NCBI GenBank assembly: GCA_903823115.1
Contig: CAIJRN010000019.1
Location: 1-64,000, forward strand
DNA: 64,000 nucleotides
Source of the DNA: an uncultured cyanobacterium
Lineage (GTDB): Bacteria > Cyanobacteriota > Cyanobacteriia > PCC-6307 > Cyanobiaceae
Direction of reading: 5' to 3'
Part shown: positions 1 through 64,000 of the stretch, one piece after another
Layout: every line of letters begins with the position of its first letter
Position numbering within the stretch: position 1 is the stretch's first letter
The notes under the pieces: generated by a model
Databases searched by the model: none
Told to the model about the DNA's origin: nothing
What the model saw: only the letters and a program-made list of their open reading frames with translations
Program-made: the position numbers and the translations under genes

Positions 1-1
1 C

Positions 2-106
2 ATTAGAACTTTTGTGGTGATCCATGGCTGGGATGCAGCATTTGATGCCACGGTTAAACTAGCCAATGCCGCTTTGGTGGCCTATCTGCTTTTAATGACA
101 GTATAG
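2..106 (+). CDS. possible 3' end of a gene cut by the window edge
   Basis: Frame 2 is open from the window edge to a TAG at 104-106 and encodes about 34 residues, ending in a hydrophobic stretch (ALVAYLLLMTV) that could be the last membrane helix of a longer protein. Nothing more can be said about function. It is kept only because the frame is open across the edge; it may equally be chance. Confidence 0.25.
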   Translation: MRTFVVIHGWDAAFDATVKLANAALVAYLLLMTV

Positions 107-507
107 GGTCATGCCAACTTTTTTATCTTCCTGGGATTTTGCGTACATCTCTCATGGCAGCTTTGTAATTGGGACAGACATGCCATAGTTGCAACTAGAT
201 TGCCTGATTCAGTTTCTCGCCCTGATCGTTTTCCCCTTCTCTATGATCAGATAATCGGTGACTTTCGCTGGTATTGGCAGCCACTGATTATTCTCATACT
301 TCTTTCTCTGCGATCATCAGATTATCTGATTTTGCTAATGGCGCACTTTCTGGTACTTCCCAATGGGATCAAGCGCATGGTATTGGAATGATGAAGGAAC
401 ATCCCTGATCCGTAGGATTGCGAAAATCAGGTGAGCTAAGGTATAGTGGCATTATTTCAGGCTCACGTCGCATCTCCGATAAGCCCAACTGATTCTGTAA
501 CTTCAAC
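107..507. other. AT-rich intergenic stretch
   Basis: About 400 bases without a convincing gene. A 63-codon frame at 200-391 encodes a hydrophobic segment but has no recognisable family and an ordinary AT-rich composition, so it is not called. The stretch probably holds the promoter of the gene that starts at 508, but no clear -35/-10 pair or Shine-Dalgarno site was identified. Confidence 0.4.
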
Positions 508-2454
508 ATGAGACAAATACTGCGAGATCAATGCCAAAATGCCCTCCTCTCAAGAAGAGGGTATGTGCGTCAGCGGTTGCTTGCAGATGATCAGATCCAG
601 GAGTTGCTGGCCAATGCACGCCACTTCTATCCGCAGGAGGATCTAATGCCCTCCATGGATAGCTCAGGGAACTCATTTGTCTTGAATAGCTACACTGATG
701 ACAACCCTGCCTACCGTCAGTTTGCCACCGATCACTTAAAGAATATGCTCCGGCCGTATGTTGAGCAATTGTTTGAAGGTTATCGTGTCATATCATGTGG
801 ATTATTCATCAAAGTTCCAGGGGCTGGCTGGCTTGATTTGCATTATCATCCCACAGTAGTTGAAAATCCAAAACATTGGGTTGTCGATATCTGGTGCCCG
901 TTGGTAGATACTGCTCTAACCAATGGAACTCTCTGTGTTGTCCCCGAGAGTCACAAGATCTTTCCTCAAACGATAGGCCACCCATCCTCCGGGCCATTGT
1001 TTTGCAAGGATTATACGAATATTGTCCGAGAGAACTATTCGCTTGCCTTGCCATCCAGGGCTGGGGATGCCGTCATTTTTGAGAACAGCCTGCTGCATTG
1101 GTCGCCTATCAATAAATCTGAAACACCAAGATATGCTCTGCATTGCTCATGTATCCCCATCGAAGCCACGGCAGTTCATACACATTTTGATTCATGTGAA
1201 GCCCATAAGTTTGATCTTTACAAGGCTACGGATGCATATTTCGATCAAGAGTTTGGTCGTTTTCTGCCTCGTCCAAGTGAGCTTGATTTAATAAAGACAA
1301 TTCCAAATCTAAACCGACTTTACAGCCTGGCCGAATTTAAAGAGCGCTTAGCTAATGCAGCTGAGATTAGGCACAACACATTGCCTGACAGCCTGTATGT
1401 CTCTGACGAGTTTTATAAGGATTTGCAGCAGCAGGTGCTTGAGATGGGCGATCACTTTGAGTCCATTTCCGTTCCGAAAGAATCCACAGTTGCTCCATTA
1501 ATCCCATCACTGGTTAATCAGCAATCCTCGGATCAGCCGATGGGCTTGCAAGGGGCTGGATCAACCGACTCTTTTATGTCCTCACATCTTCACTCATTTG
1601 CCAATAGATTACGCAAAAGAATTAGCTTTCGTGGGAATTTCACAAAGTCATCTGCAGACCAAATCCAAGCTGTCCAGCGCAACGCACGCCAAGCCATCAA
1701 TCAATACTCAATATCAGATGTTAAACAATATTATGACGAGATGACGTCTAGTTACATCGAGGGTTTTGGAGAGGTGTTCCAAGGCTCGAGACCTGAATCA
1801 ACCGATGAACTGGTTGATTATCTCATTCAATCGGCAAAGCTGGAAGATAATCTGACGATCCTTGATGCCGGCTGTGGCATCTGTGGGCCAGCGATCATGT
1901 TTGCTGAGCGTTGCAACCTAAAGATTGAAGCTCTGACACTTTCTTCTGTGCAGGTGAGGGAAGCACAGGATCGTATTCGTTGCAAGAGGTTGCAAAAGCA
2001 GGTGAACGTTAGGCAGGGGGACTTTCATCGGCTAGATGAGCTTTATCCGGCCAATACGTTCGATCGCGTTTTATTCCTTGAATCACTCTGTCATGCTGAG
2101 GATTATCGGAGAGTTTTGGCTCAAGCAAAGCATGTTCTAAAGCCTGGCGGATTCCTGTACATCAAAGATTTCTATGCCATTGATCATCGTTCAAGACCTG
2201 ATTTACTTGCTCTCCAGGCGAAAGACCTTAAAGCCCTTAACCAGTTGTATCGCCTGGTGATGCCAGACCTGCCAAGCACGGTTGACCTGATCAGCGAGTT
2301 GGGATTCGAAATCATCTTCATGCGAAAGCCGCTGTATAACTATTCCCTTGCAGCCTGGCAAAACTTTATGCAGCATACGAATCAATTCTGGGTCAGAGAG
2401 TCAGGTCCAGCGATTCAAACTGCTGAGTTCCTAGCTTGTAAGCCGATTGATTGA
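508..2454 (+). CDS. PhyH-type dioxygenase fused to SAM-dependent methyltransferase
   Basis: This 648-residue protein has two enzyme domains. Residues about 20-225 resemble the phytanoyl-CoA dioxygenase (PhyH) family of Fe(II)/2-oxoglutarate oxygenases: a His-rich LHYHP at 111-115, and a distal HWSP at 197-200 followed by R208, the usual place of the 2-oxoglutarate-binding arginine. Residues about 400-645 form a class I methyltransferase with motif I ILDAGCGICG (451-460) and a later LKPGGFLYI strand. A Ser/Gln-rich linker (about 320-395) joins them. The proximal iron ligand set is not a textbook HxD, so oxygenase chemistry is inferred. The gene is AT-richer than the core genes and starts the accessory island. 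It probably tailors a glycan, lipid or natural product by hydroxylation and methylation; the substrate is unknown. Confidence 0.75.
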   Translation: MRQILRDQCQNALLSRRGYVRQRLLADDQIQELLANARHFYPQEDLMPSMDSSGNSFVLNSYTDDNPAYRQFATDHLKNMLRPYVEQLFEGYRVISCGLFIKVPGAGWLDLHYHPTVVENPKHWVVDIWCPLVDTALTNGTLCVVPESHKIFPQTIGHPSSGPLFCKDYTNIVRENYSLALPSRAGDAVIFENSLLHWSPINKSETPRYALHCSCIPIEATAVHTHFDSCEAHKFDLYKATDAYFDQEFGRFLPRPSELDLIKTIPNLNRLYSLAEFKERLANAAEIRHNTLPDSLYVSDEFYKDLQQQVLEMGDHFESISVPKESTVAPLIPSLVNQQSSDQPMGLQGAGSTDSFMSSHLHSFANRLRKRISFRGNFTKSSADQIQAVQRNARQAINQYSISDVKQYYDEMTSSYIEGFGEVFQGSRPESTDELVDYLIQSAKLEDNLTILDAGCGICGPAIMFAERCNLKIEALTLSSVQVREAQDRIRCKRLQKQVNVRQGDFHRLDELYPANTFDRVLFLESLCHAEDYRRVLAQAKHVLKPGGFLYIKDFYAIDHRSRPDLLALQAKDLKALNQLYRLVMPDLPSTVDLISELGFEIIFMRKPLYNYSLAAWQNFMQHTNQFWVRESGPAIQTAEFLACKPID

Positions 2455-2629
2455 GCAACTGACCAATCATTGGCGCACCCTTGCCCAATTCTCAGACCAG
2501 AGGCTTAAAATGGCTCAAAGCTATGAATCCAAAGTTCTACTTCATGTTGGCCTCCATAACACTGGGACAACCTGGCTTTCCAGCTGGTTGGAGAGACATC
2601 CGTTGATATCTTATGGGCACTTCGAATAA
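2447..2629 (+). pseudogene. sulfotransferase N-terminal fragment
   Basis: The frame overlaps the end of the preceding gene by 8 bases and encodes 60 residues. It includes KVLLHVGLHNTGTTWLSSWL (about 29-48), the P-loop-like PAPS-binding site that opens sulfotransferases. After about 59 residues the reading stops at TAA, where sequence related to transposase debris begins, so the rest of a normal 250-300 residue enzyme is missing. The simplest reading is a gene truncated by insertion or deletion at the IS remnants immediately downstream. Confidence 0.65.
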
Positions 2630-2662
2630 TCAGCAATTTGCAGGGTCGCTGCGCACATGAAT

Positions 2663-2679
2663 AAGCCGCCGAAGAGGCG
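2663..2679. repeat. perfect 6-bp-stem hairpin
   Basis: GCCGCC-GAAGA-GGCGGC forms a short perfect stem-loop between the sulfotransferase fragment and the transposase remnants. No T-run follows on either strand, so it is not a good intrinsic terminator. It may belong to the end of a lost mobile element. Confidence 0.35.
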
Positions 2680-2748
2680 GCAGAGCAGATGAATCTTATC
2701 TCAACCATTGACGAGATCGTCTGAATTATGGGAGCTTCTCCGGAGGAT

Positions 2749-2880
2749 TCATGCAACAATTGCTACATGGGAAGAGCGCTGGAGATAACGGAGGAAGTTG
2801 AAGGTCAGGTTCTTGAGGCCCCACCAAGCCTCATTCCTCTCTAGCCCAATCTTTCTTGTCAGCTTTCCGCCCATGGACAT
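2749..2880 (-). pseudogene. transposase C-terminal fragment
   Basis: A 43-codon minus-strand frame encodes a Lys/Arg- and Trp-rich tail (RNEAWWGLKNLTFNFLRYLQ) that resembles the C-terminal segment of IS5/IS4-like DDE transposases, which commonly end with a helix of the form GLKNLxxNxxR. The upstream catalytic part is absent. The fragment sits directly beyond the end of the IS3-like remnant. The family is uncertain. Confidence 0.45.
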
Positions 2881-3400
2881 GGTCTGATGTGGGTGCCTTT
2901 TGTTGGGCAGTTCTGGCCCCTTATATCGTTAACCCCAGATGGGAGGAAGGGCTTGGCCTCAGTATAAACCTCATGGGGAGTTCTGCCTCCTAGGGAGCTG
3001 TGTGGCCTGACATGGCAGTACCTCCATGGGAAGCTGGCCAGGCTGATTTCAGCTTTCCAGCTGACCACATTCCTGGAGAAGTGATCCACGATCGCCATCA
3101 GGTCGAGAAATCCTTTCTCCAGCGGGATGGAAGTGATATCAGTGGCCCACACCTGATCCACTGCCGTGACCAGGCGAGATCCACCAGGCATGGAATGTGC
3201 TTAGATAAATCCCCCGGTAACCGTGCTGCGAGGTTTCTGGTAGTTCGCCCGTAAACACATGTGGCGCAAGAGGTTTCGCAGGCAGCTTCAGGATGGGGCT
3301 GCATCCAGCCCGACCAGCCCCGGCCGTTGCTTCTCGTGTCCGCTCCGCTCGACCGACGCTTGCCCAAGTGCCGTCGGCCAATTTAGCCTTGAGGGCGCGA
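2859..3400 (-). mobile_element. decayed IS3-family transposase (orfB) remnant
   Basis: Minus-strand codons from about 3191 encode DQVWATDITSIPLEKGFLDL and IVDHFSRNVVSW, the first catalytic region of the IS3-family integrase core (DDE enzymes). The frame then jumps directly to PHSSLGGRTPHEVY, the typical C-terminal signature, so the segment holding the second Asp and the catalytic Glu is deleted in frame. Upstream residues (LAPHVFTGELPETSQ) lie in another frame, showing at least one frameshift. The right side degenerates near 3400. The left end contains a terminal-repeat-like stretch at 2889-2920. The element cannot move by itself. Confidence 0.7.
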
Positions 3401-3467
3401 GGTTGGAAACCAAGGATTCTTGAAATGTGTTTTCAGATCTTCTACTTCAGGGGATGGTTGTATCGCC

Positions 3468-4225
3468 ATGACAGATCCGCAAATCCAAGCCTATGACTCC
3501 GCTATTTTATGTCCAGTCACACGGGATTGATACGGCAGCTCGGATTTTTATAACGTTGGCTACTGGAGCTCATCAACCCTGACGCAAGCCGAGGCATCCA
3601 CTGCATTGGTCAATCGCTTGCTTGATTGTCATACTCAATATCCAGGAGCCGTCCTGGATGTCGGTTGTGGATTGGGTGCAACCACTTCGGCGATCAAGCA
3701 CCGTTGGCCTGATGCCCATGTCATTGGCATTAATCTTTCGGAAGCCCAGCTCGAATATTGCCGAAGGAATCATGGCGATTGTGATTTTGCAATGATGAAT
3801 GCTGCGGATTTACAATTTAGCGATAATACCTTTGATGTGATTTTTCCGCTGAAGCAGCATTTCACTTCAACACTCGAGTCAATTGTTTAAAACAGGCTTA
3901 CCGGTCTTTAAGGCCGGGCGACTCACTGCTTTTGTGCGACATCCTCCTGGATCGCGATCACCCTTTTTCAAGAAAAATGTTGGCATGGGATGCACTTGCC
4001 AGCCTTGATCAATCAAGCCCAGACAACTATAAAGTCTGCCTTGAGGATTTAGGTTATCGCAACATTCTTGTTGAAGATGCCACCGAGCAAACCTGGCGGA
4101 GCTGGATAAGGCAGCTTATCCATCAAGCCGAAGTGAATGGCGCTGCCGTCCCACACATGAAATTACATGACCCCAATCGCTCAAGCGTAGTGGCCTACGA
4201 TGTACTGGTTTCCGTTAAAAAATAA
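3468..4225 (+). pseudogene. SAM-dependent methyltransferase with one stop and one frameshift
   Basis: From ATG 3468 the frame reads as a small-molecule methyltransferase, interrupted by TGA at 3528-3530. The intact relative at 4313-5233 has Trp at this point (RRWYGDSDYYNVG against RD*YGSSDFYNVG), which fits a TGG-to-TGA change. It continues through motif I, LDVGCGLGATTSAIKH, then needs a frameshift near 3843, after which SAEAAFHFNTR, LRPGDSLLLCDILLD and the C-terminal half follow to TAA 4225. The full restored protein would be about 250 residues. It is more AT-rich than its relative, so the two look like separately acquired homologues and not a recent local duplication. Confidence 0.8.
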
Positions 4226-4312
4226 TCTGGTCTATCCGGGTTTTTGTCGGTGAATTGATGTGGAATAGTGCATCTGGCCTGCCTTGGAAATTCCGGCTCA
4301 GGCGCATGGAGA

Positions 4313-5233
4313 TCAATGGTTCCCGCCCGGTTGACGGCCCGGCTTTCGCGCCCTGGCAAGGACGTAGTACGTCACGGCATCGATCAGGGATGGTGTGGTG
4401 CGTCGCCAATGGTCCATCTTCCCCTCGGGAATTGTGCCCCGTTCGTGCTCCTCGGCGAGCCAGGTATTGAGGCGATCCAGCCAGGTGTGCCAGGTCATCG
4501 CGGTGGCATCCTCCACGTCGACATCAACGAATCCCGTGTCATGCAATTTCTTGATATAGGCGGCAGGATCCTCCAGTTTGTTCGCTCGGTCCACGTCCCA
4601 GATCGACATGTTCCGGGCGAAGGCTGAATCATCGAGCAGGATGTCGCTCATCGCCAGGGTGCCCCCCGGACGCAGCACTCTACAGGCCTCCATCAGGAAA
4701 GCCTCACGCGTATTGAAATGATTGGCAGCTTCGAAACAGGTGATGAGGTCGAACGAGCCGCTGGGAAAAGCGAGGGCCGCAGCATCCATCCTCACGAATT
4801 CGCAGTCGGGTGCGTTCACCCGACTGCGCTCGAGTTGGACGGGTGAAATGTTGATCCCTACGACCCTGGCCTGCGGCCAGCAGTGCTTGATCTGCGCGGT
4901 GGTGGACCCGAGGCCGCAGCCCACGTCGAGCACGGCGTTGATCGCTTCGGTCGCCCCTCCGATCAGCCGGTTGACGAGCGCGGCCGATGCCTCCTGAGGC
5001 GTACGGATCGAATCGCTCCACAGGCCGACGTTGTAGTAGTCGGAGTCACCGTACCAACGACGCATCGTCGGAGAAAAGATGATGCTGTCATAAAACAGGA
5101 TCTGTGGATCTTCAGACGCTTCGTTCAACGATGGAATCTCCTCGACGGCACCTATACTTCCGCAAGCCATATCACGCCCCGCTTTGTTGTCGCTGGTTGA
5201 GCCGGCTGATCCCAGGGGGCATGGCAGGGTCAT
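4313..5233 (-). CDS. class I SAM-dependent methyltransferase
   Basis: The frame encodes up to 306 residues; translation may start at the internal Met 22 (MACGSIGAVEE). The family hallmark is motif I, LDVGCGLGSTTAQIKH, about residues 102-117, followed by VVGINISPVQLERSR, an Asp-containing strand FVRMDAAALAFP, and LRPGGTLAMSDILLD. The order matches O- or C-methyltransferases of the UbiE/tocopherol-methyltransferase-like group that act on small molecules. It is 27 bases downstream of the sulfotransferase at 5261-5965 on the same strand, so the two are probably co-transcribed. Its decayed homologue lies just to the left in convergent orientation. Substrate unknown. Confidence 0.75.
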   Translation of the reverse strand: MTLPCPLGSAGSTSDNKAGRDMACGSIGAVEEIPSLNEASEDPQILFYDSIIFSPTMRRWYGDSDYYNVGLWSDSIRTPQEASAALVNRLIGGATEAINAVLDVGCGLGSTTAQIKHCWPQARVVGINISPVQLERSRVNAPDCEFVRMDAAALAFPSGSFDLITCFEAANHFNTREAFLMEACRVLRPGGTLAMSDILLDDSAFARNMSIWDVDRANKLEDPAAYIKKLHDTGFVDVDVEDATAMTWHTWLDRLNTWLAEEHERGTIPEGKMDHWRRTTPSLIDAVTYYVLARARKPGRQPGGNH

Positions 5234-5260
5234 CCAGTCGGCGCACGGAAAACCGGTTTG

Positions 5261-5965
5261 CTACCGCGGATCAGACCGATCGTGGGCCCCGGCATAATCT
5301 CCCCGGTTTTCATGCGGGAAGGGGACGTCAGGCAACGGCTGTCCGAGGAACGCGCAGAGGGGATCCCACGACGTTGACTCTTCCCAGCAGACTTCCAGGA
5401 GTCGGCCTGGCTTATCGGCGAAGAAGTCGCGCACACGTTCGTTGTGGATGCGGTGGAGGTCATCGATCGGAACGCCAGGGAGGAAGCGCTCGGCAAGCTG
5501 TCTCCCGAGCTCGATTCGCTGCGGAGGAATCGTGCGCATGTGATTGTAGAAGCTGCGCCGCCAGATGTCGTCATCGCGGCGGCGTGTGAGAACAAAACGG
5601 GAGTCTGGATAGCTGACGGAAAGTCGCTCATAGAACCAGAACCAGGGAAAGTCCTCGAAACTGTCATAATCCCCGGTGGCGGCGATCACGGCGTCGGGAG
5701 TGCTGATGGCGGCTGGGACCAGATCGTCCCGGATCGAGCAGTTGTGGTAACCAAGCTCCCGGAAGCAGCGTCCCAGCGTCTTCGTGCCCGACTTGGCGAT
5801 CCCCACCCCGAACACCTTGGGTCGCGCGCTGGTGGAGGCGTCCGTGGCCGCGGGGGAAATGGCAGCGGAACGGGAGCCCGAAAGCCAGGGGAAGAGCCGG
5901 TTCAGGGACGGAAATGGCACGAAGCAGTTCCTGCAAGGGGAGCGAAACCGGGATCTATCCTGCAA
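5261..5965 (-). CDS. sulfotransferase family protein
   Basis: The 234-residue protein carries VFGVGIAKSGTKTLGRCF near residues 51-68, the 5'-phosphosulfate-binding loop of sulfotransferases, and SRFVLTRRRDDDIWRRS near 120-136, the usual position of the 3'-phosphate-binding Arg/Ser segment. It resembles the Sulfotransfer_4-like group. The first 45 or so residues are low-complexity and the true start may be internal. It forms a likely operon with the methyltransferase at 4313-5233 and is divergent from the sulfotransferase at 6034. A decayed second copy of its N-terminal half lies at 17640-17940, about 78% identical by eye. Confidence 0.7.
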   Translation of the reverse strand: MQDRSRFRSPCRNCFVPFPSLNRLFPWLSGSRSAAISPAATDASTSARPKVFGVGIAKSGTKTLGRCFRELGYHNCSIRDDLVPAAISTPDAVIAATGDYDSFEDFPWFWFYERLSVSYPDSRFVLTRRRDDDIWRRSFYNHMRTIPPQRIELGRQLAERFLPGVPIDDLHRIHNERVRDFFADKPGRLLEVCWEESTSWDPLCAFLGQPLPDVPFPHENRGDYAGAHDRSDPR

Positions 5966-6033
5966 CAGGATCGATGGTCATCGTACCTCCGATGGTCGTT
6001 TCGTCCGCCTGATGAACCCAATCCGGAAGTGAC

Positions 6034-6669
6034 GTGATGCCGGCCAAGCGTCTGGTAATGATCTTGGGTTTCCAGCGCTCCGGCACGACGGCGATGTTCG
6101 AGACGCTCGCCTCGTCGCCGGGGGTATCGCCCCGTCATGAGGAGGCCGACGACGACATCTACGACGACTATTTCCTCCGGCCCGAGCCCCAGATCCGTCC
6201 GCTGCTCGCGGCACTCCCCGGGACGGTGCTCCTCAAGCCGGTGCGGGAGAGTCGGCGCCGGTCGCCCCTGGAGGTCGCCACTGAGTACAGCGATTACGAC
6301 CTCTCGATCATCTGGCTCTACCGCGATCCGGTGAATGTTTTTCAGTCATGGCTGGAGAAGGGTTGGGTCAAGTCCATGCCCCAGGAATTCGCCAGCCACT
6401 GGATGACGCGCAACGAGGGGTGCCTCGACTCGCGGGGCGCCCTCGGCGACACCTTGGTCATGGTCCGCTACGAGGATCTCGTCGCCCATCCAGCATGTGT
6501 GGAGGATCTCGCCGGGCGGCTGGGACTCGCAGTCCAATCCACCCTCCGGGCCGACCGCAACGTTGGCCGGACCTGCCTCCCGGCCGACGTGCAGGAGAAG
6601 ATCGATGCTGTGACTCGTGCAACGCTCGCAACACTCGACTACGCCCGCTCGATCCGCCCGCCGGCGTGA
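6034..6669 (+). CDS. sulfotransferase
   Basis: A compact 211-residue protein begins LVMILGFQRSGTTAMFETLA (residues 7-26), a clean PAPS 5'-phosphosulfate loop. IIWLYRDPVNVFQSWLEKGW follows near residues 91-110, the 3'-phosphate-binding R-DP-S segment of bacterial sulfotransferases. It is shorter than the usual 250-300 residues but has both PAPS motifs. It lies 140 bases upstream of the cyclase-like/UbiA/glycosyltransferase operon on the same strand and may share its transcript. A role in sulfating the product of that operon is an inference. Confidence 0.75.
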   Translation: MMPAKRLVMILGFQRSGTTAMFETLASSPGVSPRHEEADDDIYDDYFLRPEPQIRPLLAALPGTVLLKPVRESRRRSPLEVATEYSDYDLSIIWLYRDPVNVFQSWLEKGWVKSMPQEFASHWMTRNEGCLDSRGALGDTLVMVRYEDLVAHPACVEDLAGRLGLAVQSTLRADRNVGRTCLPADVQEKIDAVTRATLATLDYARSIRPPA

Positions 6670-6808
6670 TGAAGGGGGCATTGAATGAACAGCAGCGTCG
6701 AGGAGCGCAACGGCGGCCCGGGTCACGGCCGGATGGTCGACCAGCATTTAGGCTCACTCCTTGAGCTGAGCCAAAAGTCCCCATGATCGCCGCTCTCCCT
6801 TCAGTGGG

Positions 6809-7948
6809 ATGGTTGAACCGGCGAAGGACCTTCAGCCTCATGCCTCTGGGGCGAAGAGGTCAGATGACACCGTGACGGGGCCCGTGCCGAACAAGGCCGA
6901 GCTTTCCCCTGCCACCCGCGCTGGGGTGGAGTTTTTGATGCGGAGTCAGCTGCCCTGGGGCCAGTTTCCCATTGAACGAACGCGGCGCAATCTTCCCGGC
7001 TGGCCGGTGGAAGAGGATCACTCTCCGATCGCTACGGCGTATATCCTCCACGCCCTTGCGTCGATCCCCCACCCCGCCGTGGCCTCGATGACGGCACGGG
7101 GCATCGACTACTTCCTCGGCGAGATGGATGGCCACGGCCTATGGCGTTATTGGAACAAAGGATCAGTGCAGAGCGGACGCCAAGCCCATCCCTTCATTCC
7201 CGCCGATTTGGACGACATGGCCTGCATCTCGGTGATTCTGCGGCGGGAGGGAATCCCCTTTCCTGACAACCGCCGCCTCATGCTCCACAACCGCGATCGC
7301 CAGGGGCGTTTTTACACCTACCAGATTCTCCGCGCCGTCCCCACGCTCGATCCAATTTATTGGTGGGCAATGCTCCGCGACTTCACCTGGCAGCGCTGGT
7401 TCATCTACTGGCGATCACAACCGACCACCTATGACGACGTCAGCGGCGTTGTCAATGCCAACGTGATCTGGTATCTCGGTAATCATCCCAAGACGCAAAA
7501 GGCTATCGACTGGTTGATCGGGATCGTGGAGGCCGGTGAAGAATCGGATTGTGACACGTTCTACCACGATCCTTTTCCGCTTTGGCACGCAGTCTCGCGG
7601 GGCTACGCCGCCGGTGTGACACGTTTCGCGGTGATTCGTGAGACAATCCAATCACGGATCGAGGTTTATCTCCTCCCCAACGGCTCGATCGCGGCGCCGG
7701 CAATGCACACGGCCCTGGCGATGTCGGCACTGCTGAACTTCGGGGTCGAATCCCCCTTCCTCGCCGACGGGCGGCTGTGGCTTGAGGGGAAGCAGGCCGC
7801 CGATGGCGGATGGGATGCCTGCCCGATGTATTTCGGGGCCCGTCTCAGGCAGAACAGCTGGGGCTCCCGCGCCCTGACCACGGCGCTGTGCCTCGAGGTG
7901 ATGCAACGCCAAGTCGATGCGGAGCGACGATCCGGGGGGGCTGGCTGA
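6809..7948 (+). CDS. terpene-cyclase-like protein (squalene-cyclase/prenyltransferase alpha-alpha barrel fold)
   Basis: The 379-residue protein shows features of the squalene-hopene-cyclase/prenyltransferase-beta fold. PADLDDMACIS at 131-141 contains D133-L-D-D136, matching the DxDD acid motif of class II terpene cyclases. KQAADGGWD at 328-336 matches a QW repeat (Q-x-x-D-G-G-W). A tract rich in Trp, Tyr and Phe (residues 184-202) could line a hydrophobic pocket. At 379 residues it is much shorter than hopene cyclases (about 630) and would form a single barrel. Its stop overlaps the UbiA start in TGATG, which implies translational coupling. The start at 6809 is a guess; ATG 6941 (residue 45) is an alternative. 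Cyclase activity is inferred, and a non-catalytic barrel protein is possible. Confidence 0.6.
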   Translation: MVEPAKDLQPHASGAKRSDDTVTGPVPNKAELSPATRAGVEFLMRSQLPWGQFPIERTRRNLPGWPVEEDHSPIATAYILHALASIPHPAVASMTARGIDYFLGEMDGHGLWRYWNKGSVQSGRQAHPFIPADLDDMACISVILRREGIPFPDNRRLMLHNRDRQGRFYTYQILRAVPTLDPIYWWAMLRDFTWQRWFIYWRSQPTTYDDVSGVVNANVIWYLGNHPKTQKAIDWLIGIVEAGEESDCDTFYHDPFPLWHAVSRGYAAGVTRFAVIRETIQSRIEVYLLPNGSIAAPAMHTALAMSALLNFGVESPFLADGRLWLEGKQAADGGWDACPMYFGARLRQNSWGSRALTTALCLEVMQRQVDAERRSGGAG

Positions 7949-9000
7949 TGCGCCTGAAAACACTCCTCCGCGCCCACCGCTGGTGGGACACCCAAATCCC
8001 GGTGATGATGGCCTTGGTGTATTGCGTGCTGGCGCAGGCCGAGCCGGCCCCGGCGGTGGCGGCGACGCTCGGCACCCTCGCCCTGTTCCTCGTCGCCTCG
8101 GTGGGTTTCGCCGGTTTCGGCCATCTTTTCAACGATCTGTTCGACATCCAACAGGACGTGGAAAGCGGTGCGTCGAATCTCGTGGCCGGCCGCCATCCGC
8201 TGCGCCTGGCGGCCACCTTCATCCTTGTGCTCCTGCTGGCCTGGGTGCCGTGGCGCTGGTTGCCGACGACCCCTGCGGTGTGGACCCTCCTCGGGCTTGA
8301 GTTCAGCCTCTTCATCCTCTACAGCCTGCCGGGTGTGCGGCTCAAGGAGCGCGGCATCCTCGGGCCGATCGCCGACGCTCTTTACTCCTGGACGATCACG
8401 ACGGCCGTGGCGCTCCTCGTCTTCGCCCGGCTCGGCGCCGTCGTGGTGCCCGCCTGGGCTTCGGCGATCCTGGCCGCCTGGGCATTCGTCCTCGGCCTGC
8501 GCCACATCCTCACCCACCAGATCGAAGATGCCGGCCGTGACCAGGCGGCGGGCATGACGACGTATGTGACGCAACACGGGTGGCTGCCGACGTTCCGGAT
8601 CCTCCAGCGTGTGCTCCTGCCGGCGGAGGCGCTCCTCTTCCTGGCACTTTTGCTGGGGATCGGGGTCGACGCCCCGATCGTGCCGATCGGTTTCCTGCTC
8701 TGGACGGGCCTCATGGTTGCCCGCGAGCGGGATCGGGCCGTGCAGTGGCCTGCGGTCAAGCAACGGGGCCCGGCGATCCATCGGCTGTTCTTCTTCAACA
8801 TCACCGTCCTCCAGCGCTTTTACACGCTCTGGTTTCCTCTGCTCACGCTCGTCGTCCTCGTCGTCCGGCATCCCGCCTATCTCCTCCTGGGGATCCTCCA
8901 TCTGATCCTGTTCGAGAACGGAGTGGCGGTGTTGTTCCGGACCGATCTCCCCGACTTCCTCCGGCGGCTCCGCGCCGCTCCACCACGGGAGCTGGCATGA
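7948..9000 (+). CDS. UbiA-family prenyltransferase
   Basis: Translation from ATG 7948, inside TGATG with the preceding stop, gives a 350-residue polytopic membrane protein. The first Asp-rich motif is NDLFDIQQD (62-70, NDxxDxxxD) and the second is EDAGRDQAAG (193-202); both bind Mg-prenyl-diphosphate in UbiA enzymes. YSLPGVRLKERG (125-136) matches the conserved loop near the active site. About eight or nine hydrophobic helices are visible. It should attach an isoprenoid chain to an aromatic or sugar-like acceptor at the membrane. Coupling to the DxDD protein upstream and the glycosyltransferase downstream (ATGA overlap at 8997-9000) suggests one pathway. It is not a close match in context to the chlorophyll, heme or quinone UbiA members. 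Confidence 0.85.
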   Translation: MRLKTLLRAHRWWDTQIPVMMALVYCVLAQAEPAPAVAATLGTLALFLVASVGFAGFGHLFNDLFDIQQDVESGASNLVAGRHPLRLAATFILVLLLAWVPWRWLPTTPAVWTLLGLEFSLFILYSLPGVRLKERGILGPIADALYSWTITTAVALLVFARLGAVVVPAWASAILAAWAFVLGLRHILTHQIEDAGRDQAAGMTTYVTQHGWLPTFRILQRVLLPAEALLFLALLLGIGVDAPIVPIGFLLWTGLMVARERDRAVQWPAVKQRGPAIHRLFFFNITVLQRFYTLWFPLLTLVVLVVRHPAYLLLGILHLILFENGVAVLFRTDLPDFLRRLRAAPPRELA

Positions 9001-11549
9001 GCCGATCTCCCCTGGCCACAAAGGTGATCGTCGGCCTGCCCCACTGGGCGGTGGGCGGGCCGTGCGTCTTCGCCGAGCGCTTGGTGCGCGGCTTGAGGGG
9101 ACGTGGCTGGGATGCCTCGGTCCTGCTCACCGAGGCGGGGTGCACCAAGGTGTCGGCGCCGACGAGCTCCGCCTTCCCTCCTGTCGACATCCCCTGCCAC
9201 AGGCTGCCGGTACGCCCGGACGACCCCTGGGGGGTGCGCTGGGAGGCAATCATCCGCACGCTCGAGACCTCCGCGCCCTGCCACTACCTCATGCTCCACG
9301 ACTGGCGGAACAACGTTGTCGCCCCCCGGCTCTCCGACCGGGTGACGCTCATCGGGCTCCTTCAGGCCGACAACGAACTCGACTTCGAGCAGGCCGGCAG
9401 GCTCGGCCCCTTCTGGAACGCGATCGTGGCTGTCGCCGACCCGCTCCAGTTCGCGTTCGCCCACCGCTTCCCCCACCTTGCCCACCGCGCCCTCACGATC
9501 CGCAACTGCGTTCCCGATCACCCCGAGCCTCCGCCCAAACCCCAGACCGGCCCGCTGCGGATCGCCTACTCCGGTGAGCTGCGCCGCTCACAAAAACGGC
9601 TCGACGACATGATTGCCGTGGCTACGGCCCTTACGGCCAGGGGGCTGGCCTTCGAGCTCACGCTGTATGGCGATGGCGAATACCGGGAGGAGCTTGAAGC
9701 GCTCGCCGCCCCGCTTGTGGCGGCGGGGAGGGTGCGGTTCGCGGGGCGACTCCCCGCCTCCAGCCTTACCGATGCGATGGCCGACCAGCATGTCTTCCTG
9801 CTCACGTCGCAATTTGAGGGTCTCTCGATCGCGATGTTGGAGGCGATGAGCCGCGGCTGCGTGCCGGTGGTGTCGGAGCTCGTCACGCAGTCGCTCGTCG
9901 TCCGCGATGGCATCAACGGCTTGACATGCCCCGTCGGCGACATCGGTAGCTTCGCCACGAATCTCGCCCGCCTCGCCGGCGATCCGGCGCTCCGTGAGCG
10001 CCTCTCGCAGGCCGCCTTCGAGACGATCCGCACCGGAGGCCATCGCATCGAGGACATGCTCGATGGCTACGAAGCACTCTTCGCCCGCCTCGACGCCCAG
10101 GTCGAATCGGGGGCGTTCAGGCGGTGGTGCGACTGGCTGCGGCTGCCTCCTGAACGCGTGGGCACGACGGAGATCCTCACGGCATTGCCGGGGGACCCCT
10201 GCGGCCGTCTCGCCCTCGATCTCGACTTCATCAACGCCGTTCCGGTGTGGCCCGGTCGCCCGTCGCTCCCCGCCGCACCTTCCCTGCCCCCGGCCCGGCC
10301 GACGGCGCCGCCTCCCTTCGAGGCTCACAAGGTGATCGTCTCGGCAGTGGGGGGGCAGATCAGCGGTGTCGACACGTTCACCGTCCACCTCCTGCGGCGC
10401 CTCCGCGGGATGGGAATCGATGCCCGCGTCCATGGCAACCGCGAACTCGCCGATCGCAGCGGCCTGGCGATCGCCGCCGATATTCCGGTCGACCCCCGCG
10501 AGACGCCGACCTGGATGGGATGGCCGCAAGCTTGGCAGGCGATGGTCGACCACCTCGAATCCCAGGCCCCCTGCATCTACATCCCCAACTACGACTACGA
10601 ATACTCCGGGATCATTCCCCGCCTCTCCGAGAGGGTCCGCGTCGTGACGATCTGCCACAGCGACGATCCGATGCACTATGAGCACACCGCGCGGCTGGCG
10701 CACGCCTCCGACGCGATCGTCGCCGTGAGCAGCGCGATCCGGTGCCACCTCGAGGGGCTCCTGCCGAACCTCACCGGCAGAATGCACACGATCCCTTATG
10801 GCATTCCCGGGCTCGCCACAGTCTCCTCCGCACTCCCTCCTCCGGAGGGCGTCCTCCGCGTGGTCTACATCGGCCGCATGATGCGCTACCAGAAACGCGC
10901 CAACGACGTCATTGCCATCGCCGCGGCCCTCGATCGGCGCGGCATCCCCTTCGAGCTGCTCGTTGTCGGCGACGGGCCGGAACGGACGGCGATGGAGCAG
11001 CAGGGTCGCCGGCTCGTCATGCGACGGAAGCTCGCCTTCCTGGGAACACAGCCCAACGACGACGTTCTCGATCTCCTCGGCAGCTGCGATGCCTTCCTCC
11101 TTCCCTCGGCGTTCGAGGGATTGAGTGTGGGGATGCTCGAGGCGATGGCGCGCGGCGCCGTGCCGGTCGTCAGCGCCATCCGCAGCGGTGTGCCGGACGT
11201 CATCCGCCACGGCGAGAACGGCCTCGTCGTTCCTGTCGGCGACATCGAGGCTTTTGCCGACGCCCTCGCCCTTCTCCAGGCCAACCCGCAGGTCCGCGGG
11301 CTCCTGGCAGCGGAAGCGATGCGGACGATCCGCGATGAGGGCTACCTCGTCGACACGATGTTCGAGCGCTACCTCGCCCTCTTCAGAGAGGTGGCCGCGG
11401 CGCCGTCGCTTCGCATCGCGGGGCCGTTGCTGCCACCAGCGCATCTCCGCGCCGAGGGGACATTCTCCGCCTGGGCCCGGCGCGTCGCTTCCGATCCGCT
11501 CGCCTCGGCGGAACGCGTCTTGGGCCGGTTGGTGGCACGCTCGTCCTGA
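8997..11549 (+). CDS. tandem double GT4 glycosyltransferase
   Basis: Starting at the ATG that overlaps the UbiA stop (ATGA), this 850-residue protein contains two GT4-type glycosyltransferase units. The first covers about 1-390 (LRIAYSGELRRSQKRLDD; FEGLSIAMLEAMSRGCVPVV) and the second about 440-800 (LRVVYIGRMMRYQKRAND; FEGLSVGMLEAMARGAVPVV). Both keep the E-x7-E-like nucleotide-sugar motif and are similar in layout, pointing to duplication within the gene. They are joined by a Pro/Ala-rich linker near 425-440. The protein is predicted to be cytosolic or membrane-associated and to add two successive sugars to a lipid or glycan acceptor. Being coupled to UbiA, it could glycosylate the prenylated product. 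Confidence 0.8.
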   Translation: MSRSPLATKVIVGLPHWAVGGPCVFAERLVRGLRGRGWDASVLLTEAGCTKVSAPTSSAFPPVDIPCHRLPVRPDDPWGVRWEAIIRTLETSAPCHYLMLHDWRNNVVAPRLSDRVTLIGLLQADNELDFEQAGRLGPFWNAIVAVADPLQFAFAHRFPHLAHRALTIRNCVPDHPEPPPKPQTGPLRIAYSGELRRSQKRLDDMIAVATALTARGLAFELTLYGDGEYREELEALAAPLVAAGRVRFAGRLPASSLTDAMADQHVFLLTSQFEGLSIAMLEAMSRGCVPVVSELVTQSLVVRDGINGLTCPVGDIGSFATNLARLAGDPALRERLSQAAFETIRTGGHRIEDMLDGYEALFARLDAQVESGAFRRWCDWLRLPPERVGTTEILTALPGDPCGRLALDLDFINAVPVWPGRPSLPAAPSLPPARPTAPPPFEAHKVIVSAVGGQISGVDTFTVHLLRRLRGMGIDARVHGNRELADRSGLAIAADIPVDPRETPTWMGWPQAWQAMVDHLESQAPCIYIPNYDYEYSGIIPRLSERVRVVTICHSDDPMHYEHTARLAHASDAIVAVSSAIRCHLEGLLPNLTGRMHTIPYGIPGLATVSSALPPPEGVLRVVYIGRMMRYQKRANDVIAIAAALDRRGIPFELLVVGDGPERTAMEQQGRRLVMRRKLAFLGTQPNDDVLDLLGSCDAFLLPSAFEGLSVGMLEAMARGAVPVVSAIRSGVPDVIRHGENGLVVPVGDIEAFADALALLQANPQVRGLLAAEAMRTIRDEGYLVDTMFERYLALFREVAAAPSLRIAGPLLPPAHLRAEGTFSAWARRVASDPLASAERVLGRLVARSS

Positions 11550-11563
11550 GACGGACTTGCGCG

Positions 11564-12742
11564 TCACCGTCGGACGGGCAGGCTCCTCAGTCCGCGCACC
11601 CGTTCATGGCGTCGCCATGACGGCCGAAACGTGCGCGGGTCGGAGACGTCGAGATGCAATTCCCCCAGTCGCGCGTTGATCCTCGTGAACACGATTCGTG
11701 CTTCGGTGCGTGACAGCAGCGCCCCGGGGCAGCCGTGGATCCCGATACCGAAGGCCAGGTGCGGGTTGGGTGCCCGCCCGATATCGAATCGATCGGCATC
11801 GGCGAACACGGATGGGTCGCGGTTCGCCGCGCCGAGACAGGCGAGGATCCGGTCCCCGGCAGCGATTGACTGCCCGCCGATCTCCATCGGCTCCTTCGCC
11901 GCGCGCACGGAGGGGAAGTGGGTGGGGCTCTCGAAGCGGAGCATCTCCTCCACCGCCGGGCCGATGAGCTCCGGGTCCTCCCTCACACGGGCGTATTGGT
12001 CCGGATGCCGCAGGAGCAGGAGCATGCCGTTCCCGAGCAGACTGGATGTCGTCTCGTAGCCGGCAAGGAGCAGCAATACGCAGGTGGCAAGCACCTCTGT
12101 CATCGAGGCCCGCCCCCCGTGGGCTTGGGCCGCCAGGAGCGGGGTGACGAGATCTTCGCCGGGGCAGCTTTCGCGTTCGCGGATGATCCCCGCGAAGTAA
12201 TCAGAGAGCCGCCCCATGTTCCGCGCCGACACCTCGGGGCCTCCCGCCATGTCAGCGCAGGCCCTCAGCATCGGAAGATCGGCGATGGGGAGGCCAAGAA
12301 GACCCATCATCACCCTCCCTGGGATTCGATCGGCGAAGTGCTCCACGAAGTCGAATTGGGAGAGTTCGGCGATGCTGTCGATCTGTTCATCGGTGAGCGC
12401 TGCGATCCGCGATTCGAGGGCCCGAACTCCCGCCCCGCCAAACGCATCGGCCACGAGGCTGCGGAGCCGGCCGTGATCGGGAGGGTCGTGGGCCAGCATT
12501 GTGTCGCCGAGCACTCCGGCCTTCTCCGTCCGATTGGTCACCAACGGATTCCGGAATAGTGCCGACACCTGATCATGACGGGAGACAATCCAGGCCCCGT
12601 GCGCTGGGGAATGGAAAGGGCCCGGCTGGGCGAGCCATCGGTTGTAGGTCGGGTAGGGATCGAACCGGAACGCTTCCGCCGCGGCGTCGACCACTGGATC
12701 GTGGAGGGTCAGCGTCTGCCGGGCTGCCGAATGATGGAGCAC
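11564..12742 (-). CDS. cytochrome P450
   Basis: A 392-residue soluble bacterial-type P450. The I-helix oxygen-activation motif is LLAGYETT (225-232), the K-helix ExxR is E266-R269 (EEMLRF), and the heme-binding loop is FGIGIHGCPG (331-340) with Cys338 as iron ligand. Length and motif spacing are normal for class I CYPs, which need separate ferredoxin partners; none is encoded nearby. It converges on the glycosyltransferase gene (14 bases between ends). The sulfotransferase reading frame upstream overlaps its start by 34 bases on the same strand. It is likely a tailoring hydroxylase for the island product; the substrate is not predictable. Confidence 0.9.
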   Translation of the reverse strand: MLHHSAARQTLTLHDPVVDAAAEAFRFDPYPTYNRWLAQPGPFHSPAHGAWIVSRHDQVSALFRNPLVTNRTEKAGVLGDTMLAHDPPDHGRLRSLVADAFGGAGVRALESRIAALTDEQIDSIAELSQFDFVEHFADRIPGRVMMGLLGLPIADLPMLRACADMAGGPEVSARNMGRLSDYFAGIIRERESCPGEDLVTPLLAAQAHGGRASMTEVLATCVLLLLAGYETTSSLLGNGMLLLLRHPDQYARVREDPELIGPAVEEMLRFESPTHFPSVRAAKEPMEIGGQSIAAGDRILACLGAANRDPSVFADADRFDIGRAPNPHLAFGIGIHGCPGALLSRTEARIVFTRINARLGELHLDVSDPRTFRPSWRRHERVRGLRSLPVRR

Positions 12743-13737
12743 GTTGCCATGCCCCCGCCATCCTCTCCAGCGAGAATGGCATCGCAGCGAGCGAGCCAGC
12801 CGATGGCATGCCCCCCGAACCGCTCGGCCAGGGCAGCGATCCCCGGCCGAGATGTCCGGGCCATCTCACGCAGCACCTCCGGCGGAATAACCGCCTTATT
12901 GCCCACGGATTGGTGACCCCTGCTCCTTGCCTCAGCGAGAGCTTGCGGCTCGGCGGGGTCGACGCCGAGGAAGGTCAGCACGCGCAGCAACATTCCTTCT
13001 GGATCGGCGAGGATGTCGTCATACCAACCGATAAAGAACCGCTCCGGCGGTACATGCGCCTCCCAGGTATCGATCGTGCGCAGGTAGTCGTTGCGCGCAT
13101 TGACGCGGTCTGAGGCGAAGAATCTCATTGGATCGGGCTGGGGAGGGATGCCGAGACCTCGGGACTCCCGCGACTCCATCTGCCATTGCGAGCACATCCG
13201 CGACAGCGGCTCGCGGAGGATGAAGATCACCTTCACATCCGGGGACAGGCGGGCGACATGTCGGACACCGGCGTCATCGAGGAGGGCATAGGCGGGGGTG
13301 ATCTCTCCCTTCAGCCGCCCGGCGCCTGCGACAAATTGACGACGGTACCAAGCATCGTCCTTAGCCCCCGGGAGATGGAACGAGGCGGCCCGCCTCACTT
13401 CCATTCCGTTCGCCGCCGACAGCCCACCGCGAACGATCTTCTGCATGGTCTATCCAACGCGCTGACGCCAGCCCCGCTCCGCGGCCCCCTGTCCGACAAG
13501 CCCAGACCACAGGCTCCTGACCTGTGTGAACTGCGGGCCTCGGCCTGTGAGGCGATCAAAGTAATGGAGCTCCTTCGTCCCGGGGAGGTAGAGCTGCGGA
13601 TGCCGTTGCAGGCACCGATAGAGCCAGGTGGTACCTGCCCTCTGGGCACCGATGCCGAGAAAGTCGACGGTGGGGAGCATCATCAACGGGACCGTCTTAG
13701 GTGGATGGCTACTGAAAGTGGACGGCGATCGAGACAT
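12709..13737 (-). pseudogene. sulfotransferase interrupted by an in-frame TAG
   Basis: Reading from ATG 13737, the frame gives the PAPS loop VDFLGIGAQRAGTTWLYRCL and KELHYFD, then reaches TAG at 13452-13450. One codon later the same frame continues at 13446 for 245 residues with KGEITPAYALL, VKVIFILREPLSRMCSQWQM (the 3'-phosphate-binding Arg-Ser segment) and a normal C-terminal part. Read through, it would be a 342-residue NDST-like sulfotransferase. The downstream frame alone lacks the PAPS loop and would be inactive. A single nonsense mutation, a sequencing error or amber readthrough are the options; the first is favoured because other genes in this island also carry single stops. Confidence 0.75.
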
Positions 13738-13840
13738 TCCTAGAGGATTTTAGCCCGCAAAGACATCGCCTTGATTCACCCCCCGCGCTCTCGCTTGTAA
13801 GCTGGCATCAAGGGGCTCCTAACGAGCCTTTGCCCCCCCG

Positions 13841-14998
13841 GTGCCCGACTGCATTCTCCATTACGGCTTCCCGAAGACCGGCTCGACCGCCATCCAACGG
13901 GCGCTGTCGGAGCACTTGGCCGATCCCCGCTTCGTCTACTCGCACTTCCAGGATCCGATCCACGACCACGGCAATCACAGCCGCGCCATGGCCACCGCCT
14001 TCAGCGACCGGCCGGAGGTGTATCACACCCATGTGGCGGAGGGTGTTTCAGCCGGGATGCTTCTGCAGGAACGTGGCAGGTTGCTCGGCCGCCTCGACGA
14101 TGAAATCACGGCCCTTGCCGAAAGAACCTTCCTCCTCTCCAACGAGAGCCTGAGCTTCCTCCGCATCAACGGCTTGCATCGGCTCCGTCAGTTTCTCGAG
14201 GAGCGCCATCTCAGCACCCGGCCCGTCGGCTACATCCGCACCCTGCGGGAAAACTTCGAGGCTTCGTTTGTCGAGAAACTCAAGCATCGGCAGAGTTCGC
14301 TCGATGATTTCTTTGAAGGTAGGGCCATAGGACCACGCTCCCAGATCACCACCCTCGACAAGGTGTTCGGACAGGCAAACGTCCTGATTTGGAAGTACGA
14401 ACGTCGCTCGTTCCCAGGCGGATGTGTTGTGGCAGACTTCTGTCAACGGCTGGGAATTGATCGCCCTGCCGTGATCGATCGGGAAGCCAACCGTTCACTC
14501 TGCTTGCCAGCTGTTCAGCTACTCCTTACCTACCGTCATTTCCTCCCTGCATCCCCACCGGGCCGCCGAACGATTGAACAAAACTCCGCCCTGATCGCGG
14601 TCCTCGGCGAGATTGCCGGGCCGAGGTTCCGCTTCCACCCCCTTCTTCTCGAACCGGTGATCCGCGAGCACGGCAACCACCTCGATTGGCTCGAGGAGCG
14701 TGTCGGGGCGTCGCTCCGCGACGGCATGGACGACGACGCTGGACCATCGATCCGCAGCGAGGAGGACCTCCTCGACTTCTCCCCGGAGTCGCTCGACTGG
14801 CTTGCCTGGCGCACCGGCTGCGCCGCCGGCAGCCTGGCCGGTAAAGATCCCCGCGCCGTGGCCGAGGCCGTCGATCGTCTCCGGAAGATCGCCGTCGCCG
14901 AGCAGGTCGCTGCCCAGCGAAAAGCGGTCGGTCTCCCCGCCCGGCTCCGGCAGCGGAGCCGCAGGCTTCTGGCCAGCTTCGGGCGCTGGTCACGATGA
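13841..14998 (+). CDS. sulfotransferase-like protein
   Basis: A 385-residue protein that starts at GTG 13841 with CILHYGFPKTGSTAIQRAL, a PAPS-type loop. STRPVGYIRTLRENFEASFVEKL at about 124-146 fits the 3'-phosphate-binding region, although the pattern is divergent. The C-terminal third (after about 290) is rich in charged helices and has no recognised domain. Similar long P-loop proteins occur in polysaccharide loci of marine bacteria. Its stop overlaps the ATG of the truncated glycosyltransferase that follows (ATGA), so the two were once an operon. Activity and substrate are inferred from the fold only. Confidence 0.6.
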   Translation: MPDCILHYGFPKTGSTAIQRALSEHLADPRFVYSHFQDPIHDHGNHSRAMATAFSDRPEVYHTHVAEGVSAGMLLQERGRLLGRLDDEITALAERTFLLSNESLSFLRINGLHRLRQFLEERHLSTRPVGYIRTLRENFEASFVEKLKHRQSSLDDFFEGRAIGPRSQITTLDKVFGQANVLIWKYERRSFPGGCVVADFCQRLGIDRPAVIDREANRSLCLPAVQLLLTYRHFLPASPPGRRTIEQNSALIAVLGEIAGPRFRFHPLLLEPVIREHGNHLDWLEERVGASLRDGMDDDAGPSIRSEEDLLDFSPESLDWLAWRTGCAAGSLAGKDPRAVAEAVDRLRKIAVAEQVAAQRKAVGLPARLRQRSRRLLASFGRWSR

Positions 14999-15140
14999 AA
15001 ATCCTCCTGCTCAACGCCTAAGGAGTGCTGGCGTTGGCCACCGAGTGCATCGTGCTCTCGTTCCGTCACGCACTGCGCCGCCGCGGGCACGAAGCCCGGT
15101 TGTTCGCATCGACGGCTGCGGTCAGCCGGGCTACCGAATC
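14995..15140 (+). pseudogene. GT4 glycosyltransferase N-terminal stub
   Basis: ATG 14995 overlaps the preceding stop and encodes MKILLLNA followed directly by TAA (15019-15021). After the stop the same frame goes on with TECIVLSFRHALRRRGHEARLF, the first beta-alpha unit of a GT-B glycosyltransferase. Homology by eye fades after about 15140 and no full-length frame follows. This is the remnant of a glycosyltransferase that lost most of its body and also carries a nonsense codon at position 9. Confidence 0.6.
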
Positions 15141-15340
15141 TCGCCGAGGCCACGGGCTACGGCACGACTGGCACCCTGCGCCCCCCTCCAGGTCGCCAAT
15201 CCTTTGGCGGCACCGTACGGCGGGCCACTGGGCTCCGATGCTCCGCCGAGGTGATCGCCGTCACCACCGTCGGTCTCAGGCTCTTTTGCTGGGCTTTCCG
15301 CTAGCGACCCGGACCAGGGCCGGGCGTGAACGCTTGGTGC

Positions 15341-16588
15341 TCATGGGGCCGCTCGCCCGCCGATGTCTCCAAAAACCTGCTCGAGCCGATCGGCGAATGA
15401 TGCGCACGCATCAGCGGGCACATCTCGGGCGACGCGATCCGCTGCGGCTTTGCCGATCGCCTCCCATTCGTGCCGGCGCAGCCACGCCCGCTCGAGCGCG
15501 GCGTCGTAGTCGTGCTCGGTGGCCGCCCCGGCCACGAAGCCCTCCACGCCGTCGTCGACCAGTTCCCGCGCCCCTCCGGCTGCGGCCACGATCGGCACCC
15601 TGCCGCACTGCATAGCCTCGACCTGCGCCAGCGCCAGCCCCTCCGCGCGCGAGGGGAGGACGAGGGCGTGATGGTCCCGCCAGACGGCGGTGATATCGGC
15701 AACCTGCCCGTGGAATCGGACGTTCGAAAGGCCGAGAAATCGGGCCAGATCGCGGAGCCCCTGCTCCATCGGCCCCTCGCCGTAGAAATCGACGTCGAGT
15801 GCACGGCCGCGCCAGCGGTCGCGGGCGAGAACGTTGAGGAGGACGTCCTGCCCCTTCTCCATCGGCCACATCCTCCCGACGCAGGCGAGACGGAGCCGAC
15901 CGTCACGGGATGCAGGCCAGGGGAGCGGCCCGGAGGTGTTCACGAGGGTGGGGTTGCGGACCACCTCGGCCCGGTCAATTTGTTGTCCGAGCTGCTGCTC
16001 GGTGATCCGTCGGTTGTGTTCCGAGACGAAGTAGACCCGTCGGGCGCCGCGGTAGGCGTTGGCGTAAACCCTCCGCAGGCTGTCGTGGGGCCAGTCGGTC
16101 TCCGACGACTTCTGGCAGATGATCACATAGGGCACCCGCGCCGCCCGACAGATGTCGGGAAGGTTGACCGGGCAGATGCCGTCGTAGGAGCCCCCCTGCG
16201 ACACCACAGCGAAGTCAGCGCGGCAACGACGCAGTTTCAGCGACAACCAGAGGTTGCGGGCATGAAAGGACGGGCCCGCGAAGCGCGGCAGGAACCGGAG
16301 GACCGCATCGGGGGCCGCCTCCTCGACCCCGCCAACCCGGAAGCCGCCCAGGCTGATCCCGGCCTGCCTCAGAGCCTCCCATCGCGGGTGGAGCGGTCCC
16401 CAGGGCCAAGGGCGGCTGCGGGCTGCACGGACATGAAATCCTCTGCTCCGGAGGGCCAGCGCGGCGCCGCTCCACAGCTCCTCGCTCCCTCCCCAGAGGA
16501 GCGGGCAGGAGGTGAGAAACATGATCCGTCCTCGCGGCAGATCGTCTCGTTTTGAGGGAGAAGGGGCCGGATCGCTCATGCAGGCCAC
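15341..16588 (-). CDS. GT4 family glycosyltransferase
   Basis: A 415-residue GT-B glycosyltransferase. The N-terminal domain opens with GRIMFLTSCPLLWGGSEELW (about 20-39), the acceptor-side glycine-rich loop. The C-terminal domain has LRLACVGRMWPMEKGQDVLL and SRAEGLALAQVEAMQCGRVP, the GT4 nucleotide-sugar site with the E-x7-E pattern. The protein is full length; the start may be the second Met (residue 4). It is intact among decayed neighbours, on the opposite strand to the sulfotransferase-like gene. It probably transfers a hexose to a lipid-linked or glycan acceptor in the cytosol. Confidence 0.85.
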   Translation of the reverse strand: MACMSDPAPSPSKRDDLPRGRIMFLTSCPLLWGGSEELWSGAALALRSRGFHVRAARSRPWPWGPLHPRWEALRQAGISLGGFRVGGVEEAAPDAVLRFLPRFAGPSFHARNLWLSLKLRRCRADFAVVSQGGSYDGICPVNLPDICRAARVPYVIICQKSSETDWPHDSLRRVYANAYRGARRVYFVSEHNRRITEQQLGQQIDRAEVVRNPTLVNTSGPLPWPASRDGRLRLACVGRMWPMEKGQDVLLNVLARDRWRGRALDVDFYGEGPMEQGLRDLARFLGLSNVRFHGQVADITAVWRDHHALVLPSRAEGLALAQVEAMQCGRVPIVAAAGGARELVDDGVEGFVAGAATEHDYDAALERAWLRRHEWEAIGKAAADRVARDVPADACASFADRLEQVFGDIGGRAAP

Positions 16589-16775
16589 ACCAACCAGGAG
16601 GCTGGAGAGAGGGCAGAACTCACGTCATGAATCCAGCTGATTCCCCCACGAGTGTTCCACAGGCTTGCACCGGAGGGCAGCGCCAACGCCGGTTGGCAGA
16701 GGGGCCTGCCCACTCCCTCAGGGGCGCGTTCGCCCTTCCCCTGCCAGCTGGCCCCGGCAGTCATGAACCGGGGCG

Positions 16776-17618
16776 TCATCGTCCTGAGGGGAGGATCGCC
16801 CGGCACGCCTCGGCAAGCTTCACCGCGGCCAGCGCGTGCATTTCCGGGCTGGGGTAATACCGGTTGGCGAGCATGCGCCCCTCCAGAACAGTGCCGGGGA
16901 GGGGCTCCGCCGCGGGCCAGAGTCGCTGCGGCAGCCCCGCCGACGAGACGCACTCCACGACGCCGTCGGCATGTGTTCGGATCTGGTCAAGCATGACGTC
17001 ATCGACAAGCTGTGGATGGGCGTTGAGGATCCCGTGAAGCTTCCGGTCGTCGATGGCGTAGCGAGACGGCCGCTTCGACAGCTACAGGAGAATCTTCGGC
17101 GAGTGGACGCCCTGCAGGAGGCGAATCATGTTGCTCACGTAGTTTTGTCGCGTTTCTTCGACGACACGCCGCACCGTTGCCGGATCGGTGGATTCCATGA
17201 GCAGGTGCAGAAACGTCTCGAAACGCATCACGCTTCCGTCGGAGCGTCGGACACCGAGAGCCCCGCGCGTGGGATCGCAAGCGAAGAGCGAATTGCTCTC
17301 GCTCCGGGCCGCGAGCACCTGGACGACGACGGCCTCCGCTCCGTTGAGCCACTCGCCCCATGCTCCGCGCAGAAAGGTCGACGGACCGGCCCCCGCCACA
17401 CCCACATTGAGGACCTGCATTCCCAGCTGGCGCGCCAACAGTTCAGGAAACGGTTCCCGGCAGAACCTGCCGAAGGTCTGAGCCGCCCCGAGACAGACCA
17501 CCTACGGGCGCGTCCGGTCGACCGGAGGGCCCCGCAGCTTGATGCTCTTGTCGAAGGGGCAATCCCATAGGGCGTAATCGAGATGCGGGCTGTCGAAACG
17601 CTGGTAGTCGCTCCCCAT
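16776..17618 (-). pseudogene. DUF6473-like protein with two in-frame TAG codons
   Basis: From ATG 17618 the frame reads LDYALWDCPFDKSIKLRGPP, then TAG at 17504-17502, VVCLGAAQTFGRF, NVGVAGAGPSTFLRG, YVSNMIRLLQGV, HSPKILL, TAG at 17084-17082, LSKRPSRYAIDD, VECVSSAGLPQRL and NRYYPSPEMH, ending at 16776. As I recall DUF6473, a GDSL-esterase-like family often found beside sulfotransferases, it has Tyr at the first interrupted site and Trp at the second. No shift of frame is needed over about 280 codons. Two independent nonsense mutations are the simplest explanation. The family assignment is from memory. Confidence 0.6.
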
Positions 17619-17639
17619 CGTGCTTTTCCTGCTCCGGTG

Positions 17640-17940
17640 ATCTCGGCGCATTGGCGCCTCGTGAGAACGGAGGGGAGTCAGGATAGCGGACGCCGAGCGG
17701 CGCATCGACCAGAACCAGGGGAAGTCCTCGAAGCCATCGAAATCCCAGGTGGCAGCGATCACGGCCGCAGGGGCGCCGACGGCGGCCAGGACGAGTGCGT
17801 CGCGGATCGAGCGGTTGCGGTAGCCGAATTCCCGGAAGCAGCGCCCGAGCGTGTTCATGCCCGACTTGGCGATCCCCACCCCGAACACCTTGGGCAGCGC
17901 GTCGACCTGGCCTTCCGAGCGGACCGAATCGGCCCCGATC
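17640..17940 (-). pseudogene. sulfotransferase fragment, paralogue of the 5261 gene
   Basis: Minus-strand codons give PKVFGVGIAKSGMNTLGRCF through GFEDFPWFW, nearly collinear with the protein at 5261-5965. The bases are about 78% identical by eye over roughly 220 positions. Downstream the frame shifts (traces of RYPDS are in another frame) and the C-terminal half is gone. The N-terminal side is cut by IS debris at about 17950. The DUF6473-like gene starts immediately beyond the decayed end. Confidence 0.7.
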
Positions 17941-17949
17941 GCCCCTCCC

Positions 17950-19171
17950 GGCCTGTTTCATCCCAACGCCTCCCGTGGGCAGAGCAGGTTGGCCAGGCGG
18001 ATCAGGTTGTAGGCCACCCCATGCAGCCGAAACACCGCTCCCAGCCGAGATCGGCCTCTGGTCTTGCGCTGCCGGAGCCTTGCTGCCTGCTTGATCCAGC
18101 CAAACACCTGCTCGATCTGCGGGTCTGCATGTTCTGTGCCACATGCGGCGTGATCCCAGAGATGCGCAGATCAGCGACGAAGTCCCTGGTGTCGTAGCCC
18201 TTATCGGCTCCCAGCGTCTTCTGGTGAGCGCCCGGCAGCGAGCGCACGAACCGCACCGGTGCCGCCCGCACCCATCGCCATCTGCCGGCGTCACTTCGCT
18301 AGCCACCACCAGGCCATGGCGGTTGTCCATGAGGCAGTGGCCCAGGTGACTGAGATAGGACCCGCTTCCGCTTGCCACCACTGGGTGGTGGCGGATCGTC
18401 ATCAGTCCCGTCAATCCGCTCCAGGGAGTTGTGTGAGGCCCAGGCCCGCCGCAGAGTGCCATCGACCGAGACGTGCTTAGAACTCAGCAGAGGCTTGACC
18501 TCCGGCGAGGCCATCAGCAATTCCAGGAAGCAGGCCATCTGCTCTTCGTTGAGCAGTCGCTCGCGGTTCTAGTGGCTCCGCCACGATCGGCCTACGGCCG
18601 ATATAGGGGTGAATGTGGTGGGATGCCAGAGCGGATCGTCGGGGTTGAGGCCCACAAACCAGTGGAACAGCAGGTTGTAGTCCAGCTGATCGATCAGCAT
18701 CCGCTCCGAGCGGACCCCGTAGATCGCCTGCAGCACCTTCGCTTCCAGCTTTACTCTGGCCTTGCGGAGTACTTTGACCCGCTCTTGGTGGCGCTGGAGT
18801 TCCGGCGGCAGCTCATCGCCACGCTTGTCCTTGCCGTAGCGCTCATCTTCTTGGGCGTCGATCAGCTCGGCCGTACGCGGCAGCGCCGCCATCTCCGCCT
18901 CCAACTGCGCCTCTGCCTTGAGCATCCGCTCGTGGCTCATCGCTTTGTGCTTGGAGGGATTCCCTTTCATCCTGGTGCCATTCAGCGCTACGTTGTCCAG
19001 GCTCACAAGTCCCGCCTTCAGGCAGTGGCGTAGCACCGGCACAAACAGTCCCTTCAACGCATCAAGCTGAACACGGCGGAAAACATTGATGCGAGTGTTG
19101 CATCCTCGAGGCGCGCCCAAGGTGGTAAAATCAAATTTGAAAAATTGAACAATATGATCGCCTGCGTTCAT
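17950..19171 (-). mobile_element. hybrid debris of two DDE-transposase insertion sequences
   Basis: From right to left on the minus strand, 19160 to about 18735 encodes the middle of an IS1182-like transposase (VSLDNVALNGTRMKGNPSKH, HERMLKAEAQLEAEM, YGKDKRGDELPPELQ). At about 18725 it joins an IS5-like transposase (RSERMLIDQLDYNLLFHWFV, NPDDPLWHP, KHVSVDGTLRRAWASHNSL, KTLGADKGYDTRDFVADLR, GRSRLGAVFRLHGVAYNLIR). The IS5-like part has frameshifts near 18300 and 18100, an internal palindromic insertion at 18571-18603 with a stop beside it, and no intact catalytic set. Neither element is functional. The block separates the sulfotransferase genes from the ABC exporter. Confidence 0.7.
18571..18603. 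repeat. double mini-palindrome inserted in a transposase frame
   Basis: Two perfect adjacent stem-loops, GTGGC-TCC-GCCAC (18572-18584) and ATCGGCC-TAC-GGCCGAT (18586-18602), interrupt the transposase codons between PLWHPTTF and NRERLL, where relatives are continuous. The arrangement resembles small dispersed palindromic repeats reported in cyanobacterial genomes. Confidence 0.5.
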
Positions 19172-19219
19172 GATAACCTTTAATTTTCCAATTGATAACT
19201 TCTGCTTGAATTCTTGTCC

Positions 19220-20101
19220 ATGCAGTCAATCAAGCGCCCGATCATGGCTGACCTCCCGCGCTTTCCGGTATCGTACTACTCTTCTGCCAGTAGGCTTTCT
19301 GATTTAGGTCAGTTTTTACGCGAATGGAAGCGTGACATATTGGCCTCGCCACGGATCGGCTGGCGATTGTTCCAGCGGGGCCTGATCCATCAGTACAGGC
19401 ATTCATCCCTCGGGATCTTTCTCGCCTTCGCACCGGTTTTAATCACGGCATTGGTGTTCACCTTTGGGCGCCATTCCAACCTTCTTGCGGTCGAAATTGG
19501 CGGGGTGAATAGCGCATTCTTTGGCGCTTGTGGCATGCTCATGGGTCAGTCATTTTTAGAGGCACTCAACTCGACAAAGCGACTATTTGCAAATAATCAG
19601 TCTCTTTTTCGTCGCCAGAATCTGCCCGTCGAGGGGCCTCTGCTGGCTATCGTCATCGACCTTGCATTCCGTCTGCTGATCAGGATGCTGGTCTTGGCGC
19701 TGTTAATGGGCATCTTCTCCATTCACCCAGCCGCCACCGCTCCAATTGCCGCATGGGGGCTACTTGGACTCTCGCTCGCTGGGGCCGGCCTTGGATTGAT
19801 TGCAGCCGCTCCAAGCGGTCTTCAACAGGACTTGACCGTACTGGCGAGCATTCTTCCTCTGGTTCTTTTCACCGTCACTCCGGTCTTCGGGGTGCCCGCA
19901 CCGGCCAGCCTTTTAGGACGCATCCAGTCGATCAATCCGCTGACCTGGTTGTTCCAAGGTATCCGTGCAGCAGCCTATGGCGGATCAGGATCCGTCGTCG
20001 CTGCAGCGATCGGACCAGTGGTTGGAATCTTGCTTGTTTTGCTCGGTTGGTTCATCTGCCGGATAGCCCGTCCCCACGTTGTTGAACGAATTCTGGTTTG
20101 A
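19220..20101 (+). CDS. ABC-2 type polysaccharide export permease (Wzm-like)
   Basis: Starting at ATG 19220 (TTG 19214 is an alternative), the 293-residue protein has six hydrophobic segments from about residue 65 onwards after an N-terminal cytosolic amphipathic stretch (SPRIGWRLFQRGLIHQYRHS). The SLFRRQNLPVEGPLLA region and the C-terminal INPLTWLFQGIRAAAYG are typical of O-antigen/teichoic-acid ABC-2 permeases. Its stop lies four bases before the ATG of the ATPase gene. It would form the membrane channel that moves a lipid-linked glycan to the periplasmic side. It sits between IS debris and a lower-GC segment, consistent with acquisition by transfer. Confidence 0.85.
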   Translation: MQSIKRPIMADLPRFPVSYYSSASRLSDLGQFLREWKRDILASPRIGWRLFQRGLIHQYRHSSLGIFLAFAPVLITALVFTFGRHSNLLAVEIGGVNSAFFGACGMLMGQSFLEALNSTKRLFANNQSLFRRQNLPVEGPLLAIVIDLAFRLLIRMLVLALLMGIFSIHPAATAPIAAWGLLGLSLAGAGLGLIAAAPSGLQQDLTVLASILPLVLFTVTPVFGVPAPASLLGRIQSINPLTWLFQGIRAAAYGGSGSVVAAAIGPVVGILLVLLGWFICRIARPHVVERILV

Positions 20102-20105
20102 CCCT

Positions 20106-21470
20106 ATGGCACAGCTGCTGCTCGAGCTCAAAGGTGTCTCCAAGAGGTATAGTCTTCGGCCCGAACGTCGCCTGCGCGACGCCACAGCCGCCACGTTGCG
20201 TGAACTCTGCGGGCACTCGGCGAGGCAGGGACTCCGCGATGGAGAGTTCTGGGCTCTGTCCAATATTAATCTCCATGTCTGTGCCGGTGAAGTGGTCGGT
20301 GTGATCGGCCATAACGGTGCCGGGAAGAGCACGCTCCTCAACCTGGTTGCCCAGATCATCCTTCCCACCACTGGCTCAATCTCCCTGTTCAGCGATCGTA
20401 TCTGTCGGATCGATCAAGGTGGCGTACTCAGTGCCCAGGAGACCGGCCGCGAAAATATTCGTCTGCAACTGGCCCTGCACGGTGTTCCTGTGGACGAGAC
20501 CGAGAATGAGATTGCAGCTATCGCAGCCTTTGCCGATCTCCAACGGCAACTCGATGCTCCAGTTGCCACCTACAGCTCCGGCATGCGCAGTCGCCTTGGA
20601 TTCGCTATCTATGCCCGGCTTAATCCTGACCTGTTCTTGATTGATGAGGGAATTGGGGGTGGTGATCAGCGCTTCCGTGAACGCTTTCGTGGCTTCATTG
20701 AAAATTATTGTGCTGAAGGTGGGTCGATGCTCTTCTGCATGCACGACACGAACATGATTCAGACCCTATGTGATCGGGTCATGCTTCTCGATGGCGGCCA
20801 AGCGGTCATCACTGCGGACCCAACGACGGCGATCGACGCCTACAACAGCCTGGCCGCACAACGAGGCCTGCCAGCACTCCCCATTCGCCGTCGCCGCGGC
20901 GCCACAAACCCTGCACCTGAGGTCACAACAGCTAACTCTTCAATTCCTCTGTCTCCCCCCACTTCGCTGCTTGACATTGTTGACATTCGCGTTGTGGGAG
21001 TCGATGGCCACCAATTACACTCTGGGGAGCCGGCCGCCATCGAGATTGATTGCCAACTTGCAGAAGGTGATCTTTCAGTCGTCTGCATGATTACAATAAG
21101 CCGGGGTGAGATTGCCCCATTGGCAACGGTGGAAGGTCCGACAGTTTCCATCACTTGTCCCGGTATCACACTCCGTTGCCTCATTGGCTCTCTGGCGCTG
21201 GTGCCAGGAGAGTATCAAGTCCGCATACGTCTATTCGACACCAGGTTGAAGCGGATGATCAAACTCATGGATCACTCCAGTCGCTCCACATTCCGTATCG
21301 AGCCGATGAAGCAGCATCAGCCTGATCAGACTGGGCGGGGAGGGTTGGTATTCCTGAGCGCCAACTGGGAGTTTCTGAGCACTTCCGTGGCATCATTCGC
21401 TAGCCAAAGTCAGTCGGCCATCATTTGTCATCGAGAAGAGGGTATGGAAGGCCATGGTATGGAGCCTTGA
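20106..21470 (+). CDS. ABC transporter ATPase with C-terminal carbohydrate-binding domain (Wzt-like)
   Basis: From ATG 20106 the protein is 454 residues. The ATPase domain (about 1-250) has Walker A GHNGAGKST, an ABC signature in the form YSSGMRSRLGFA, and Walker B DLFLIDEG. After a variable linker (about 255-300) comes a beta-rich domain (about 305-420; LDIVDIRVVGVDG, LVPGEYQVRIRLFD), matching Wzt_C, which binds the modified end of O-antigen chains before export. The pairing and 4-base spacing with the permease show an operon. Wzt_C presence suggests a glycan with a terminal cap (for example methyl or phosphate) as export signal. The last 30 residues are divergent. Confidence 0.9.
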   Translation: MAQLLLELKGVSKRYSLRPERRLRDATAATLRELCGHSARQGLRDGEFWALSNINLHVCAGEVVGVIGHNGAGKSTLLNLVAQIILPTTGSISLFSDRICRIDQGGVLSAQETGRENIRLQLALHGVPVDETENEIAAIAAFADLQRQLDAPVATYSSGMRSRLGFAIYARLNPDLFLIDEGIGGGDQRFRERFRGFIENYCAEGGSMLFCMHDTNMIQTLCDRVMLLDGGQAVITADPTTAIDAYNSLAAQRGLPALPIRRRRGATNPAPEVTTANSSIPLSPPTSLLDIVDIRVVGVDGHQLHSGEPAAIEIDCQLAEGDLSVVCMITISRGEIAPLATVEGPTVSITCPGITLRCLIGSLALVPGEYQVRIRLFDTRLKRMIKLMDHSSRSTFRIEPMKQHQPDQTGRGGLVFLSANWEFLSTSVASFASQSQSAIICHREEGMEGHGMEP

Positions 21471-21636
21471 CCTGGTAGACACAAAGAATAATTCCAGTCA
21501 GTTCAAGCCCCATCCCGCAAGCTCGCATTGGTTAATGTAGTCTCGGCCTTTCAGGCGGATTCAATGTTGCCCTGGCAGACGTCATTATGCGTCGGCGGGA
21601 CCTCCTGGCCGTCAACAATTGGTATAGGCCGGAAAG
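21471..21636. other. gap after the exporter operon
   Basis: No complete gene. Plus-strand codons just before 21664 read DVIMRRRDLLAVNNWYRPES and end in a TGA that overlaps the end of the next gene. This might be the tail of a lost gene, but the family is not recognisable. Confidence 0.3.
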
Positions 21637-22167
21637 CTATTTTCCGAATCCTGTTCTGAGCCATTGATCGAGGGGGGATTCGAAGCTATTTCTTAAGAAA
21701 GGAGATCCTTGAGCATTTCTCGTTCTTGACGCCCCTATAAATCCAAGCGATAGGGCAAGGCAACGAAAGCAGCTGATTAGAATGACGGGAAACCCGGGAC
21801 ATTCATGTCCCATTGAAACATACGCGATAACATACATTGGGATCAGCAGGAGATAGCCAGCTGATGCACCTATTGCCAGCCGGGCCATGATCCGCTCTAG
21901 ATTGTTAATGCTAACGTCTTCGTGCCAAAAATAGCATGCTAGCTGCGAAAAGCAGACCGAAAGCAAAGGAATTACGCCCCAGGTCAGGGAGGCGTCCAGC
22001 AAGGGTATCCACGTTCTAAAATCTGCTAGGACAAAGGTAAACGTGTTTTCCGCGAACATTTTAGCGATTGTTCCAATTATGTAAAGTGCGAAACTTAAGG
22101 AAATCCATCGGAGCGTGATGGCCAGGCTGATGCGCCTTAATTCTTGGTTGGATGGCCTTCGTTCCAT
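21637..22167 (-). CDS. four-helix membrane protein of unknown function
   Basis: A 176-residue protein with about four transmembrane helices (near residues 20-40, 55-78, 93-115 and 122-145) and short polar ends. Its N-terminal helix pair (RISLAITLRWISLSFALYII) recalls small cyanobacterial membrane proteins of the HpsJ type, which are linked to exopolysaccharide and motility, but the similarity is weak and I do not claim it. It converges on the exporter operon. AT-richer than the core, it belongs to the island. Confidence 0.6.
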   Translation of the reverse strand: MERRPSNQELRRISLAITLRWISLSFALYIIGTIAKMFAENTFTFVLADFRTWIPLLDASLTWGVIPLLSVCFSQLACYFWHEDVSINNLERIMARLAIGASAGYLLLIPMYVIAYVSMGHECPGFPVILISCFRCLALSLGFIGASRTRNAQGSPFLRNSFESPLDQWLRTGFGK

Positions 22168-22468
22168 TGGGGCATTTTATGTTGATTCGTTTTAGTTTAT
22201 GTGATCAGTCCTGGCGTGTCAATCCCTTTTGGCTTGGCAAGAAATGCTGGCAAGCAAGGCCTTGGAGTTCCCCGTTTTTAGGGCTAAGAGGTGCTCGAGA
22301 ACTGAGGGCGTTGGTCCAATCCCTGTTGGCAGTTTAGATGCGTGACGTTCATCAGGAGCTTCGCAGTGTAAAATTTGGTGAGGTTGATCGGATTAGGCAA
22401 TCTATCCTCCGCACGCCCAAGCCATCCACCCTCCAAACGGCTCACCATCCTGAGGCGATGCAAGGCCA
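22168..22468. other. non-coding stretch before the GT2-GT87 gene
   Basis: About 300 bases separating two divergent genes. A short plus-strand frame from ATG 22338 (47 codons) has no family signature. No terminator or clear promoter was seen. Composition shifts from AT-rich to GC-rich near 22450, which marks the right edge of the AT-richer island segment. Confidence 0.4.
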
Positions 22469-24706
22469 ATGTTCGTGTTGACGGGTGCCCACCCCTCCCT
22501 CACTCTGGTGATGCCCACTATCGGCTGGGAGGAACCCTTCGCCTGCTGTGTGCGCGCCGTATTGGCCGGTCTGGGGCCACTGGATGAGGCCTTGGTGGTG
22601 TTCGATGGCATGCCGCCGCCGGCCCCGGAGTGGCTTCGGCACAGCCGCGCCGGATTGCTGAACACGGGAGAGCGCTCAGGGCCCGCCGCCGCCCGCAACC
22701 TGGCGGCCCGAACAGCCTGTGGCGAGATTCTCGTCTTTGTGGATGCCGATGTGGAACTCCACCCCGACGCCCTCGAGCGCATCCGGGCCCAGTTCGCCAA
22801 TGATCCCGAGCTGGCGGCTGTGTTCGGCAGCTACGACGATCGCCCCTCCGCCCCGGGGGTGGTGAGTCGCTTCCGCAACCTGCTGCACCACCACACCCAC
22901 AGCAGCCACCCCGGACCCGCCACCACGTTCTGGGCAGGCTGCGGCGCTGTGCGGCGGCAGGCCTTCCTGGATCTGGGAGGCTTCGACGCCGAGGCCTACG
23001 ACCGCCCCTGCATCGAGGACATCGAGTTCGGCCTGCGCCTCAGCGACGCCGGGGGGCGGATCGAACTGGATCCATCCATCCAGGGCACGCACCACAAGCG
23101 CTGGACCCTCCGCTCGATGGTGACCACTGACATTCAGCAGCGGGCGATCCCCTGGAGTCAGCTGTTGTTGCAACGCCGGCAGTTGCCCACCACGCTCAAT
23201 CTCAACCCCGCTGCACGCCTCAGTGCCGCCGCCAGCCTGCTGCTGCCCTTTGCCCTCCTGGCCGCGCTGATTCCTGTGCTGCGGCCCTGGTGCCTGGCTC
23301 TGGGCTGCGGCTGCCTGGCCCTGCTGCTGGCTCTGAACCGGGAGTTCTATGGATTGCTGCTGCGTCGCTGTGGTCCGCTCGAGGCCGTCCTCGGCATCGG
23401 CCTGCATGGGTTGTATCTGACCTATTCCAGCGTCAGCTTCGGCCTGGTCGCCGTGAACACCACGCTGCGACGACCGCTGCGTCTGCCGATGTGGCTGCAG
23501 GCCAGGCCCATTCTGTGGCGCCGATTATTGACTTCTGGGCTGATCCTGCTGGGCCTGCTGAGCCTGGCCACCATCGGCAGGGGATTGCTGGTTTCTTGGT
23601 ATCTCGGCCCTCATGACTTGCTCGAGCGCTTTGTGGAATGGAACCTCTTCCAGCAGGGGGTCTATCCCGCTGCGGATCTGGCAACTCCATTGCAACAGGC
23701 CCTCCCCGACTTCCGCACCACGGTCTATCTGCCATGGGCTCTGCCGATGTTTGGCCTGCTGTTCGCCTGGGGAGGAATGCAGGGGGGCACGCTGATGATT
23801 CATGCCCTGAGCTTGGTCTCCCTGCTGTTGATCGCCGCCATCGGCTGGCGAAGTCTCAGGCCTTGGGGCCGCTGGGCAGGCTGGCTCGGTGCCCTGGCAC
23901 CTGTGGCGATCAATGGCAATAACACCGCTCTACAGAATGGCCAGTTCTCGATCATCTGTATGGGCCTGATCAGCCTCCAATGGCTGCTGCTGCAGCGAAA
24001 CCGCCCTTTGCCGGCAGGACTGTGCTGGGCTCTGGCGATGGTGAAGCCCCAGATTGCCGCAACATTCGCCGTGTCTTTTCTCTGGCGAAGTCGTTGGGGG
24101 GGGCTTGTTGTGGGACTGGGACTGCTTTGCGGACTCACTTGGGTGGCGCTCGCCCACACCCATGTTGACCCCTATGTTTATTTGCTCAGTTGGCTCCAGC
24201 TCCTTCCCTCTTTCGCTGGTAAGGTCAATTTGAACGTAGCCTACGGATTGGTTGATCTTTTTGAGAGATCTGCGGCCCTTGCGCCCTTCGCTCTGTTCGC
24301 CATCGGCCTCGTTGTGATGGTCGCGTTGATCAGAGTGGGTGGCAGACGATTGCTTGGAATCTTTCAGATGGCGAGCTGGCCGCAACAAGCTGATCCTTTG
24401 CTCTTGGCTGGTGTTTGTTCTGTGGTCGGGGAACTTGCGTTCTACCACCATCATTACGACAACATCATGCTCTATCCGGTCCTTCTTGCCGTCTTTCGGC
24501 TTGCTTTGCGTCGGCTGCGACTTCTGGACGTGCTGCTGGCAACTCTGATGGCCGCCAGTGTCTGGATGCCCCAGCGTCTGGTGGAAGCTTTGCCTGGCAG
24601 TGCGATTCTTCAGGCCATGATCTGGCTCTGGATGGGAGCGATTGTTTTGCGGGCTCTGTGGATCGACTCCACTGTTGCTGTGGGTCCTCGGACTGGCTTC
24701 GGGTAA
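22469..24706 (+). CDS. GT2 glycosyltransferase fused to GT87-like membrane mannosyltransferase
   Basis: This 745-residue protein joins two glycosyltransferase types. Residues about 8-230 are a GT2 (GT-A) domain: LTLVMPTIGWEEPF, GPAAARNLAARTACGEILVF, the DXD-like VDADVELHP, and the acceptor/base segment IEDIEFGLRLSDAGG. Two helices (about 250-310) follow. Residues about 345-735 form a polytopic membrane domain of the GT87/DUF2029 type, with an extracytosolic loop bearing FVEWNLFQQGVYPAADLATP and an NGQFSI motif typical of that group. GT87 enzymes use polyprenyl-phosphate sugars on the outer face, so the protein may both build and use a lipid-linked donor. Its GC content matches the core. Confidence 0.75.
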   Translation: MFVLTGAHPSLTLVMPTIGWEEPFACCVRAVLAGLGPLDEALVVFDGMPPPAPEWLRHSRAGLLNTGERSGPAAARNLAARTACGEILVFVDADVELHPDALERIRAQFANDPELAAVFGSYDDRPSAPGVVSRFRNLLHHHTHSSHPGPATTFWAGCGAVRRQAFLDLGGFDAEAYDRPCIEDIEFGLRLSDAGGRIELDPSIQGTHHKRWTLRSMVTTDIQQRAIPWSQLLLQRRQLPTTLNLNPAARLSAAASLLLPFALLAALIPVLRPWCLALGCGCLALLLALNREFYGLLLRRCGPLEAVLGIGLHGLYLTYSSVSFGLVAVNTTLRRPLRLPMWLQARPILWRRLLTSGLILLGLLSLATIGRGLLVSWYLGPHDLLERFVEWNLFQQGVYPAADLATPLQQALPDFRTTVYLPWALPMFGLLFAWGGMQGGTLMIHALSLVSLLLIAAIGWRSLRPWGRWAGWLGALAPVAINGNNTALQNGQFSIICMGLISLQWLLLQRNRPLPAGLCWALAMVKPQIAATFAVSFLWRSRWGGLVVGLGLLCGLTWVALAHTHVDPYVYLLSWLQLLPSFAGKVNLNVAYGLVDLFERSAALAPFALFAIGLVVMVALIRVGGRRLLGIFQMASWPQQADPLLLAGVCSVVGELAFYHHHYDNIMLYPVLLAVFRLALRRLRLLDVLLATLMAASVWMPQRLVEALPGSAILQAMIWLWMGAIVLRALWIDSTVAVGPRTGFG

Positions 24707-24795
24707 GGTGTGTTCAGCTTTTGTCCCCTGCGGCTGGCTGAGATCACCAAGCCTGGCTGGATATTGATTGCAACAGGAAAGGAAGCATTGAGCGG

Positions 24796-26034
24796 TTGTT
24801 TGAACCGATGAGCAGTCGGCTGGGGATGGCTGTGCGGAGAAGCCGTGTTACAAGCGAGCATCGCCATTGCCACCTGCCCCTGGCCCCGTCCTCCGAGCTC
24901 CATGGCGGCAACCGCCTTGCCGCCGCCCGCCGCCTCGGCTGCCGCCCGGAGCAGCTGCTCGATGCCAGCGCCTCGCTGGTGCCCTTCGGGCCGCCGGCTC
25001 GCCTGCGGCGCCGCCTGGCGCGGCTGCTGGCCGAGGGCTCGGCCCTGCGGGACTATCCCGATCGCGCCTATTGGGATCTGCGCCAGGCGATCGCCGCCCA
25101 CCACGGCCTGGAGCCTGACGCGGTGTTGCCGGGCAACGGCGCCGCCGAACTGTTCACCTGGGCAGCCAGGGATGCCGCCGCCGCCGGCACCAGCCTGTTG
25201 CCCACCCCAGGTTTTGCCGATTACCGCCGCGCCCTGGCTTGCTGGGATGGGCGCTGGCAACCGCTGCCCTTGCCGCTCGACTGGTCCTCGCCGGGGCCGG
25301 GGCCGCTGCCGCTGCCGGAACTGCTGCCCGGCCCCGAGGGCCCGCCTGCCCTCTCGGTAGCGCCGGGCCCGGCGGTGCTCTGGATCACCAATCCCCACAA
25401 TCCCAGCGGCCAGCTCTGGAGCCGCCAGGAGCTGGAGCCGCTGCTTGGGCGCTTCGCCCTGGTGATCGTCGATGAGGCCTTTCTACCGCTGGTGCCGGGC
25501 GGAGAGGACCAGTCGCTGGTGCCCCTGCTGGCGGACCGTCCCCAGCTGGTGGTGATCCGCAGCCTCACCAAGCTGCTGGCGATCGCCGGCCTGCGGCTCG
25601 GCTACGCCCTGGGGGATCCGGCCCGATTGGCCCGCTGGTCGGGCTGGCGCGATCCCTGGCCGGTGAATGGCCTGGCCGCCGCTGCCGGCGATGCCCTGCT
25701 CAGCGATCGTCGCTGGCTGCTGCGGGTGCAGCGTTGGGTGGGCCGCGAGGGGCCCTGGTTACAGGCCCGGCTGGCGGCCATTCCCGATCTCGATCCCCGG
25801 CCGACGGCGGTGAATTACCTGCTGCTGCGTGGCCGGCGCGATGGGCTGCCGCTGGATCTGGAGCCGTTGCGGCTGGCCCTGGAGCAGCGGCATCGCATCC
25901 TGCTGCGGGACTGCCGCTCGTTTGAGGGGCTCGATGGCACCTGGCTGCGCCTGGCCCTGCAGGACCGGTCCGGCAACCGCCGGTTGCTGGCCGCCCTGGG
26001 GCGCGAATGGCCGCGGCTCAGAGCCGCGGGCTGA
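24796..26034 (+). CDS. PLP-dependent aminotransferase, CobD/HisC-like
   Basis: A fold-type I PLP enzyme of up to 412 residues. Landmarks are GNGAAELF (113-120), ITNPHNPSG (197-205), IVDEAF (224-229) and the Schiff-base lysine K259 in RSLTKLLAIAGLRLGY. The pattern matches L-threonine-O-3-phosphate decarboxylase (CobD), which supplies aminopropanol phosphate for cobamide synthesis, and is close to histidinol-phosphate aminotransferase. Picocyanobacteria have a CobD-like gene of this size for pseudocobalamin synthesis. The first 20-30 residues are weakly conserved, so a start at GTG 24850 (codon 19) is possible. It is the first clear core gene right of the island. Confidence 0.75.
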   Translation: MFEPMSSRLGMAVRRSRVTSEHRHCHLPLAPSSELHGGNRLAAARRLGCRPEQLLDASASLVPFGPPARLRRRLARLLAEGSALRDYPDRAYWDLRQAIAAHHGLEPDAVLPGNGAAELFTWAARDAAAAGTSLLPTPGFADYRRALACWDGRWQPLPLPLDWSSPGPGPLPLPELLPGPEGPPALSVAPGPAVLWITNPHNPSGQLWSRQELEPLLGRFALVIVDEAFLPLVPGGEDQSLVPLLADRPQLVVIRSLTKLLAIAGLRLGYALGDPARLARWSGWRDPWPVNGLAAAAGDALLSDRRWLLRVQRWVGREGPWLQARLAAIPDLDPRPTAVNYLLLRGRRDGLPLDLEPLRLALEQRHRILLRDCRSFEGLDGTWLRLALQDRSGNRRLLAALGREWPRLRAAG

Positions 26035-26116
26035 GATTGGCGCCGGTGCCCGCGGTTGGCCGCAGCATGGATCGCCGCGCCAGCCGCGGCGCCAACGACG
26101 GCCCAAACCCACGCCC

Positions 26117-27190
26117 TCAGCCCAGCGCCTCAATCAACCGCGCCAGCCGCTGCTCGGCATCGCGCACCGCCAGCTTCTGCATGCCTGCCGCCAGCTCCAG
26201 CAACGGATCGGCGACCGTCGCTGCGCCCCGCAGCCTGGGCCCCAGCAAGCGCCAGACGGCCTGGGTCAGGGCCGGCTCTCCCGGCGGGTGCTGCCAGACG
26301 ATCACGGCGGCCCCCAGTTCCGCCGCCGCGATCGCGTTGGCGTCCTGATGGCGGTCGGCGGCCTGGGGGAAGGGCACCAGGATCGTGGGGGTGCCGCAGA
26401 CCGCCAGCTCACTGAGGCTGCCGGCGCCGGCCCGGCTGATCGCCAGATCGGCGTGCTGCAGCAGGCCCGCCAGCTCCTCGCTGAAGGGGCGCTCCACCAC
26501 CTGGGGCAGCCGGAAATGGCCGGCGTCCGGGTCGTTGCTGCCGGTGAGATGGACAACCCGGCAGCCCGCCGCCACCAGCGGTTCGATCAGGGGCCGCACC
26601 ATGCGGTTGAGCCCCACGGCCCCCTGGCTGCCGCCCATGATCAGCACCAGGGGGCCGGAGCCGCTGGGCACCCAGTCGGGCAGGGGGGCGGGTTCCAGGA
26701 AGGCCCGGCGCACCGGGGTGCCGCTGACCAGCGGCCGACAGCGGGGCAGCTGCTCGGCGGCCTGGGGCAGTCCCACGGCCACATGGCGGCAGAGGCGCCC
26801 CAGCAGGCGGGTGACCTTGCCGGGGATGGCATTGCTCTCGTGCAGCACCATCGGCACGCCGCACCAGCGGGCCGCCAGGATCGTCGGCGCGGCGATGTAG
26901 CCACCGCTGCTGAACACCACATCGATGTGCTCGCGCCGGATCAGGCGCCGCACCACCCGGGTGGCGGCCAGCAGCTGTACCAGGTTCCAGAGCTTGCGCA
27001 GGCCTTTGCCCTGCAGGCCGCCGGCGCGCACGGTGTGCAGCGGGTAGCGGGCCGGCACCAGCTCGGTCTCCAGCCGGTCCGGCACCCCCAGCCACAACAC
27101 CCGCCAGTCTTCGGGCAGGGCATCGGCCACCGCCAGGGCCGGAAACAGATGGCCGCCCGTGCCGCTGGCGGCAATCAGAAGCGTCGGCAT
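26117..27190 (-). CDS. murG: UDP-GlcNAc:lipid I N-acetylglucosaminyltransferase MurG
   Basis: The protein has 357 residues, the normal MurG length. The N-terminal lipid I site starts [20 protein letters not shown] with the GTGGH loop at residues 10-14. [17 protein letters not shown] and [14 protein letters not shown] are classic MurG segments, and [18 protein letters not shown] marks the UDP-GlcNAc domain. [20 protein letters not shown] and [16 protein letters not shown] complete the signature. It catalyses the last cytosolic step of peptidoglycan precursor synthesis at the inner membrane face. It converges on the CobD-like gene and is divergent from the secreted protein at 27305. Confidence 0.96.
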
Positions 27191-27304
27191 GGGGTCGGCC
27201 GGGTGGCGGCGGGGGCGAGCGCGCCTAACTTAAAAGCCAGGTTCCGAGGCGGACAGCGTCTGTTCGCGTCCCGGCCCCGTCTGCGCCCACCCGTTCGCTT
27301 CGCC

Positions 27305-28111
27305 ATGCCCTTGCTTCGCAGCCTGTCCCGCGCGGTTCGCCAAGCGCTGCTGGCCAGCCTGCTGGCGACCAGCGCGCTGGCGGGCCCGGGCGCGCTGGCC
27401 CCGGTCCGGGCCGCTGCTGCTGCCCCTGCTTCGGCCTCCGCCCCTTCCGCCGCCCAGTTGAGGGCGCTGGAGAGCGCCCTCAATGGCTCCGATCAGGCCG
27501 CCCTGCGGGCCCAGCTCGACAGTGGCGCCGGCCTGGATCCGGGCCTGATCGAGCGCCGCTGGAGTGCCCTGCGCCAGCAATTCACCAATGCCCATTGGCA
27601 GCTCAGCCCGGGTGCCCCTGATCGCGATGGCCAGCCGACGGTCAACCTCAGGGTCACGGCCACCCGGCTGCAGGGCAGCGTCACCTACCGGCTCAGCGCC
27701 GACCAGGTACTGGTGCTCCACAGTGATGGCCGCCGCATCAATGGTGAAACCCTGTTACGGGAGCAGTCGATCCTGCGCAGCGGCGAGGCGGATCTGCCGG
27801 TGAGCCTGCTGATTCCCGATGTGGTGCTCACCGGCCAGCGCTACGACGTCGATGTGATCTTCGATGAGCCCCTGGATGGGGCTTTGGTGGCCGGTGGCCT
27901 GCTGGCCCTCACGCCCCAGCAGGTGGCGGCGATGGAGAGCCCCAGCCTCGATCTGGCCGCCCTCGGCGGCGGCGGTCTGTTCAAGACCGTGCAGGCGTCC
28001 TACACCCCCGGCTCCCAGACCTGGGCGGTGCTTCTGGTCCATCCCAAGGGGGTCGTGAGTGCCACCAAGCGGGTGCGGGTGGTGGCCGACAAGGCCTTGC
28101 TGAAGCCCTGA
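27305..28111 (+). CDS. secreted protein of unknown function
   Basis: From ATG 27305 the protein has 268 residues. A Sec-type signal (RQALLASLLATSALAGPGAL) is followed by an Ala-rich linker and a mature domain rich in beta-strand patterns (VNLRVTATRLQGSVTYRLSA; AVLLVHPKGVVSATKRVRVV). No catalytic motif was recognised. It ends 5 bases before the response-regulator ATG, so it may be co-transcribed with the two-component pair and act in the periplasm as a sensed or regulated factor. Similar hypothetical proteins are expected in Cyanobium-type genomes, but this is from impression only. Confidence 0.65.
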   Translation: MPLLRSLSRAVRQALLASLLATSALAGPGALAPVRAAAAAPASASAPSAAQLRALESALNGSDQAALRAQLDSGAGLDPGLIERRWSALRQQFTNAHWQLSPGAPDRDGQPTVNLRVTATRLQGSVTYRLSADQVLVLHSDGRRINGETLLREQSILRSGEADLPVSLLIPDVVLTGQRYDVDVIFDEPLDGALVAGGLLALTPQQVAAMESPSLDLAALGGGGLFKTVQASYTPGSQTWAVLLVHPKGVVSATKRVRVVADKALLKP

Positions 28112-28116
28112 GCGGC

Positions 28117-28854
28117 ATGGCGCGCCCCCATCGGATCTGGGTGGTGGATGACGATCCCGAGCTGCGGCTGATGCTGGCCACCTATCTGGGCGAGCAGGGC
28201 TATGCGGTGCGCTGCCTCGAGGGGGGGGGCCAGTTGCTGGCCCGGCTGGAGGGGCGTCTGGGTCAGGAGCGCCCCGATCTGCTTGTGCTCGATCTGATGC
28301 TGCCCGGCGATGACGGTCTCAGCCTGCTGCGGCGCCTGCGCGATGGCGGCGACGATCTGCCGGTGCTGATGCTCACCGCCCGCGCCGATGCTGTCGATCG
28401 CATCATTGGCCTGGAGCAGGGCGCCGACGACTACCTGGCCAAGCCGTTCCTGCCCCGGGAACTCACGGCCCGCATCGAGGCGGTGCTGCGCCGCCGCGTC
28501 CGCTCTCCCAGTGGCAGCCCCCAGCCCGAGAACCCCAGCGTGCGGTTCGGGACCTGCCTGTTTGATCCCGCCAGCCGCACCCTGGAGCGCGATGGCGCGC
28601 CGGTGGCGATCACCTCCGGTGAGTTCTCCCTGCTGGCGGTGTTCGTGCAGCATCCGCAGCGGCCGCTGTCGCGGGAGCGGCTGGTGGAACTGGCCCGGGG
28701 CCCCGGCAGCGATACCGACAGTCGCAGCATGGACGTGCAGGTGTCCCGGCTGCGGCGGCTGATCGAGCCCGATCCGGCCCGACCCCGCTATCTGCAGACG
28801 GTGTGGGGCTACGGCTACGTGTTCGTGCCCGACGGCCAGCCCCGTGCCTCCTGA
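28117..28854 (+). CDS. OmpR-family response regulator
   Basis: A 245-residue regulator with a receiver domain (about 5-120) and a winged-helix DNA-binding domain (about 140-240). The acidic pocket is D11-D13 in VVDDDPEL, the phosphoacceptor is D59 in LVLDLMLPGDDG, the conserved Thr is in MLTARAD, and Lys is in YLAKPF. The C-terminal domain shows ITSGEFSLLAVFVQHPQRPL and the recognition/wing pattern QVSRLRRLIEPDP through YLQTVWGYGYVF. It overlaps the histidine kinase start by 11 bases. It likely binds direct repeats, possibly those at 30225-30242. Confidence 0.93.
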   Translation: MARPHRIWVVDDDPELRLMLATYLGEQGYAVRCLEGGGQLLARLEGRLGQERPDLLVLDLMLPGDDGLSLLRRLRDGGDDLPVLMLTARADAVDRIIGLEQGADDYLAKPFLPRELTARIEAVLRRRVRSPSGSPQPENPSVRFGTCLFDPASRTLERDGAPVAITSGEFSLLAVFVQHPQRPLSRERLVELARGPGSDTDSRSMDVQVSRLRRLIEPDPARPRYLQTVWGYGYVFVPDGQPRAS

Positions 28855-30217
28855 AGGCGCCGGTCCGGAGCAGCCCACAGGTGCTGGGCGGCGCCACGGG
28901 TTGCCTCGCCATTGGTTGCCACGCCACTGGCTGCTGTATCCGGCCGTGGCGCTGGGGGTCACGGCCCTCAGCCTGTTGCTGCTGCAGTTGCTGGTGGGGA
29001 GGCGCCTGGCGGAGCAGCAGCTGCAGCAGCTGAGCTCCCAGGTGGCCGCCAACCTGGTGCTGGGGGAGGTGGCCCTGGAGCGTTTCAGCCCACCGGTGCT
29101 CGCCCAGCTCAGTGGCCTGCGGCTGGCGGTGGGTCCAAGGCCGGAGGCCGTCGCCATGGCCAGCCCCGGGGTGGCCAGCTCCGGGGTGCCCGTCGATCGC
29201 CCCTTGCGGCTCCAGGCCCGCCAGCTGCGCGCCGAGCTCTGCCGCCATCTGCCCCGCTGTCCGGCGGTCTGGCCGAGCGAATCGGGGCCCCGCGGGGTGT
29301 GGGTCGAGATGGGGTCGTCCCTGGAGACGGTCTGGTTGTTCGCTCCATGGCCCTCGTTGCGGGGCTGGCCGCCGGATCCTCGCCTGCTCTCCCTGGCCCT
29401 GGTGGTGGCTGGTTTGACGACGGGCCTGCTGTTTCTGGCGGTGGAGGTGCAGCGGCCGCTGCGTCAACTGGAGCAGGCTCTCGGGGCGGTGGGTCTGGAG
29501 GTGAGGCCGGCGGCCCTTCCCGCCCGCGGCGCCGCCGCCGTGCGGCAGTTGACCGAGCATTTCAACGCCATGCTGGCGCGATTGGAGCGGGCCAGTCAGG
29601 AGCGCATCACGATGCTGGCCGGCATCGCCCACGATCTGCGGGCGCCCCTTACCCGGTTGCGCCTGCGCCGGGACTGGGTCGGTGCCGAAGCTGATCTGCG
29701 GGCGCTGGAGCGCATCACGCGCCAGTTTCTGCTGTTCGCAGGGGCAGAGCAGGAGCTGCCGCTGCTGGTGCCCCTCGATCAGCTGGTGGCGGAGGCGGCG
29801 GCGGTGGTGGGCGACGTGCCGCTGACGATGGAGCTCGAGCCGATGCAGCGGCGGGTGCGGCCGATCGCCATCAGCCGGGCGGTCAGCAATCTGCTGGAGA
29901 ACGCCCTGGCCCATGGCGCTCCCCCCTTGCATCTGGTGCTCCGCGCTGGCGGCAGCGACGGCTTTGAGATCCAGGTCTGGGATCGGGGCCCGGGCATCGC
30001 CGCCGCTCAGTGGGCCGGCGCCCTGGCTCCATTCCAGCGGCTCGACCCGGCCCGGGGCGGGCAGGAGGGCCATTGCGGCCTCGGGCTGGCGATCGCCGAG
30101 CGGATCGCCCGCGACCACGGCGGCGTCCTGGTCCGGCTGGCGGGCGATGAGCAGGCTGTGCCGATGACGGCGGGCTTCGGGGTGGGCCTGCGGGGGCGAT
30201 CCCTTGCCGCCGCCTGA
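28844..30217 (+). CDS. EnvZ-like sensor histidine kinase
   Basis: Beginning with GTG 28844 inside the regulator gene, this is a 457-residue membrane kinase. Two transmembrane helices (about 31-50 and 181-201) flank a periplasmic sensor of about 130 residues with two cysteines (C133, C139). A HAMP region follows (about 201-252). The H-box is LAGIAHDLRAPLTRLR with H263. The ATP-binding domain has the N-box NLLENALAHG, G1 DRGPGIA and G2 GLGLAIAE. The sensor is Pro- and Arg-rich, with no known ligand-binding family. It should phosphorylate the OmpR-like partner. Confidence 0.93.
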   Translation: MPPEGAGPEQPTGAGRRHGLPRHWLPRHWLLYPAVALGVTALSLLLLQLLVGRRLAEQQLQQLSSQVAANLVLGEVALERFSPPVLAQLSGLRLAVGPRPEAVAMASPGVASSGVPVDRPLRLQARQLRAELCRHLPRCPAVWPSESGPRGVWVEMGSSLETVWLFAPWPSLRGWPPDPRLLSLALVVAGLTTGLLFLAVEVQRPLRQLEQALGAVGLEVRPAALPARGAAAVRQLTEHFNAMLARLERASQERITMLAGIAHDLRAPLTRLRLRRDWVGAEADLRALERITRQFLLFAGAEQELPLLVPLDQLVAEAAAVVGDVPLTMELEPMQRRVRPIAISRAVSNLLENALAHGAPPLHLVLRAGGSDGFEIQVWDRGPGIAAAQWAGALAPFQRLDPARGGQEGHCGLGLAIAERIARDHGGVLVRLAGDEQAVPMTAGFGVGLRGRSLAAA

Positions 30218-30224
30218 GCTCCGG

Positions 30225-30242
30225 TCACATCTGCTCACATCT
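30225..30242 (+). promoter_or_regulatory. direct repeat, candidate OmpR-type operator
   Basis: TCACATCT occurs at 30225-30232 and again at 30235-30242, exactly one helical turn (10 bp) apart. OmpR-family dimers bind tandem half-sites with this spacing. A related octamer, TCAGATGT, lies at 30267-30274. The repeats sit between the kinase gene and the small secreted protein at 30323, about 80 bases ahead of its start. Function is inferred from spacing and context. Confidence 0.4.
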
Positions 30243-30322
30243 CGAGCGCGGTCGGTGCGATTTCGGTCAGATGTTCGCTGCAGAGTGTTGAGGTTGTCCT
30301 GGCGCCAGTGGCGCTTGCCTCC

Positions 30323-30781
30323 ATGTTGCGTGTCCCATCCCTTCCCCGTCCCCTGCTCTCCCGCTTGAGCGCCGTCGCCCTGGTGGCCGGACTGGGCAGC
30401 TCGGCCCTCGCCCTGCCGCTGGCCTCGCTGGCCCAGCCGGTGGGTCAGCCCGGCAAAACCCGGCCGACGACGTCCCAGCTGGAGAAAATCTTCCCCGAGC
30501 TCCGCAGCCTGCAACTCCAGGATCGCCGCGCTCGCATCGCCACCTTGCAGGCCTCCGAGCGCTGTCTCGAGGCGGCGAAGAATGCGGAAGCCCTCAAAAC
30601 CTGCATGAAGCAGGAGCGCACGGCGGCGATGGCCCAGCGCCAGCAGCATTTCACCGCCATGCGTCAGCTGTTTGAGCGCAATGGTCTGCCATTGCCTGAG
30701 ATGGGCCGGGGGGGGCGCGGTTCCCAGCCCGGGGCGCCTGGCGCCGGCCCGGGCACCCCGGGTACGGGCCTGCCGCTGTAA
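30323..30781 (+). CDS. small secreted protein downstream of the two-component pair
   Basis: From ATG 30323 (GTG 30308 is an alternative) the protein has 152 residues. A signal peptide (RLSAVALVAGLGSSALALPL) is followed by a helical, charged region (QLEKIFPELRSLQLQDRRAR; CLEAAKNAEALKTCMKQERT) with two cysteines and a Gly/Pro-rich tail. The helical, periplasmic character loosely recalls Spy/CpxP-type proteins that serve as outputs of envelope stress two-component systems, but no LTxxQ motif is present. Placement after the OmpR/EnvZ-like genes and the direct repeats suggests it is a target of that system. Confidence 0.6.
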   Translation: MLRVPSLPRPLLSRLSAVALVAGLGSSALALPLASLAQPVGQPGKTRPTTSQLEKIFPELRSLQLQDRRARIATLQASERCLEAAKNAEALKTCMKQERTAAMAQRQQHFTAMRQLFERNGLPLPEMGRGGRGSQPGAPGAGPGTPGTGLPL

Positions 30782-31281
30782 GGGGCCGCTCGCCGATTGC
30801 CGCCGGTGCCGATCAGCAAGGTGCCTGCGGCGCTGCAGCATTGCGGTGAACGTTGAATGGGCTGGCCGACACGGCTGGCCCTTCAACTCAGCTCAGGGTT
30901 GTGGTGGTGATAGGCCGGCAGAAAAGATGGATCGGCGAAGTGCTCGCAGCTCAAGCTTGAGGAGGCGACTTCTGTCGATTGATGCCGGTCGCCGTCTTGC
31001 CTTTCGGGCTGGAGTCGCCCGGAGCCGCAGCAATTTCGTGTTGGCAATCGATCCAGTTCCGATGATCTTTGCTGTCAAGGACCCATTGGATTTTGATCTC
31101 TTTGCTTTGCTTGGCTGCTTTGGCCTTGATGGTCTGAAGTGGATGCCTTTTATTGGACAGTCTGGGCCGCCGTTGCCTGCATCCATTGCGCCTCTCGGTC
31201 GGTTCCATCTCTCAGGGCTGACATCGCCAGTGCGCTGGAGGCTCCTACGGTGACCTTGTTCAGGCCGATCATGCCCTCCTC
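30782..31281. other. 500-base stretch with possible IS-end relic
   Basis: No convincing gene. Small frames on both strands (for example 30951-31208 minus) lack family signatures. The segment at 31139-31170 matches 25 of 32 bases of 2889-2920, the end region of the IS3-like remnant in the island. The local AT content is higher than in the flanking genes. Best read as an old insertion scar. Confidence 0.4.
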
Positions 31282-31809
31282 ATGCGCTCTGCTCACTTCT
31301 GGCCTGCGAGTCCTCGTCTCCGTTCAGCGCTGGCCGTGTCAGCCGCGCTTTCGCTTGGCGTCGCCATGGCTGAGAGCCCGGCCCGAGCGCTGCCGGTGTG
31401 CACCTTCCTGATGCCGATCGGCAGCCGTGGCAGTTCGGCGATCGTCAGCAAATCGGTGGGGGCTCCCAAGATCACCCCCTATGCCATGGTGCTGGGCCGC
31501 ACCAACTGGAACACCGACTTCGCTGTCAACCAGCCTTATAACAGCTATAAATTCTTTTTTACGGCTAACTCCTCCGATCCCAACGCCAAATATCCGGTTC
31601 AGGCCTATATGAAGTTCACCGATGGTTCCAGCCTCCAGGTGGTGGATGAAGCCATGAATCCGCCGATCGGTACCGGTCGGATGTTCGGGCCTTTCCCGGC
31701 GGTGCCCGGCAAGCAGGCCAGCCAGATGAACTTCAAAGTGGGTGCCAGCGCTGATCCAGGTGCTGTCGGCTTCAGCTATCGCATTTCGGTGCAGGGTTGC
31801 CTGGACTGA
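31282..31809 (+). CDS. secreted protein of unknown function
   Basis: The 175-residue protein has an N-terminal signal (RSALAVSAALSLGVAMAESP, cleavage after the ARA near residue 36) and a mature domain rich in Ser, Gly and beta-strand patterns, with two cysteines (VCTFLMP and VQGCLD) that could form one disulfide across the domain. No known fold was recognised. It is flanked by an insertion scar upstream and small secreted genes downstream. Confidence 0.6.
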   Translation: MRSAHFWPASPRLRSALAVSAALSLGVAMAESPARALPVCTFLMPIGSRGSSAIVSKSVGAPKITPYAMVLGRTNWNTDFAVNQPYNSYKFFFTANSSDPNAKYPVQAYMKFTDGSSLQVVDEAMNPPIGTGRMFGPFPAVPGKQASQMNFKVGASADPGAVGFSYRISVQGCLD

Positions 31810-32064
31810 CCGGATGGCTGTTCAGCAGTGCGCCTTGATCCGCCGGCCCTGCATCACGGCCAGGGTGGTTGCTGCCGCTTGCGATCAGCCCCAGCCATGA
31901 ACTCAACGCACCGGCAACCCCATCCACGCCAGCTCAAGTCAGCAGGCCGACCCTGACAGCAGCGGCTGCCGGTAACGCCGCCATCCGCTGGGCTGGCCCC
32001 CGGGAGCTGTCGGCTCCGCGCCGATGGGCAGTGGGGCTGCTCGGTGCTGCAGTCCCGTCCCGCT

Positions 32065-32310
32065 TCAGGGTGCTTTCACGTTCGGGCAGCTGGCGCCATT
32101 GAAATGGCTGGCGATGCGTTTGTTGCCTTCGGCGTAGATCTTCTGGGCCTTGGCGGTGTCGCCACTGGCCTGGGCGGTGCCCAGCTTCGTGGCGAACGTG
32201 CTGCAGGCATCATTCAGGTTCATGGCCCGCCCTGGTGAAGCCAGCAGCAGCGAAGTGAGGGTTGCTGCCAGCAAGGCTGTGGTGCGAAGGGAAACTGGCA
32301 CGATTTTCAT
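32065..32310 (-). CDS. short secreted helical protein
   Basis: An 81-residue protein with a signal peptide ending at SPGRA (about residue 29). The mature part of about 50 residues contains two cysteines (DACSTF and ASCPNV) and a helical hairpin pattern (KLGTAQASGDTAKAQKIYAE). It is likely periplasmic. It is one of several small exported proteins in 30.3-32.7 kb. Confidence 0.55.
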   Translation of the reverse strand: MKIVPVSLRTTALLAATLTSLLLASPGRAMNLNDACSTFATKLGTAQASGDTAKAQKIYAEGNKRIASHFNGASCPNVKAP

Positions 32311-32416
32311 GGCTGAATGGCAGGGGAAGGATCAGATCTGTGAGGCCGACGTTGGATGCAACCCTCGTGAGTTGCACCCTGAGCGGCAGAGACAAGCCGC
32401 AGCGCCAGGCGGAGAT

Positions 32417-32695
32417 TCAGCGCGGGCCCACATGGTTGACCGGGCCGCCCAGGTTGGGCCCGACTCCTGGGCCGGCGGCGGGCCTGTAGGCCGGAGTCAC
32501 CACCACGGGCCTGACCACCACAGGATTGACGACCACGGGCTTGACCACCACGGGGGTTGCCGTGGCGACGGGCCGGCGCACCACGCAGCCCCTGGGCACG
32601 CCGGCGCCGGTGCAGTAGACGACGGCTTCGGCGGGGGAGCCCGTCATCAGGGCGGCGGCACTCAGCAGCGCTGCGGCAGCAAGGGCTTTGATCAT
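32417..32695 (-). CDS. short secreted protein with PVVVx repeats
   Basis: A 92-residue protein with a signal peptide (AAAALLSAAALMTGSPAEA), then two cysteines (YCTGAG, GCVVRR), and a repeat tract encoded by 15-base units: PVVVK, PVVVN, PVVVR, PVVVT. The C-terminal end is Gly/Pro-rich. Such Pro-Val repeats form extended rods and occur in small cyanobacterial exported proteins. Function unknown. Confidence 0.55.
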   Translation of the reverse strand: MIKALAAAALLSAAALMTGSPAEAVVYCTGAGVPRGCVVRRPVATATPVVVKPVVVNPVVVRPVVVTPAYRPAAGPGVGPNLGGPVNHVGPR

Positions 32696-32854
32696 GGAGA
32701 GGGCGGGATTGGGTGGCGGAGCTGGGAGCAGCCCCCGGGACAGGGATTCTGGACGCGACAGCTCCAGGGGCCAGGGTCGGACTTCCCCCTGAGGACGGCC
32801 CAGGGGGCAGATGTGGACGGCGGCTCCAGTGCTGCGTGGCGGGCTTGTGCCTGC

Positions 32855-33595
32855 TCAGCCGCGGCGACCCAGCACCAGGTGCATGGCCCGGCCGACCAGT
32901 TCCAGGCGGCTCTTCGCCCCCAGCTTGCGGCGCACCGTCTTGCCGTAGGTGCGGGCGGTTTCGTAGGTGAGCTGGAGCTGTTCGGCAATCTGCCGATCGG
33001 AGCATCCCTGGATCATCAGGTCGAGGATCTCCCCCTCCCGCGGTGTCAGCCTCAGGGTTGGATCCTCCTCAACTCCCCCTTGCTCAAGCAGGCGGCGCTG
33101 GGCGTCCGGTGAGAGATAGGACTTGCCCATGCAGGCGGCAATCACCGACTGAATGCCGCTGAATTTTGGCTTGCCGACGTCGGAGTTGCAGAAGATGCCC
33201 TCGATCTTCAGGGCCCGGGCCTGGCGCACATCCGGTGTGGGGCTCTGCATCACCATCACCACCCGCAGATCAGCCACCAGGGCCCGGGCCCGCCGGACCA
33301 GCGAAAACCCGTTGCCCTGCTCCAGCAGATCTGTGCAGATGAGCATGCCGGGCCTTTCCCTGGCGATGTAGCCCAGAGCGGCCTCCTCACCGCTCACGGC
33401 TCCCACCACCAGGTTCGGTTGGCGCACGAAAGTGCAGACAAAAGCCAGGGACAATCTCGGGGCGATGGCGAACACGAACTTCAGCCGCATCTCGCTGGAG
33501 AGCAGCCAGGACGCCACCATGCGGCGATTGGGCTCCAGTTGCTTGAACCGGTTGGTGAAATCGGCGATCTCCGGCTGTTCTGGGATTGCTGTCAT
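32855..33595 (-). CDS. LuxR-family transcriptional regulator with degenerate receiver
   Basis: From ATG 33595 the protein has 246 residues. Its last 65 residues are a LuxR/FixJ helix-turn-helix: LTPREGEILDLMIQGCSDRQ, IAEQLQLTYETARTYGKTVR. The N-terminal part has a receiver-like layout (MLICTDLLEQGNGFSLVRRA; MVMQSPTP) in which an Asp lies near the phosphorylation position, but the acidic pair of true receivers is not evident. It may be a phosphorylation-independent regulator. It is monocistronic by position. Confidence 0.8.
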   Translation of the reverse strand: MTAIPEQPEIADFTNRFKQLEPNRRMVASWLLSSEMRLKFVFAIAPRLSLAFVCTFVRQPNLVVGAVSGEEAALGYIARERPGMLICTDLLEQGNGFSLVRRARALVADLRVVMVMQSPTPDVRQARALKIEGIFCNSDVGKPKFSGIQSVIAACMGKSYLSPDAQRRLLEQGGVEEDPTLRLTPREGEILDLMIQGCSDRQIAEQLQLTYETARTYGKTVRRKLGAKSRLELVGRAMHLVLGRRG

Positions 33596-33823
33596 CAGGG
33601 CGACTCCCCAGGAGATGGCGGACGTTGTGGACGCAACAGGTTCATCCCGCAATTCTCGGCTTCTGGCTGCGACCGCAGGCCAGGGGCCAAGGTCCGGTCT
33701 GTGGCGGTTCGGGTGCTGTCAGGGGCCGAATTGAAAGCGATCCTGGCAGATTCGGCGCCTTGGAGGGTGGGCGGCGTCCACGGCCAAGAAGGATTGCGGC
33801 GGGGCCCCGGCCTGACTGCCGCG

Positions 33824-34303
33824 TCAACGGGATCCTGTTCGCTGCCGGGCTCTGGTGGCCTGGCGCAACTCCCCCACCACCAGCACGGTGCCCAGCAGGG
33901 TGAGGGCCAGCACCAGGCCATGCAGCCAGCTGGGTTCGCGCACCAGATCCCAGGCTTCCAGGGGCAGCATCGTCAGGAACACCACCAGCAACGTTTTCTC
34001 GCCCCAGGGGCGCTGGCCCAGGGTGGCCAGCGAGGCCACCGTGATCAGCACGGCAAACAGGGCCGCCGCAATGGCGGTGATCTCCAGACGCCCTGGGCTC
34101 ATGGTCATCTCCTGGCGAGCCAGGGCTTCCAGCACCAGGCGATGGCCAGTCCCGAGGCGATCGGCCAGTTGCGGCAGCTGCTGGTAGTGGCGGCTGCCCG
34201 CCAGCGACAGCAGCGCCGCCACGAACAGCACGCCGGCTTCCACCAGCTTCTTGAACAGCACCAGCTTGAGCAGCAGCGGTGTGGATCGGGCCGATGGCTT
34301 CAT
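33824..34303 (-). CDS. DUF2127-like membrane protein
   Basis: Starting from the internal ATG at 34303 the protein has 159 residues and four hydrophobic helices. The order (LLLKLVLFKKLVEAGVLFVA at the start, then a soluble segment HRLVLEALARQEM, then three helices ending LVLALTLLGTVLVVGEL) fits DUF2127, a family of small integral membrane proteins of unknown role. The longer upstream open frame is Arg/Ala-rich and probably not translated. Confidence 0.55.
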   Translation of the reverse strand: MKPSARSTPLLLKLVLFKKLVEAGVLFVAALLSLAGSRHYQQLPQLADRLGTGHRLVLEALARQEMTMSPGRLEITAIAAALFAVLITVASLATLGQRPWGEKTLLVVFLTMLPLEAWDLVREPSWLHGLVLALTLLGTVLVVGELRQATRARQRTGSR

Positions 34304-34420
34304 CGTCGCCCTCGCCGCTGCTGCGGCGCCAGATTGCCATGGGAGGAGCCAACAGCAAAACGCCCGCCGACGGCGAAGCGTCAGCGGGCGAATCAGAGCG
34401 GCAGCCACAGAATCCCTGGA

Positions 34421-34463
34421 CCTGAAACCGCATCCCTGCGGGGATGTCGCTTCAGGTTTCAGG
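34421..34463 (-). terminator. nested hairpins downstream of pgk
   Basis: CCTGAAACC (34421-34429) pairs with GGTTTCAGG (34455-34463), enclosing GCATCCC-TGC-GGGGATG. A second stem lies at about 34362-34388 (CGCCCGCCGACG with CGTCAGCGGGCG). These follow the pgk stop on the minus strand by about 20 bases. No U-run is present, so termination is inferred from stem strength and position. Confidence 0.45.
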
Positions 34464-34481
34464 ACGCCTCAAGGCGCTGAA

Positions 34482-35687
34482 TCAGGCCTCATCCAGGGCG
34501 GCCACACCGGGCAGCACCTTGCCTTCGAGCAGCTCCAGGCTGGCGCCGCCGCCGGTGGAGATGTGGCTCATCTTCTCAGCCACGCCCACTTTTTCGACGG
34601 CCGCCACCGAATCACCGCCGCCGATGATCGTGGTGGTTCCCGTCGCGCTCAGATCGGCCAGGGTGTGGGCGATGGCGTTGGTGCCGGCGGCGAAGGCGTC
34701 GAACTCGAACACACCCATGGGACCGTTCCAGATCACGGTCTTGCAGTCAGCCAGGGCGTCCTGGAACACCTTGATCGAGTCGGGGCCGATGTCCAGGCCC
34801 ATCCAGCCATCGGGAATCGCTTCCACCTTGGCGATCTGGCTGTTGGCGTCGGGGGCGAAGTTGTCGGCCAGCACCACATCGGTGGGCAGCAGGAACTGCA
34901 CACCCTTGGCGGCCGCTTTCGCCTCCAGCTCCTTAGCCAGCTCCAGCTTGTCCTCCTCCACCAGGCTCTTGCCGACGGCCAGGCCGCGAGCTTTGTAGAA
35001 GGTGAAGATCATGCCGCCGCCGATCAGGATCTTGTCGCACTTGTCGATCAGAGCCTCCAGCACGCCGATCTTGCTGCTCACCTTGGAGCCGCCCACAATC
35101 GCCGCCAGGGGACGCTTGGGCTCATCGATGGCGCCCTGCAGATACTGCAGTTCCTTCTCCATCAGCAGGCCGGCGACGCTGGGGCTGAGGAATTTGGTCA
35201 CGCCTTCGGTGGAGGCATGGGCCCGGTGGGCGGCGCCGAAGGCGTCGTTGACGTAGACATCGGCGAGAGCCGCCAGCTTCTCGGCGAAGGCCGGATCGTT
35301 CTTTTCTTCCTCGGCGAAGAAGCGCACGTTCTCGAGCAGCACCACACCGCCTTCCTCCAGCGCGGCCACCTTGGCTTCGGCATCAGCGCCGATGCAGCTG
35401 TCCGTTTTGATCACCGGCGCAGCCAGCAGTTCACTGAGGCGGGCGGCCACGGCGGTGAGGCGCATGGCCTCGTTCACCTGGCCCTTGGGACGGCCGAAGT
35501 GGGCCGCCAGGATCACCTTGGCGCCGTGGCCCCGCAGATGGGCAATGGTGGGGAGAGCGGCGCGGATGCGGGTGTCATCGGTGATGGCGCCGCTGTCATC
35601 CAGGGGCACGTTGAAGTCGACCCGCACCAGAACGCGCTTGCCGCGGAGGTCTTCGGCGCCGAGGCTGGCCAGGGAACGCTTCGCCAT
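34482..35687 (-). CDS. pgk: phosphoglycerate kinase
   Basis: A complete 401-residue enzyme that interconverts 3-phosphoglycerate and 1,3-bisphosphoglycerate, serving the Calvin cycle and glycolysis in the cytosol. Signatures: [20 protein letters not shown] (about 17-36), the substrate-binding HFGRPKG, the hinge [38 protein letters not shown], and the C-terminal nucleotide-binding [10 protein letters not shown]. Length and motifs are normal. It is divergent from the universal stress protein, with about 146 bases between the starts. Confidence 0.98.
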
Positions 35688-35833
35688 GGTTTCGTTATGG
35701 AGCGGGGAAAACGGGCGGAGCTTAGCCCCAGGCCGCTGGCCCTTCGCCGGTATTCCCCTGCTCAGGCGGTGGCCCAGGGGTTGGCTGCCCGTCTAGACAG
35801 GGACTGAGATCAAGGTTTCGAGAGTTCGTCGCC

Positions 35834-36217
35834 ATGTTCGACACCGTCCTCTTCCCCGTGGACAACAGCCGCCAGACCCTGGACACCTCAGCGGTGGCCC
35901 TGCGTCTGGCCCAGCGCCATGGCAGCCGTCTGGTGATCCTCTCGGTGGTGGAGGACGAGGATGGCGCCATGCACGATCAGGCCGCTGTGGTCGAGTTGTT
36001 GGAGCAGGTGCGCAGCAGTTTCGAAAAGGCGGGCATCAGCTGTGAAGTGATCGAACGGAAGGGCAAGCCGGCCTTTGTGATCGGGGATGTGGCCGATGAG
36101 ATCAATGCCGATGTGATCGTGATGGGCACCCGTGGTCTGGCCCTGGAGGACGATGAACACAGCACCGCCGCCCGGGTGATCCAGCTGGCGCCCTGTCCGG
36201 TGCTGGTGGTGCCCTGA
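35834..36217 (+). CDS. universal stress protein (UspA family)
   Basis: A 127-residue single-domain Usp: VLFPVDNSRQTLDTSAVALR at the N-terminus and the ATP-binding signature MGTRGLALEDDEHSTAARVI near the C-terminus (GxxG-x9-GS/T type). Its stop overlaps the ATG of the GTPase gene in TGATG, so the two are translationally coupled. Usp proteins bind ATP or other small molecules under stress; the partner here is unknown. Confidence 0.88.
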   Translation: MFDTVLFPVDNSRQTLDTSAVALRLAQRHGSRLVILSVVEDEDGAMHDQAAVVELLEQVRSSFEKAGISCEVIERKGKPAFVIGDVADEINADVIVMGTRGLALEDDEHSTAARVIQLAPCPVLVVP

Positions 36218-37251
36218 TGCTGGACATCTCTGATCGTGAAGACGACGACGCCGGCCCTTTGAATCCCCCTGATGGGGGAACCCTGCCTGGCGACTCCGAA
36301 GACTCGGCTGGCCACAGGTTCGGCGCGGCGGTGAGTCTCAGTGCCTCCGCCCCCAAGATCCAGTGGTATCCGGGCCATATCGCCAAGGCCGAGAGGGCCC
36401 TGGCCGCCAACCTCGAGAAGGTGGATCTGGTGATCGAGGTGCGGGATGCCCGCATCCCCCAGGCCACGGGCCATCCACGGCTGCAGCGCTGGATGCGCAA
36501 CAAGCAGCACCTGCTGGTGATCAATCGCCGTGACATGGTCAATGAGGCCGCACGCCTGGCCTGGGATGGCTGGTTCCGGCTGCGGGGCCAGACCCCTTGG
36601 TGGTGCGACGCCAAGGTCGGCACCGGCGTCAAGCAGTTGCAGCAGGCGGCGATCCGCGCCGGGGCGGCCCTCAATGCCCGCCGTGCCGGTCGGGGCATGA
36701 AGCCGCGGCCGGTGCGGGCCCTGATGCTGGGCTTCCCCAACGTCGGCAAGTCGGCGCTGATCAATCGACTGGTGCGCCAGAAGGTGGTGGACAGCGCCCG
36801 CCGTGCCGGTGTCACCCGCAGCCTGCGCTGGGTGCGCCTCGGCCAGGATCTGGACCTGCTCGATGCCCCTGGGGTGCTGCCGCCCCGTCTCGACAACCAG
36901 TTGGCCGCTCTGCGGCTGGCTCTGTGCGATGACATCGGCCAGGCGGCCTACGACGTCGAGCAGGTGGCCCTGGCTTTCGTGCGCCTGCTGGCCCTGCTCG
37001 AGCCGGTGGCGGCGGCAGGGGTGGCACCGGGGTTGCTGGAGCGCCGCTATGGGCTGCCGATGCCCACTCTCCTCACCACGATCAACGGAGGAGCGCTGCA
37101 GGCTGGTGATCTGGCAACACCGGATGCGGCCAACTGGCTGCTGGCCGCTGCCAGTCGTCACACCAGCGGCGACAGCGTGCGCATGGGTCAGCGTCTGCTC
37201 GACGACTACCGCCGCGGACTACTGGGACCGATCGCCCTGGAGTTGCCCTGA
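36217..37251 (+). CDS. rbgA: circularly permuted ribosome-biogenesis GTPase (RbgA/YlqF-like)
   Basis: The 344-residue protein shows the permuted G-motif order of the YlqF group: G4-like NRRD at 103-106 first, then G1 GFPNVGKS at 172-179, then G3 DAPG at 216-219. YPGHIAKAERALAANLEKVD (51-70) is the family N-terminal signature. RbgA acts in late 50S subunit assembly. A 45-residue acidic, Ser/Gly-rich N-terminal extension precedes the domain and is unusual; the true start could be downstream if that extension is not translated, but the coupled TGATG start with the Usp gene supports it. Confidence 0.9.
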   Translation: MLDISDREDDDAGPLNPPDGGTLPGDSEDSAGHRFGAAVSLSASAPKIQWYPGHIAKAERALAANLEKVDLVIEVRDARIPQATGHPRLQRWMRNKQHLLVINRRDMVNEAARLAWDGWFRLRGQTPWWCDAKVGTGVKQLQQAAIRAGAALNARRAGRGMKPRPVRALMLGFPNVGKSALINRLVRQKVVDSARRAGVTRSLRWVRLGQDLDLLDAPGVLPPRLDNQLAALRLALCDDIGQAAYDVEQVALAFVRLLALLEPVAAAGVAPGLLERRYGLPMPTLLTTINGGALQAGDLATPDAANWLLAAASRHTSGDSVRMGQRLLDDYRRGLLGPIALELP

Positions 37252-37328
37252 AGCGGTGCGCCGGCTCGTGGCGCTTCGCCTGCCGAAGCAGCTTGTTCGG
37301 TTCAGCCAACATCCTGCACAAGACAGCC

Positions 37329-37769
37329 CTAGCCCATGACTTCGCCGATCAAGGTGATGTAATAGCCGACGCGATGCAGGATTTCGCCGGTTCGTGACAC
37401 GCTGAGTTCGGCATTCAGCCGCACCGAACTGGAGGCTGCAGCTTCTGTGGCCATGGCGAAGGAGTTGACGCCCCAGCCCACATTCGTGACGCCTGCCACG
37501 GCATTGAGGCTGAGGTAGGGAGCCGACTCGATCACCCTGAAGCTCTGTCCATCACGCAACAGACTTGTGGGTAGGGCAAGGTCAAGCGACAGTTGATCCG
37601 AGAACCAGCCTGTCACGGCATTTTCGTTGACCCAGCCCGGAGATTTTAGTTCGACGCTGACTACGCCTGAAAGTATGACGACGTGCCTGCCATCAGCCAG
37701 GGGATAGTGAATGGCGTGCGTTGAAGCGAATTGGGAGGCTTGCTTTGGATCGAGTTGGCTGATCTGCAT
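37329..37769 (-). CDS. hypothetical protein, 146 residues
   Basis: A compact soluble protein without signal peptide. It starts MQISQLDPKQASQFASTHAI and has several beta-strand patterns (HVVILSGVVSVEL; RLNAELSVSRTGEILHRVGY). No domain was recognised. Base composition is slightly more AT-rich than its neighbours. It stands alone between the GTPase gene (convergent) and the kinase-like gene. Confidence 0.5.
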   Translation of the reverse strand: MQISQLDPKQASQFASTHAIHYPLADGRHVVILSGVVSVELKSPGWVNENAVTGWFSDQLSLDLALPTSLLRDGQSFRVIESAPYLSLNAVAGVTNVGWGVNSFAMATEAAASSSVRLNAELSVSRTGEILHRVGYYITLIGEVMG

Positions 37770-37951
37770 GCAAGAACCTCATTCCTGGCTTTGATTCTAG
37801 TTCTTGATCCCCCCTTGTTTTTTGCCGGCCCGAGGGGCAGGGCAGGACGTGATCGAGCGCGGTGTCGTTCACACCACCTGCGCTTGATCGCCTGCAGTCG
37901 CTCAGGCCGCCATCCGCCGCCATCCATGGGCGTTGCGATCGGCGTCAGGCG

Positions 37952-38953
37952 TCAGGCGTTTGCCGAGCTGCCGTCGCTGCATTCCCGGGCCATCGCCAGT
38001 GCCCCCTGGCAGGCATCCCCCAGCGGTTCCTGCAGCCTTGCCCCCGGCAGCTCCTGTTGGAGGGCGTCCCGAAAGCTCTGGCGCAGTCCCTCCAGGTGGG
38101 TGATCGCTCCCCCCAGGGTCGCTACGGGGGGAGTGGTGAGTCCCAGAGCCCTGGCCACTCCGGCGACCGAGGCCGCCAGCGCTTTGCCGTTGAGCCCCAG
38201 GATGGCCTGTGCCTCGGGGTTGCCGTGGCTGGCCAGCGCTGCCACCACCGGCGCCAGCCGAGCGAATCCGGCCGGTCCGAAGTCCGCCTGAACCACCAGC
38301 GCCTTGATCCGCTGCGCGGCCTGGGGATCGTCGGGCTCCACGGCCAGCGCCTGCCAGAGGGCGGCCCGCAGCGGTGTGTCGGCCCGGCGGCCATCGGCCA
38401 TCTGCAGGCTCAGGGCCAGGCCGTCGCGGCCGATGTCCATCGCCGAGCCGGCCCCGTCGAGCAGCCAGCCCCAGCCGGCGCAGCGATGCTCGCGCCCCTC
38501 TCGATCGCGCCCGACGGCGATCGTGCCGGTGCCGCTGATCACGACGATGCCCGGCCCCTGCGGAAAGGCGCCGCGCAGGGCAGTGCGCTCATCACCGCTC
38601 ACCGCCAGCTGCGCCAGGCTCAGGCCGAGGGCTGCTGCCGCCAGGGCCTGCGCCTGGACCTGCACGGCACTGCCCTGCTCGATGCCGCTGGCACCCACCG
38701 CGGCTGCCTGCAGCGGCGCCTCCGCCCACGGGGCGGGCAGCTGAAGCCTGGCGTCGGCGAGGCTGAGGCTGAGGGCGGCCTGGAAGCGCTCCGCACCGCC
38801 TGCCGCCGCCAGGTGGCTCACCCCCGGACCCTGGCCTTCGGCGATGGTCCTGCCGTTCCAGCTGGCCAGGCGGCAGCGGCTGTGAGTCTGACCGGCATCG
38901 AAGCCGGCCAGCAATCCCCAGGACTCCCGGTTGCTGACCAGGTCCTCAGTCAT
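37952..38953 (-). CDS. BadF/BadG-type ATPase, N-acetylglucosamine-kinase-like
   Basis: From ATG 38953 the protein has 333 residues of the ASKHA sugar-kinase fold: LLAGFDAGQTHSRCRLA (phosphate-1), IVVISGTGTIAVGRDREG (phosphate-2), CAGWGWLLDGAGSAMDIGRD, and TLGGAITHLEGLRQSFRDAL near the end. This is the pattern of BadF/BadG/BcrA/BcrD ATPases and N-acetyl-D-glucosamine kinase, which phosphorylates amino sugars in wall recycling. The start overlaps the end of the upstream IctB gene by 8 bases, implying co-translation. The natural substrate is not certain. Confidence 0.85.
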   Translation of the reverse strand: MTEDLVSNRESWGLLAGFDAGQTHSRCRLASWNGRTIAEGQGPGVSHLAAAGGAERFQAALSLSLADARLQLPAPWAEAPLQAAAVGASGIEQGSAVQVQAQALAAAALGLSLAQLAVSGDERTALRGAFPQGPGIVVISGTGTIAVGRDREGREHRCAGWGWLLDGAGSAMDIGRDGLALSLQMADGRRADTPLRAALWQALAVEPDDPQAAQRIKALVVQADFGPAGFARLAPVVAALASHGNPEAQAILGLNGKALAASVAGVARALGLTTPPVATLGGAITHLEGLRQSFRDALQQELPGARLQEPLGDACQGALAMARECSDGSSANA

Positions 38954-40313
38954 CACCGCCTGCGGAGGGGATACCTGCCTCCCCCGCTGTCGGTGGCAGC
39001 GAGGCGCCGGCACCCTGCATCGAGGCCGCCAGGGTGGCGAGGCTGAAGAAGGCCACCAGCTGAACTTCGGGCCGGAAGAAGATCGTGTCGGTGAGGCCCT
39101 GGACCGCCAGTGCCATGAACACCGCCACCGCCGCCAGGCTCGGCAGCACCAACGGCCCCTGGGAGCGCCACTGGCCCAGGCCGGTGCGCACGGCACAGAG
39201 GAACAGGCCGATGCCCGCCAGCAGCCCGGGGATGCCGGCCTCGACGGTCCATTCCAGCGGAATCGAGTAGGCACTCAGGGCGTTGAACTTGGCCTGCTGG
39301 TAGAGGGGATAGATCAGGTTGAAGGCGCTGTTGCCCGGGCCGATGCCGATCCAGGGCCGAGCTTCGATCATCTGCAGCACCGAGCCCCAGACATTCATGC
39401 GGAAGTTGTTGGAGCTGTCCTCGCGGCCCGCCACCAGGCTCATCACCCGCACCCGCAGCGGCTCCACCTGGGTCACCAGCACCACCAGCAGCACGGCGCC
39501 CCCCAGCAGCAGCAGCACCGGCAGGGTGCGCCGCCAGAACAGGGGCCAGTGGCGGATGGCACGCCACAGCAGCAGCAGGGTCAGGGTGCCCAGGCCCGCC
39601 ACCATGCCCATCCAGGCGCCACGGCTGTAGGTGAGCACCAGGGCGACGATGCCCAGCACCAGGGAGGTCAGGGCGAACAGCTTGCGCGGCTTGCCCTGCC
39701 AGCGCAGCAGGGCCACCACGGCCAGGGGCAGGATCGGCAACAGGTAGCCGCCCAGCAGGTTGGGGTTGTCGAGGGTGCTGTAGATGCGCACCGTGCCTTC
39801 CGCCACCGAGTTGTTGTCCGACCACTTGGCCAGGGCGCCCGAATCGCCGAAGAGCTGGCGGATGCCGATCACGCTGGTGAGCAGCTCACCGGCCAGCAGC
39901 GCCGCCGTCAGCCGGTCCCACCAGAGGGGCGCCGTGGCCAGCAGCTGGCGCATCAGGGCATACACCCCCAGGTAGCTGACCAGTTTCATCAGGCCCTTGA
40001 AGGCCGCCAGCGGCACCGGCGAAAAGCCCGTGGCCAGAACGGCGATCGCCAGCACCGCCAGCAACCAGCCATTGATCGCTCCGATCCGACCGGCGGGGGT
40101 GCGTAGGGCCCAGAGCAGCCAGAGCAGGCCGGCGGCGGCGATCAGCAGGCTGAGGCCGCTGCGGGTCACCCAGGGCAGGCCCGCCAGCAGGGCGCACAGC
40201 ACCCAGCCGGCCACCAGGGGCAGATGGCGGGAGAGGGCCCCACCCTCCCAGGCGGCCAGCAGTCCCTGCCAGCGCAGCAGTAGCGGAGGGGGGGCGGGGA
40301 TCGGCGGCTGCAT
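38946..40313 (-). CDS. ictB: IctB-family membrane protein (O-antigen-ligase-like)
   Basis: From ATG 40313 the protein has 455 residues and about ten transmembrane helices. The family features are VRIYSTLDNPNLLGGYLLPI, LTYSRGAWMGMVAGL, and a large loop with SSNNFRMNVWGSVLQMIEAR, PWIGIGPGNSAFN and ALSAYSIPLEWTVEAG. These mark the Wzy_C/O-antigen ligase superfamily member called IctB in cyanobacteria, once proposed as a bicarbonate transporter; a role in glycan ligation is equally plausible. A longer frame up to 40379 exists, but the internal ATG fits better. Confidence 0.88.
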   Translation of the reverse strand: MQPPIPAPPPLLLRWQGLLAAWEGGALSRHLPLVAGWVLCALLAGLPWVTRSGLSLLIAAAGLLWLLWALRTPAGRIGAINGWLLAVLAIAVLATGFSPVPLAAFKGLMKLVSYLGVYALMRQLLATAPLWWDRLTAALLAGELLTSVIGIRQLFGDSGALAKWSDNNSVAEGTVRIYSTLDNPNLLGGYLLPILPLAVVALLRWQGKPRKLFALTSLVLGIVALVLTYSRGAWMGMVAGLGTLTLLLLWRAIRHWPLFWRRTLPVLLLLGGAVLLVVLVTQVEPLRVRVMSLVAGREDSSNNFRMNVWGSVLQMIEARPWIGIGPGNSAFNLIYPLYQQAKFNALSAYSIPLEWTVEAGIPGLLAGIGLFLCAVRTGLGQWRSQGPLVLPSLAAVAVFMALAVQGLTDTIFFRPEVQLVAFFSLATLAASMQGAGASLPPTAGEAGIPSAGGDD

Positions 40314-40447
40314 GGGCTGGCTTGGGGCGCGATTGGACTCGAGCCGGTGTGCAGCGGGTGGCATCCCCGAAGCCGGCACGAATCCTTCAGGGATGGATCG
40401 ACCCGCTGATTATCAGCGCCGCACGGCGAGCTGCAGGCATTCCGTCG

Positions 40448-41131
40448 CTAGGGGCTTGCGGTCGGTGAGGGGCTCGACGCCGCAGGCGGCGGCGGTGCGG
40501 CCTCGTTGCGCCGGAACAGCACCCGGTACACCGGCAGCCCCTGGTTCAGCACGTAGGTTTCCCGCTCCGTCGGCAGCGCCAGGGGGTTGTCCGAGCGCCA
40601 GGGGCGGGCGTCGCCAGCGGGGCGCTCGAAGCAGCCGCTGGCCTCCACCAGGCTCACCATCGGCTCGATCGCCCCGAGGACATCGCTCTGCAGGAACAGC
40701 TCCCGGCCCGGAGCCAGGGCCGCGGCGATGACGGCGAGCAGCGGCGGCTGCAGCACCTGGCGCTTGCGGTGCTTGGTCTTGAACCAGGGATCCGGGAACT
40801 GGATCGTCACCAGGGCCAGGCGGCCGGCCGGCAGCGCCCCCAGCCAGTCCTGAAGGCTGATGGTGGCGTTGCAGAACAGAAAGCGCAGATTGGTCAGCCC
40901 TGCGGCCTGCCGGTCGGCTTCGGCGGCCTCCACCAGCGGCCTGCGGATCTCCACGCCCAGATGGTTGCGATGGGGATCCTGCTGGGCCAGGGCCAGTAGA
41001 AAGCGGCCGCGGGCGCAGCCGATGTCGAGATGGAGAGGCAGATCGGCCGCTGCGAACAGCTCCGGCGGGGCCGGCAGGGGCCGCGGTACCAGGTGGAAGC
41101 GGCTGAGGGGATTGACGTGCTGCCGCACCAT
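40448..41131 (-). CDS. trmB: tRNA (guanine-N7-)-methyltransferase
   Basis: A 227-residue enzyme that methylates G46 in tRNA variable loops. Motif I is [20 protein letters not shown], followed by [15 protein letters not shown], then [20 protein letters not shown], the PDPWxKxxHxKRR signature unique to Trm[21 protein letters not shown] closes the fold. It lies one base downstream of the FIST gene stop, on the same strand, so they form an operon. Confidence 0.96.
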
Positions 41132-41132
41132 G

Positions 41133-42422
41133 TCAGTCGCCCTTGGCAGCCGGGATCGGGCGGGGCACCAGGAAGCCCCAGCTGGCGGTGTAGCCGTGCA
41201 GGTGGGTGGTGCCCCCCAGCGGACCGATTTCGCCGTTGCAGAACACGCCGCTGATCGGCAGGCCGGCGAAGGCGTCCTGGCAGAGGCTCACATCGCCATC
41301 CGCCTCGCCGTAGAGCCCCTGGCCCCGACCCAGACAGGCGAACAGCAGCGCCAGCAGCGGTTCCTGCTCCTGGCCCTGGCGGCTGGCCAGGGCGGCCAGC
41401 AGCTGGCGGCCTTCCTGGCGAGAGGCGTCGCCATCCCGCAGCTGGAACTGCACTTTCTGCCCCACCCGCATGCGTTCGCCCACGGCCACCGCCCCGTTGC
41501 GCGGATCGACGCCGATCAGATTGCGCACCAGGAAGGCGGAGGGGGTCTGCTGCAGATTGGCCAGGCTGAAATCGCTGCGGCCCACCCCCAGAAACAGGGC
41601 GTTCTTCACCTGCTCCCGTTCGTCCTGGGTCAGATCCGAGAGGATCGCCTGCAGGGCCGCCACCGGGCTGCGGCGGAGCTCGCCATCACTCACCTCCAGC
41701 ACCACGTTGCGCTGGGCCTGCTCCACCTCCAGCACCGGGCCGATCGGCCGGCAGCCCTGGGCCAGCACCGGTTCGATCGCCCAGGCGCCGCCGATCAGGC
41801 AGCCCACCGCCCCCTCCCGCACCTGGTCGTTGAACAGGAGCGATCCGTGCGAGGAGCTGTGGGGGCAGGCGATACCGCCCACCTTGACCCCATCGGCAAA
41901 GGCGTAGTCGAGCCCGTTGATCAGGTCATTGACGGCATTGCAGGCCGGATCCACCAGCAGCAGCAGGGAGGAATCGGCCTTGGCGGCGTCTCCGACCAGC
42001 GCTCGCCAGGGTTCGGCCGGGCCGTCGAGGTCCGGCAGTTCCGTGGTGTCGATGGCGAAGGGCAGCAATTCGGCACCGGGCAGGTGCAACAGGGTGACGC
42101 TGAGGGCCGGTTCCTGCTCCAGTTCGTGGGCCACGCCCGTGGCGTCGGTACCCACCACGCCGCCACCGACACAGCCGAGCCAGTGCCTGGCCTTCAGTTT
42201 CAGGCGCAGCAACGGCAGCAGTCGCTGCAGATCACTGGCATAGCTGCTGGAGGCGAAGACCAGGGCGAGATCCGCTTCCCCGGCGGCCGCCAGCTGGCGT
42301 GCCACGGTGCTGACCGAATCCTCCAGGGACACATCCCGGGCCAGGGCGGTGCGGCACCAGGCTTTGCCGCTGTTGGAGCGCAGCAGGCCCGGCAACCAGG
42401 GGAAGGGAGGGAGCGCAGCCAT
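41133..42422 (-). CDS. FIST-domain sensory protein
   Basis: The 429-residue protein has the FIST N-terminal domain (about 40-225: [57 protein letters not shown]) and the FIST_C domain (about 225-400: [54 protein letters not shown]). FIST modules are thought to bind small ligands such as amino acids in signalling proteins. No output domain is attached. It is divergent from the DUF3177 gene by 64 bases. Confidence 0.85.
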
Positions 42423-42486
42423 GGGCGCGACCCTATCGCCCGACAGGGGTGCACGGATAATGGCGCCTTAACGAACCGCCCTGTCC

Positions 42487-43101
42487 GTGCCGGATCCGTA
42501 CTACCGCTCCCTGGTCTGGCTGGATGTGCGCCTGAGCGTGCTGTTCGCCGTGGGGGTTCCCCTGGTGCTGCTGATCTGGAGTGTGGCCCGCCGCCAACAG
42601 GCTCTGATCCGCCTGATGGGGCTGTATTGGAAAGTGTCCAGCCTGCTGCTGATCGCCCTGCTGCTGCTGGTCGACCGTCGTCCCAGCGGCTTTCTGCTGC
42701 TGGTGCTGGCGCCCGTGCTGATCCTGGCCACCCTCTGGTTCTGGGTGGATCTCAATGAGGAACTGGCCGACATGCCGCCCTGGCGGGCCCTGCCGCTGAC
42801 GGTGCGGATCTGGCGCTGGAGCCTCAGCCTGCTGACCCTGCTCAGCGGCGCTCTGGCGGTCACGGCCCTGCCCTGTATGGCCCCAAGGCCGGGTCCGGCT
42901 TTCTGCCAGGCCTGGCTGGAGGCGCCCAGGGGACTGAACAACGCCGTGGACAGGGTGTTTGATTTTGTCTTCGGAGCCGACTGGAACCCCGGTGTGGCGG
43001 CCTTCTTCGGCTATCTGGCCCTGGTGGCCTACGTCGTGGGATTGCTGCAGTGGCTGCTGGTGCGCCTGCCCCGCCAGGGTCGGGTGGCCGGTGAGTTCTG
43101 A
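42487..43101 (+). CDS. DUF3177 membrane protein
   Basis: A 204-residue protein starting at GTG 42487, with five hydrophobic segments. The sequence YRSLVWLDVRLSVLFAVGVP at the N-terminus and the FDFVFGADWNPGVAAFFGYL end match the cyanobacteria-specific DUF3177 family as I know it. Function unknown; an integral membrane protein of the plasma or thylakoid membrane. Confidence 0.75.
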   Translation: MPDPYYRSLVWLDVRLSVLFAVGVPLVLLIWSVARRQQALIRLMGLYWKVSSLLLIALLLLVDRRPSGFLLLVLAPVLILATLWFWVDLNEELADMPPWRALPLTVRIWRWSLSLLTLLSGALAVTALPCMAPRPGPAFCQAWLEAPRGLNNAVDRVFDFVFGADWNPGVAAFFGYLALVAYVVGLLQWLLVRLPRQGRVAGEF

Positions 43102-43157
43102 GCCGATGAGTTCTCCATCGTGGTCGCTGAACGGTTGCTTGAGGGGGAGAGGATCGG

Positions 43158-43712
43158 ATGGAGGCGAAAGGCGCTGTGATGGCAGGCAACGGGATCGGAG
43201 CTGAAGGGATGGGACCTGACGGGATCAGCCAGGAACCGGCTCGTCGCCAGGCGATCGGCGGCGCCGAGCTTGGCGCTGTCGGCCCGACGCCGCCGGAGTT
43301 GATGGCGGGCTTGCTGGCGGCGCTGGAGGCGCTCAGCCGCGCCCATCCCGATCGGGTGCTTCGCCTGAGCGGCAGCCTGCCCTCGGCAGCCGGACAGGCG
43401 GGCTCCGCTGCCGCTGCCGCCGGCGATCCGTTGCCGGTTCCCTCCCCTTCGCTGCCAGCGGCTGACGAGCCTTCGCGATCCGAATCACCACTCCCGGCGG
43501 CAGGGGAGCCCTTTGAGCTGCTGATCTTCCGCGGCTACTCCAGCCTCACCACCCATCCCACCGCCTTTGACCCAGACCGTGCCGCCCTGCCGGAGGGGGC
43601 CCGGATCAGCAGCGCCGAGCTGCTGGTGGCGCCGCTTGATCCAGGCGGCGGTGTGCCCCTGGCGGGGCCGGCGGCGGCCGAGGCTTTTCTGGCGCCGGAG
43701 CGCTGGGCCTGA
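43158..43712 (+). CDS. conserved cyanobacterial small protein (DUF7734-like)
   Basis: A 184-residue frame whose first 110 residues are low-complexity Gly/Ala/Pro. The last 70 form a conserved-looking domain: FELLIFRGYSSLTTHPTAFD, LPEGARISSAELLVAPLDPG. This C-terminal domain is found in cyanobacteria and plants as an uncharacterised family (I think DUF7734). The start is uncertain; ATG 43179 (codon 8) is an alternative. Confidence 0.5.
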   Translation: MEAKGAVMAGNGIGAEGMGPDGISQEPARRQAIGGAELGAVGPTPPELMAGLLAALEALSRAHPDRVLRLSGSLPSAAGQAGSAAAAAGDPLPVPSPSLPAADEPSRSESPLPAAGEPFELLIFRGYSSLTTHPTAFDPDRAALPEGARISSAELLVAPLDPGGGVPLAGPAAAEAFLAPERWA

Positions 43713-43718
43713 ACGGTG

Positions 43719-44825
43719 ATGGAGATTCTGCGCGCCAAGGATGTGGTCGATCGCAGGCCAGCCCGAGAGATGGGGCAGAAATGGTGGCCAGGCGGATCGG
43801 TGCTGCGGCTGAACGATGTGATCGTGATCAGGAAATATTCGTTGATCTGTGATGCTCAGTTCAAGGTCATTCCAGCCGCTGTAAATGAGCAGCTTTTCTG
43901 GCAGCCAACATCCATCGATCTCGGTGTGGATTCGATGGACCTGGAGGCAGAGCTGGGCTCAAGACTGGATTTTCTGCAGCGGGCCGTCGATGATGTCGAT
44001 CGCGACAAGATTGCAGATTTGTCAAACTTGTCAAATGAGTTCATCTATCTGATGCACCCTTTTGAATGGTACGCCTATGGCCATCTGTTTGATACGTTGC
44101 AGCGGCTTTTCCCGATCCAGGATCTGGGAGTGGCTCAAAGCACTCTGCTCGTCTGCGGCAGTACTCAAAGTGTTGCGGATTTTGCTCAGCATCTGCAGGT
44201 GTTTGGATATGAGAGCCATCAAATCCTTGGTATCCCGGCCTATTGTGATGGCATTAAGGTCAGGAATCTGACGGTGGCGGAATCGCCGGCTGGAATTGCC
44301 CAATTGACAGTGGAGTCTGTCAATTGGTTGCGAAAATGTTACCTGGAAAGCCCCCGGTTTGTTTCTTATCTGCGCCGCAACGAATCCCTTTATCCCGAGG
44401 GACAATATATCCTTTATCTGGATCGAGGTGAAGCCGGTAGTCGTGACCTGCTCAACAAGCATGAGCTGCTTTCAAATCTGGCGATGTTGGGCTTGCCGAT
44501 CATGGTGTTCAAGGGCAAGGAGACGGTCTTTGAAATGCTGCTCGCTTTTTCCCGTGCCAGGCTTGTGATCGGCGTGCATGGCGCCATGTTCGTGAACACG
44601 ATATTTTGCTCCCCAGCTGCTGCCATCGTGGAGCTCTGTCCCTCCAATCGCGTTGTTCAGCAGATGGTGCGGATGCCCAAGCCTTGTCTGAATCATGCCC
44701 TGGTGATTGTTCCGGGCTTTGCTGATGCTTCAATCCAGGTTGACCCCGGTGAGATTGTGCGCCTGGCCGTCGATCTCATGCTCTCCGATCTGTCTGGTCA
44801 GGACGCACCATCGGGGGAGCTCTGA
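43719..44825 (+). CDS. GT61 (DUF563) family glycosyltransferase
   Basis: A 368-residue protein from ATG 43719 (GTG 43716 possible). The GT61 signature is in the C-terminal third: ILYLDRGEAGSRDLLNKHEL, then ARLVIGVHGAMFVNTIFCSP and AAAIVELCPSNR. The middle part has EWYAYGHLFDTLQRLFPIQD. GT61 enzymes transfer xylose, arabinose or GlcNAc to glycans. Codon composition is more AT-rich than neighbours, suggesting acquisition. It starts 6 bases after the preceding gene. Confidence 0.8.
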   Translation: MEILRAKDVVDRRPAREMGQKWWPGGSVLRLNDVIVIRKYSLICDAQFKVIPAAVNEQLFWQPTSIDLGVDSMDLEAELGSRLDFLQRAVDDVDRDKIADLSNLSNEFIYLMHPFEWYAYGHLFDTLQRLFPIQDLGVAQSTLLVCGSTQSVADFAQHLQVFGYESHQILGIPAYCDGIKVRNLTVAESPAGIAQLTVESVNWLRKCYLESPRFVSYLRRNESLYPEGQYILYLDRGEAGSRDLLNKHELLSNLAMLGLPIMVFKGKETVFEMLLAFSRARLVIGVHGAMFVNTIFCSPAAAIVELCPSNRVVQQMVRMPKPCLNHALVIVPGFADASIQVDPGEIVRLAVDLMLSDLSGQDAPSGEL

Positions 44826-45037
44826 GCTCTGACTCTGCAGCCCTGACCATGGTTGTCATTGGAGCCAGCGGCATCTGGGCCCAGGGAGGTGAATGAAATT
44901 AGGAGCATGTTGCGGCCCGTTGGGCCATGCTTTATGGGTTCAATGTTTCAATTGCTGTGGCAGGGATCCGGCTGGCCCGTTGTCGATCGTGCTCTTGGAC
45001 TGGCTGGGTATTCAGCTGGTCCGCTGGCGACTCTTCT

Positions 45038-45141
45038 GGCTCGCTTCTCAGCTCGACGCTTCGGGCTCGCTTTTCAGCTCGACTCTGCAGGCTCGCTTTT
45101 CAGCTCGACTCTGCAGGCTCGCTTTTCAGCTCGACGCCGAG
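45038..45141. repeat. four tandem 26-bp copies overlapping the end of an ABC permease gene
   Basis: Units start at 45038, 45064, 45090 and 45116. Copies two and three are identical; the others differ in a few bases. Each contains GGCTCGCTT(T/C)TCAGCTCGAC. The fourth copy includes the last codons and stop of the permease gene on the minus strand, so the array looks like amplification of the gene's 3' end. The stretch 44826-45037 before it holds no gene. Confidence 0.85.
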
Positions 45142-45944
45142 GTGTAATCGCGCAGGGCCCGGCGCCAGAACCAGCGGCTGAACAGCAGCGAGCCTGTGGC
45201 CACGGCCAGCGATGACAGCAGCCACAAGCCACTGGCCCGGCCCAGGATCGCTTCCGCCGGCACCGTGGTCAGGAAGGCCACCGGCAGGACCACGGTGAAC
45301 AGGGTGCGCAGGCCGGCGGGATAGGCACTGATCGGATAGCGGCCGGCGCTGAGGGCGGCCCGCAGCACTTCGGTGATGTTCCAGGTCTTGACGAACCAGA
45401 TGCTGGTGGTGGCCAGCACAAACCAGAGGCTGTACAGAATCACCACGCTGCTCAGCAACATCAGGGCACCCCCCAGGAGCGTCGCCACGCCGGGCCGGGC
45501 ACCGGCGCGCAGGGCCGCCCAGATCGCCAGGGCCAGCCCGGTGAGGATCTCGGGGATTCCCCAGGGGGAAATGGTTCGAGTGGAGAGCCAGAACTGGCTG
45601 TCAATCGGCTTGAGCAGCACGAAATCCAGGGTGCCTTGCTGCACCTGGGTGACGATGGCGCCGAGGTTGGGCCGCAGCAGCGTCGAGGAAACGCCATCCA
45701 GAAAGGTGTAGATCCCCAGCACCACCAGGGCTGCCTCCAGGCTCCAGCCCCCCAGCTGGTGGCCGTGGCCATAGATCAGCCAGAGCAGCAGCAGGCTGCC
45801 GGCCAGGTTGCCGGCCATCGCCAGCACTTCGATCAGCAGGTTGACCTGGTATTCCATCTGGCTGGCCAGGGCCGATCCCCAGAAGCGTTTCACGGTGCGC
45901 CCGTAGCGCAGCAGGCCCGCCATTCCCATGGATCCCATCGTCAT
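45126..45944 (-). CDS. ABC-2 family transporter permease (DUF990 type), second subunit
   Basis: A 272-residue polytopic protein with six predicted helices. MEYQVNLLIEVLAMAGNLAG, QVQQGTLDFVLLKPIDSQFW and ISPWGIPEILTGLALAIW are typical of the DUF990/ABC-2 permease pair, in which QQGTLDFVLLKP marks the loop near the membrane. It directly follows its partner on the same strand (ends adjoin). The gene ends inside a tandem repeat. Together with the ATPase gene it forms an exporter of unknown substrate. Confidence 0.85.
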   Translation of the reverse strand: MTMGSMGMAGLLRYGRTVKRFWGSALASQMEYQVNLLIEVLAMAGNLAGSLLLLWLIYGHGHQLGGWSLEAALVVLGIYTFLDGVSSTLLRPNLGAIVTQVQQGTLDFVLLKPIDSQFWLSTRTISPWGIPEILTGLALAIWAALRAGARPGVATLLGGALMLLSSVVILYSLWFVLATTSIWFVKTWNITEVLRAALSAGRYPISAYPAGLRTLFTVVLPVAFLTTVPAEAILGRASGLWLLSSLAVATGSLLFSRWFWRRALRDYTSASS

Positions 45945-46811
45945 TCAGGCCCCCATCGCCGAGTAGCGGCGCACGCCGGCGCGCCAGAGCAGCAGGGTGA
46001 GGGGCAACAGCAGGGCGATCCAGGCGGCCATGGCGGCAAAGCTCGCCGCGATCGGCACGACCTGGCCGGCCAGCAACTGGGCGGGAAAGGCCACCATGTA
46101 GGGAAATGGGGTCCAGTGGGCGGCGGCCCGCAGCGCCGGCGGGAACACCTCCAGGGGGGCCACCAGCCCCGAGAGAAACAGGTAGGGGATTAACAGCAAC
46201 CGCTCCAGGGCGCTGGCCCGTTCACTCCAGAAGCAGAGGATGGCGATGCAGCTCTGCAGCAGGAAGTTGATCGTGAAGGCGAGCCAGATGGCCAGCACCG
46301 TCGCCACGATCCGCCCCGGCGAGGGGATCCACAGGGCCGCCGGCTGCAGCAGGAAGAACACCGCGGCGATCAGCACCACGAAGGGCAGCCGGGTGACCTG
46401 TTCGGCCAGATGCGCTGCCACGTAGCGCCAGAGTGGTTGCAGTGGTTGCAGCAGGTAGGGGGAGAGGCGGCCCTGCAGGGCGTCCTCCTCGAAGGCGTAC
46501 ACCACCCAGGCGACGCTGAACTGGCGCGCCACGAAGGCGCCCAGGAAATAGCGGCTGAGCTGCAGCTGATCCAGGCCGATGCCGCTTGCTCCGGAACCGG
46601 CCCCGCTGCCCGGCCCAAGACCAGCCGGCGGTATGGCCAGCTGGCTCCAGATGCCCAGCATGATGAACGGCAGGATGCCCGAGAGGGCCCAGAGGGCTGT
46701 CTCGGCGCGGTATTCGAGCATCAGGGCGTACTGGCTGCTGAGCAGAGCCCGGGCCACCCGCCAGCCGTGGCGCAGCCGGCGGCCCAGGGACCGGATTCCC
46801 TGGGCGCTCAT
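45945..46811 (-). CDS. ABC-2 family transporter permease (DUF990 type), first subunit
   Basis: A 288-residue six-helix permease. LSSQYALMLEYRAETALWAL at the N-terminus and FEEDALQGRLSPYLLQPLQP match the paired DUF990 permeases. A Gly/Ser-rich insert (about 72-85) lies between the first helices. It overlaps the ATPase gene end by 4 bases (ATGA) and abuts the second permease, so the three genes form a translationally coupled exporter operon. Confidence 0.85.
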   Translation of the reverse strand: MSAQGIRSLGRRLRHGWRVARALLSSQYALMLEYRAETALWALSGILPFIMLGIWSQLAIPPAGLGPGSGAGSGASGIGLDQLQLSRYFLGAFVARQFSVAWVVYAFEEDALQGRLSPYLLQPLQPLWRYVAAHLAEQVTRLPFVVLIAAVFFLLQPAALWIPSPGRIVATVLAIWLAFTINFLLQSCIAILCFWSERASALERLLLIPYLFLSGLVAPLEVFPPALRAAAHWTPFPYMVAFPAQLLAGQVVPIAASFAAMAAWIALLLPLTLLLWRAGVRRYSAMGA

Positions 46812-47791
46812 GCCACCTCCCCCTGGCGAAACAGCCGGCCGATCAGCTCCTCGATCGGCGGATCACTCACCTCCAGATCTCGGACGTCCAGATCCGCCAG
46901 CAACCTGGCCACCACCTCGGTGAGTCGCTCCCGGCTGACCAGCAGCCGCACATCGCGGCCATCGCAGGCCTCCACCTCGCCATAGCTCGCGAAATCCGTA
47001 GCCGGCCGTGGCTCCTCCAGTTCCAGGCGCACCAGGCGGCAGGGGGCCAGCCGGCTGGAGAGCTCCCGCAGGCTGCCGTCGTGGAACAGACCGCCTTCGT
47101 GGATCAGCAGCACCCGGGGGCAGAGGGCGGTGATGTCGGCCAGGTAATGGCTGGTGAGCAGCACGGTGGCGCCGTGGCGGCGGTTGTAGTCCGCCAGGAA
47201 GGAGCGGACCCGGGCCTGGGCATTGATGTCGAGTCCGAGCGTGGGTTCATCGAGGAACAGCACCGCCGGCTGGTGCATCAGGGCTGCCAGCAGCTCGGCC
47301 TTCATGCGCTGACCGAGGGAGAGTTTGCGCACGGGTCGGGTCAGCTCTTCCCCCAGTTCCAGCATCTCCGCCAGTTCGGCGATGCGGCGCCGGGCCGTGG
47401 CGTCGTCGAGGCCGTAGACGGCCGCATTGACCCGCAGCGAATCGAGCGGCGGCAGATCCCAGATCAGCTGTTGCTTCTGGCCCATCACCAGGGTGATCTG
47501 GCGCAGGAAGTCGGCCTGGCGGCGCTGGGGGATGTGGCCCGCCACCTCGGCGACCCCGCCGCTGGGGTGGATCAGGCCACTCAGCATCTTCAAGGTGGTC
47601 GTCTTGCCGGCACCGTTGGGGCCGAGGAAGCCCACCATCTCGCCGGCTTCGATCGTGAAGCTCACCCCCTTCACGGCCGCCACATCGCGATGGCGGCGCT
47701 GCACGAAATGGCGCAGGGTGCCGGCCAGTCCCGGCTGCTTGTCGGCCACCCGGTAGGTCTTGGAGAGTCTCTCGGCTCGGATGATCGCCAT
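46808..47791 (-). CDS. ABC transporter ATP-binding protein
   Basis: From ATG 47791 the protein has 327 residues. Walker A is FLGPNGAGKTT, the Q-loop lies near VMGQKQQLIWDLPP, the signature is LSLGQRMKAELLAAL (LSxGQ), Walker B is VLFLDEPTLGLD, and the H-loop is LLTSHYLAD. The long N-terminal insert VADKQPGLAGTLRHFVQRRH and a C-terminal extension are typical of ATPases that pair with DUF990 permeases. It starts the three-gene operon. The substrate is unknown; related systems export lipids, drugs or glycans. Confidence 0.92.
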   Translation of the reverse strand: MAIIRAERLSKTYRVADKQPGLAGTLRHFVQRRHRDVAAVKGVSFTIEAGEMVGFLGPNGAGKTTTLKMLSGLIHPSGGVAEVAGHIPQRRQADFLRQITLVMGQKQQLIWDLPPLDSLRVNAAVYGLDDATARRRIAELAEMLELGEELTRPVRKLSLGQRMKAELLAALMHQPAVLFLDEPTLGLDINAQARVRSFLADYNRRHGATVLLTSHYLADITALCPRVLLIHEGGLFHDGSLRELSSRLAPCRLVRLELEEPRPATDFASYGEVEACDGRDVRLLVSRERLTEVVARLLADLDVRDLEVSDPPIEELIGRLFRQGEVA

Positions 47792-48290
47792 GGCGGCATT
47801 CTGAGGGAGGCTCTGCCGCCAGGGCTGTCCGGTGGCGTGCCACGGTTCGCCCTGTCGGCTGTTCCGCAGGTTTCCTGGCGATGGGCCTGGCACCATCGTC
47901 GCTGATCCATCCGGCTGGAAAGATCACGACCGTCGTGCTACCTGAAGGCTGCGATGTCCTGATCGAATTCGGCCGGAACGGGCGCCTGGGATTGACCAAC
48001 GGATGAATGTCTCTCTTGCTTTGTCTTGTTTCTTTTTCTGTTGTTCCTGATACCAGAATGTCGTCATCTGCAATGGCCGGTCTGAGGCGATGAGGCTGTG
48101 AGCCACTGCGGAAGTGCGGCCGTATGGCATCGGTTTGCTCGCCAGAGTTGGCGAGAAATCTCTGTACCTTGGTTCGGGGCTTCCCCTGGCGTTCCACGCC
48201 GGCAATCCAGTCGGAAAGACCTTCCCTGGGGTTTCAGCGCACGGCTTCTTGTCGGCCTTCCTTTCCCCTTCCCCCGCAACCCATCTCGCC
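47792..48290. other. 500-base stretch without a gene
   Basis: Between two divergent units. Frames on both strands are short or Arg/Pro-rich shadows. Around 48000-48060 the bases are T-rich on the plus strand, where a promoter or terminator could lie, but no hairpin or promoter pair was clear. Confidence 0.4.
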
Positions 48291-48424
48291 ATGGCCGCTT
48301 CCTCCGCCGCGCAGGCCGGGTCCCAGCCCCAGGCTCTCACCGGCAAGATCAGGCGCCTGCTCACGGCCCGGCCGGACAGTGTCGATTTCCGGGATCGTCT
48401 GTATGAGCCCACCCTGGTGGAGGT
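48291..48424 (+). pseudogene. N-terminal remnant resembling a papain-like C1 peptidase
   Basis: ATG 48291 opens a frame with KIRRLLTARPDSVDFRDRLY followed by EPTLVEVPP. I know this combination from the start of papain-family (C1A) proteins in cyanobacteria, where it precedes the DQGxxGACTGF catalytic block. Here it runs into Pro/Ser-rich sequence and lacks the catalytic part. It is in another frame than the glucosidase that begins at 48521. A deletion that removed the peptidase body is the likely cause. The assignment is from memory. Confidence 0.45.
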
Positions 48425-48520
48425 GCCGCCGCTGCAGCGGCGCCCCACTTCGGCTCCACCGCCGCCTCCCGATCGGAGCACCGCCGCCTGCTCGCCAGCT
48501 TCTGAGTCCTGCCGCCCGCA

Positions 48521-50431
48521 GTGTCGCGCTGGCGAGCGCTGTTTGAAACCATTCCGCCAGGGATTTCGCTGATGTACGAGAGCTTCGGACCCACCGTCGA
48601 CCATGCCGCTGGCTCGGTCACCTTCCGCCTGTTCTTCCCGGACAGCAGTCGCGACATCCTTCAGTACGGCCGTGGCGGCCTGCCGAAGATCCGTCAGATC
48701 GCCATCGCCGGCAGCTTTCATGCCGGTGGCTGGGATCCGGCCCAGGCGCTGCCGATGGCGTTGCTGCCGCATGAGCGGGGCCTGCTCTATGTCTGCACGG
48801 CCTCGGAGTTGGCCGAGGGTTTCTACCAGTACAAGTTTGTCGTCAGCTTCGAGAACGGTGAGGTGCGCTGGGTCAATGATCCCTGCACCCGCTATAGCTG
48901 TCGCAGCGGCGATGCTGATAACTCTGGCGTCGTGATCGGCGGGCAAAAGGTTTCAGCCGTCACCGCGGTTCATCCGATGCCGCCCCAGGCCGAGCTGGTG
49001 ATCTACGAACTGACGATCGACGATTTCACCGCCAATCTCAGCGCCGATCGCGCGCGCAGCAACGCTCTCGATCTCGTGCGCGAGTCAATCGATTATTTCG
49101 TCGATCTCGGCATCAACGCCGTTGAGCCGCTGCCCTGGACGGCGGTGCCCGGCGGCGGTTTCAACTGGGGCTACGAACCGTTCCTGTTCTTCTCCGTCGA
49201 TGAGCGCCTCACCGATCTCGAGGGGGTGCCGGCGGAGCAGATTGTCGAGAGGCTCTCCAGCCTCAGGCGCCTGATCGATGCTCTGCACCAGCGAGGCATC
49301 GGGGTGATCATGGATGGTGTCTTCAATCATGCTCGCGCTGAGTTTCCCTATCTGCAGCTGTACCAGAACCGGGAAGATTGTCCCTTTATCGGCCAGTTTG
49401 AAGGGGGTGGATTCTTCGAGGACTTTGATTTTGAAAATGGCTGCACCCGCGAATTCATCCTGGATATCTGCTGTTCCTGGATCGATCGCTTCGGTATCGA
49501 TGGGATTCGCTTCGACTATGTCCGTGGCTATTTTCGCCGCCGCGAAGGAGATCCCGGTATCACCACCTTGATCGCCAATCTGCGCCGCCGCCTCGAGGCC
49601 AGTGGGCGGCTCAACTTTCCCCTCCTGCTCGAGAATCTCCCCGATGATCGCTACCAGGCGATCGACGAGGCCAATCGCATCGGCGCCAGCGGCACCTGGT
49701 TCGATCCGCTGATGTTCGAGGCCTTTGAAACCGGTCGCAGCGGCCAGCTGCGCGCCTCCTATCTGCGTGCCTTCGATGCCGGCCGCGATTTTGTCGAGGA
49801 CTGCGGGCCCGTGATCTATGTCGAGAACCACGATCACGGCACCCTGGTGAACAAGATCGGCGGCGATCGTCCGGGGGTGGAGCGCAGTCAGCACTGGTAT
49901 CGCGCCCAGCCCCACCTGATCGCCCTGTTCAGCGCCTGCGGTGCCGTGATGCTGCATAACGGCCAGGAGTTTGGCGAGGAGCGCTATCTGCCGGAGACGG
50001 GCAGCGACCGGGTGCGGCCCCGGCCCCTGCAGTGGCAGTACCGCGACGATGCCGCCGGTCAGGCACTGCTGGCGCTGCACCGCCGTCTGATCCGCCTGCG
50101 CCACGATCATCCCGGGCTCACCTCCAGCCATTTCCATCCCCGCGGGCTGGCAGCCGATGCGCAGCAGTTCGATCGGGATGGCTATGGCATCGACGCCGCC
50201 CGTCAGCTGCTGATCGTGCATCGCTGGGGCACGGCCCGCGATGGGGGCAGCGAGCGCTTCGTGGTGGTGATCAACTTTTCAGCCGAGCCCCAGTCGGTGG
50301 ATGTGCCCTTCCCGTTTGATGGTCTCTGGACCGATCTGCTCTCGGGTTCAGCGGTGACGGTGACGGACTTCTGGTGCCGGCAGCAGCTGGTTGACAGCCA
50401 CTACGGGCGCCTGTTTCACGCCCGCGGCTGA
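48521..50431 (+). CDS. GH13 alpha-amylase family enzyme
   Basis: A 636-residue protein. It begins with a beta-sandwich of the CBM48/E-set type (about 20-140; VTFRLFFPDSSRD, FYQYKFVVSFENG), followed by a GH13 barrel. The four conserved regions are GVIMDGVFNH (about 261-270), GIDGIRFDY with the nucleophile Asp near 331, LLLENLPDD with the acid/base Glu near 370, and YVENHDHG with Asp near 437, so the catalytic triad is complete. The layout fits maltooligosyltrehalose-hydrolase/branching-type or amylosucrase-like enzymes acting on alpha-glucans. GTG 48521 is the only start before an in-frame TGA at 48503; ATG 48572 is an alternative. Confidence 0.85.
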   Translation: MSRWRALFETIPPGISLMYESFGPTVDHAAGSVTFRLFFPDSSRDILQYGRGGLPKIRQIAIAGSFHAGGWDPAQALPMALLPHERGLLYVCTASELAEGFYQYKFVVSFENGEVRWVNDPCTRYSCRSGDADNSGVVIGGQKVSAVTAVHPMPPQAELVIYELTIDDFTANLSADRARSNALDLVRESIDYFVDLGINAVEPLPWTAVPGGGFNWGYEPFLFFSVDERLTDLEGVPAEQIVERLSSLRRLIDALHQRGIGVIMDGVFNHARAEFPYLQLYQNREDCPFIGQFEGGGFFEDFDFENGCTREFILDICCSWIDRFGIDGIRFDYVRGYFRRREGDPGITTLIANLRRRLEASGRLNFPLLLENLPDDRYQAIDEANRIGASGTWFDPLMFEAFETGRSGQLRASYLRAFDAGRDFVEDCGPVIYVENHDHGTLVNKIGGDRPGVERSQHWYRAQPHLIALFSACGAVMLHNGQEFGEERYLPETGSDRVRPRPLQWQYRDDAAGQALLALHRRLIRLRHDHPGLTSSHFHPRGLAADAQQFDRDGYGIDAARQLLIVHRWGTARDGGSERFVVVINFSAEPQSVDVPFPFDGLWTDLLSGSAVTVTDFWCRQQLVDSHYGRLFHARG

Positions 50432-53400
50432 GGCTCCAGCACCGCCACACAGCGGCCGCAGAGGCTCGGGTGCGCCAGATACCGGCCGATGTCGGTTTCG
50501 AAGTGCCAGCAGCGCTCGCACTTCTGGCCTTCGGCCCGGGCGATGCGCACCGTGAGTCCCCCTTCGCTGGCTTCGGCCAGACCCGCGGCCGGAGCCTCGC
50601 CGCCGATCTGCAGGGCCGACACCAGCAGCCAGTCGGCCAGGTTGTCCACGTGCGGATGGGGGCTGGCTTGCACCAGGGCCAGGGCCTCAGCCAACACGAG
50701 CGTCTCGTCGTCGGCGCCGCTGCCGATCACCAGCTGCACCGAGGCTTCCAGGGAGGAGCCGATCGTGCCTTCGCTGCGGCAGCGCTCCAGCTGACGGTTG
50801 ACCTGGGCGCGCAGCTCCAGGATCCGCTGCATCGGTGCCAGCAGCTCGGCGGCGGCCCACTCCGCCGGTGCCGTCGGCCAGCCCCGCTCGAACACCGAGG
50901 CCTCCGCCACCGGGTAGGGCAGGTTCTGCCAGATGTCCTCGGCCATGTGGCAGAGCACCGGCGCGATCAGCCCCGCCAGCCGTTCCACCACCAGATGCAG
51001 CACGGTCTGGCAGCTGCGGCGCCTGAAATCCGTGGCGCCACTGACATAGAGGCGGTCCTTGGCGATGTCGAGGTAGACGTTGGAGAGATCCACCACGCAG
51101 AAGTTCTGTAGGGCCTGGAAGAAGCGGTAGAACTCGAAGCGCTCGAAGTCGGCGCTCACCTCCTCGATCAGGCTGGCGGTGCGCTGCAGCATCCAGCGAT
51201 CCAGCAGCGGCAGCGCGGCGATCGGCACCGCATCCGTGGCCGGGTCGAAATCGTGCAGGTTGCCGAGCAGATAGCGGGCCGTGTTGCGCACCTTGCGGTA
51301 GACGTCGGCCAGCTGTTTGACGATGCCCGGTCCCAGGGGCACATCGGCGGAGTAGTCCACCGAGCTCACCCACAGCCGCAGGACGTCGGCGCCGTAGGCC
51401 GGCTCCTGTTTCTCGTTTTTGCCCCCCTCCACCAGCACCGCCGGATCGACGACGTTGCCGAGGGACTTGCTCATCTTGCGGCCCTTCTCATCGAGGGTGA
51501 AGCCGTGGGTGAGCACCGTGCGGTAGGGCGCCGTGCCGTTGACCGCCACGGAGGTGAGCAGGCTGCTCTGGAACCAGCCGCGGTGCTGGTCGGAGCCCTC
51601 CAGATAGAGATCGGCGGGGTAGTTCAGCTTGGCTGGCGCGGCAGCTTCGGCCGCCGTCAGCGCCCCGTCGGCAGCGCCTGGGCCGGCGGGAGTGACCCCC
51701 ACGTCTGCACCGGCCTCCAGTCCGCCCAGCACTCCCGCCCAGGAGGAGCCGGAGTCGAACCAGACATCCATCGTGTCGCTGCCCTTGCGCCACTGGGCCG
51801 CTTCGGCTGCATGGGAGGGGGGCAGCAGCTCGGCCTCGTCCTTGTCCCACCAGATGTCGGAGCCGTGCTCGGCGATCAGGGCCTGGATGTGCGCCAGGCT
51901 CTCGGCGTTGAGCAGCACCTCGCCGGTCTGGCGGTGATAGAAGACGGGAATCGGCACCCCCCAGGTGCGCTGGCGCGAGATGCACCAGTCGCCGCGATCG
52001 CGCACCATCGCCTCGATGCGGTTGCGACCGCTCTCGGGCAGCCAGCTCACCTGGGCGATCGCCGCCAGAGCCTGTTCGCGGAAGCCCGCCACCGAGGCGA
52101 ACCACTGCTCGGTGGCCCGGAAGATGGTCGGTTTCTTGGTGCGCCAGTCGTAGGGGTAGCGGTGCTCATAGCGCTGTTCGGCCAGCAGCACGCCGGCATC
52201 ACGCAGGGCGGCGATGATCGCCGGATTGGCATCCTTGAGCACGTTCAGGCCGGCGAAGGGGCCCGCCTCATCGGTGAGGTTGCCGGCCTCATCCACCGGA
52301 CACAGCACCGGCAGGCCGTACTTGCGGCCGGTGTTGAAGTCATCGACGCCGTGGCCTGGGGCCGTGTGCACCAGGCCCGTGCCCGATTCGGTGGTGATGT
52401 AGTCGCCGCCGAGCACCACCGGGCTGGTGCGCTCCAGCAGCGGATGCCGGTAGCTGATGCCTTCCAGTTCGGCGCCTTTCAGCGTCAGCAGCGGCTCCAG
52501 CGGCCGATCCAGGCTGGTCTGAAGGCTCTGGACCAGATCCCGGGCCACCAGCAGGTAGCGCGGCGCCGATTCCGGCGCGCTGCCATCCCGGCAGATGGCG
52601 TAATCCAGGGCCCCATTCACCGACACCGCCAGGTTGGCCGGCAGGGTCCAGGGGGTGGTGGTCCAGATGGCCACGAACAGCTGCTCGCGATGGCCGCTGT
52701 CTGTGGGGCCTTCGATGCCGAAGGGCCGCAGCTGGCCGGCCAGGCTCGAAGGCAGGGACACCACCGGAAAGCCCACGTAGACGCTGGGGGAGGTGTGGCC
52801 GTCGGGATACTCCAGTTCCGCCTCGGCCAGGGCCGTGCGCGAGCTCGGGCTCCAGTGCACCGGTTTCAGGCCCCGGTAGATGTGGCCGGCCAGCACCATG
52901 CGGCCGAAGACGCCGATCTGGGCGGCCTCATAGGGCTTCTGCAGGGTGAGATAGGGGGACTCCCAGTCGGCCCAGATGCCCCAGCGGCGGAAGCCGGTCT
53001 TCTGCAGCTCCACCTGCTCGAGGGCATACGCGTGGGCCTTCTGGCGCAGGCTGATCGGCGTCAGGGCCTTGCGCTCCTCGCTGCTCAGGCCCTGCAGCAC
53101 CTTCAGTTCGATCGGCAGGCCATGGCAGTCCCAGCCGGGCACGAAGCGGGCCCGCCGGCCGCGCATCAGGGCGTGCTTGTTGATGATGTCCTTGAGAATC
53201 TTGTTGAGGGCGTGGCCCACATGCAGGGCGCCGTTGGCGTAGGGCGGGCCGTCATGGAGGGTGAACACGGCGCCGGGATTGCGGCGGCTGAGCTGCTCGT
53301 ACAGGCCCCGCTCCTGCCAGAAGCGCTGCAGTTCCGGCTCCCGTTGGCGGGCATTGGCCCGCATCGCAAAGGGGGTCTGCAGCAGGTTGAGGGTCTGCTT

Positions 53401-53484
53401 GTAGGAGAGCGGCTCCTGAACGTCACCACCGCCGGAGTCGGGGGAGGGTTGAGGGGAGGACTTGGAGGCGGGGCTGACGGTCAC
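50416..53484 (-). CDS. ileS: isoleucyl-tRNA synthetase
   Basis: A 1022-residue class I synthetase from GTG 53484; an open frame extends 7 codons further upstream. The HIGH-type motif is PYANGALHVGHALNK, the KMSKS motif is DEKGRKMSKSLGN, the editing domain is present (TTPWTLPANLAVSV; GTGLVHTAPGHGVDDF), and the C-terminal zinc finger CERCWHFETDI with LCGRCVAVL is complete. This is the bacterial cytosolic form of normal length. A Pro/Ala-rich insert near 600-620 is a small oddity. It converges with the GH13 gene. Confidence 0.98.
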   Translation of the reverse strand: MTVSPASKSSPQPSPDSGGGDVQEPLSYKQTLNLLQTPFAMRANARQREPELQRFWQERGLYEQLSRRNPGAVFTLHDGPPYANGALHVGHALNKILKDIINKHALMRGRRARFVPGWDCHGLPIELKVLQGLSSEERKALTPISLRQKAHAYALEQVELQKTGFRRWGIWADWESPYLTLQKPYEAAQIGVFGRMVLAGHIYRGLKPVHWSPSSRTALAEAELEYPDGHTSPSVYVGFPVVSLPSSLAGQLRPFGIEGPTDSGHREQLFVAIWTTTPWTLPANLAVSVNGALDYAICRDGSAPESAPRYLLVARDLVQSLQTSLDRPLEPLLTLKGAELEGISYRHPLLERTSPVVLGGDYITTESGTGLVHTAPGHGVDDFNTGRKYGLPVLCPVDEAGNLTDEAGPFAGLNVLKDANPAIIAALRDAGVLLAEQRYEHRYPYDWRTKKPTIFRATEQWFASVAGFREQALAAIAQVSWLPESGRNRIEAMVRDRGDWCISRQRTWGVPIPVFYHRQTGEVLLNAESLAHIQALIAEHGSDIWWDKDEAELLPPSHAAEAAQWRKGSDTMDVWFDSGSSWAGVLGGLEAGADVGVTPAGPGAADGALTAAEAAAPAKLNYPADLYLEGSDQHRGWFQSSLLTSVAVNGTAPYRTVLTHGFTLDEKGRKMSKSLGNVVDPAVLVEGGKNEKQEPAYGADVLRLWVSSVDYSADVPLGPGIVKQLADVYRKVRNTARYLLGNLHDFDPATDAVPIAALPLLDRWMLQRTASLIEEVSADFERFEFYRFFQALQNFCVVDLSNVYLDIAKDRLYVSGATDFRRRSCQTVLHLVVERLAGLIAPVLCHMAEDIWQNLPYPVAEASVFERGWPTAPAEWAAAELLAPMQRILELRAQVNRQLERCRSEGTIGSSLEASVQLVIGSGADDETLVLAEALALVQASPHPHVDNLADWLLVSALQIGGEAPAAGLAEASEGGLTVRIARAEGQKCERCWHFETDIGRYLAHPSLCGRCVAVLEPQPRA

Positions 53485-53514
53485 GGCGCCTCGCAGGGGC
53501 AGCACAGCAGGGGA

Positions 53515-54261
53515 TTATCCCGCCTCGCTGGCCTCGGCCTCCACTGCCGGGGTATCTGCTGCCGGGGCCTCCACTGCCGGGGCGGCGGCCAGCAGGGCGG
53601 TGATCTCCTCGAAGTCACGCACCACCCGGCTGCGTTGGTCGTCTGCGGCGCTGGCGGTCGGGGTTGGGGCCTGAGGCGCCTCGGCCGGTTCAGCGGCGCC
53701 CGGGCTGCCGTTGGCTGCCGCCATGGCCTCGCTGCTGCTGCTGCTTGGGTCGCCGTCGATCGCGGTGCCGCTGCTGCCATCGCTCTGCTGCAGGGCCGCC
53801 TCCGGCAGCTCCGGGCGCACCCAGCGCTTGCTGCTGCTGGGGCGCGGCGGCCTGTTGGCGAACGAGGCCGCCAGGCCGCTCAACAGGGCCGTGGCTTTGG
53901 CCACCAGGCTGGTGCAGGACGCTGTGAGTTGTTGGAAGCTGCGGCTCCAGCGAGCACTGGAGATCAGCAGCTGGCGTTCCTCGTCGCTCAGCTGTCGCCA
54001 GCGGCCCAGGCCCACTTCGCTGCTCAGGCGGCCGATCAACAGGCCGCCGCAGAGCACGGCCAGCATCGGTGCCCCGGTGAGCCGATCGGCGCTGGTGACC
54101 AGCACAAGCCCCAGCAGCAACACCACGGCGCCCCAGACCGAATCGCGCGGGCGGCTGAGTTCGCTGACCAGCAGGGGCAAGAGCAACAGCAACAGGCCCA
54201 GGAGCAGGGCCAGGGTTCCCCCGGCGGTGGCAAGCATGGCGAAGCCGGCGGCTGCGGCCAT
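53515..54261 (-). CDS. membrane protein conserved next to ileS (possible Ycf66-like)
   Basis: From ATG 54261 the protein has 248 residues. Three hydrophobic helices lie in the first 90 (GGTLALLLGLLLLLLPLLVS; WGAVVLLLGLVLVTSADRL; MLAVLCGGLLIGRL), then a soluble tail rich in Ser, Ala and Pro with low complexity. The N-terminal domain recalls a picocyanobacterial group annotated as possible Ycf66, though this is from memory and the match is loose. It lies 31 bases upstream of ileS on the same strand and is probably co-transcribed with it. Confidence 0.6.
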   Translation of the reverse strand: MAAAAGFAMLATAGGTLALLLGLLLLLLPLLVSELSRPRDSVWGAVVLLLGLVLVTSADRLTGAPMLAVLCGGLLIGRLSSEVGLGRWRQLSDEERQLLISSARWSRSFQQLTASCTSLVAKATALLSGLAASFANRPPRPSSSKRWVRPELPEAALQQSDGSSGTAIDGDPSSSSSEAMAAANGSPGAAEPAEAPQAPTPTASAADDQRSRVVRDFEEITALLAAAPAVEAPAADTPAVEAEASEAG

Positions 54262-54290
54262 TCTGAGGGGGCCCCGTAGACTCGCGTCGC

Positions 54291-54372
54291 GCCCACCTGG
54301 CGGAATTGGTAGACGCGCTGGGTTTAGGTTCCAGTGGCTTCGGCTGTGGGGGTTCAAGTCCCCCGGTGGGCA
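54291..54372 (+). tRNA. trnL-UAG: tRNA-Leu (anticodon UAG)
   Basis: The acceptor stem GCCCACC pairs with GGTGGGC, with discriminator A at 54372. The anticodon stem CTGGG/TCCAG encloses loop TTTAGGT with anticodon TAG. A long variable arm (TGGCTTCGGCTG) and the T-arm GGGGGTTCAAGTCCCCC confirm a class II leucine tRNA. CCA is not encoded. It is divergent from the membrane-protein gene at 53515. Confidence 0.97.
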
Positions 54373-54454
54373 TCAGGATCCCGGGCTCGCTCGGCGGCCC
54401 GGTTGGGGAGCTGCCTCAGCGCCGGCGTTTCGGTCGCGGCGAATCTGGCCTGGG

Positions 54455-54488
54455 CTCAGCCAGAGCCAGCGGCTCCGGGCTGGCTGAG
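54455..54488. repeat. inverted repeat downstream of tRNA-Leu
   Basis: CTCAGCCAG (54455-54463) pairs with CTGGCTGAG (54480-54488), and AGCC/GGCT pair within the loop. It stands between the tRNA and crtR. No T-run follows, so a terminator role is only possible, not shown. Confidence 0.4.
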
Positions 54489-54584
54489 AATGGTGTCAGC
54501 CTGCGGCAGCGCTCGGCAGCGGTTGCCTGGGGTTGTTCCGTAGTCTGAGCGCTCCGAAGGCGATCCCGTACACCCGGCAGGGAG

Positions 54585-55607
54585 ATGACGCAAACGCAGG
54601 CTCTCCCATCCCCAGCCGAGGCACGCCGCCACACGACGGCCGTGCAGAGCGTTCCGAAGCAGTATCTCGATCCGCCGGCGGCCCTCAATCCCACCGTCGG
54701 CCTGTTCCTGGCCGGCTACGGGTTGGCGGCGCTCACCATCTGGGGTTGGTTCGGTCCCCATTGGCCGCTGCCGGCCCTGCTGGCCCTGGGCTTCCTGGCC
54801 CTGCATCTCGAGGGCACCGTGATCCACGATGCCTGCCATAACGCCGCCCATCCCAACCGCTTCTGCAATGCGGTGATGGGCCATGGGGCGGCCCTGCTGC
54901 TGGGCTTCAGCTTTCCGGTGTTCACCAGGGTGCATCTGCAGCACCACGCCCACGTCAATGATCCGAAGCACGACCCGGATCACATCGTCAGCACCTTCGG
55001 GCCGCTGTGGTTGATTGCGCCGCGATTTTTCTATCATGAGGTCTTCTTCTTCCGCCGCCGGCTCTGGCGCCGCTATGAGCTGCTGGAGTGGGGCATCGCC
55101 CGCGGTGTGTTCGTGGCGATCGTGCTGGCGGCGATCAAGTTTGATTTTCTCCAGTTCGTGTTCAACTGCTGGTTTGCGCCGGCCCTGATGGTGGGGGTGA
55201 CCCTGGGCCTCTTCTTTGACTACCTGCCCCACCGGCCCTTCCAATCACGCAATCGCTGGCACAACGCCCGCGTCTATCCCGGTCGGTTGATGAATTGGCT
55301 GATCATGGGTCAGAACTATCACCTGATTCACCATCTCTGGCCGTCGATTCCCTGGTTCGAATACCAGCCCGCCTACATCGCCACCCGTCACATCCTGGAT
55401 GCCAAGGGTTCACCCCAGCGGCTGGGCATGTTTGAAAGCCGCAGCGATCTGCTCAATTTCCTCTACGACATCTTTCTCGGCGTGCGCAGTCACAAGAAGC
55501 GTCGCAGCCGCCTGCGCCCCCTGGCGGGTCTGATGCCCACCCGGCATGCCCGTCGGCGCGTGCTTGAGCTGCTGCATCGCACGGCCGTCTCGCCCAGCCC
55601 GCGCTGA
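54585..55607 (+). CDS. crtR: beta-carotene hydroxylase CrtR
   Basis: A 340-residue membrane di-iron enzyme of the fatty-acid-desaturase/hydroxylase superfamily. The histidine boxes are HDACH (81-85), HLQHH (117-121) and a C-terminal NYHLIHHLWPSIPWFEYQPA. Sequence features such as DPKHDPDHIVSTFGPLWLIA and FDYLPHRPFQSRNRWHNARV are characteristic of cyanobacterial CrtR, which hydroxylates beta-rings to make zeaxanthin in the photosynthetic membrane. Full length. It is a strong indicator that the host is a cyanobacterium. Confidence 0.95.
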   Translation: MTQTQALPSPAEARRHTTAVQSVPKQYLDPPAALNPTVGLFLAGYGLAALTIWGWFGPHWPLPALLALGFLALHLEGTVIHDACHNAAHPNRFCNAVMGHGAALLLGFSFPVFTRVHLQHHAHVNDPKHDPDHIVSTFGPLWLIAPRFFYHEVFFFRRRLWRRYELLEWGIARGVFVAIVLAAIKFDFLQFVFNCWFAPALMVGVTLGLFFDYLPHRPFQSRNRWHNARVYPGRLMNWLIMGQNYHLIHHLWPSIPWFEYQPAYIATRHILDAKGSPQRLGMFESRSDLLNFLYDIFLGVRSHKKRRSRLRPLAGLMPTRHARRRVLELLHRTAVSPSPR

Positions 55608-55781
55608 CAAGCCGCCAATCTCACTCAGCGCTTCAGCGGGGCTGACCAGTCAGCCCTTGACCTCGCCATCGGTGCTGGGCTGCGATCAACGGCTTCAACC
55701 AGCGGATTCCCTGTTGCTGAAGTTTGCCGCTGAACCAGGGGCTGCAACGTCATCGCAACAGCCGATCCTGGTCACGACAGC

Positions 55782-56075
55782 TCAAGCGCCGAGGATCTTC
55801 GGCACGCGGAAGAAATTCCCCTCTCGCTGGGGAGCCAGCTCCAGCAGGTCCTCCCGTACCGGCGTCGGTTCCACCACATCGGCGCGGGTCACGTTCACCA
55901 CTTCCACGGCCCGGGTGGTGGGAGGCACTCCCTCGGTGTCCACCTGTTCGAGGTGGGCGACGTAGTCAAGGATTCGTTCCAGCTGGCCGGTGTAGGTGGC
56001 GATCTTCTCCTCGGGCAGCTCCAGCCGGGCCAGCTGGGCCACTTTGCGAACGTCGTCGGCGCTGATCCTGCTCAT
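55782..56075 (-). CDS. gatC: aspartyl/glutamyl-tRNA amidotransferase subunit C
   Basis: From ATG 56075 the protein has 97 residues: [50 protein letters not shown]-like [20 protein letters not shown] and PKIL at the end. This is the small subunit of GatCAB, which converts Glu-tRNA(Gln) (and Asp-tRNA(Asn)) to the amidated form. The creatininase-family gene lies 58 bases upstream on the same strand. Confidence 0.95.
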
Positions 56076-56133
56076 GGTGTGGGCTGGGTGCTGGATGGCC
56101 TGCATTGCCGCCGACGCTAGCTGGAGAAGGGTC

Positions 56134-56955
56134 TCAGTCCGCCGGCTCCGATTCGGCGAGGAACTGGCACAGATCCTCGGCCAGGGCCTCGGCTGCCAGC
56201 TCCAGGAAGCGCTCGCCGTGCTCGGCCTGGGCCAGGAAGGGATCGGAGCCCATGCGGCCGTCGGGATGGCGGCGACGGAAGTCCTCGGGGCCGTGGATCG
56301 GCCCGGCCGGGGCCGCTTCCGGCAGGGGCCGCTGCTTGCTGGCCAGGCTCGGCTCCAGGTGCAGGGTGAGGGCGATCTCGCTGGGGGTGGCGTGGTGGCC
56401 TTCGCGCTCGCCGTAGAGCGTGCGGGCTTCGCGGGTCACGGAGCCGGCGGTGAACCAGTTGGCCAGGCGGCAGCGCAGGCGATCGGCGCCGGGCAGGCCG
56501 CGGCTGGCGGCCGTGCCGTAGGCCTGGGCAAAGGCCGCTCGGGCGGTGGCGATGTTGCCGCCATGGCCGTTGATCACGTAGATGCGCTCAAAGCCATGGC
56601 GCGCCAGGGACAGCACCACGTCGTGGAGCACCGCCAGCAGGGTGGAGGGCTGCAGGCTGACGGTGCCGGCGAAGCCGAGATGGTGTTCGGCCATGCCGAA
56701 GGCCTGGGTCGGGGTCACCAGCACACCGGTGCGGCGGCCCACCGCCAGGGCCACGGCTTCAGCCGTGAGGGCGTCGGTGCCAATGGCGCCGGTGGGGCCG
56801 TGCTGTTCGGTGGAGCCCAGCGGCACGATCACCCCCTTGCAGCTCCGCAGGTAGTGCTCCACCTCAGGCCAGCTGCGCAGCTGCAGGCGGATCGCCTCGA
56901 GGCTGCTGGGCGTGCCGCCGCTGGGGTCAGGGGCGAGGGCGGTCGATTCGGTCAT
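56134..56955 (-). CDS. creatininase-family protein
   Basis: From ATG 56955 the protein has 273 residues. Metal-site signatures are [20 protein letters not shown] (with Glu and His ligands), [20 protein letters not shown] and [20 protein letters not shown]. This is the creatinine amidohydrolase fold; in most bacteria the real substrate is an amide or formamide of a cofactor pathway, not creatinine. It is divergent from the DUF6679-like gene by 58 bases and precedes gatC. Confidence 0.9.
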
Positions 56956-57013
56956 CCTGAACACGGCCCCGGGGCCTGATCTGCTTAGGATCGACCCTAT
57001 TCGCGGCGTTCCG

Positions 57014-57310
57014 ATGCTGCAGCGCAAGCTTGAACACTTCCTACAGGAGCAGCGCCCGGTCTGGGTCTATCTGAAGGATCAGCAGTGCTGGATTGAGGAC
57101 GCTCTGGTGGTGGAGATCGTGGGGGACATGGTCACCCTGCGCCATGAGGACGACGACGAGGACCAGCGTTCCAGCTGGGAGCTGAGTGTGCGGCTCGAGT
57201 CGATCGGCGCCGTCAGCACGCGCCTCTCCAGCGTCTGCCGCAGCTCCGGCCCGGACGACATCGTCACCACCGGCGACTGCCCGGAGGCGGAGCGCCTGGG
57301 CAGTCCCTGA
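57014..57310 (+). CDS. DUF6679-like small protein
   Basis: From ATG 57014 the protein has 98 residues: MLQRKLEHFLQEQRPVWVYL, KDQQCWIEDALVVEIVGDMV, SVRLESIGAVSTRLSSVCRS and a C-terminal DCPEAERL. These features match a cyanobacterial family I recall as DUF6679, which has an Sm-like beta pattern. Soluble, no known function. A longer upstream frame (from 56912) overlaps the divergent gene and is less likely translated. Confidence 0.7.
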   Translation: MLQRKLEHFLQEQRPVWVYLKDQQCWIEDALVVEIVGDMVTLRHEDDDEDQRSSWELSVRLESIGAVSTRLSSVCRSSGPDDIVTTGDCPEAERLGSP

Positions 57311-57341
57311 ACGTTCCCGGCCACGGGGGCGGTGCAGAGGC

Positions 57342-57479
57342 TCAGTGGGCCGTGCCGTTGCCGTCGTAGTCGTCGCTGTCGTAGTAGCCGCCCTTGGTGC
57401 CGAAGAAGAGGGTGGCCAGGCAGAACAGGCCGCTGCCGGCCACCAGCACGGTGCCGAGGTTGAAGGTGCTGAAGTCCAT
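57342..57479 (-). CDS. 45-residue single-helix membrane protein
   Basis: From ATG 57479 the protein is MDFSTFNLGTVLVAGSGLFC followed by the rest of one transmembrane helix and an acidic, Tyr/Asp/Gly-rich tail ending NGTAH. The size, single helix and acidic tail are of the kind found in small thylakoid membrane subunits, and the same pattern seems to be conserved in picocyanobacteria, but I cannot assign it to a named photosystem or complex subunit. The longer frame to 57563 is Arg/Ser-rich and unlikely. Confidence 0.6.
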   Translation of the reverse strand: MDFSTFNLGTVLVAGSGLFCLATLFFGTKGGYYDSDDYDGNGTAH

Positions 57480-57660
57480 GGGGGGTGAGGGCGACGATCC
57501 GGTTCTGCTGCGCAGTCTGGTCAGCACGGTGGGTTGCGGTGAGCCTGCGCTGGCGTTTCGCAACAGGGGGGCTGGCAGGAGCTGGGCGAATCAGGCGGGC
57601 TTGGGCGCTCGGCCGCCTGGGTGGGGCCGCGTCCGCCCGGTCAACCCGGCTCTCAGCCGC

Positions 57661-58053
57661 TCAATAGGGCGCATAGCCCTTCACTTCCACGATCAAGGAG
57701 CCGTGCTGCTCGTTGATCAGGCGCTTGAGCTGGGCGCGGCGGTCGTTGCTGCGATAGACGGAGCGGGCCAGGCCGATGAACGCATCGCCGAAGCTGCCGA
57801 GCCGCTCCAGCTCGCGAATCTCATCTTCGATCCGCCACAGGGCGCGGTTGATGGCCGCCAGGTCACGCCACAGCTCCGGATCGATCGTCAGGCCCGTGGC
57901 GGCGAGGACGTCCCGCAGCAGGCCCAGTTCCCGTTCCACATGGCCCAGGGCCTCCCCTTGCAGCTGCTCCAGCTTGATCTCGAGGATGGTGATCTTGTCG
58001 ATCAGCTCGCCGATCGAGACGGGGATGCGGATGTCGTGCATCGGGATATTCAA
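57661..58053 (-). CDS. DUF6165 family protein
   Basis: A 130-residue protein (start at 58053 or Met 5 at 58041): IRIPVSIGELIDKITILEIK, LAAINRALWRIEDEIRELER, FIGLARSVYRSNDRRAQLKR and GSLIVEVKGYAPY. This matches DUF6165, found next to polysaccharide and lipopolysaccharide biosynthesis genes in diverse bacteria. Here it stands isolated beside a degenerate region, suggesting a leftover of a glycan locus. Confidence 0.75.
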   Translation of the reverse strand: MNIPMHDIRIPVSIGELIDKITILEIKLEQLQGEALGHVERELGLLRDVLAATGLTIDPELWRDLAAINRALWRIEDEIRELERLGSFGDAFIGLARSVYRSNDRRAQLKRLINEQHGSLIVEVKGYAPY

Positions 58054-58440
58054 GGGGATGGGGCGGGTGCTGGCTACGTAGGCTCCATCCTCCTCATCCA
58101 GCCAAGGGCCTCAGTGTTTGTGATCGGCAGCGAACAGCACCTGATCGTGGCGCCTGGCCCACGCCTCAATCAAATCCCAGATGACTGGCAGCAGATAGCA
58201 GTGAGATTTAGACGTGCCAATGGTATCCGTGATGGCGATAGGGAGCGAAGTATTTGGTAGATGCGTTGGAGAAATAAATGTATCAGTAGAGATAGAGAAT
58301 AGAGGTGACTGGCTTTGCTGTGGGTGGAAATATATGAGATTATTTTGGGGAGGGGAAGTGGGTCAAGATTGGCGGTGGAAGGTTGTTGTGGTGCCAGGTA
58401 TTGGAGGCTTATTGAGGCTGGGGTTGAGTATGGTGAGATA
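58054..58440 (-). other. AT-rich stretch with a possible truncated gene end
   Basis: On the minus strand the frame from about 58360 to the TGA at 58113-58111 is open for about 80 codons without a start and ends KSHCYLLPVIWDLIEAWARR followed by HDQVLFAADHKH. It looks protein-like and lies just upstream of the DUF6165 gene. It may be the 3' remnant of a lost glycan gene. The composition is more AT-rich than all neighbours. The family was not recognised. Confidence 0.3.
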
Positions 58441-58445
58441 ATAAA

Positions 58446-58469
58446 AAGCCCCTGTGGTGGCAGGGGCTT
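58446..58469 (-). terminator. intrinsic terminator
   Basis: On the minus strand AAGCCCCTG-CCACCA-CAGGGGCTT is followed directly by TTTATTATC, a 9-bp stem with a U-rich tail. It lies 30 bases after the stop of the secreted-protein gene at 58499. Confidence 0.85.
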
Positions 58470-58498
58470 GGTGGGCTTAGAATTGTTTCCAAGTAATA

Positions 58499-58867
58499 TT
58501 AGGTTTTATGCAGGAGCCAAGTTGGATCGCTATAGCTCGGGCTGTAAAAACCCAGCAACTCCCGCAGTTGCCCCAGGAACCCGCTAACAGCTGACGTAAT
58601 TCCTCCCACTGGCGCTACGACTTTGTTCACCGCCGCACCGCCGTCGTTCCGTCCTCTTGCCACCAATCCAGTTGATGAGCCCTGAACCCCAAGGTTGCCA
58701 AGGTTGAACTGCTGGGCTTTAGTCGAAGCCTCCATCACCCCCATGCTTGAGGTGGATTCCTGAGAGACCTTGGCAGCATTTGCAGGAGTGATGCCAAGGG
58801 GCAGTGATGCCAGTGCCACAGCGGCAGTGCTTGCCAGGGAAAGGCTGAGGCGGTTGAAGCGGGGCAC
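58499..58867 (-). CDS. secreted protein of unknown function
   Basis: A 122-residue protein with a signal peptide ([20 protein letters not shown], cleavage after ANA near residue 31) and a Ser/Gly/Val-rich mature part with no recognised domain ([20 protein letters not shown]). No cysteines. A good intrinsic terminator follows, which supports a real transcript. Confidence 0.6.
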
Positions 58868-58956
58868 GAAGTCCTCTTGTCAAATGGTTTTGTTCCCCCA
58901 CTTTGCCCCATCAGCGCAGCGGTGTTTGCCTGGTGAGACAGGAGTTGGCAGACAGG

Positions 58957-59703
58957 ATGGCTTCAGCACTTCCCCCCCCCCCCCAAGCCACCCCCATAGC
59001 CACCACGCCCTCCCAGCACCTCTCCCAATCCTTCTTCTGCCGCCCCGCCGAGGTCGTCGCCCCCGAGCTCATCGGCTGCCTGCTGGTGAAACGCCAAGCC
59101 GATGGCGAGCTGCTGTGGGGCGTCATTGTGGAAACGGAGGCGTATTCCCAGGAGGAGCCCGCCTGCCACGGCTATCGCCGCCGCACTCCCAGCAACGAAA
59201 CCCTGTTTGGCGAACCTGGGCGTTTCTACGTGTATGTGAGCTATGGCATCCACCACTGCGTCAATGTGGTCACCGGCCGGCCTGAGTGGGCCAATGGTGT
59301 GTTGCTGCGAGCCGCAGCCCTGCCCGCAGAGCCCGAACACAGCGCCGCCGGGCCGGCCCTGTTGGCCCGCCGCTTCGGTCTCGATCGCCAACACGATGCC
59401 CAGCCTGCCCGTGCTGAGGCGGGTCTCTGGATTGCGCCGCGGCCGCCGCTGTTGGCTGCGTGGTTGGCCCCCAGGCTCCTGAGCCCCAGCGCTGCGAATC
59501 CCCTCCCATCCGCCCTGGTGCAGACCAGCCGCATCGGCATCAGCCAAGGCCAGGAACTGCCCTGGCGCTGGTATCTGCGGGCGAGCCGCGCCGTCAGCCG
59601 CCGTGCCCGGGGGGATCGGCGGCCCCGCCGCGATGGCCTGGCGGAGACGCTGGCGTCGCTGGCGCCCGGGCAGCCAGCCTCTACGGTTGGGAAACCTTCG
59701 TGA
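58957..59703 (+). CDS. 3-methyladenine DNA glycosylase (Aag/MPG family)
   Basis: From ATG 58957 the protein has 248 residues. The family signature is [20 protein letters not shown], followed by [20 protein letters not shown] (catalytic Glu in ETEAY), [20 protein letters not shown] and [11 protein letters not shown]. It removes alkylated and deaminated purines. Codons 5-9 are within a run of 13 C (58972-58984), in frame with this ATG, so slippage there would shift the frame ahead of the whole domain. An upstream in-frame start (58903) does not avoid the tract. pyrB follows after 10 bases. Confidence 0.9.
58972..58984 (+). repeat. poly-C tract of 13 bases inside a coding region
   Basis: A mononucleotide run of 13 C encodes four prolines at the fifth to eighth codons of the DNA glycosylase. 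Runs this long are unstable by polymerase slippage and are also prone to sequencing error. Confidence 0.9.
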
Positions 59704-59713
59704 ACGGTGAGCC

Positions 59714-60745
59714 TTGAGCGGCTGGACCCACCGCCATGTGCTCGATCTGGCGTCCTTCTCGGTCGCCGACTTCGCCATCGTTCTGCAGCTGGCCCAGCGC
59801 TTCCGGGCGATGCCGGTGGCGGGTGCGCGCAAGCTGCCGGCGTTGCAGGGCAAGCTGATGACCAGCCTGTTCTTCGAGCCCAGCACCCGCACCCGCAGCA
59901 GCTTTGAGTTGGCCGCCCGGCGCCTTTCGGCCGATGTGCAGAGCTTCTCGCCCTCCACCAGCTCCCTCAGCAAGGGCGAGAGCCTGCTCGATACGGCCCG
60001 CACCTATGTGGCCATGGGGGCCGATGTGCTGGTGGTGCGCCATCGCTGTGCCGGTGTGCCCCGCAGCCTGGCCCGCGATCTGGACCGCAGCGGCGAACGG
60101 GTCGCGGTGCTCAACGCCGGTGACGGCTTGCACAGCCATCCCAGCCAGGGGTTGCTGGATCTGTTCACCCTGGCCCGCCATTTCAGCCCGGAGGATCCCA
60201 GCCCCGCAAGCCTGCGGCGGCGGCGCATTGTGATCGTGGGCGATGTGTTGCATTCGCGGGTGGCCCGCTCCAATCTCTGGGCCCTCAGTGCCTGCGGGGC
60301 CGAGGTGGTGCTCTGCGCTCCGCCCACCCTGTTGCCCGATGTCTTCGCCGACTTTGTGGCGGCGCCACCACCGGGCCAGGTCACCGATCCGGTGACCGAG
60401 CGCGGTCCGATCCGCATCTGCCGCAGCCTGGAGCAGGCCCTGCCCGGCGCCGATGCGGTGATGACCCTGCGGCTGCAGAAGGAGCGCATGCACCAGCATC
60501 TGCTCACCAGCCTCGACACCTATCACCGCCAGTTCGGCCTCAGCCATCGCCGGCTGGAACTCTGCGGGTCCGGGGTGCCGGTGTTGCACCCCGGCCCGGT
60601 GAACCGCGGTGTCGAACTGGCCGGGGAGTTGCTCGATGATCCCAGCCGCTGCCTGGTGGAGGAACAGGTCCGCAATGGCATTCCGGTGCGCATGGCCCTG
60701 CTCTATCTGCTGGCGGCCAGCGGTTCGGCGGGGCCTGGCTTGTAG
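59714..60745 (+). CDS. pyrB: aspartate carbamoyltransferase catalytic subunit
   Basis: A 343-residue enzyme, starting at TTG 59714, that condenses carbamoyl phosphate and aspartate in pyrimidine synthesis. The carbamoyl-phosphate site is [19 protein letters not shown], with [50 protein letters not shown] (His/Gln site), and the C-terminal [14 protein letters not shown]. No ATG is near the expected start, so a TTG start is used. It follows the glycosylase gene by 10 bases in the same direction. Confidence 0.95.
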
Positions 60746-60842
60746 GCGAGGCGCGTGGCGGGCCATGGCTGCGGCGGCTCAGCGCTGGACCTGGTGAGAG
60801 CAGGCTGATGGGAACTGCCGCAGAGACTGCAGAGAGGGATGG

Positions 60843-61193
60843 TCAGAGCAGCTTGAAGCCGTCCAGCACCAGCCCATAGAGCAGGCCGATGCGGGCCATG
60901 TCCAGCAGTTGCAGGCCCAGCTGATCGCCGGGTCGCAGCAGCAGGCGACGCCTTACCCGTACGGCCAACTCGATCGCCGCCACGCAGATCAGGGCTGACA
61001 GCTGGTCGATGGTGCTGAGTGCTCCTGTGATCGCCGCCAGGCCGCCACCGATGGCGAAGGCTGACAGCAACACGATCGTCAGCAGCGACAGGCGGCGCCA
61101 GGGATTGCTGGCCCAGCTCTCCAGGAGGCTGCCGGCCTGGGCCACCCGTTGCTGGAAGCGGGTCTGCTGATAGCGCGGTGGCGAGGATGCCAT
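60843..61193 (-). CDS. DUF565/Ycf20 family membrane protein
   Basis: A 116-residue protein with N-terminal basic part, NPWRRLSLLTIVLLSAFAIG, GGLAAITGALSTIDQLSALI, ELAVRVRR and a final helix. The pattern of two or three helices with a conserved Asp after the second is that of Ycf20/DUF565, conserved in cyanobacteria and plastids and linked in plants to non-photochemical quenching. It converges on pyrB. Confidence 0.75.
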   Translation of the reverse strand: MASSPPRYQQTRFQQRVAQAGSLLESWASNPWRRLSLLTIVLLSAFAIGGGLAAITGALSTIDQLSALICVAAIELAVRVRRRLLLRPGDQLGLQLLDMARIGLLYGLVLDGFKLL

Positions 61194-61351
61194 GAATCGG
61201 GAGAGCTGGGGGTTCGCAAGGCGTTGGGCTGTTCTGAAGCGGAGTTACGCCGGCCCGATGGCTTCGGTGCCTGGCTGTGCGTCGGCCGATCTGCGGCTAC
61301 TGCTGCTGGCTGTGCCTGTGGTTGCTGGCCATGTTGGCGTTCGATGGCTTG

Positions 61352-61849
61352 TCAGGCCGTGGCAGGGCAGGCAGGTGCAAGGCAATCAGCTTCACGGCAA
61401 TCAGCCTCTCTGCAATCAGTCTCTTTGCAATCAGTGGCACTGAGATCAGATGCACGGAGAGCAGGCCCACGGAAATCAGGCCCACGGAGATCAGTGGCGC
61501 TGAAGTTGACGGCTCTGTAATCGATCACCCCGGGATTGCTGCTTCGGAGTTGGCAGGTTGGCCCGATTCGCAACGGCTCGGCTGAGGAACTCTTGTGGTT
61601 CACGGATGGCCCGATCGTCGATTGAGCTGGTTCAGGATCGGCGGCAGCCCAGGGCACTTCCGCTCGAAACCAATCCAAGCTGGCGGTCGCTGCAAGCCCG
61701 GCCGATTCGGCTTCGGTGGAACGGTCGGCGAGAATGGGGTGCAGGGCGGCCAGCTGCCAGAGTTTCGGCGATACCGCGATCCGGAGACCACGGCCGTTTT
61801 GACTCCGGCGGTGATCCCCATCACCCAGCCCGAGGCCCTGCGCCGCCAT
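61352..61849 (-). CDS. pentapeptide-repeat protein, possibly decayed
   Basis: The minus-strand frame ends with ten five-residue units, AVNFS ATDLR GPDFR GPALR then ASDLS ATDCK ETDCR EADCR, fitting the A(D/N)LxX pentapeptide repeat that builds a right-handed quadrilateral beta-helix. Upstream codons from a possible ATG 61849 encode a Ser/Pro/Ala-rich segment without known domain, so the start is unsure. The encoded array is short compared with most proteins of the family. A decayed or truncated gene is possible. Confidence 0.45.
   Translation of the reverse strand: MAAQGLGLGDGDHRRSQNGRGLRIAVSPKLWQLAALHPILADRSTEAESAGLAATASLDWFRAEVPWAAADPEPAQSTIGPSVNHKSSSAEPLRIGPTCQLRSSNPGVIDYRAVNFSATDLRGPDFRGPALRASDLSATDCKETDCREADCREADCLAPACPATA
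61366..61530. repeat. eleven 15-bp units encoding pentapeptides
   Basis: The 15-base periodicity runs from 61366 to 61530, with units such as GGCAATCAGCTTCAC and GGAAATCAGGCCCAC. Because 15 is a multiple of three the array is repetitive in all frames; only the minus-strand frame gives a canonical protein repeat. Confidence 0.8.
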
Positions 61850-61911
61850 GTCTACACCATCTCTGGCGTCTTGGCAGCCTTTTGACCCCACTGATAGGGG
61901 ATGCCAATAAA

Positions 61912-61937
61912 AAAGCCCTGGCCTGAGGCCGGGGCGG
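61912..61937 (-). terminator. intrinsic terminator
   Basis: On the minus strand GCCCCGGCC-TCA-GGCCAGGGC, a GC-rich stem, is followed by TTTTTTATT. It lies about 120 bases downstream of the small gene at 62059-62256 and is oriented to end its transcript. Confidence 0.8.
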
Positions 61938-62058
61938 GGTGATGGGAACGGACCCAGGTAACCAGTCGCTTCTGGGCCGGGCAAGGCGCTGGAGCCGCTG
62001 CCTGGAGCGTCCTGATGGGGGCTTGACAGCGTCTGTCAGGCCTTCGTCATCCATGGGC

Positions 62059-62256
62059 TCAGCCGTCGCTGTCCTTCTTGCGTGATCCTTTGCCCTCCAG
62101 GAGCTCCAACAGGGCCTCCATCTGGGCCATCACGCCCCGAACCTCACCCGCTTCGGGCAGCAGACCATCATCCATAACCCCTTGATGCATCTCGCGGAGC
62201 TCCTGGCGGATGTAACGAAGGTGACTGACGACCTGCTCACGCTTGGATTGCGACAT
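62059..62256 (-). CDS. small helical protein, 65 residues
   Basis: A charged, helix-rich protein: SKREQVVSHLRYIRQELREM, DGLLPEAGEVRGVMAQMEAL, LELLEGKGSRKK. Two amphipathic helices suggest a coiled-coil hairpin. No signal peptide or cysteine. It precedes an intrinsic terminator and follows the PCP_red gene on the same strand after 54 bases. No known function. Confidence 0.6.
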   Translation of the reverse strand: MSQSKREQVVSHLRYIRQELREMHQGVMDDGLLPEAGEVRGVMAQMEALLELLEGKGSRKKDSDG

Positions 62257-62310
62257 CGATCAGGCTGGTTGTCAAAGGATCCTCAAGCTCTCTTTTACAC
62301 CATCGCCGGC

Positions 62311-62532
62311 TCAGCTCTGGCCGAAGCTGGCCTTGGCCTGGTCGTAGAAGGCGCCATCCACATGCTCAAGGCCGGCCTCGCCGGCCAGTTTCTCGATCTT
62401 GCGCCGCACCGCCGGCCGCACAAAGAAGGGCACTTCTTTCAGTCGCTGTTCCGCTTCGGTCGTCCAGTTCACGTGATCCAGGCTGTGGGGGAGTGGGCTG
62501 TAGGTGGAAGTTGAGTCAGCAGGCCGTGGCAT
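62311..62532 (-). CDS. stand-alone PCP_red-like domain protein
   Basis: From ATG 62532 the protein has 73 residues. Residues 20-70 (DHVNWTTEAEQRLKEVPFFV, RPAVRRKIEKLAGEAGLEHV) match the PCP_red domain found at the C-terminus of light-independent protochlorophyllide reductase subunit B, where it binds near the active site. Here it is encoded alone. Small PCP_red proteins occur in cyanobacteria with unknown role, possibly in pigment metabolism. The longer open frame upstream is Pro/Arg-rich and not expected to be translated. Confidence 0.65.
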   Translation of the reverse strand: MPRPADSTSTYSPLPHSLDHVNWTTEAEQRLKEVPFFVRPAVRRKIEKLAGEAGLEHVDGAFYDQAKASFGQS

Positions 62533-63022
62533 GCAGCTGATTTGCCGCAAGTGCGATGCCTGGTTTCGCTTGCCGCTAGCGGCTCTCTGGGCTTCGCTTG
62601 CCGATCCTCGGTGGAGGAGCGGCGGGCAGGCATCGCCTGGTTCAGGCAGACGCATTCCAGCGAGAGTCAGTCCAGTCTGGGCCAGTCCAGTCAGGGCCCG
62701 TTCAGTCTGGGCCAGTTCAGGCTGAGTCGCTCCAGTTCGCTCATGCCGCTCAGGCGGCCCCAGGCTGGGTTCTCCTGGCTGCCTGGTTCGGATCGAGGGT
62801 CTGGACCTCGTGACGCCAAGCGGGCCAACCGGTGCGCCTGGCGCCTGACTTCTCGGAGCCGCTGGGCTGACGAGGCTCGATCGGTTGGTTGTTCCTGAGC
62901 CTCCGGGAGCGGGCGCCAGCTCTGCCTGGTCTCCACCCTCTGGACTGGGCCGCCGGATCTGTTCCGAGCCCGGTGATCCGCGCTTCCAGCGCCTTTCCGG
63001 CCAGGTGAAGCATGAGGCGACA
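62533..63022. other. 490-base stretch with pentapeptide-like 15-bp repeats
   Basis: No intact gene. At 62651-62740 six imperfect 15-base units (for example GCCAGTCCAGTCAGG) encode a regularly spaced Leu pattern on the minus strand, broken by stops and frame changes. It resembles the pentapeptide array at 61366-61530 and is likely a decayed second copy or a relative. Confidence 0.45.
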
Positions 63023-63095
63023 TGGAGAATAGGGGACTCGAACCCCTGACCTCTGCAGTGCGATTGCAGCGCTCTACCAGCTGAGCTAATTCCCC
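63023..63095 (-). tRNA. trnA-CGC: tRNA-Ala (anticodon CGC)
   Basis: Read on the minus strand, the acceptor stem GGGGAAT pairs with ATTCTCC with the G3:U70 wobble that marks alanine tRNAs; discriminator A. The D-arm GCTCAGCTGGTAGAGC, the anticodon stem CTGCA/TGCAG with loop ATCGCAC (anticodon CGC), and the T-arm AGGGGTTCGAGTCCCCT are all present. CCA is not encoded. Confidence 0.96.
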
Positions 63096-63445
63096 GGACC
63101 GCGCCATTATTACTGGCATCCGCCGCTTCTGCCTGCACCGTGACCGTGGCGCCTCCGGCCGTGGCAGCGTCAGACGATGAGCGCGCGCCCTTGGGCTCAG
63201 TGTGGCCTCGACCCTGTCCGCCGGCATCGTCCAGGCCTGTGTCCGATTCTCTTGCACTTTCTGCAGGGCTCCATCCCTTGCTTCGGGGCTTTGAGCCGAT
63301 CACCTGGCTCCCGCCCCGCCTGGACTGTTCCCCTTCACGCTGATCGTTCTGCCGTCACTCGGATGGTTTTCCCGTAAAAAGGATCCTGCCGGCATGTCCC
63401 TTGACACCCGCCTCCATTCCCGCCGACCTGATCACCCCTGACGCC
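63096..63445. other. intergenic stretch between tRNA-Ala and DUF2555 gene
   Basis: About 350 bases with no supported gene. Frames here are short Pro/Ser-rich shadows. No clear hairpin terminator was found. Confidence 0.4.
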
Positions 63446-63718
63446 ATGACATCAGACTCCTTGACCCCTGAGCCCTTGATCAGCTCCAGCCAGGCCCCAG
63501 CCGCCAGTTCCCCAGTGGCGATCACCCCGGAGCGCCTGGCGGCCTTCGATGACGACGCGATCGCCGAGCTGGCCCAGCGGCTCGAGGACGATGACTATCC
63601 CTCGGCCTTTGCCGGTCTCGATGACTGGCATCTCTTGCGGGCTCTGGCGATCCATCGCCCCGATCTCTGCGGTCCCTACGTCCATCTGGTCGATCAGGAA
63701 CCCTTTGACGAGGAGTGA
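63446..63718 (+). CDS. DUF2555 family protein
   Basis: From ATG 63446 (TTG 63401 possible) the protein has 90 residues. After a low-complexity N-terminus come ITPERLAAFDDDAIAELAQR, LEDDDYPSAFAGLDDWHLLR, ALAIHRPDLCGPYVHLVDQE. The WHLLRALA core and acidic C-terminus agree with DUF2555, a small soluble family restricted to cyanobacteria as I recall it. Function unknown. Confidence 0.65.
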   Translation: MTSDSLTPEPLISSSQAPAASSPVAITPERLAAFDDDAIAELAQRLEDDDYPSAFAGLDDWHLLRALAIHRPDLCGPYVHLVDQEPFDEE

Positions 63719-63743
63719 ATCAGGGGAAATCTCGACTGGGACT

Positions 63744-64000
63744 TCAGGCCACCAGGGATTGCTCGCCTGGATCCGGATCGTGGCCTGAGGTTGTGGGTGC
63801 GGTTTCGATCTGGGGCGGCTCCACCACAACCTCATGGTTGAGCAGATCCATGAAGGTGCGCAGCTGCAGGCGCGGGATGTAGGGCCAGCCACCGCTGCGT
63901 TCCATCTCCGAGAGCAGCTGGAACAGGGCGTTGCGATCGGCGGGCAGGCTGCTGCGGAACGGACCGTCCTGAATCCTGCGGTGCAGTTGTTCGATCCGGC
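63744..64000 (-). CDS. partial gene running off the right edge
   Basis: The minus-strand frame is open from 64000 to the TGA at 63746-63744 and encodes the last 85 residues of a protein: FRSSLPADRNALFQLLSEME, RSGGWPYIPRLQLRTFMDLL, NHEVVVEPPQIETA, then a Pro/Ser-rich tail. Helical, soluble character. No family was recognised. The start is outside the window. Confidence 0.6.
   Translation of the reverse strand, partial: RIEQLHRRIQDGPFRSSLPADRNALFQLLSEMERSGGWPYIPRLQLRTFMDLLNHEVVVEPPQIETAPTTSGHDPDPGEQSLVA

Follow-up and report, generated by a model that had tools for sequence, protein, structure and literature searches.

A predicted terpene cyclase and a UbiA prenyltransferase at the core of a gene cluster for a putative exported, glycosylated and sulfated cyclic prenyl lipid

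Introduction

The enzyme types that concern us here are individually known, and a core of UbiA and terpene cyclase has been described for the merosterolic acids, whose pathway genes are listed in a review as UbiA, cyclase, P450s and aromatic-acid genes (PMC5618424). In that Scytonema pathway a UbiA-like transferase is accompanied by MstE, a single-domain class II cyclase. A prenyltransferase is likewise paired with an MstE-like cyclase in the fusion protein NctPC, where an ABBA-type transferase acts on a peptide Trp, which is geranylgeranylated first and cyclised afterwards (PMC13290415). Two further kinds of described system are relevant: the HAD-TC-beta drimenol synthases AsDMS and AstC, and the loci for Wzm/Wzt-dependent glycan export, in which an ABC-2 permease and an ATPase with a C-terminal extension have glycosyltransferase genes nearby.

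The locus analysed here lies in a 64,000-nucleotide stretch (contig C19, positions 1-64000; hereafter the window) of a picocyanobacterial genome of 3.42 Mb. As in the merosterolic acid pathway, a single-domain class II cyclase, here predicted and called P0001, adjoins UbiA and matches the MstE fold, but its likeness to MstE in sequence is very weak and the core is ringed by sulfotransferases, glycosyltransferases (GTs) and a Wzm/Wzt-type exporter. Of the solved proteins, AsDMS and AstC are nearest to the cyclase domain, and an Asp-Asp-Tyr set is common to P0001 and AsDMS; in contrast to these enzymes P0001 has no HAD phosphatase domain and has a UbiA partner. Where NctPC relies on an ABBA-type transferase, the window has UbiA, and no YcaO was found here. 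The permease, the ATPase with its extension and the neighbouring GT genes recall glycan export loci, which differ from the window cluster in that the latter also holds a terpene cyclase, UbiA, PhyH and sulfotransferases. In the open-access literature we found no described case in which several GTs, sulfotransferases and a Wzm/Wzt-type exporter accompany a UbiA-cyclase core. A first-pass annotation of the sequence had recognised no matching pathway in picocyanobacteria.

Results

Every gene named in the first-pass annotation was confirmed in its position. The features of the locus are as follows.

508-2454, + strand: fusion of a PhyH-type 2-oxoglutarate dioxygenase and a SAM methyltransferase (PF05721, PF08241)
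3606-4225, + strand: second methyltransferase copy, broken into two fragments (53% and 31% identity to 4313-5233)
4313-5233, - strand: SAM-dependent methyltransferase (PF08241)
5261-5965, - strand: sulfotransferase (PF17784, over cut-off)
6034-6669, + strand: sulfotransferase (PF13469, over cut-off)
6809-7948, + strand: predicted monodomain class II terpene cyclase P0001, 379 aa (fold, profile, catalytic residues)
7948-9000, + strand: UbiA-superfamily membrane prenyltransferase P0002 (PF01040, 44 bits against a cut-off of 34.2)
8997-11549, + strand: double GT4, two fused GT4 glycosyltransferase domains (PF00534, two stretches)
11564-12742, - strand: cytochrome P450 (PF00067; heme-ligand motif FGIGIHGCPG with the Cys ligand)
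12709-13737, - strand: sulfotransferase carrying an in-frame amber codon, a possible pseudogene (domain over cut-off at 12709-13446)
13841-14998, + strand: weak sulfotransferase-like protein with P-loop YGFPKTGSTAIQRAL (PF13469, E 0.068, below cut-off)
15341-16588, - strand: GT4 glycosyltransferase of a recurring type, SCPxxWGGSEELW (identity to GT4s of other clusters)
19214-20101, + strand: Wzm-like ABC-2 permease (PF01061, over cut-off)
20079-21470, + strand: Wzt-like ATPase with a C-terminal extension of ~200 aa (identity to cluster ATPases)

The stop codon of the cyclase overlaps the start of UbiA in TGATG (7946-7950) and that of UbiA overlaps the start of the double GT4 in ATGA (8997-9000), so that these three genes form one translationally coupled unit. 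The operon overlaps noted in the first-pass annotation hold for this unit and do not extend to the remaining genes; the methyltransferase at 4313-5233, the sulfotransferases at 5261-5965 and 12709-13737, the P450 and the GT4 at 15341-16588 lie on the opposite strand. The range proposed there, 4313-16588, was also too narrow, since it leaves out the PhyH-methyltransferase gene on the left and the exporter genes (19214-21470) on the right, and both PhyH dioxygenases and the conserved Wzm/Wzt-type exporter had been overlooked. Taking the window genes that have counterparts in other cyclase clusters as its limits, the cluster here spans 508-21470. Two of the three Sulfotransfer_3 genes of the whole genome fall inside it, and the genome has an APS kinase gene. 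No gene for making an acceptor was recognised in the window, which counts against our main reading. For an aromatic acid acceptor in particular, no supply gene was recognised within 508-21470; primary metabolism could be its source.

P0001 has no Pfam match, and genome-mining tools relying on such models may therefore miss it. A profile search with six homologues retrieved AsDMS drimenol synthase (E 6e-17) as well as AstC and squalene-hopene cyclase, and matched MstE very weakly (E 1e-3). The predicted model (pTM 0.79, with weak loops at 115-129 and 174-208) has the alpha-barrel beta-domain fold of class II terpene cyclases; its best fold matches are AsDMS (Z 31.3 over 285 residues) and MstE (Z 27.7), and AsDMS, MstE and SHC together match at Z 27-31, against ~20 for unrelated alpha-barrels. 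The match covers the TC domain only (model residues 31-369) and, with a length of 379 aa and no HAD match in Pfam, a fused HAD phosphatase domain is absent. We rejected an assignment as squalene-hopene cyclase, for which the protein is too short and the NCBIfam model does not fit. The acid motif PADLDD occupies residues 131-136, and D133-x-D135 is invariant in 16/16 homologues, the fourth motif position being D, T or V. In AsDMS the catalytic residues are published as D331, D333 and Y427 (PMC12365925); they align with D133, D135 and Y252 of P0001, which are identical across all 16 homologues. From the alignment we propose D135, within D133-L-D135-D136, as proton donor and Y252 as its helper; model and sequence together indicate that P0001 is a class II terpene cyclase, with catalytic activity predicted. 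The cyclase was not matched in viral contigs. In the cyclase tree the window and Novosphingobium sequences join on long branches, and for this reason the join is not used as evidence.

AsDMS and AstC, the closest solved relatives of the cyclase, use free farnesyl diphosphate, an observation that runs against our main reading. By analogy, the cyclase might take the first step, using free farnesyl or geranylgeranyl diphosphate, after which UbiA would transfer the cyclic terpenyl group or would itself be a UbiA-type terpene synthase, later steps being unchanged. AsDMS is indeed the best match by both profile and fold, and the basic residues that hold the diphosphate in AstC and AsDMS have K/R counterparts in several homologues, those at the AstC positions K314 and K451 (PMC13244436) being found in part of the cyclase family. 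However, P0001 has Tyr in the K314/R378 column, several other members have a non-basic residue there, and the HAD domain is missing from P0001. Because AsDMS binds the substrate head as MstE does (PMC12365925), fold rank does not decide the order of steps. Two related cyclases (in genomes G459 and G697) lie in YcaO/ThcOx operons with neither UbiA nor an exporter of Wzm/Wzt type, and such RiPP-type settings fit cyclisation after prenylation; given these operons and the order published for NctPC, prenylation before cyclisation is favoured by analogy, and we consider cyclase-first action unlikely, though deserving of some weight. A 361-aa protein adjoining the G459 cyclase had no Pfam or PDB match and was not assigned as a prenyltransferase.

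In P0002 both Asp motifs, N63/D67/D71 and D195/D199, are intact and invariant among five homologues. It fits no curated UbiA subfamily, every NCBIfam subfamily score being far under its cut-off, and its best solved relatives, chlorophyll synthase and DGGGP synthase, are weak matches. We compared 13 loci that have both cyclase and UbiA, from 11 lineages of Cyanobacteriota and Novosphingobium, the neighbour tally being compiled by hand from locus annotations: the window, a plasmid of the soil bacterium Novosphingobium RL4 (L015), Nostoc pC052_D (L016), Spirulina (L013/L034), two Geminocystis GBBB08 contigs (C300, L018; C314, L032), two loci of G827 that are orthologous to the Geminocystis pair, and one each of G874, G776, G1040, G811 and G1014. 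UbiA adjoins or is fused to the cyclase at all 13, and in Spirulina CS-785/01, Nostoc C052 and others the two share a single polypeptide that also has PhyH and TPR parts; adjacency and fusion together are strong evidence of a shared pathway.

Their surroundings recur as well. A sulfotransferase is present at 12/13 loci (for the second G827 locus, one lies 34 kb away), a glycosyltransferase also at 12 (none within the part of C314 that was covered), PhyH dioxygenases at ten, a fatty-acyl-AMP-ligase-like protein or its fragment at six, and a Wzm/Wzt-type exporter at 11. The G874 and G811 contigs yielded no exporter, which counts against the main reading. In Spirulina one gene of the exporter pair lies at each end of a contig, and its adjacency there assumes that the contig is circular. 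At G1014 an APS kinase gene (PF01583, 221 bits) stands beside the exporter and sulfotransferases inside the cluster, which fits with sulfation. The single PF01061 member of the 1.8-Mb Novosphingobium plasmid lies at the cyclase locus, as does the single one of the 279-kb Nostoc plasmid. For six loci the chance product for exporter co-location is 1.7e-11, a rough and optimistic figure in that it assumes random positions although glycan genes cluster, and counts two loci of the same genome. On the recurrence and the PF01061 placement we rejected a chance grouping of cyclase-UbiA with the GT, sulfotransferase and exporter genes. The single pathway suggested by the first-pass annotation thus stands in part: in the co-occurrence that it had proposed as a check, the cyclase and UbiA recur with GTs and sulfotransferases at independent loci in two phyla, whereas the P450 is seen at 1/13 loci, the window.

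Recurrence could also arise if two separate pathways travelled together on glycan islands, one in which cyclase and UbiA make a small meroterpenoid, the other for an unrelated sulfated polysaccharide that depends on the GT, sulfotransferase and Wzm/Wzt genes. Such co-travel would suit the natural role of glycan islands as landing sites, the two kinds of Wzm/Wzt pair that accompany the cyclase and the absence of an exporter at two loci. It is less easily reconciled with the two plasmids that each carry a single exporter of this kind, with the translational coupling of the double GT4 to UbiA, or with the Nostoc cluster, where PhyH fusions occur with UbiA-cyclase as well as with glycosyltransferases. 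Two co-travelling pathways seem to us quite improbable.

Several window genes have relatives in the other clusters. The PhyH domain of 508-2454 is 47% identical to a PhyH gene in a G827 cyclase cluster and 31% to that of the Geminocystis C314 cluster; the methyltransferase at 4313-5233 is 36% identical (E 1e-67) to one of the C314 cluster; and the GT4 at 15341-16588 shares 36-41% identity with GT4s in the C300 cluster of Geminocystis and in that of Novosphingobium, and 46-56% with contig C7. The permease is 34% identical to that of the C300 cluster, and the ATPase 36% (E 3e-79) and 32% (E 2e-46) to those of the C300 and Novosphingobium clusters, respectively. The sulfotransferase at 12709-13737 has relatives among those in the clusters from Spirulina, Nostoc and Geminocystis. 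By blastp no close counterpart was found at the other loci for the P450, the double GT4 or the sulfotransferases at 5261-5965 and 6034-6669, a result that weighs against the main reading; these look like local genes. The P450, whose best solved relatives are PikC-like, was rejected as a core enzyme and is regarded as a local addition because it occurs at one locus of 13.

The cyclase profile found members in 1/300 genomes of the window's family, 6/390 of its class and, with fragments and RiPP-type copies included, 11/391 of the Geminocystis order; for the Proteobacteria the distribution is judged from one Novosphingobium plasmid. Several copies sit on plasmids or plasmid-like contigs. In the window the GC content of 508-2454 is 45%, against 63-69% in the cluster core, and transposase fragments were read from the sequence at 2859-3191 and 18569-19171. 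The amber codon of the sulfotransferase at 12709-13737, TAG, follows residue 95, a truncated copy of the sulfotransferase at 5261-5965 (73% identical) lies at 17502-17888, and the island carries a GT4 remnant. Plasmid copies, low GC, transposase debris and broken copies together point to horizontal transfer and local decay.

Several genes of the window are thus broken or duplicated, which counts against the main reading. The whole island might be a decaying remnant from which the host genome obtains no product, as the transposase fragments, the broken methyltransferase, the truncated sulfotransferase copy, the GT4 remnant, the amber codon and the rarity of the cyclase in the family would allow. 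Such an end state sits poorly with the full length and intact motifs of the cyclase, UbiA, double GT4, P450, PhyH-methyltransferase, methyltransferase at 4313-5233, GT4 and exporter, and we think it unlikely; in view of the decay marks, product formation in the window strain is nonetheless putative.

Discussion

Our main reading, to which we would give a probability of about 0.6, is that the cluster moves horizontally and makes a cyclic prenyl lipid that is glycosylated, sulfated and sent out of the cell. The first-pass annotation had suggested much the same product class, placed in the membrane; the gene set fits such a class, whose members may stay in the membrane or be released. In the pathway that we envisage, the membrane UbiA would first join a C15 or C20 prenyl chain to an acceptor. 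The monodomain cyclase would then protonate the attached chain at its far end, using D135 as acid together with Y252, and zip it into rings, a step modelled on MstE and on the cyclase domain of NctPC, both of which act after prenylation. Hydroxylation by PhyH dioxygenases, and here perhaps by the P450 too, would follow, with methylation by the methyltransferases; GT4 and GT2 enzymes would attach sugars, sulfotransferases would add sulfate from PAPS, and the Wzm/Wzt-type ABC transporter would export the product. That all of these enzymes act on one molecule and in this order, and that this molecule is the one sulfated and exported, we infer from the gene set.

A bolder version, which we put forward tentatively and regard as rather doubtful, is that a cyclised prenyl group, in place of polyprenyl phosphate or diacylglycerol, forms the lipid part of a glycan or oligosaccharide, giving a sulfated, saponin-like terpenoid glycoside exported by Wzm/Wzt and spread between phyla on plasmids.

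The cluster joins two fields that rarely meet, meroterpenoid-type chemistry by UbiA and class II cyclases on the one hand and ABC-dependent glycan export with sulfation on the other, and as its genes are recurrent and often fused, their function is directly testable. The Nostoc strain that carries the cluster is an isolate from the liverwort Blasia. If the main reading is true, the products would be exported terpenoid glycosides with sulfate, a class that would be new and relevant to cyanobacterial surface chemistry, symbiosis and enzyme discovery.

Signs of rearrangement and loss of the cluster

The island in the window bears signs of rearrangement: alongside fragments of transposases and the remnant of a GT4, one methyltransferase copy is broken and one sulfotransferase copy is truncated. 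A DUF6473 protein fragment lies at the cluster edge.

Window features
2859-3191 and 18569-19171, transposase fragments
3606-4225, broken methyltransferase copy
15025-15615, GT4 remnant
17082-17501, DUF6473 protein fragment
17502-17888, truncated sulfotransferase copy

A second contig of the same genome, C7 (5.1 kb), carries a further set of genes.

Features of C7 (L012:1-5138)
second UbiA, truncated, 39% identical to the window UbiA
GT4 of the WGGSEELW type, frameshifted
GT2
further GT4
ABC transporter

Outside the window, evidence of cluster loss comes from genome G145, where a Geminocystis-type cluster has been reduced to a truncated GT2 followed by the final third of a cyclase (L014:10016-11183).

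Cyclase relatives in other gene contexts

A single UbiA is flanked by a cyclase on each side in Geminocystis (L018:7824-11020) and in G827 (2401626-2404838), and the motifs of the Geminocystis pair, DVDDT in one and DIDTT in the other, suggest two cyclisation modes within one cluster. Several fusion-type clusters share a conserved AMP-ligase with carrier and thioesterase domains (Spirulina, L034:4868-7810; homologues in G874, G776 and G811), which may add an acyl group; the window has no counterpart.

Same-family cyclases also occur in the YcaO/ThcOx RiPP-like operons of G459 and G697 (L031:9155-11279, L066:1-10600), where each adjoins a conserved 361-aa protein with no match in Pfam or the PDB. 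Together, this protein and the cyclase are possibly a two-gene counterpart of NctPC, the published peptide prenyltransferase-cyclase fusion.
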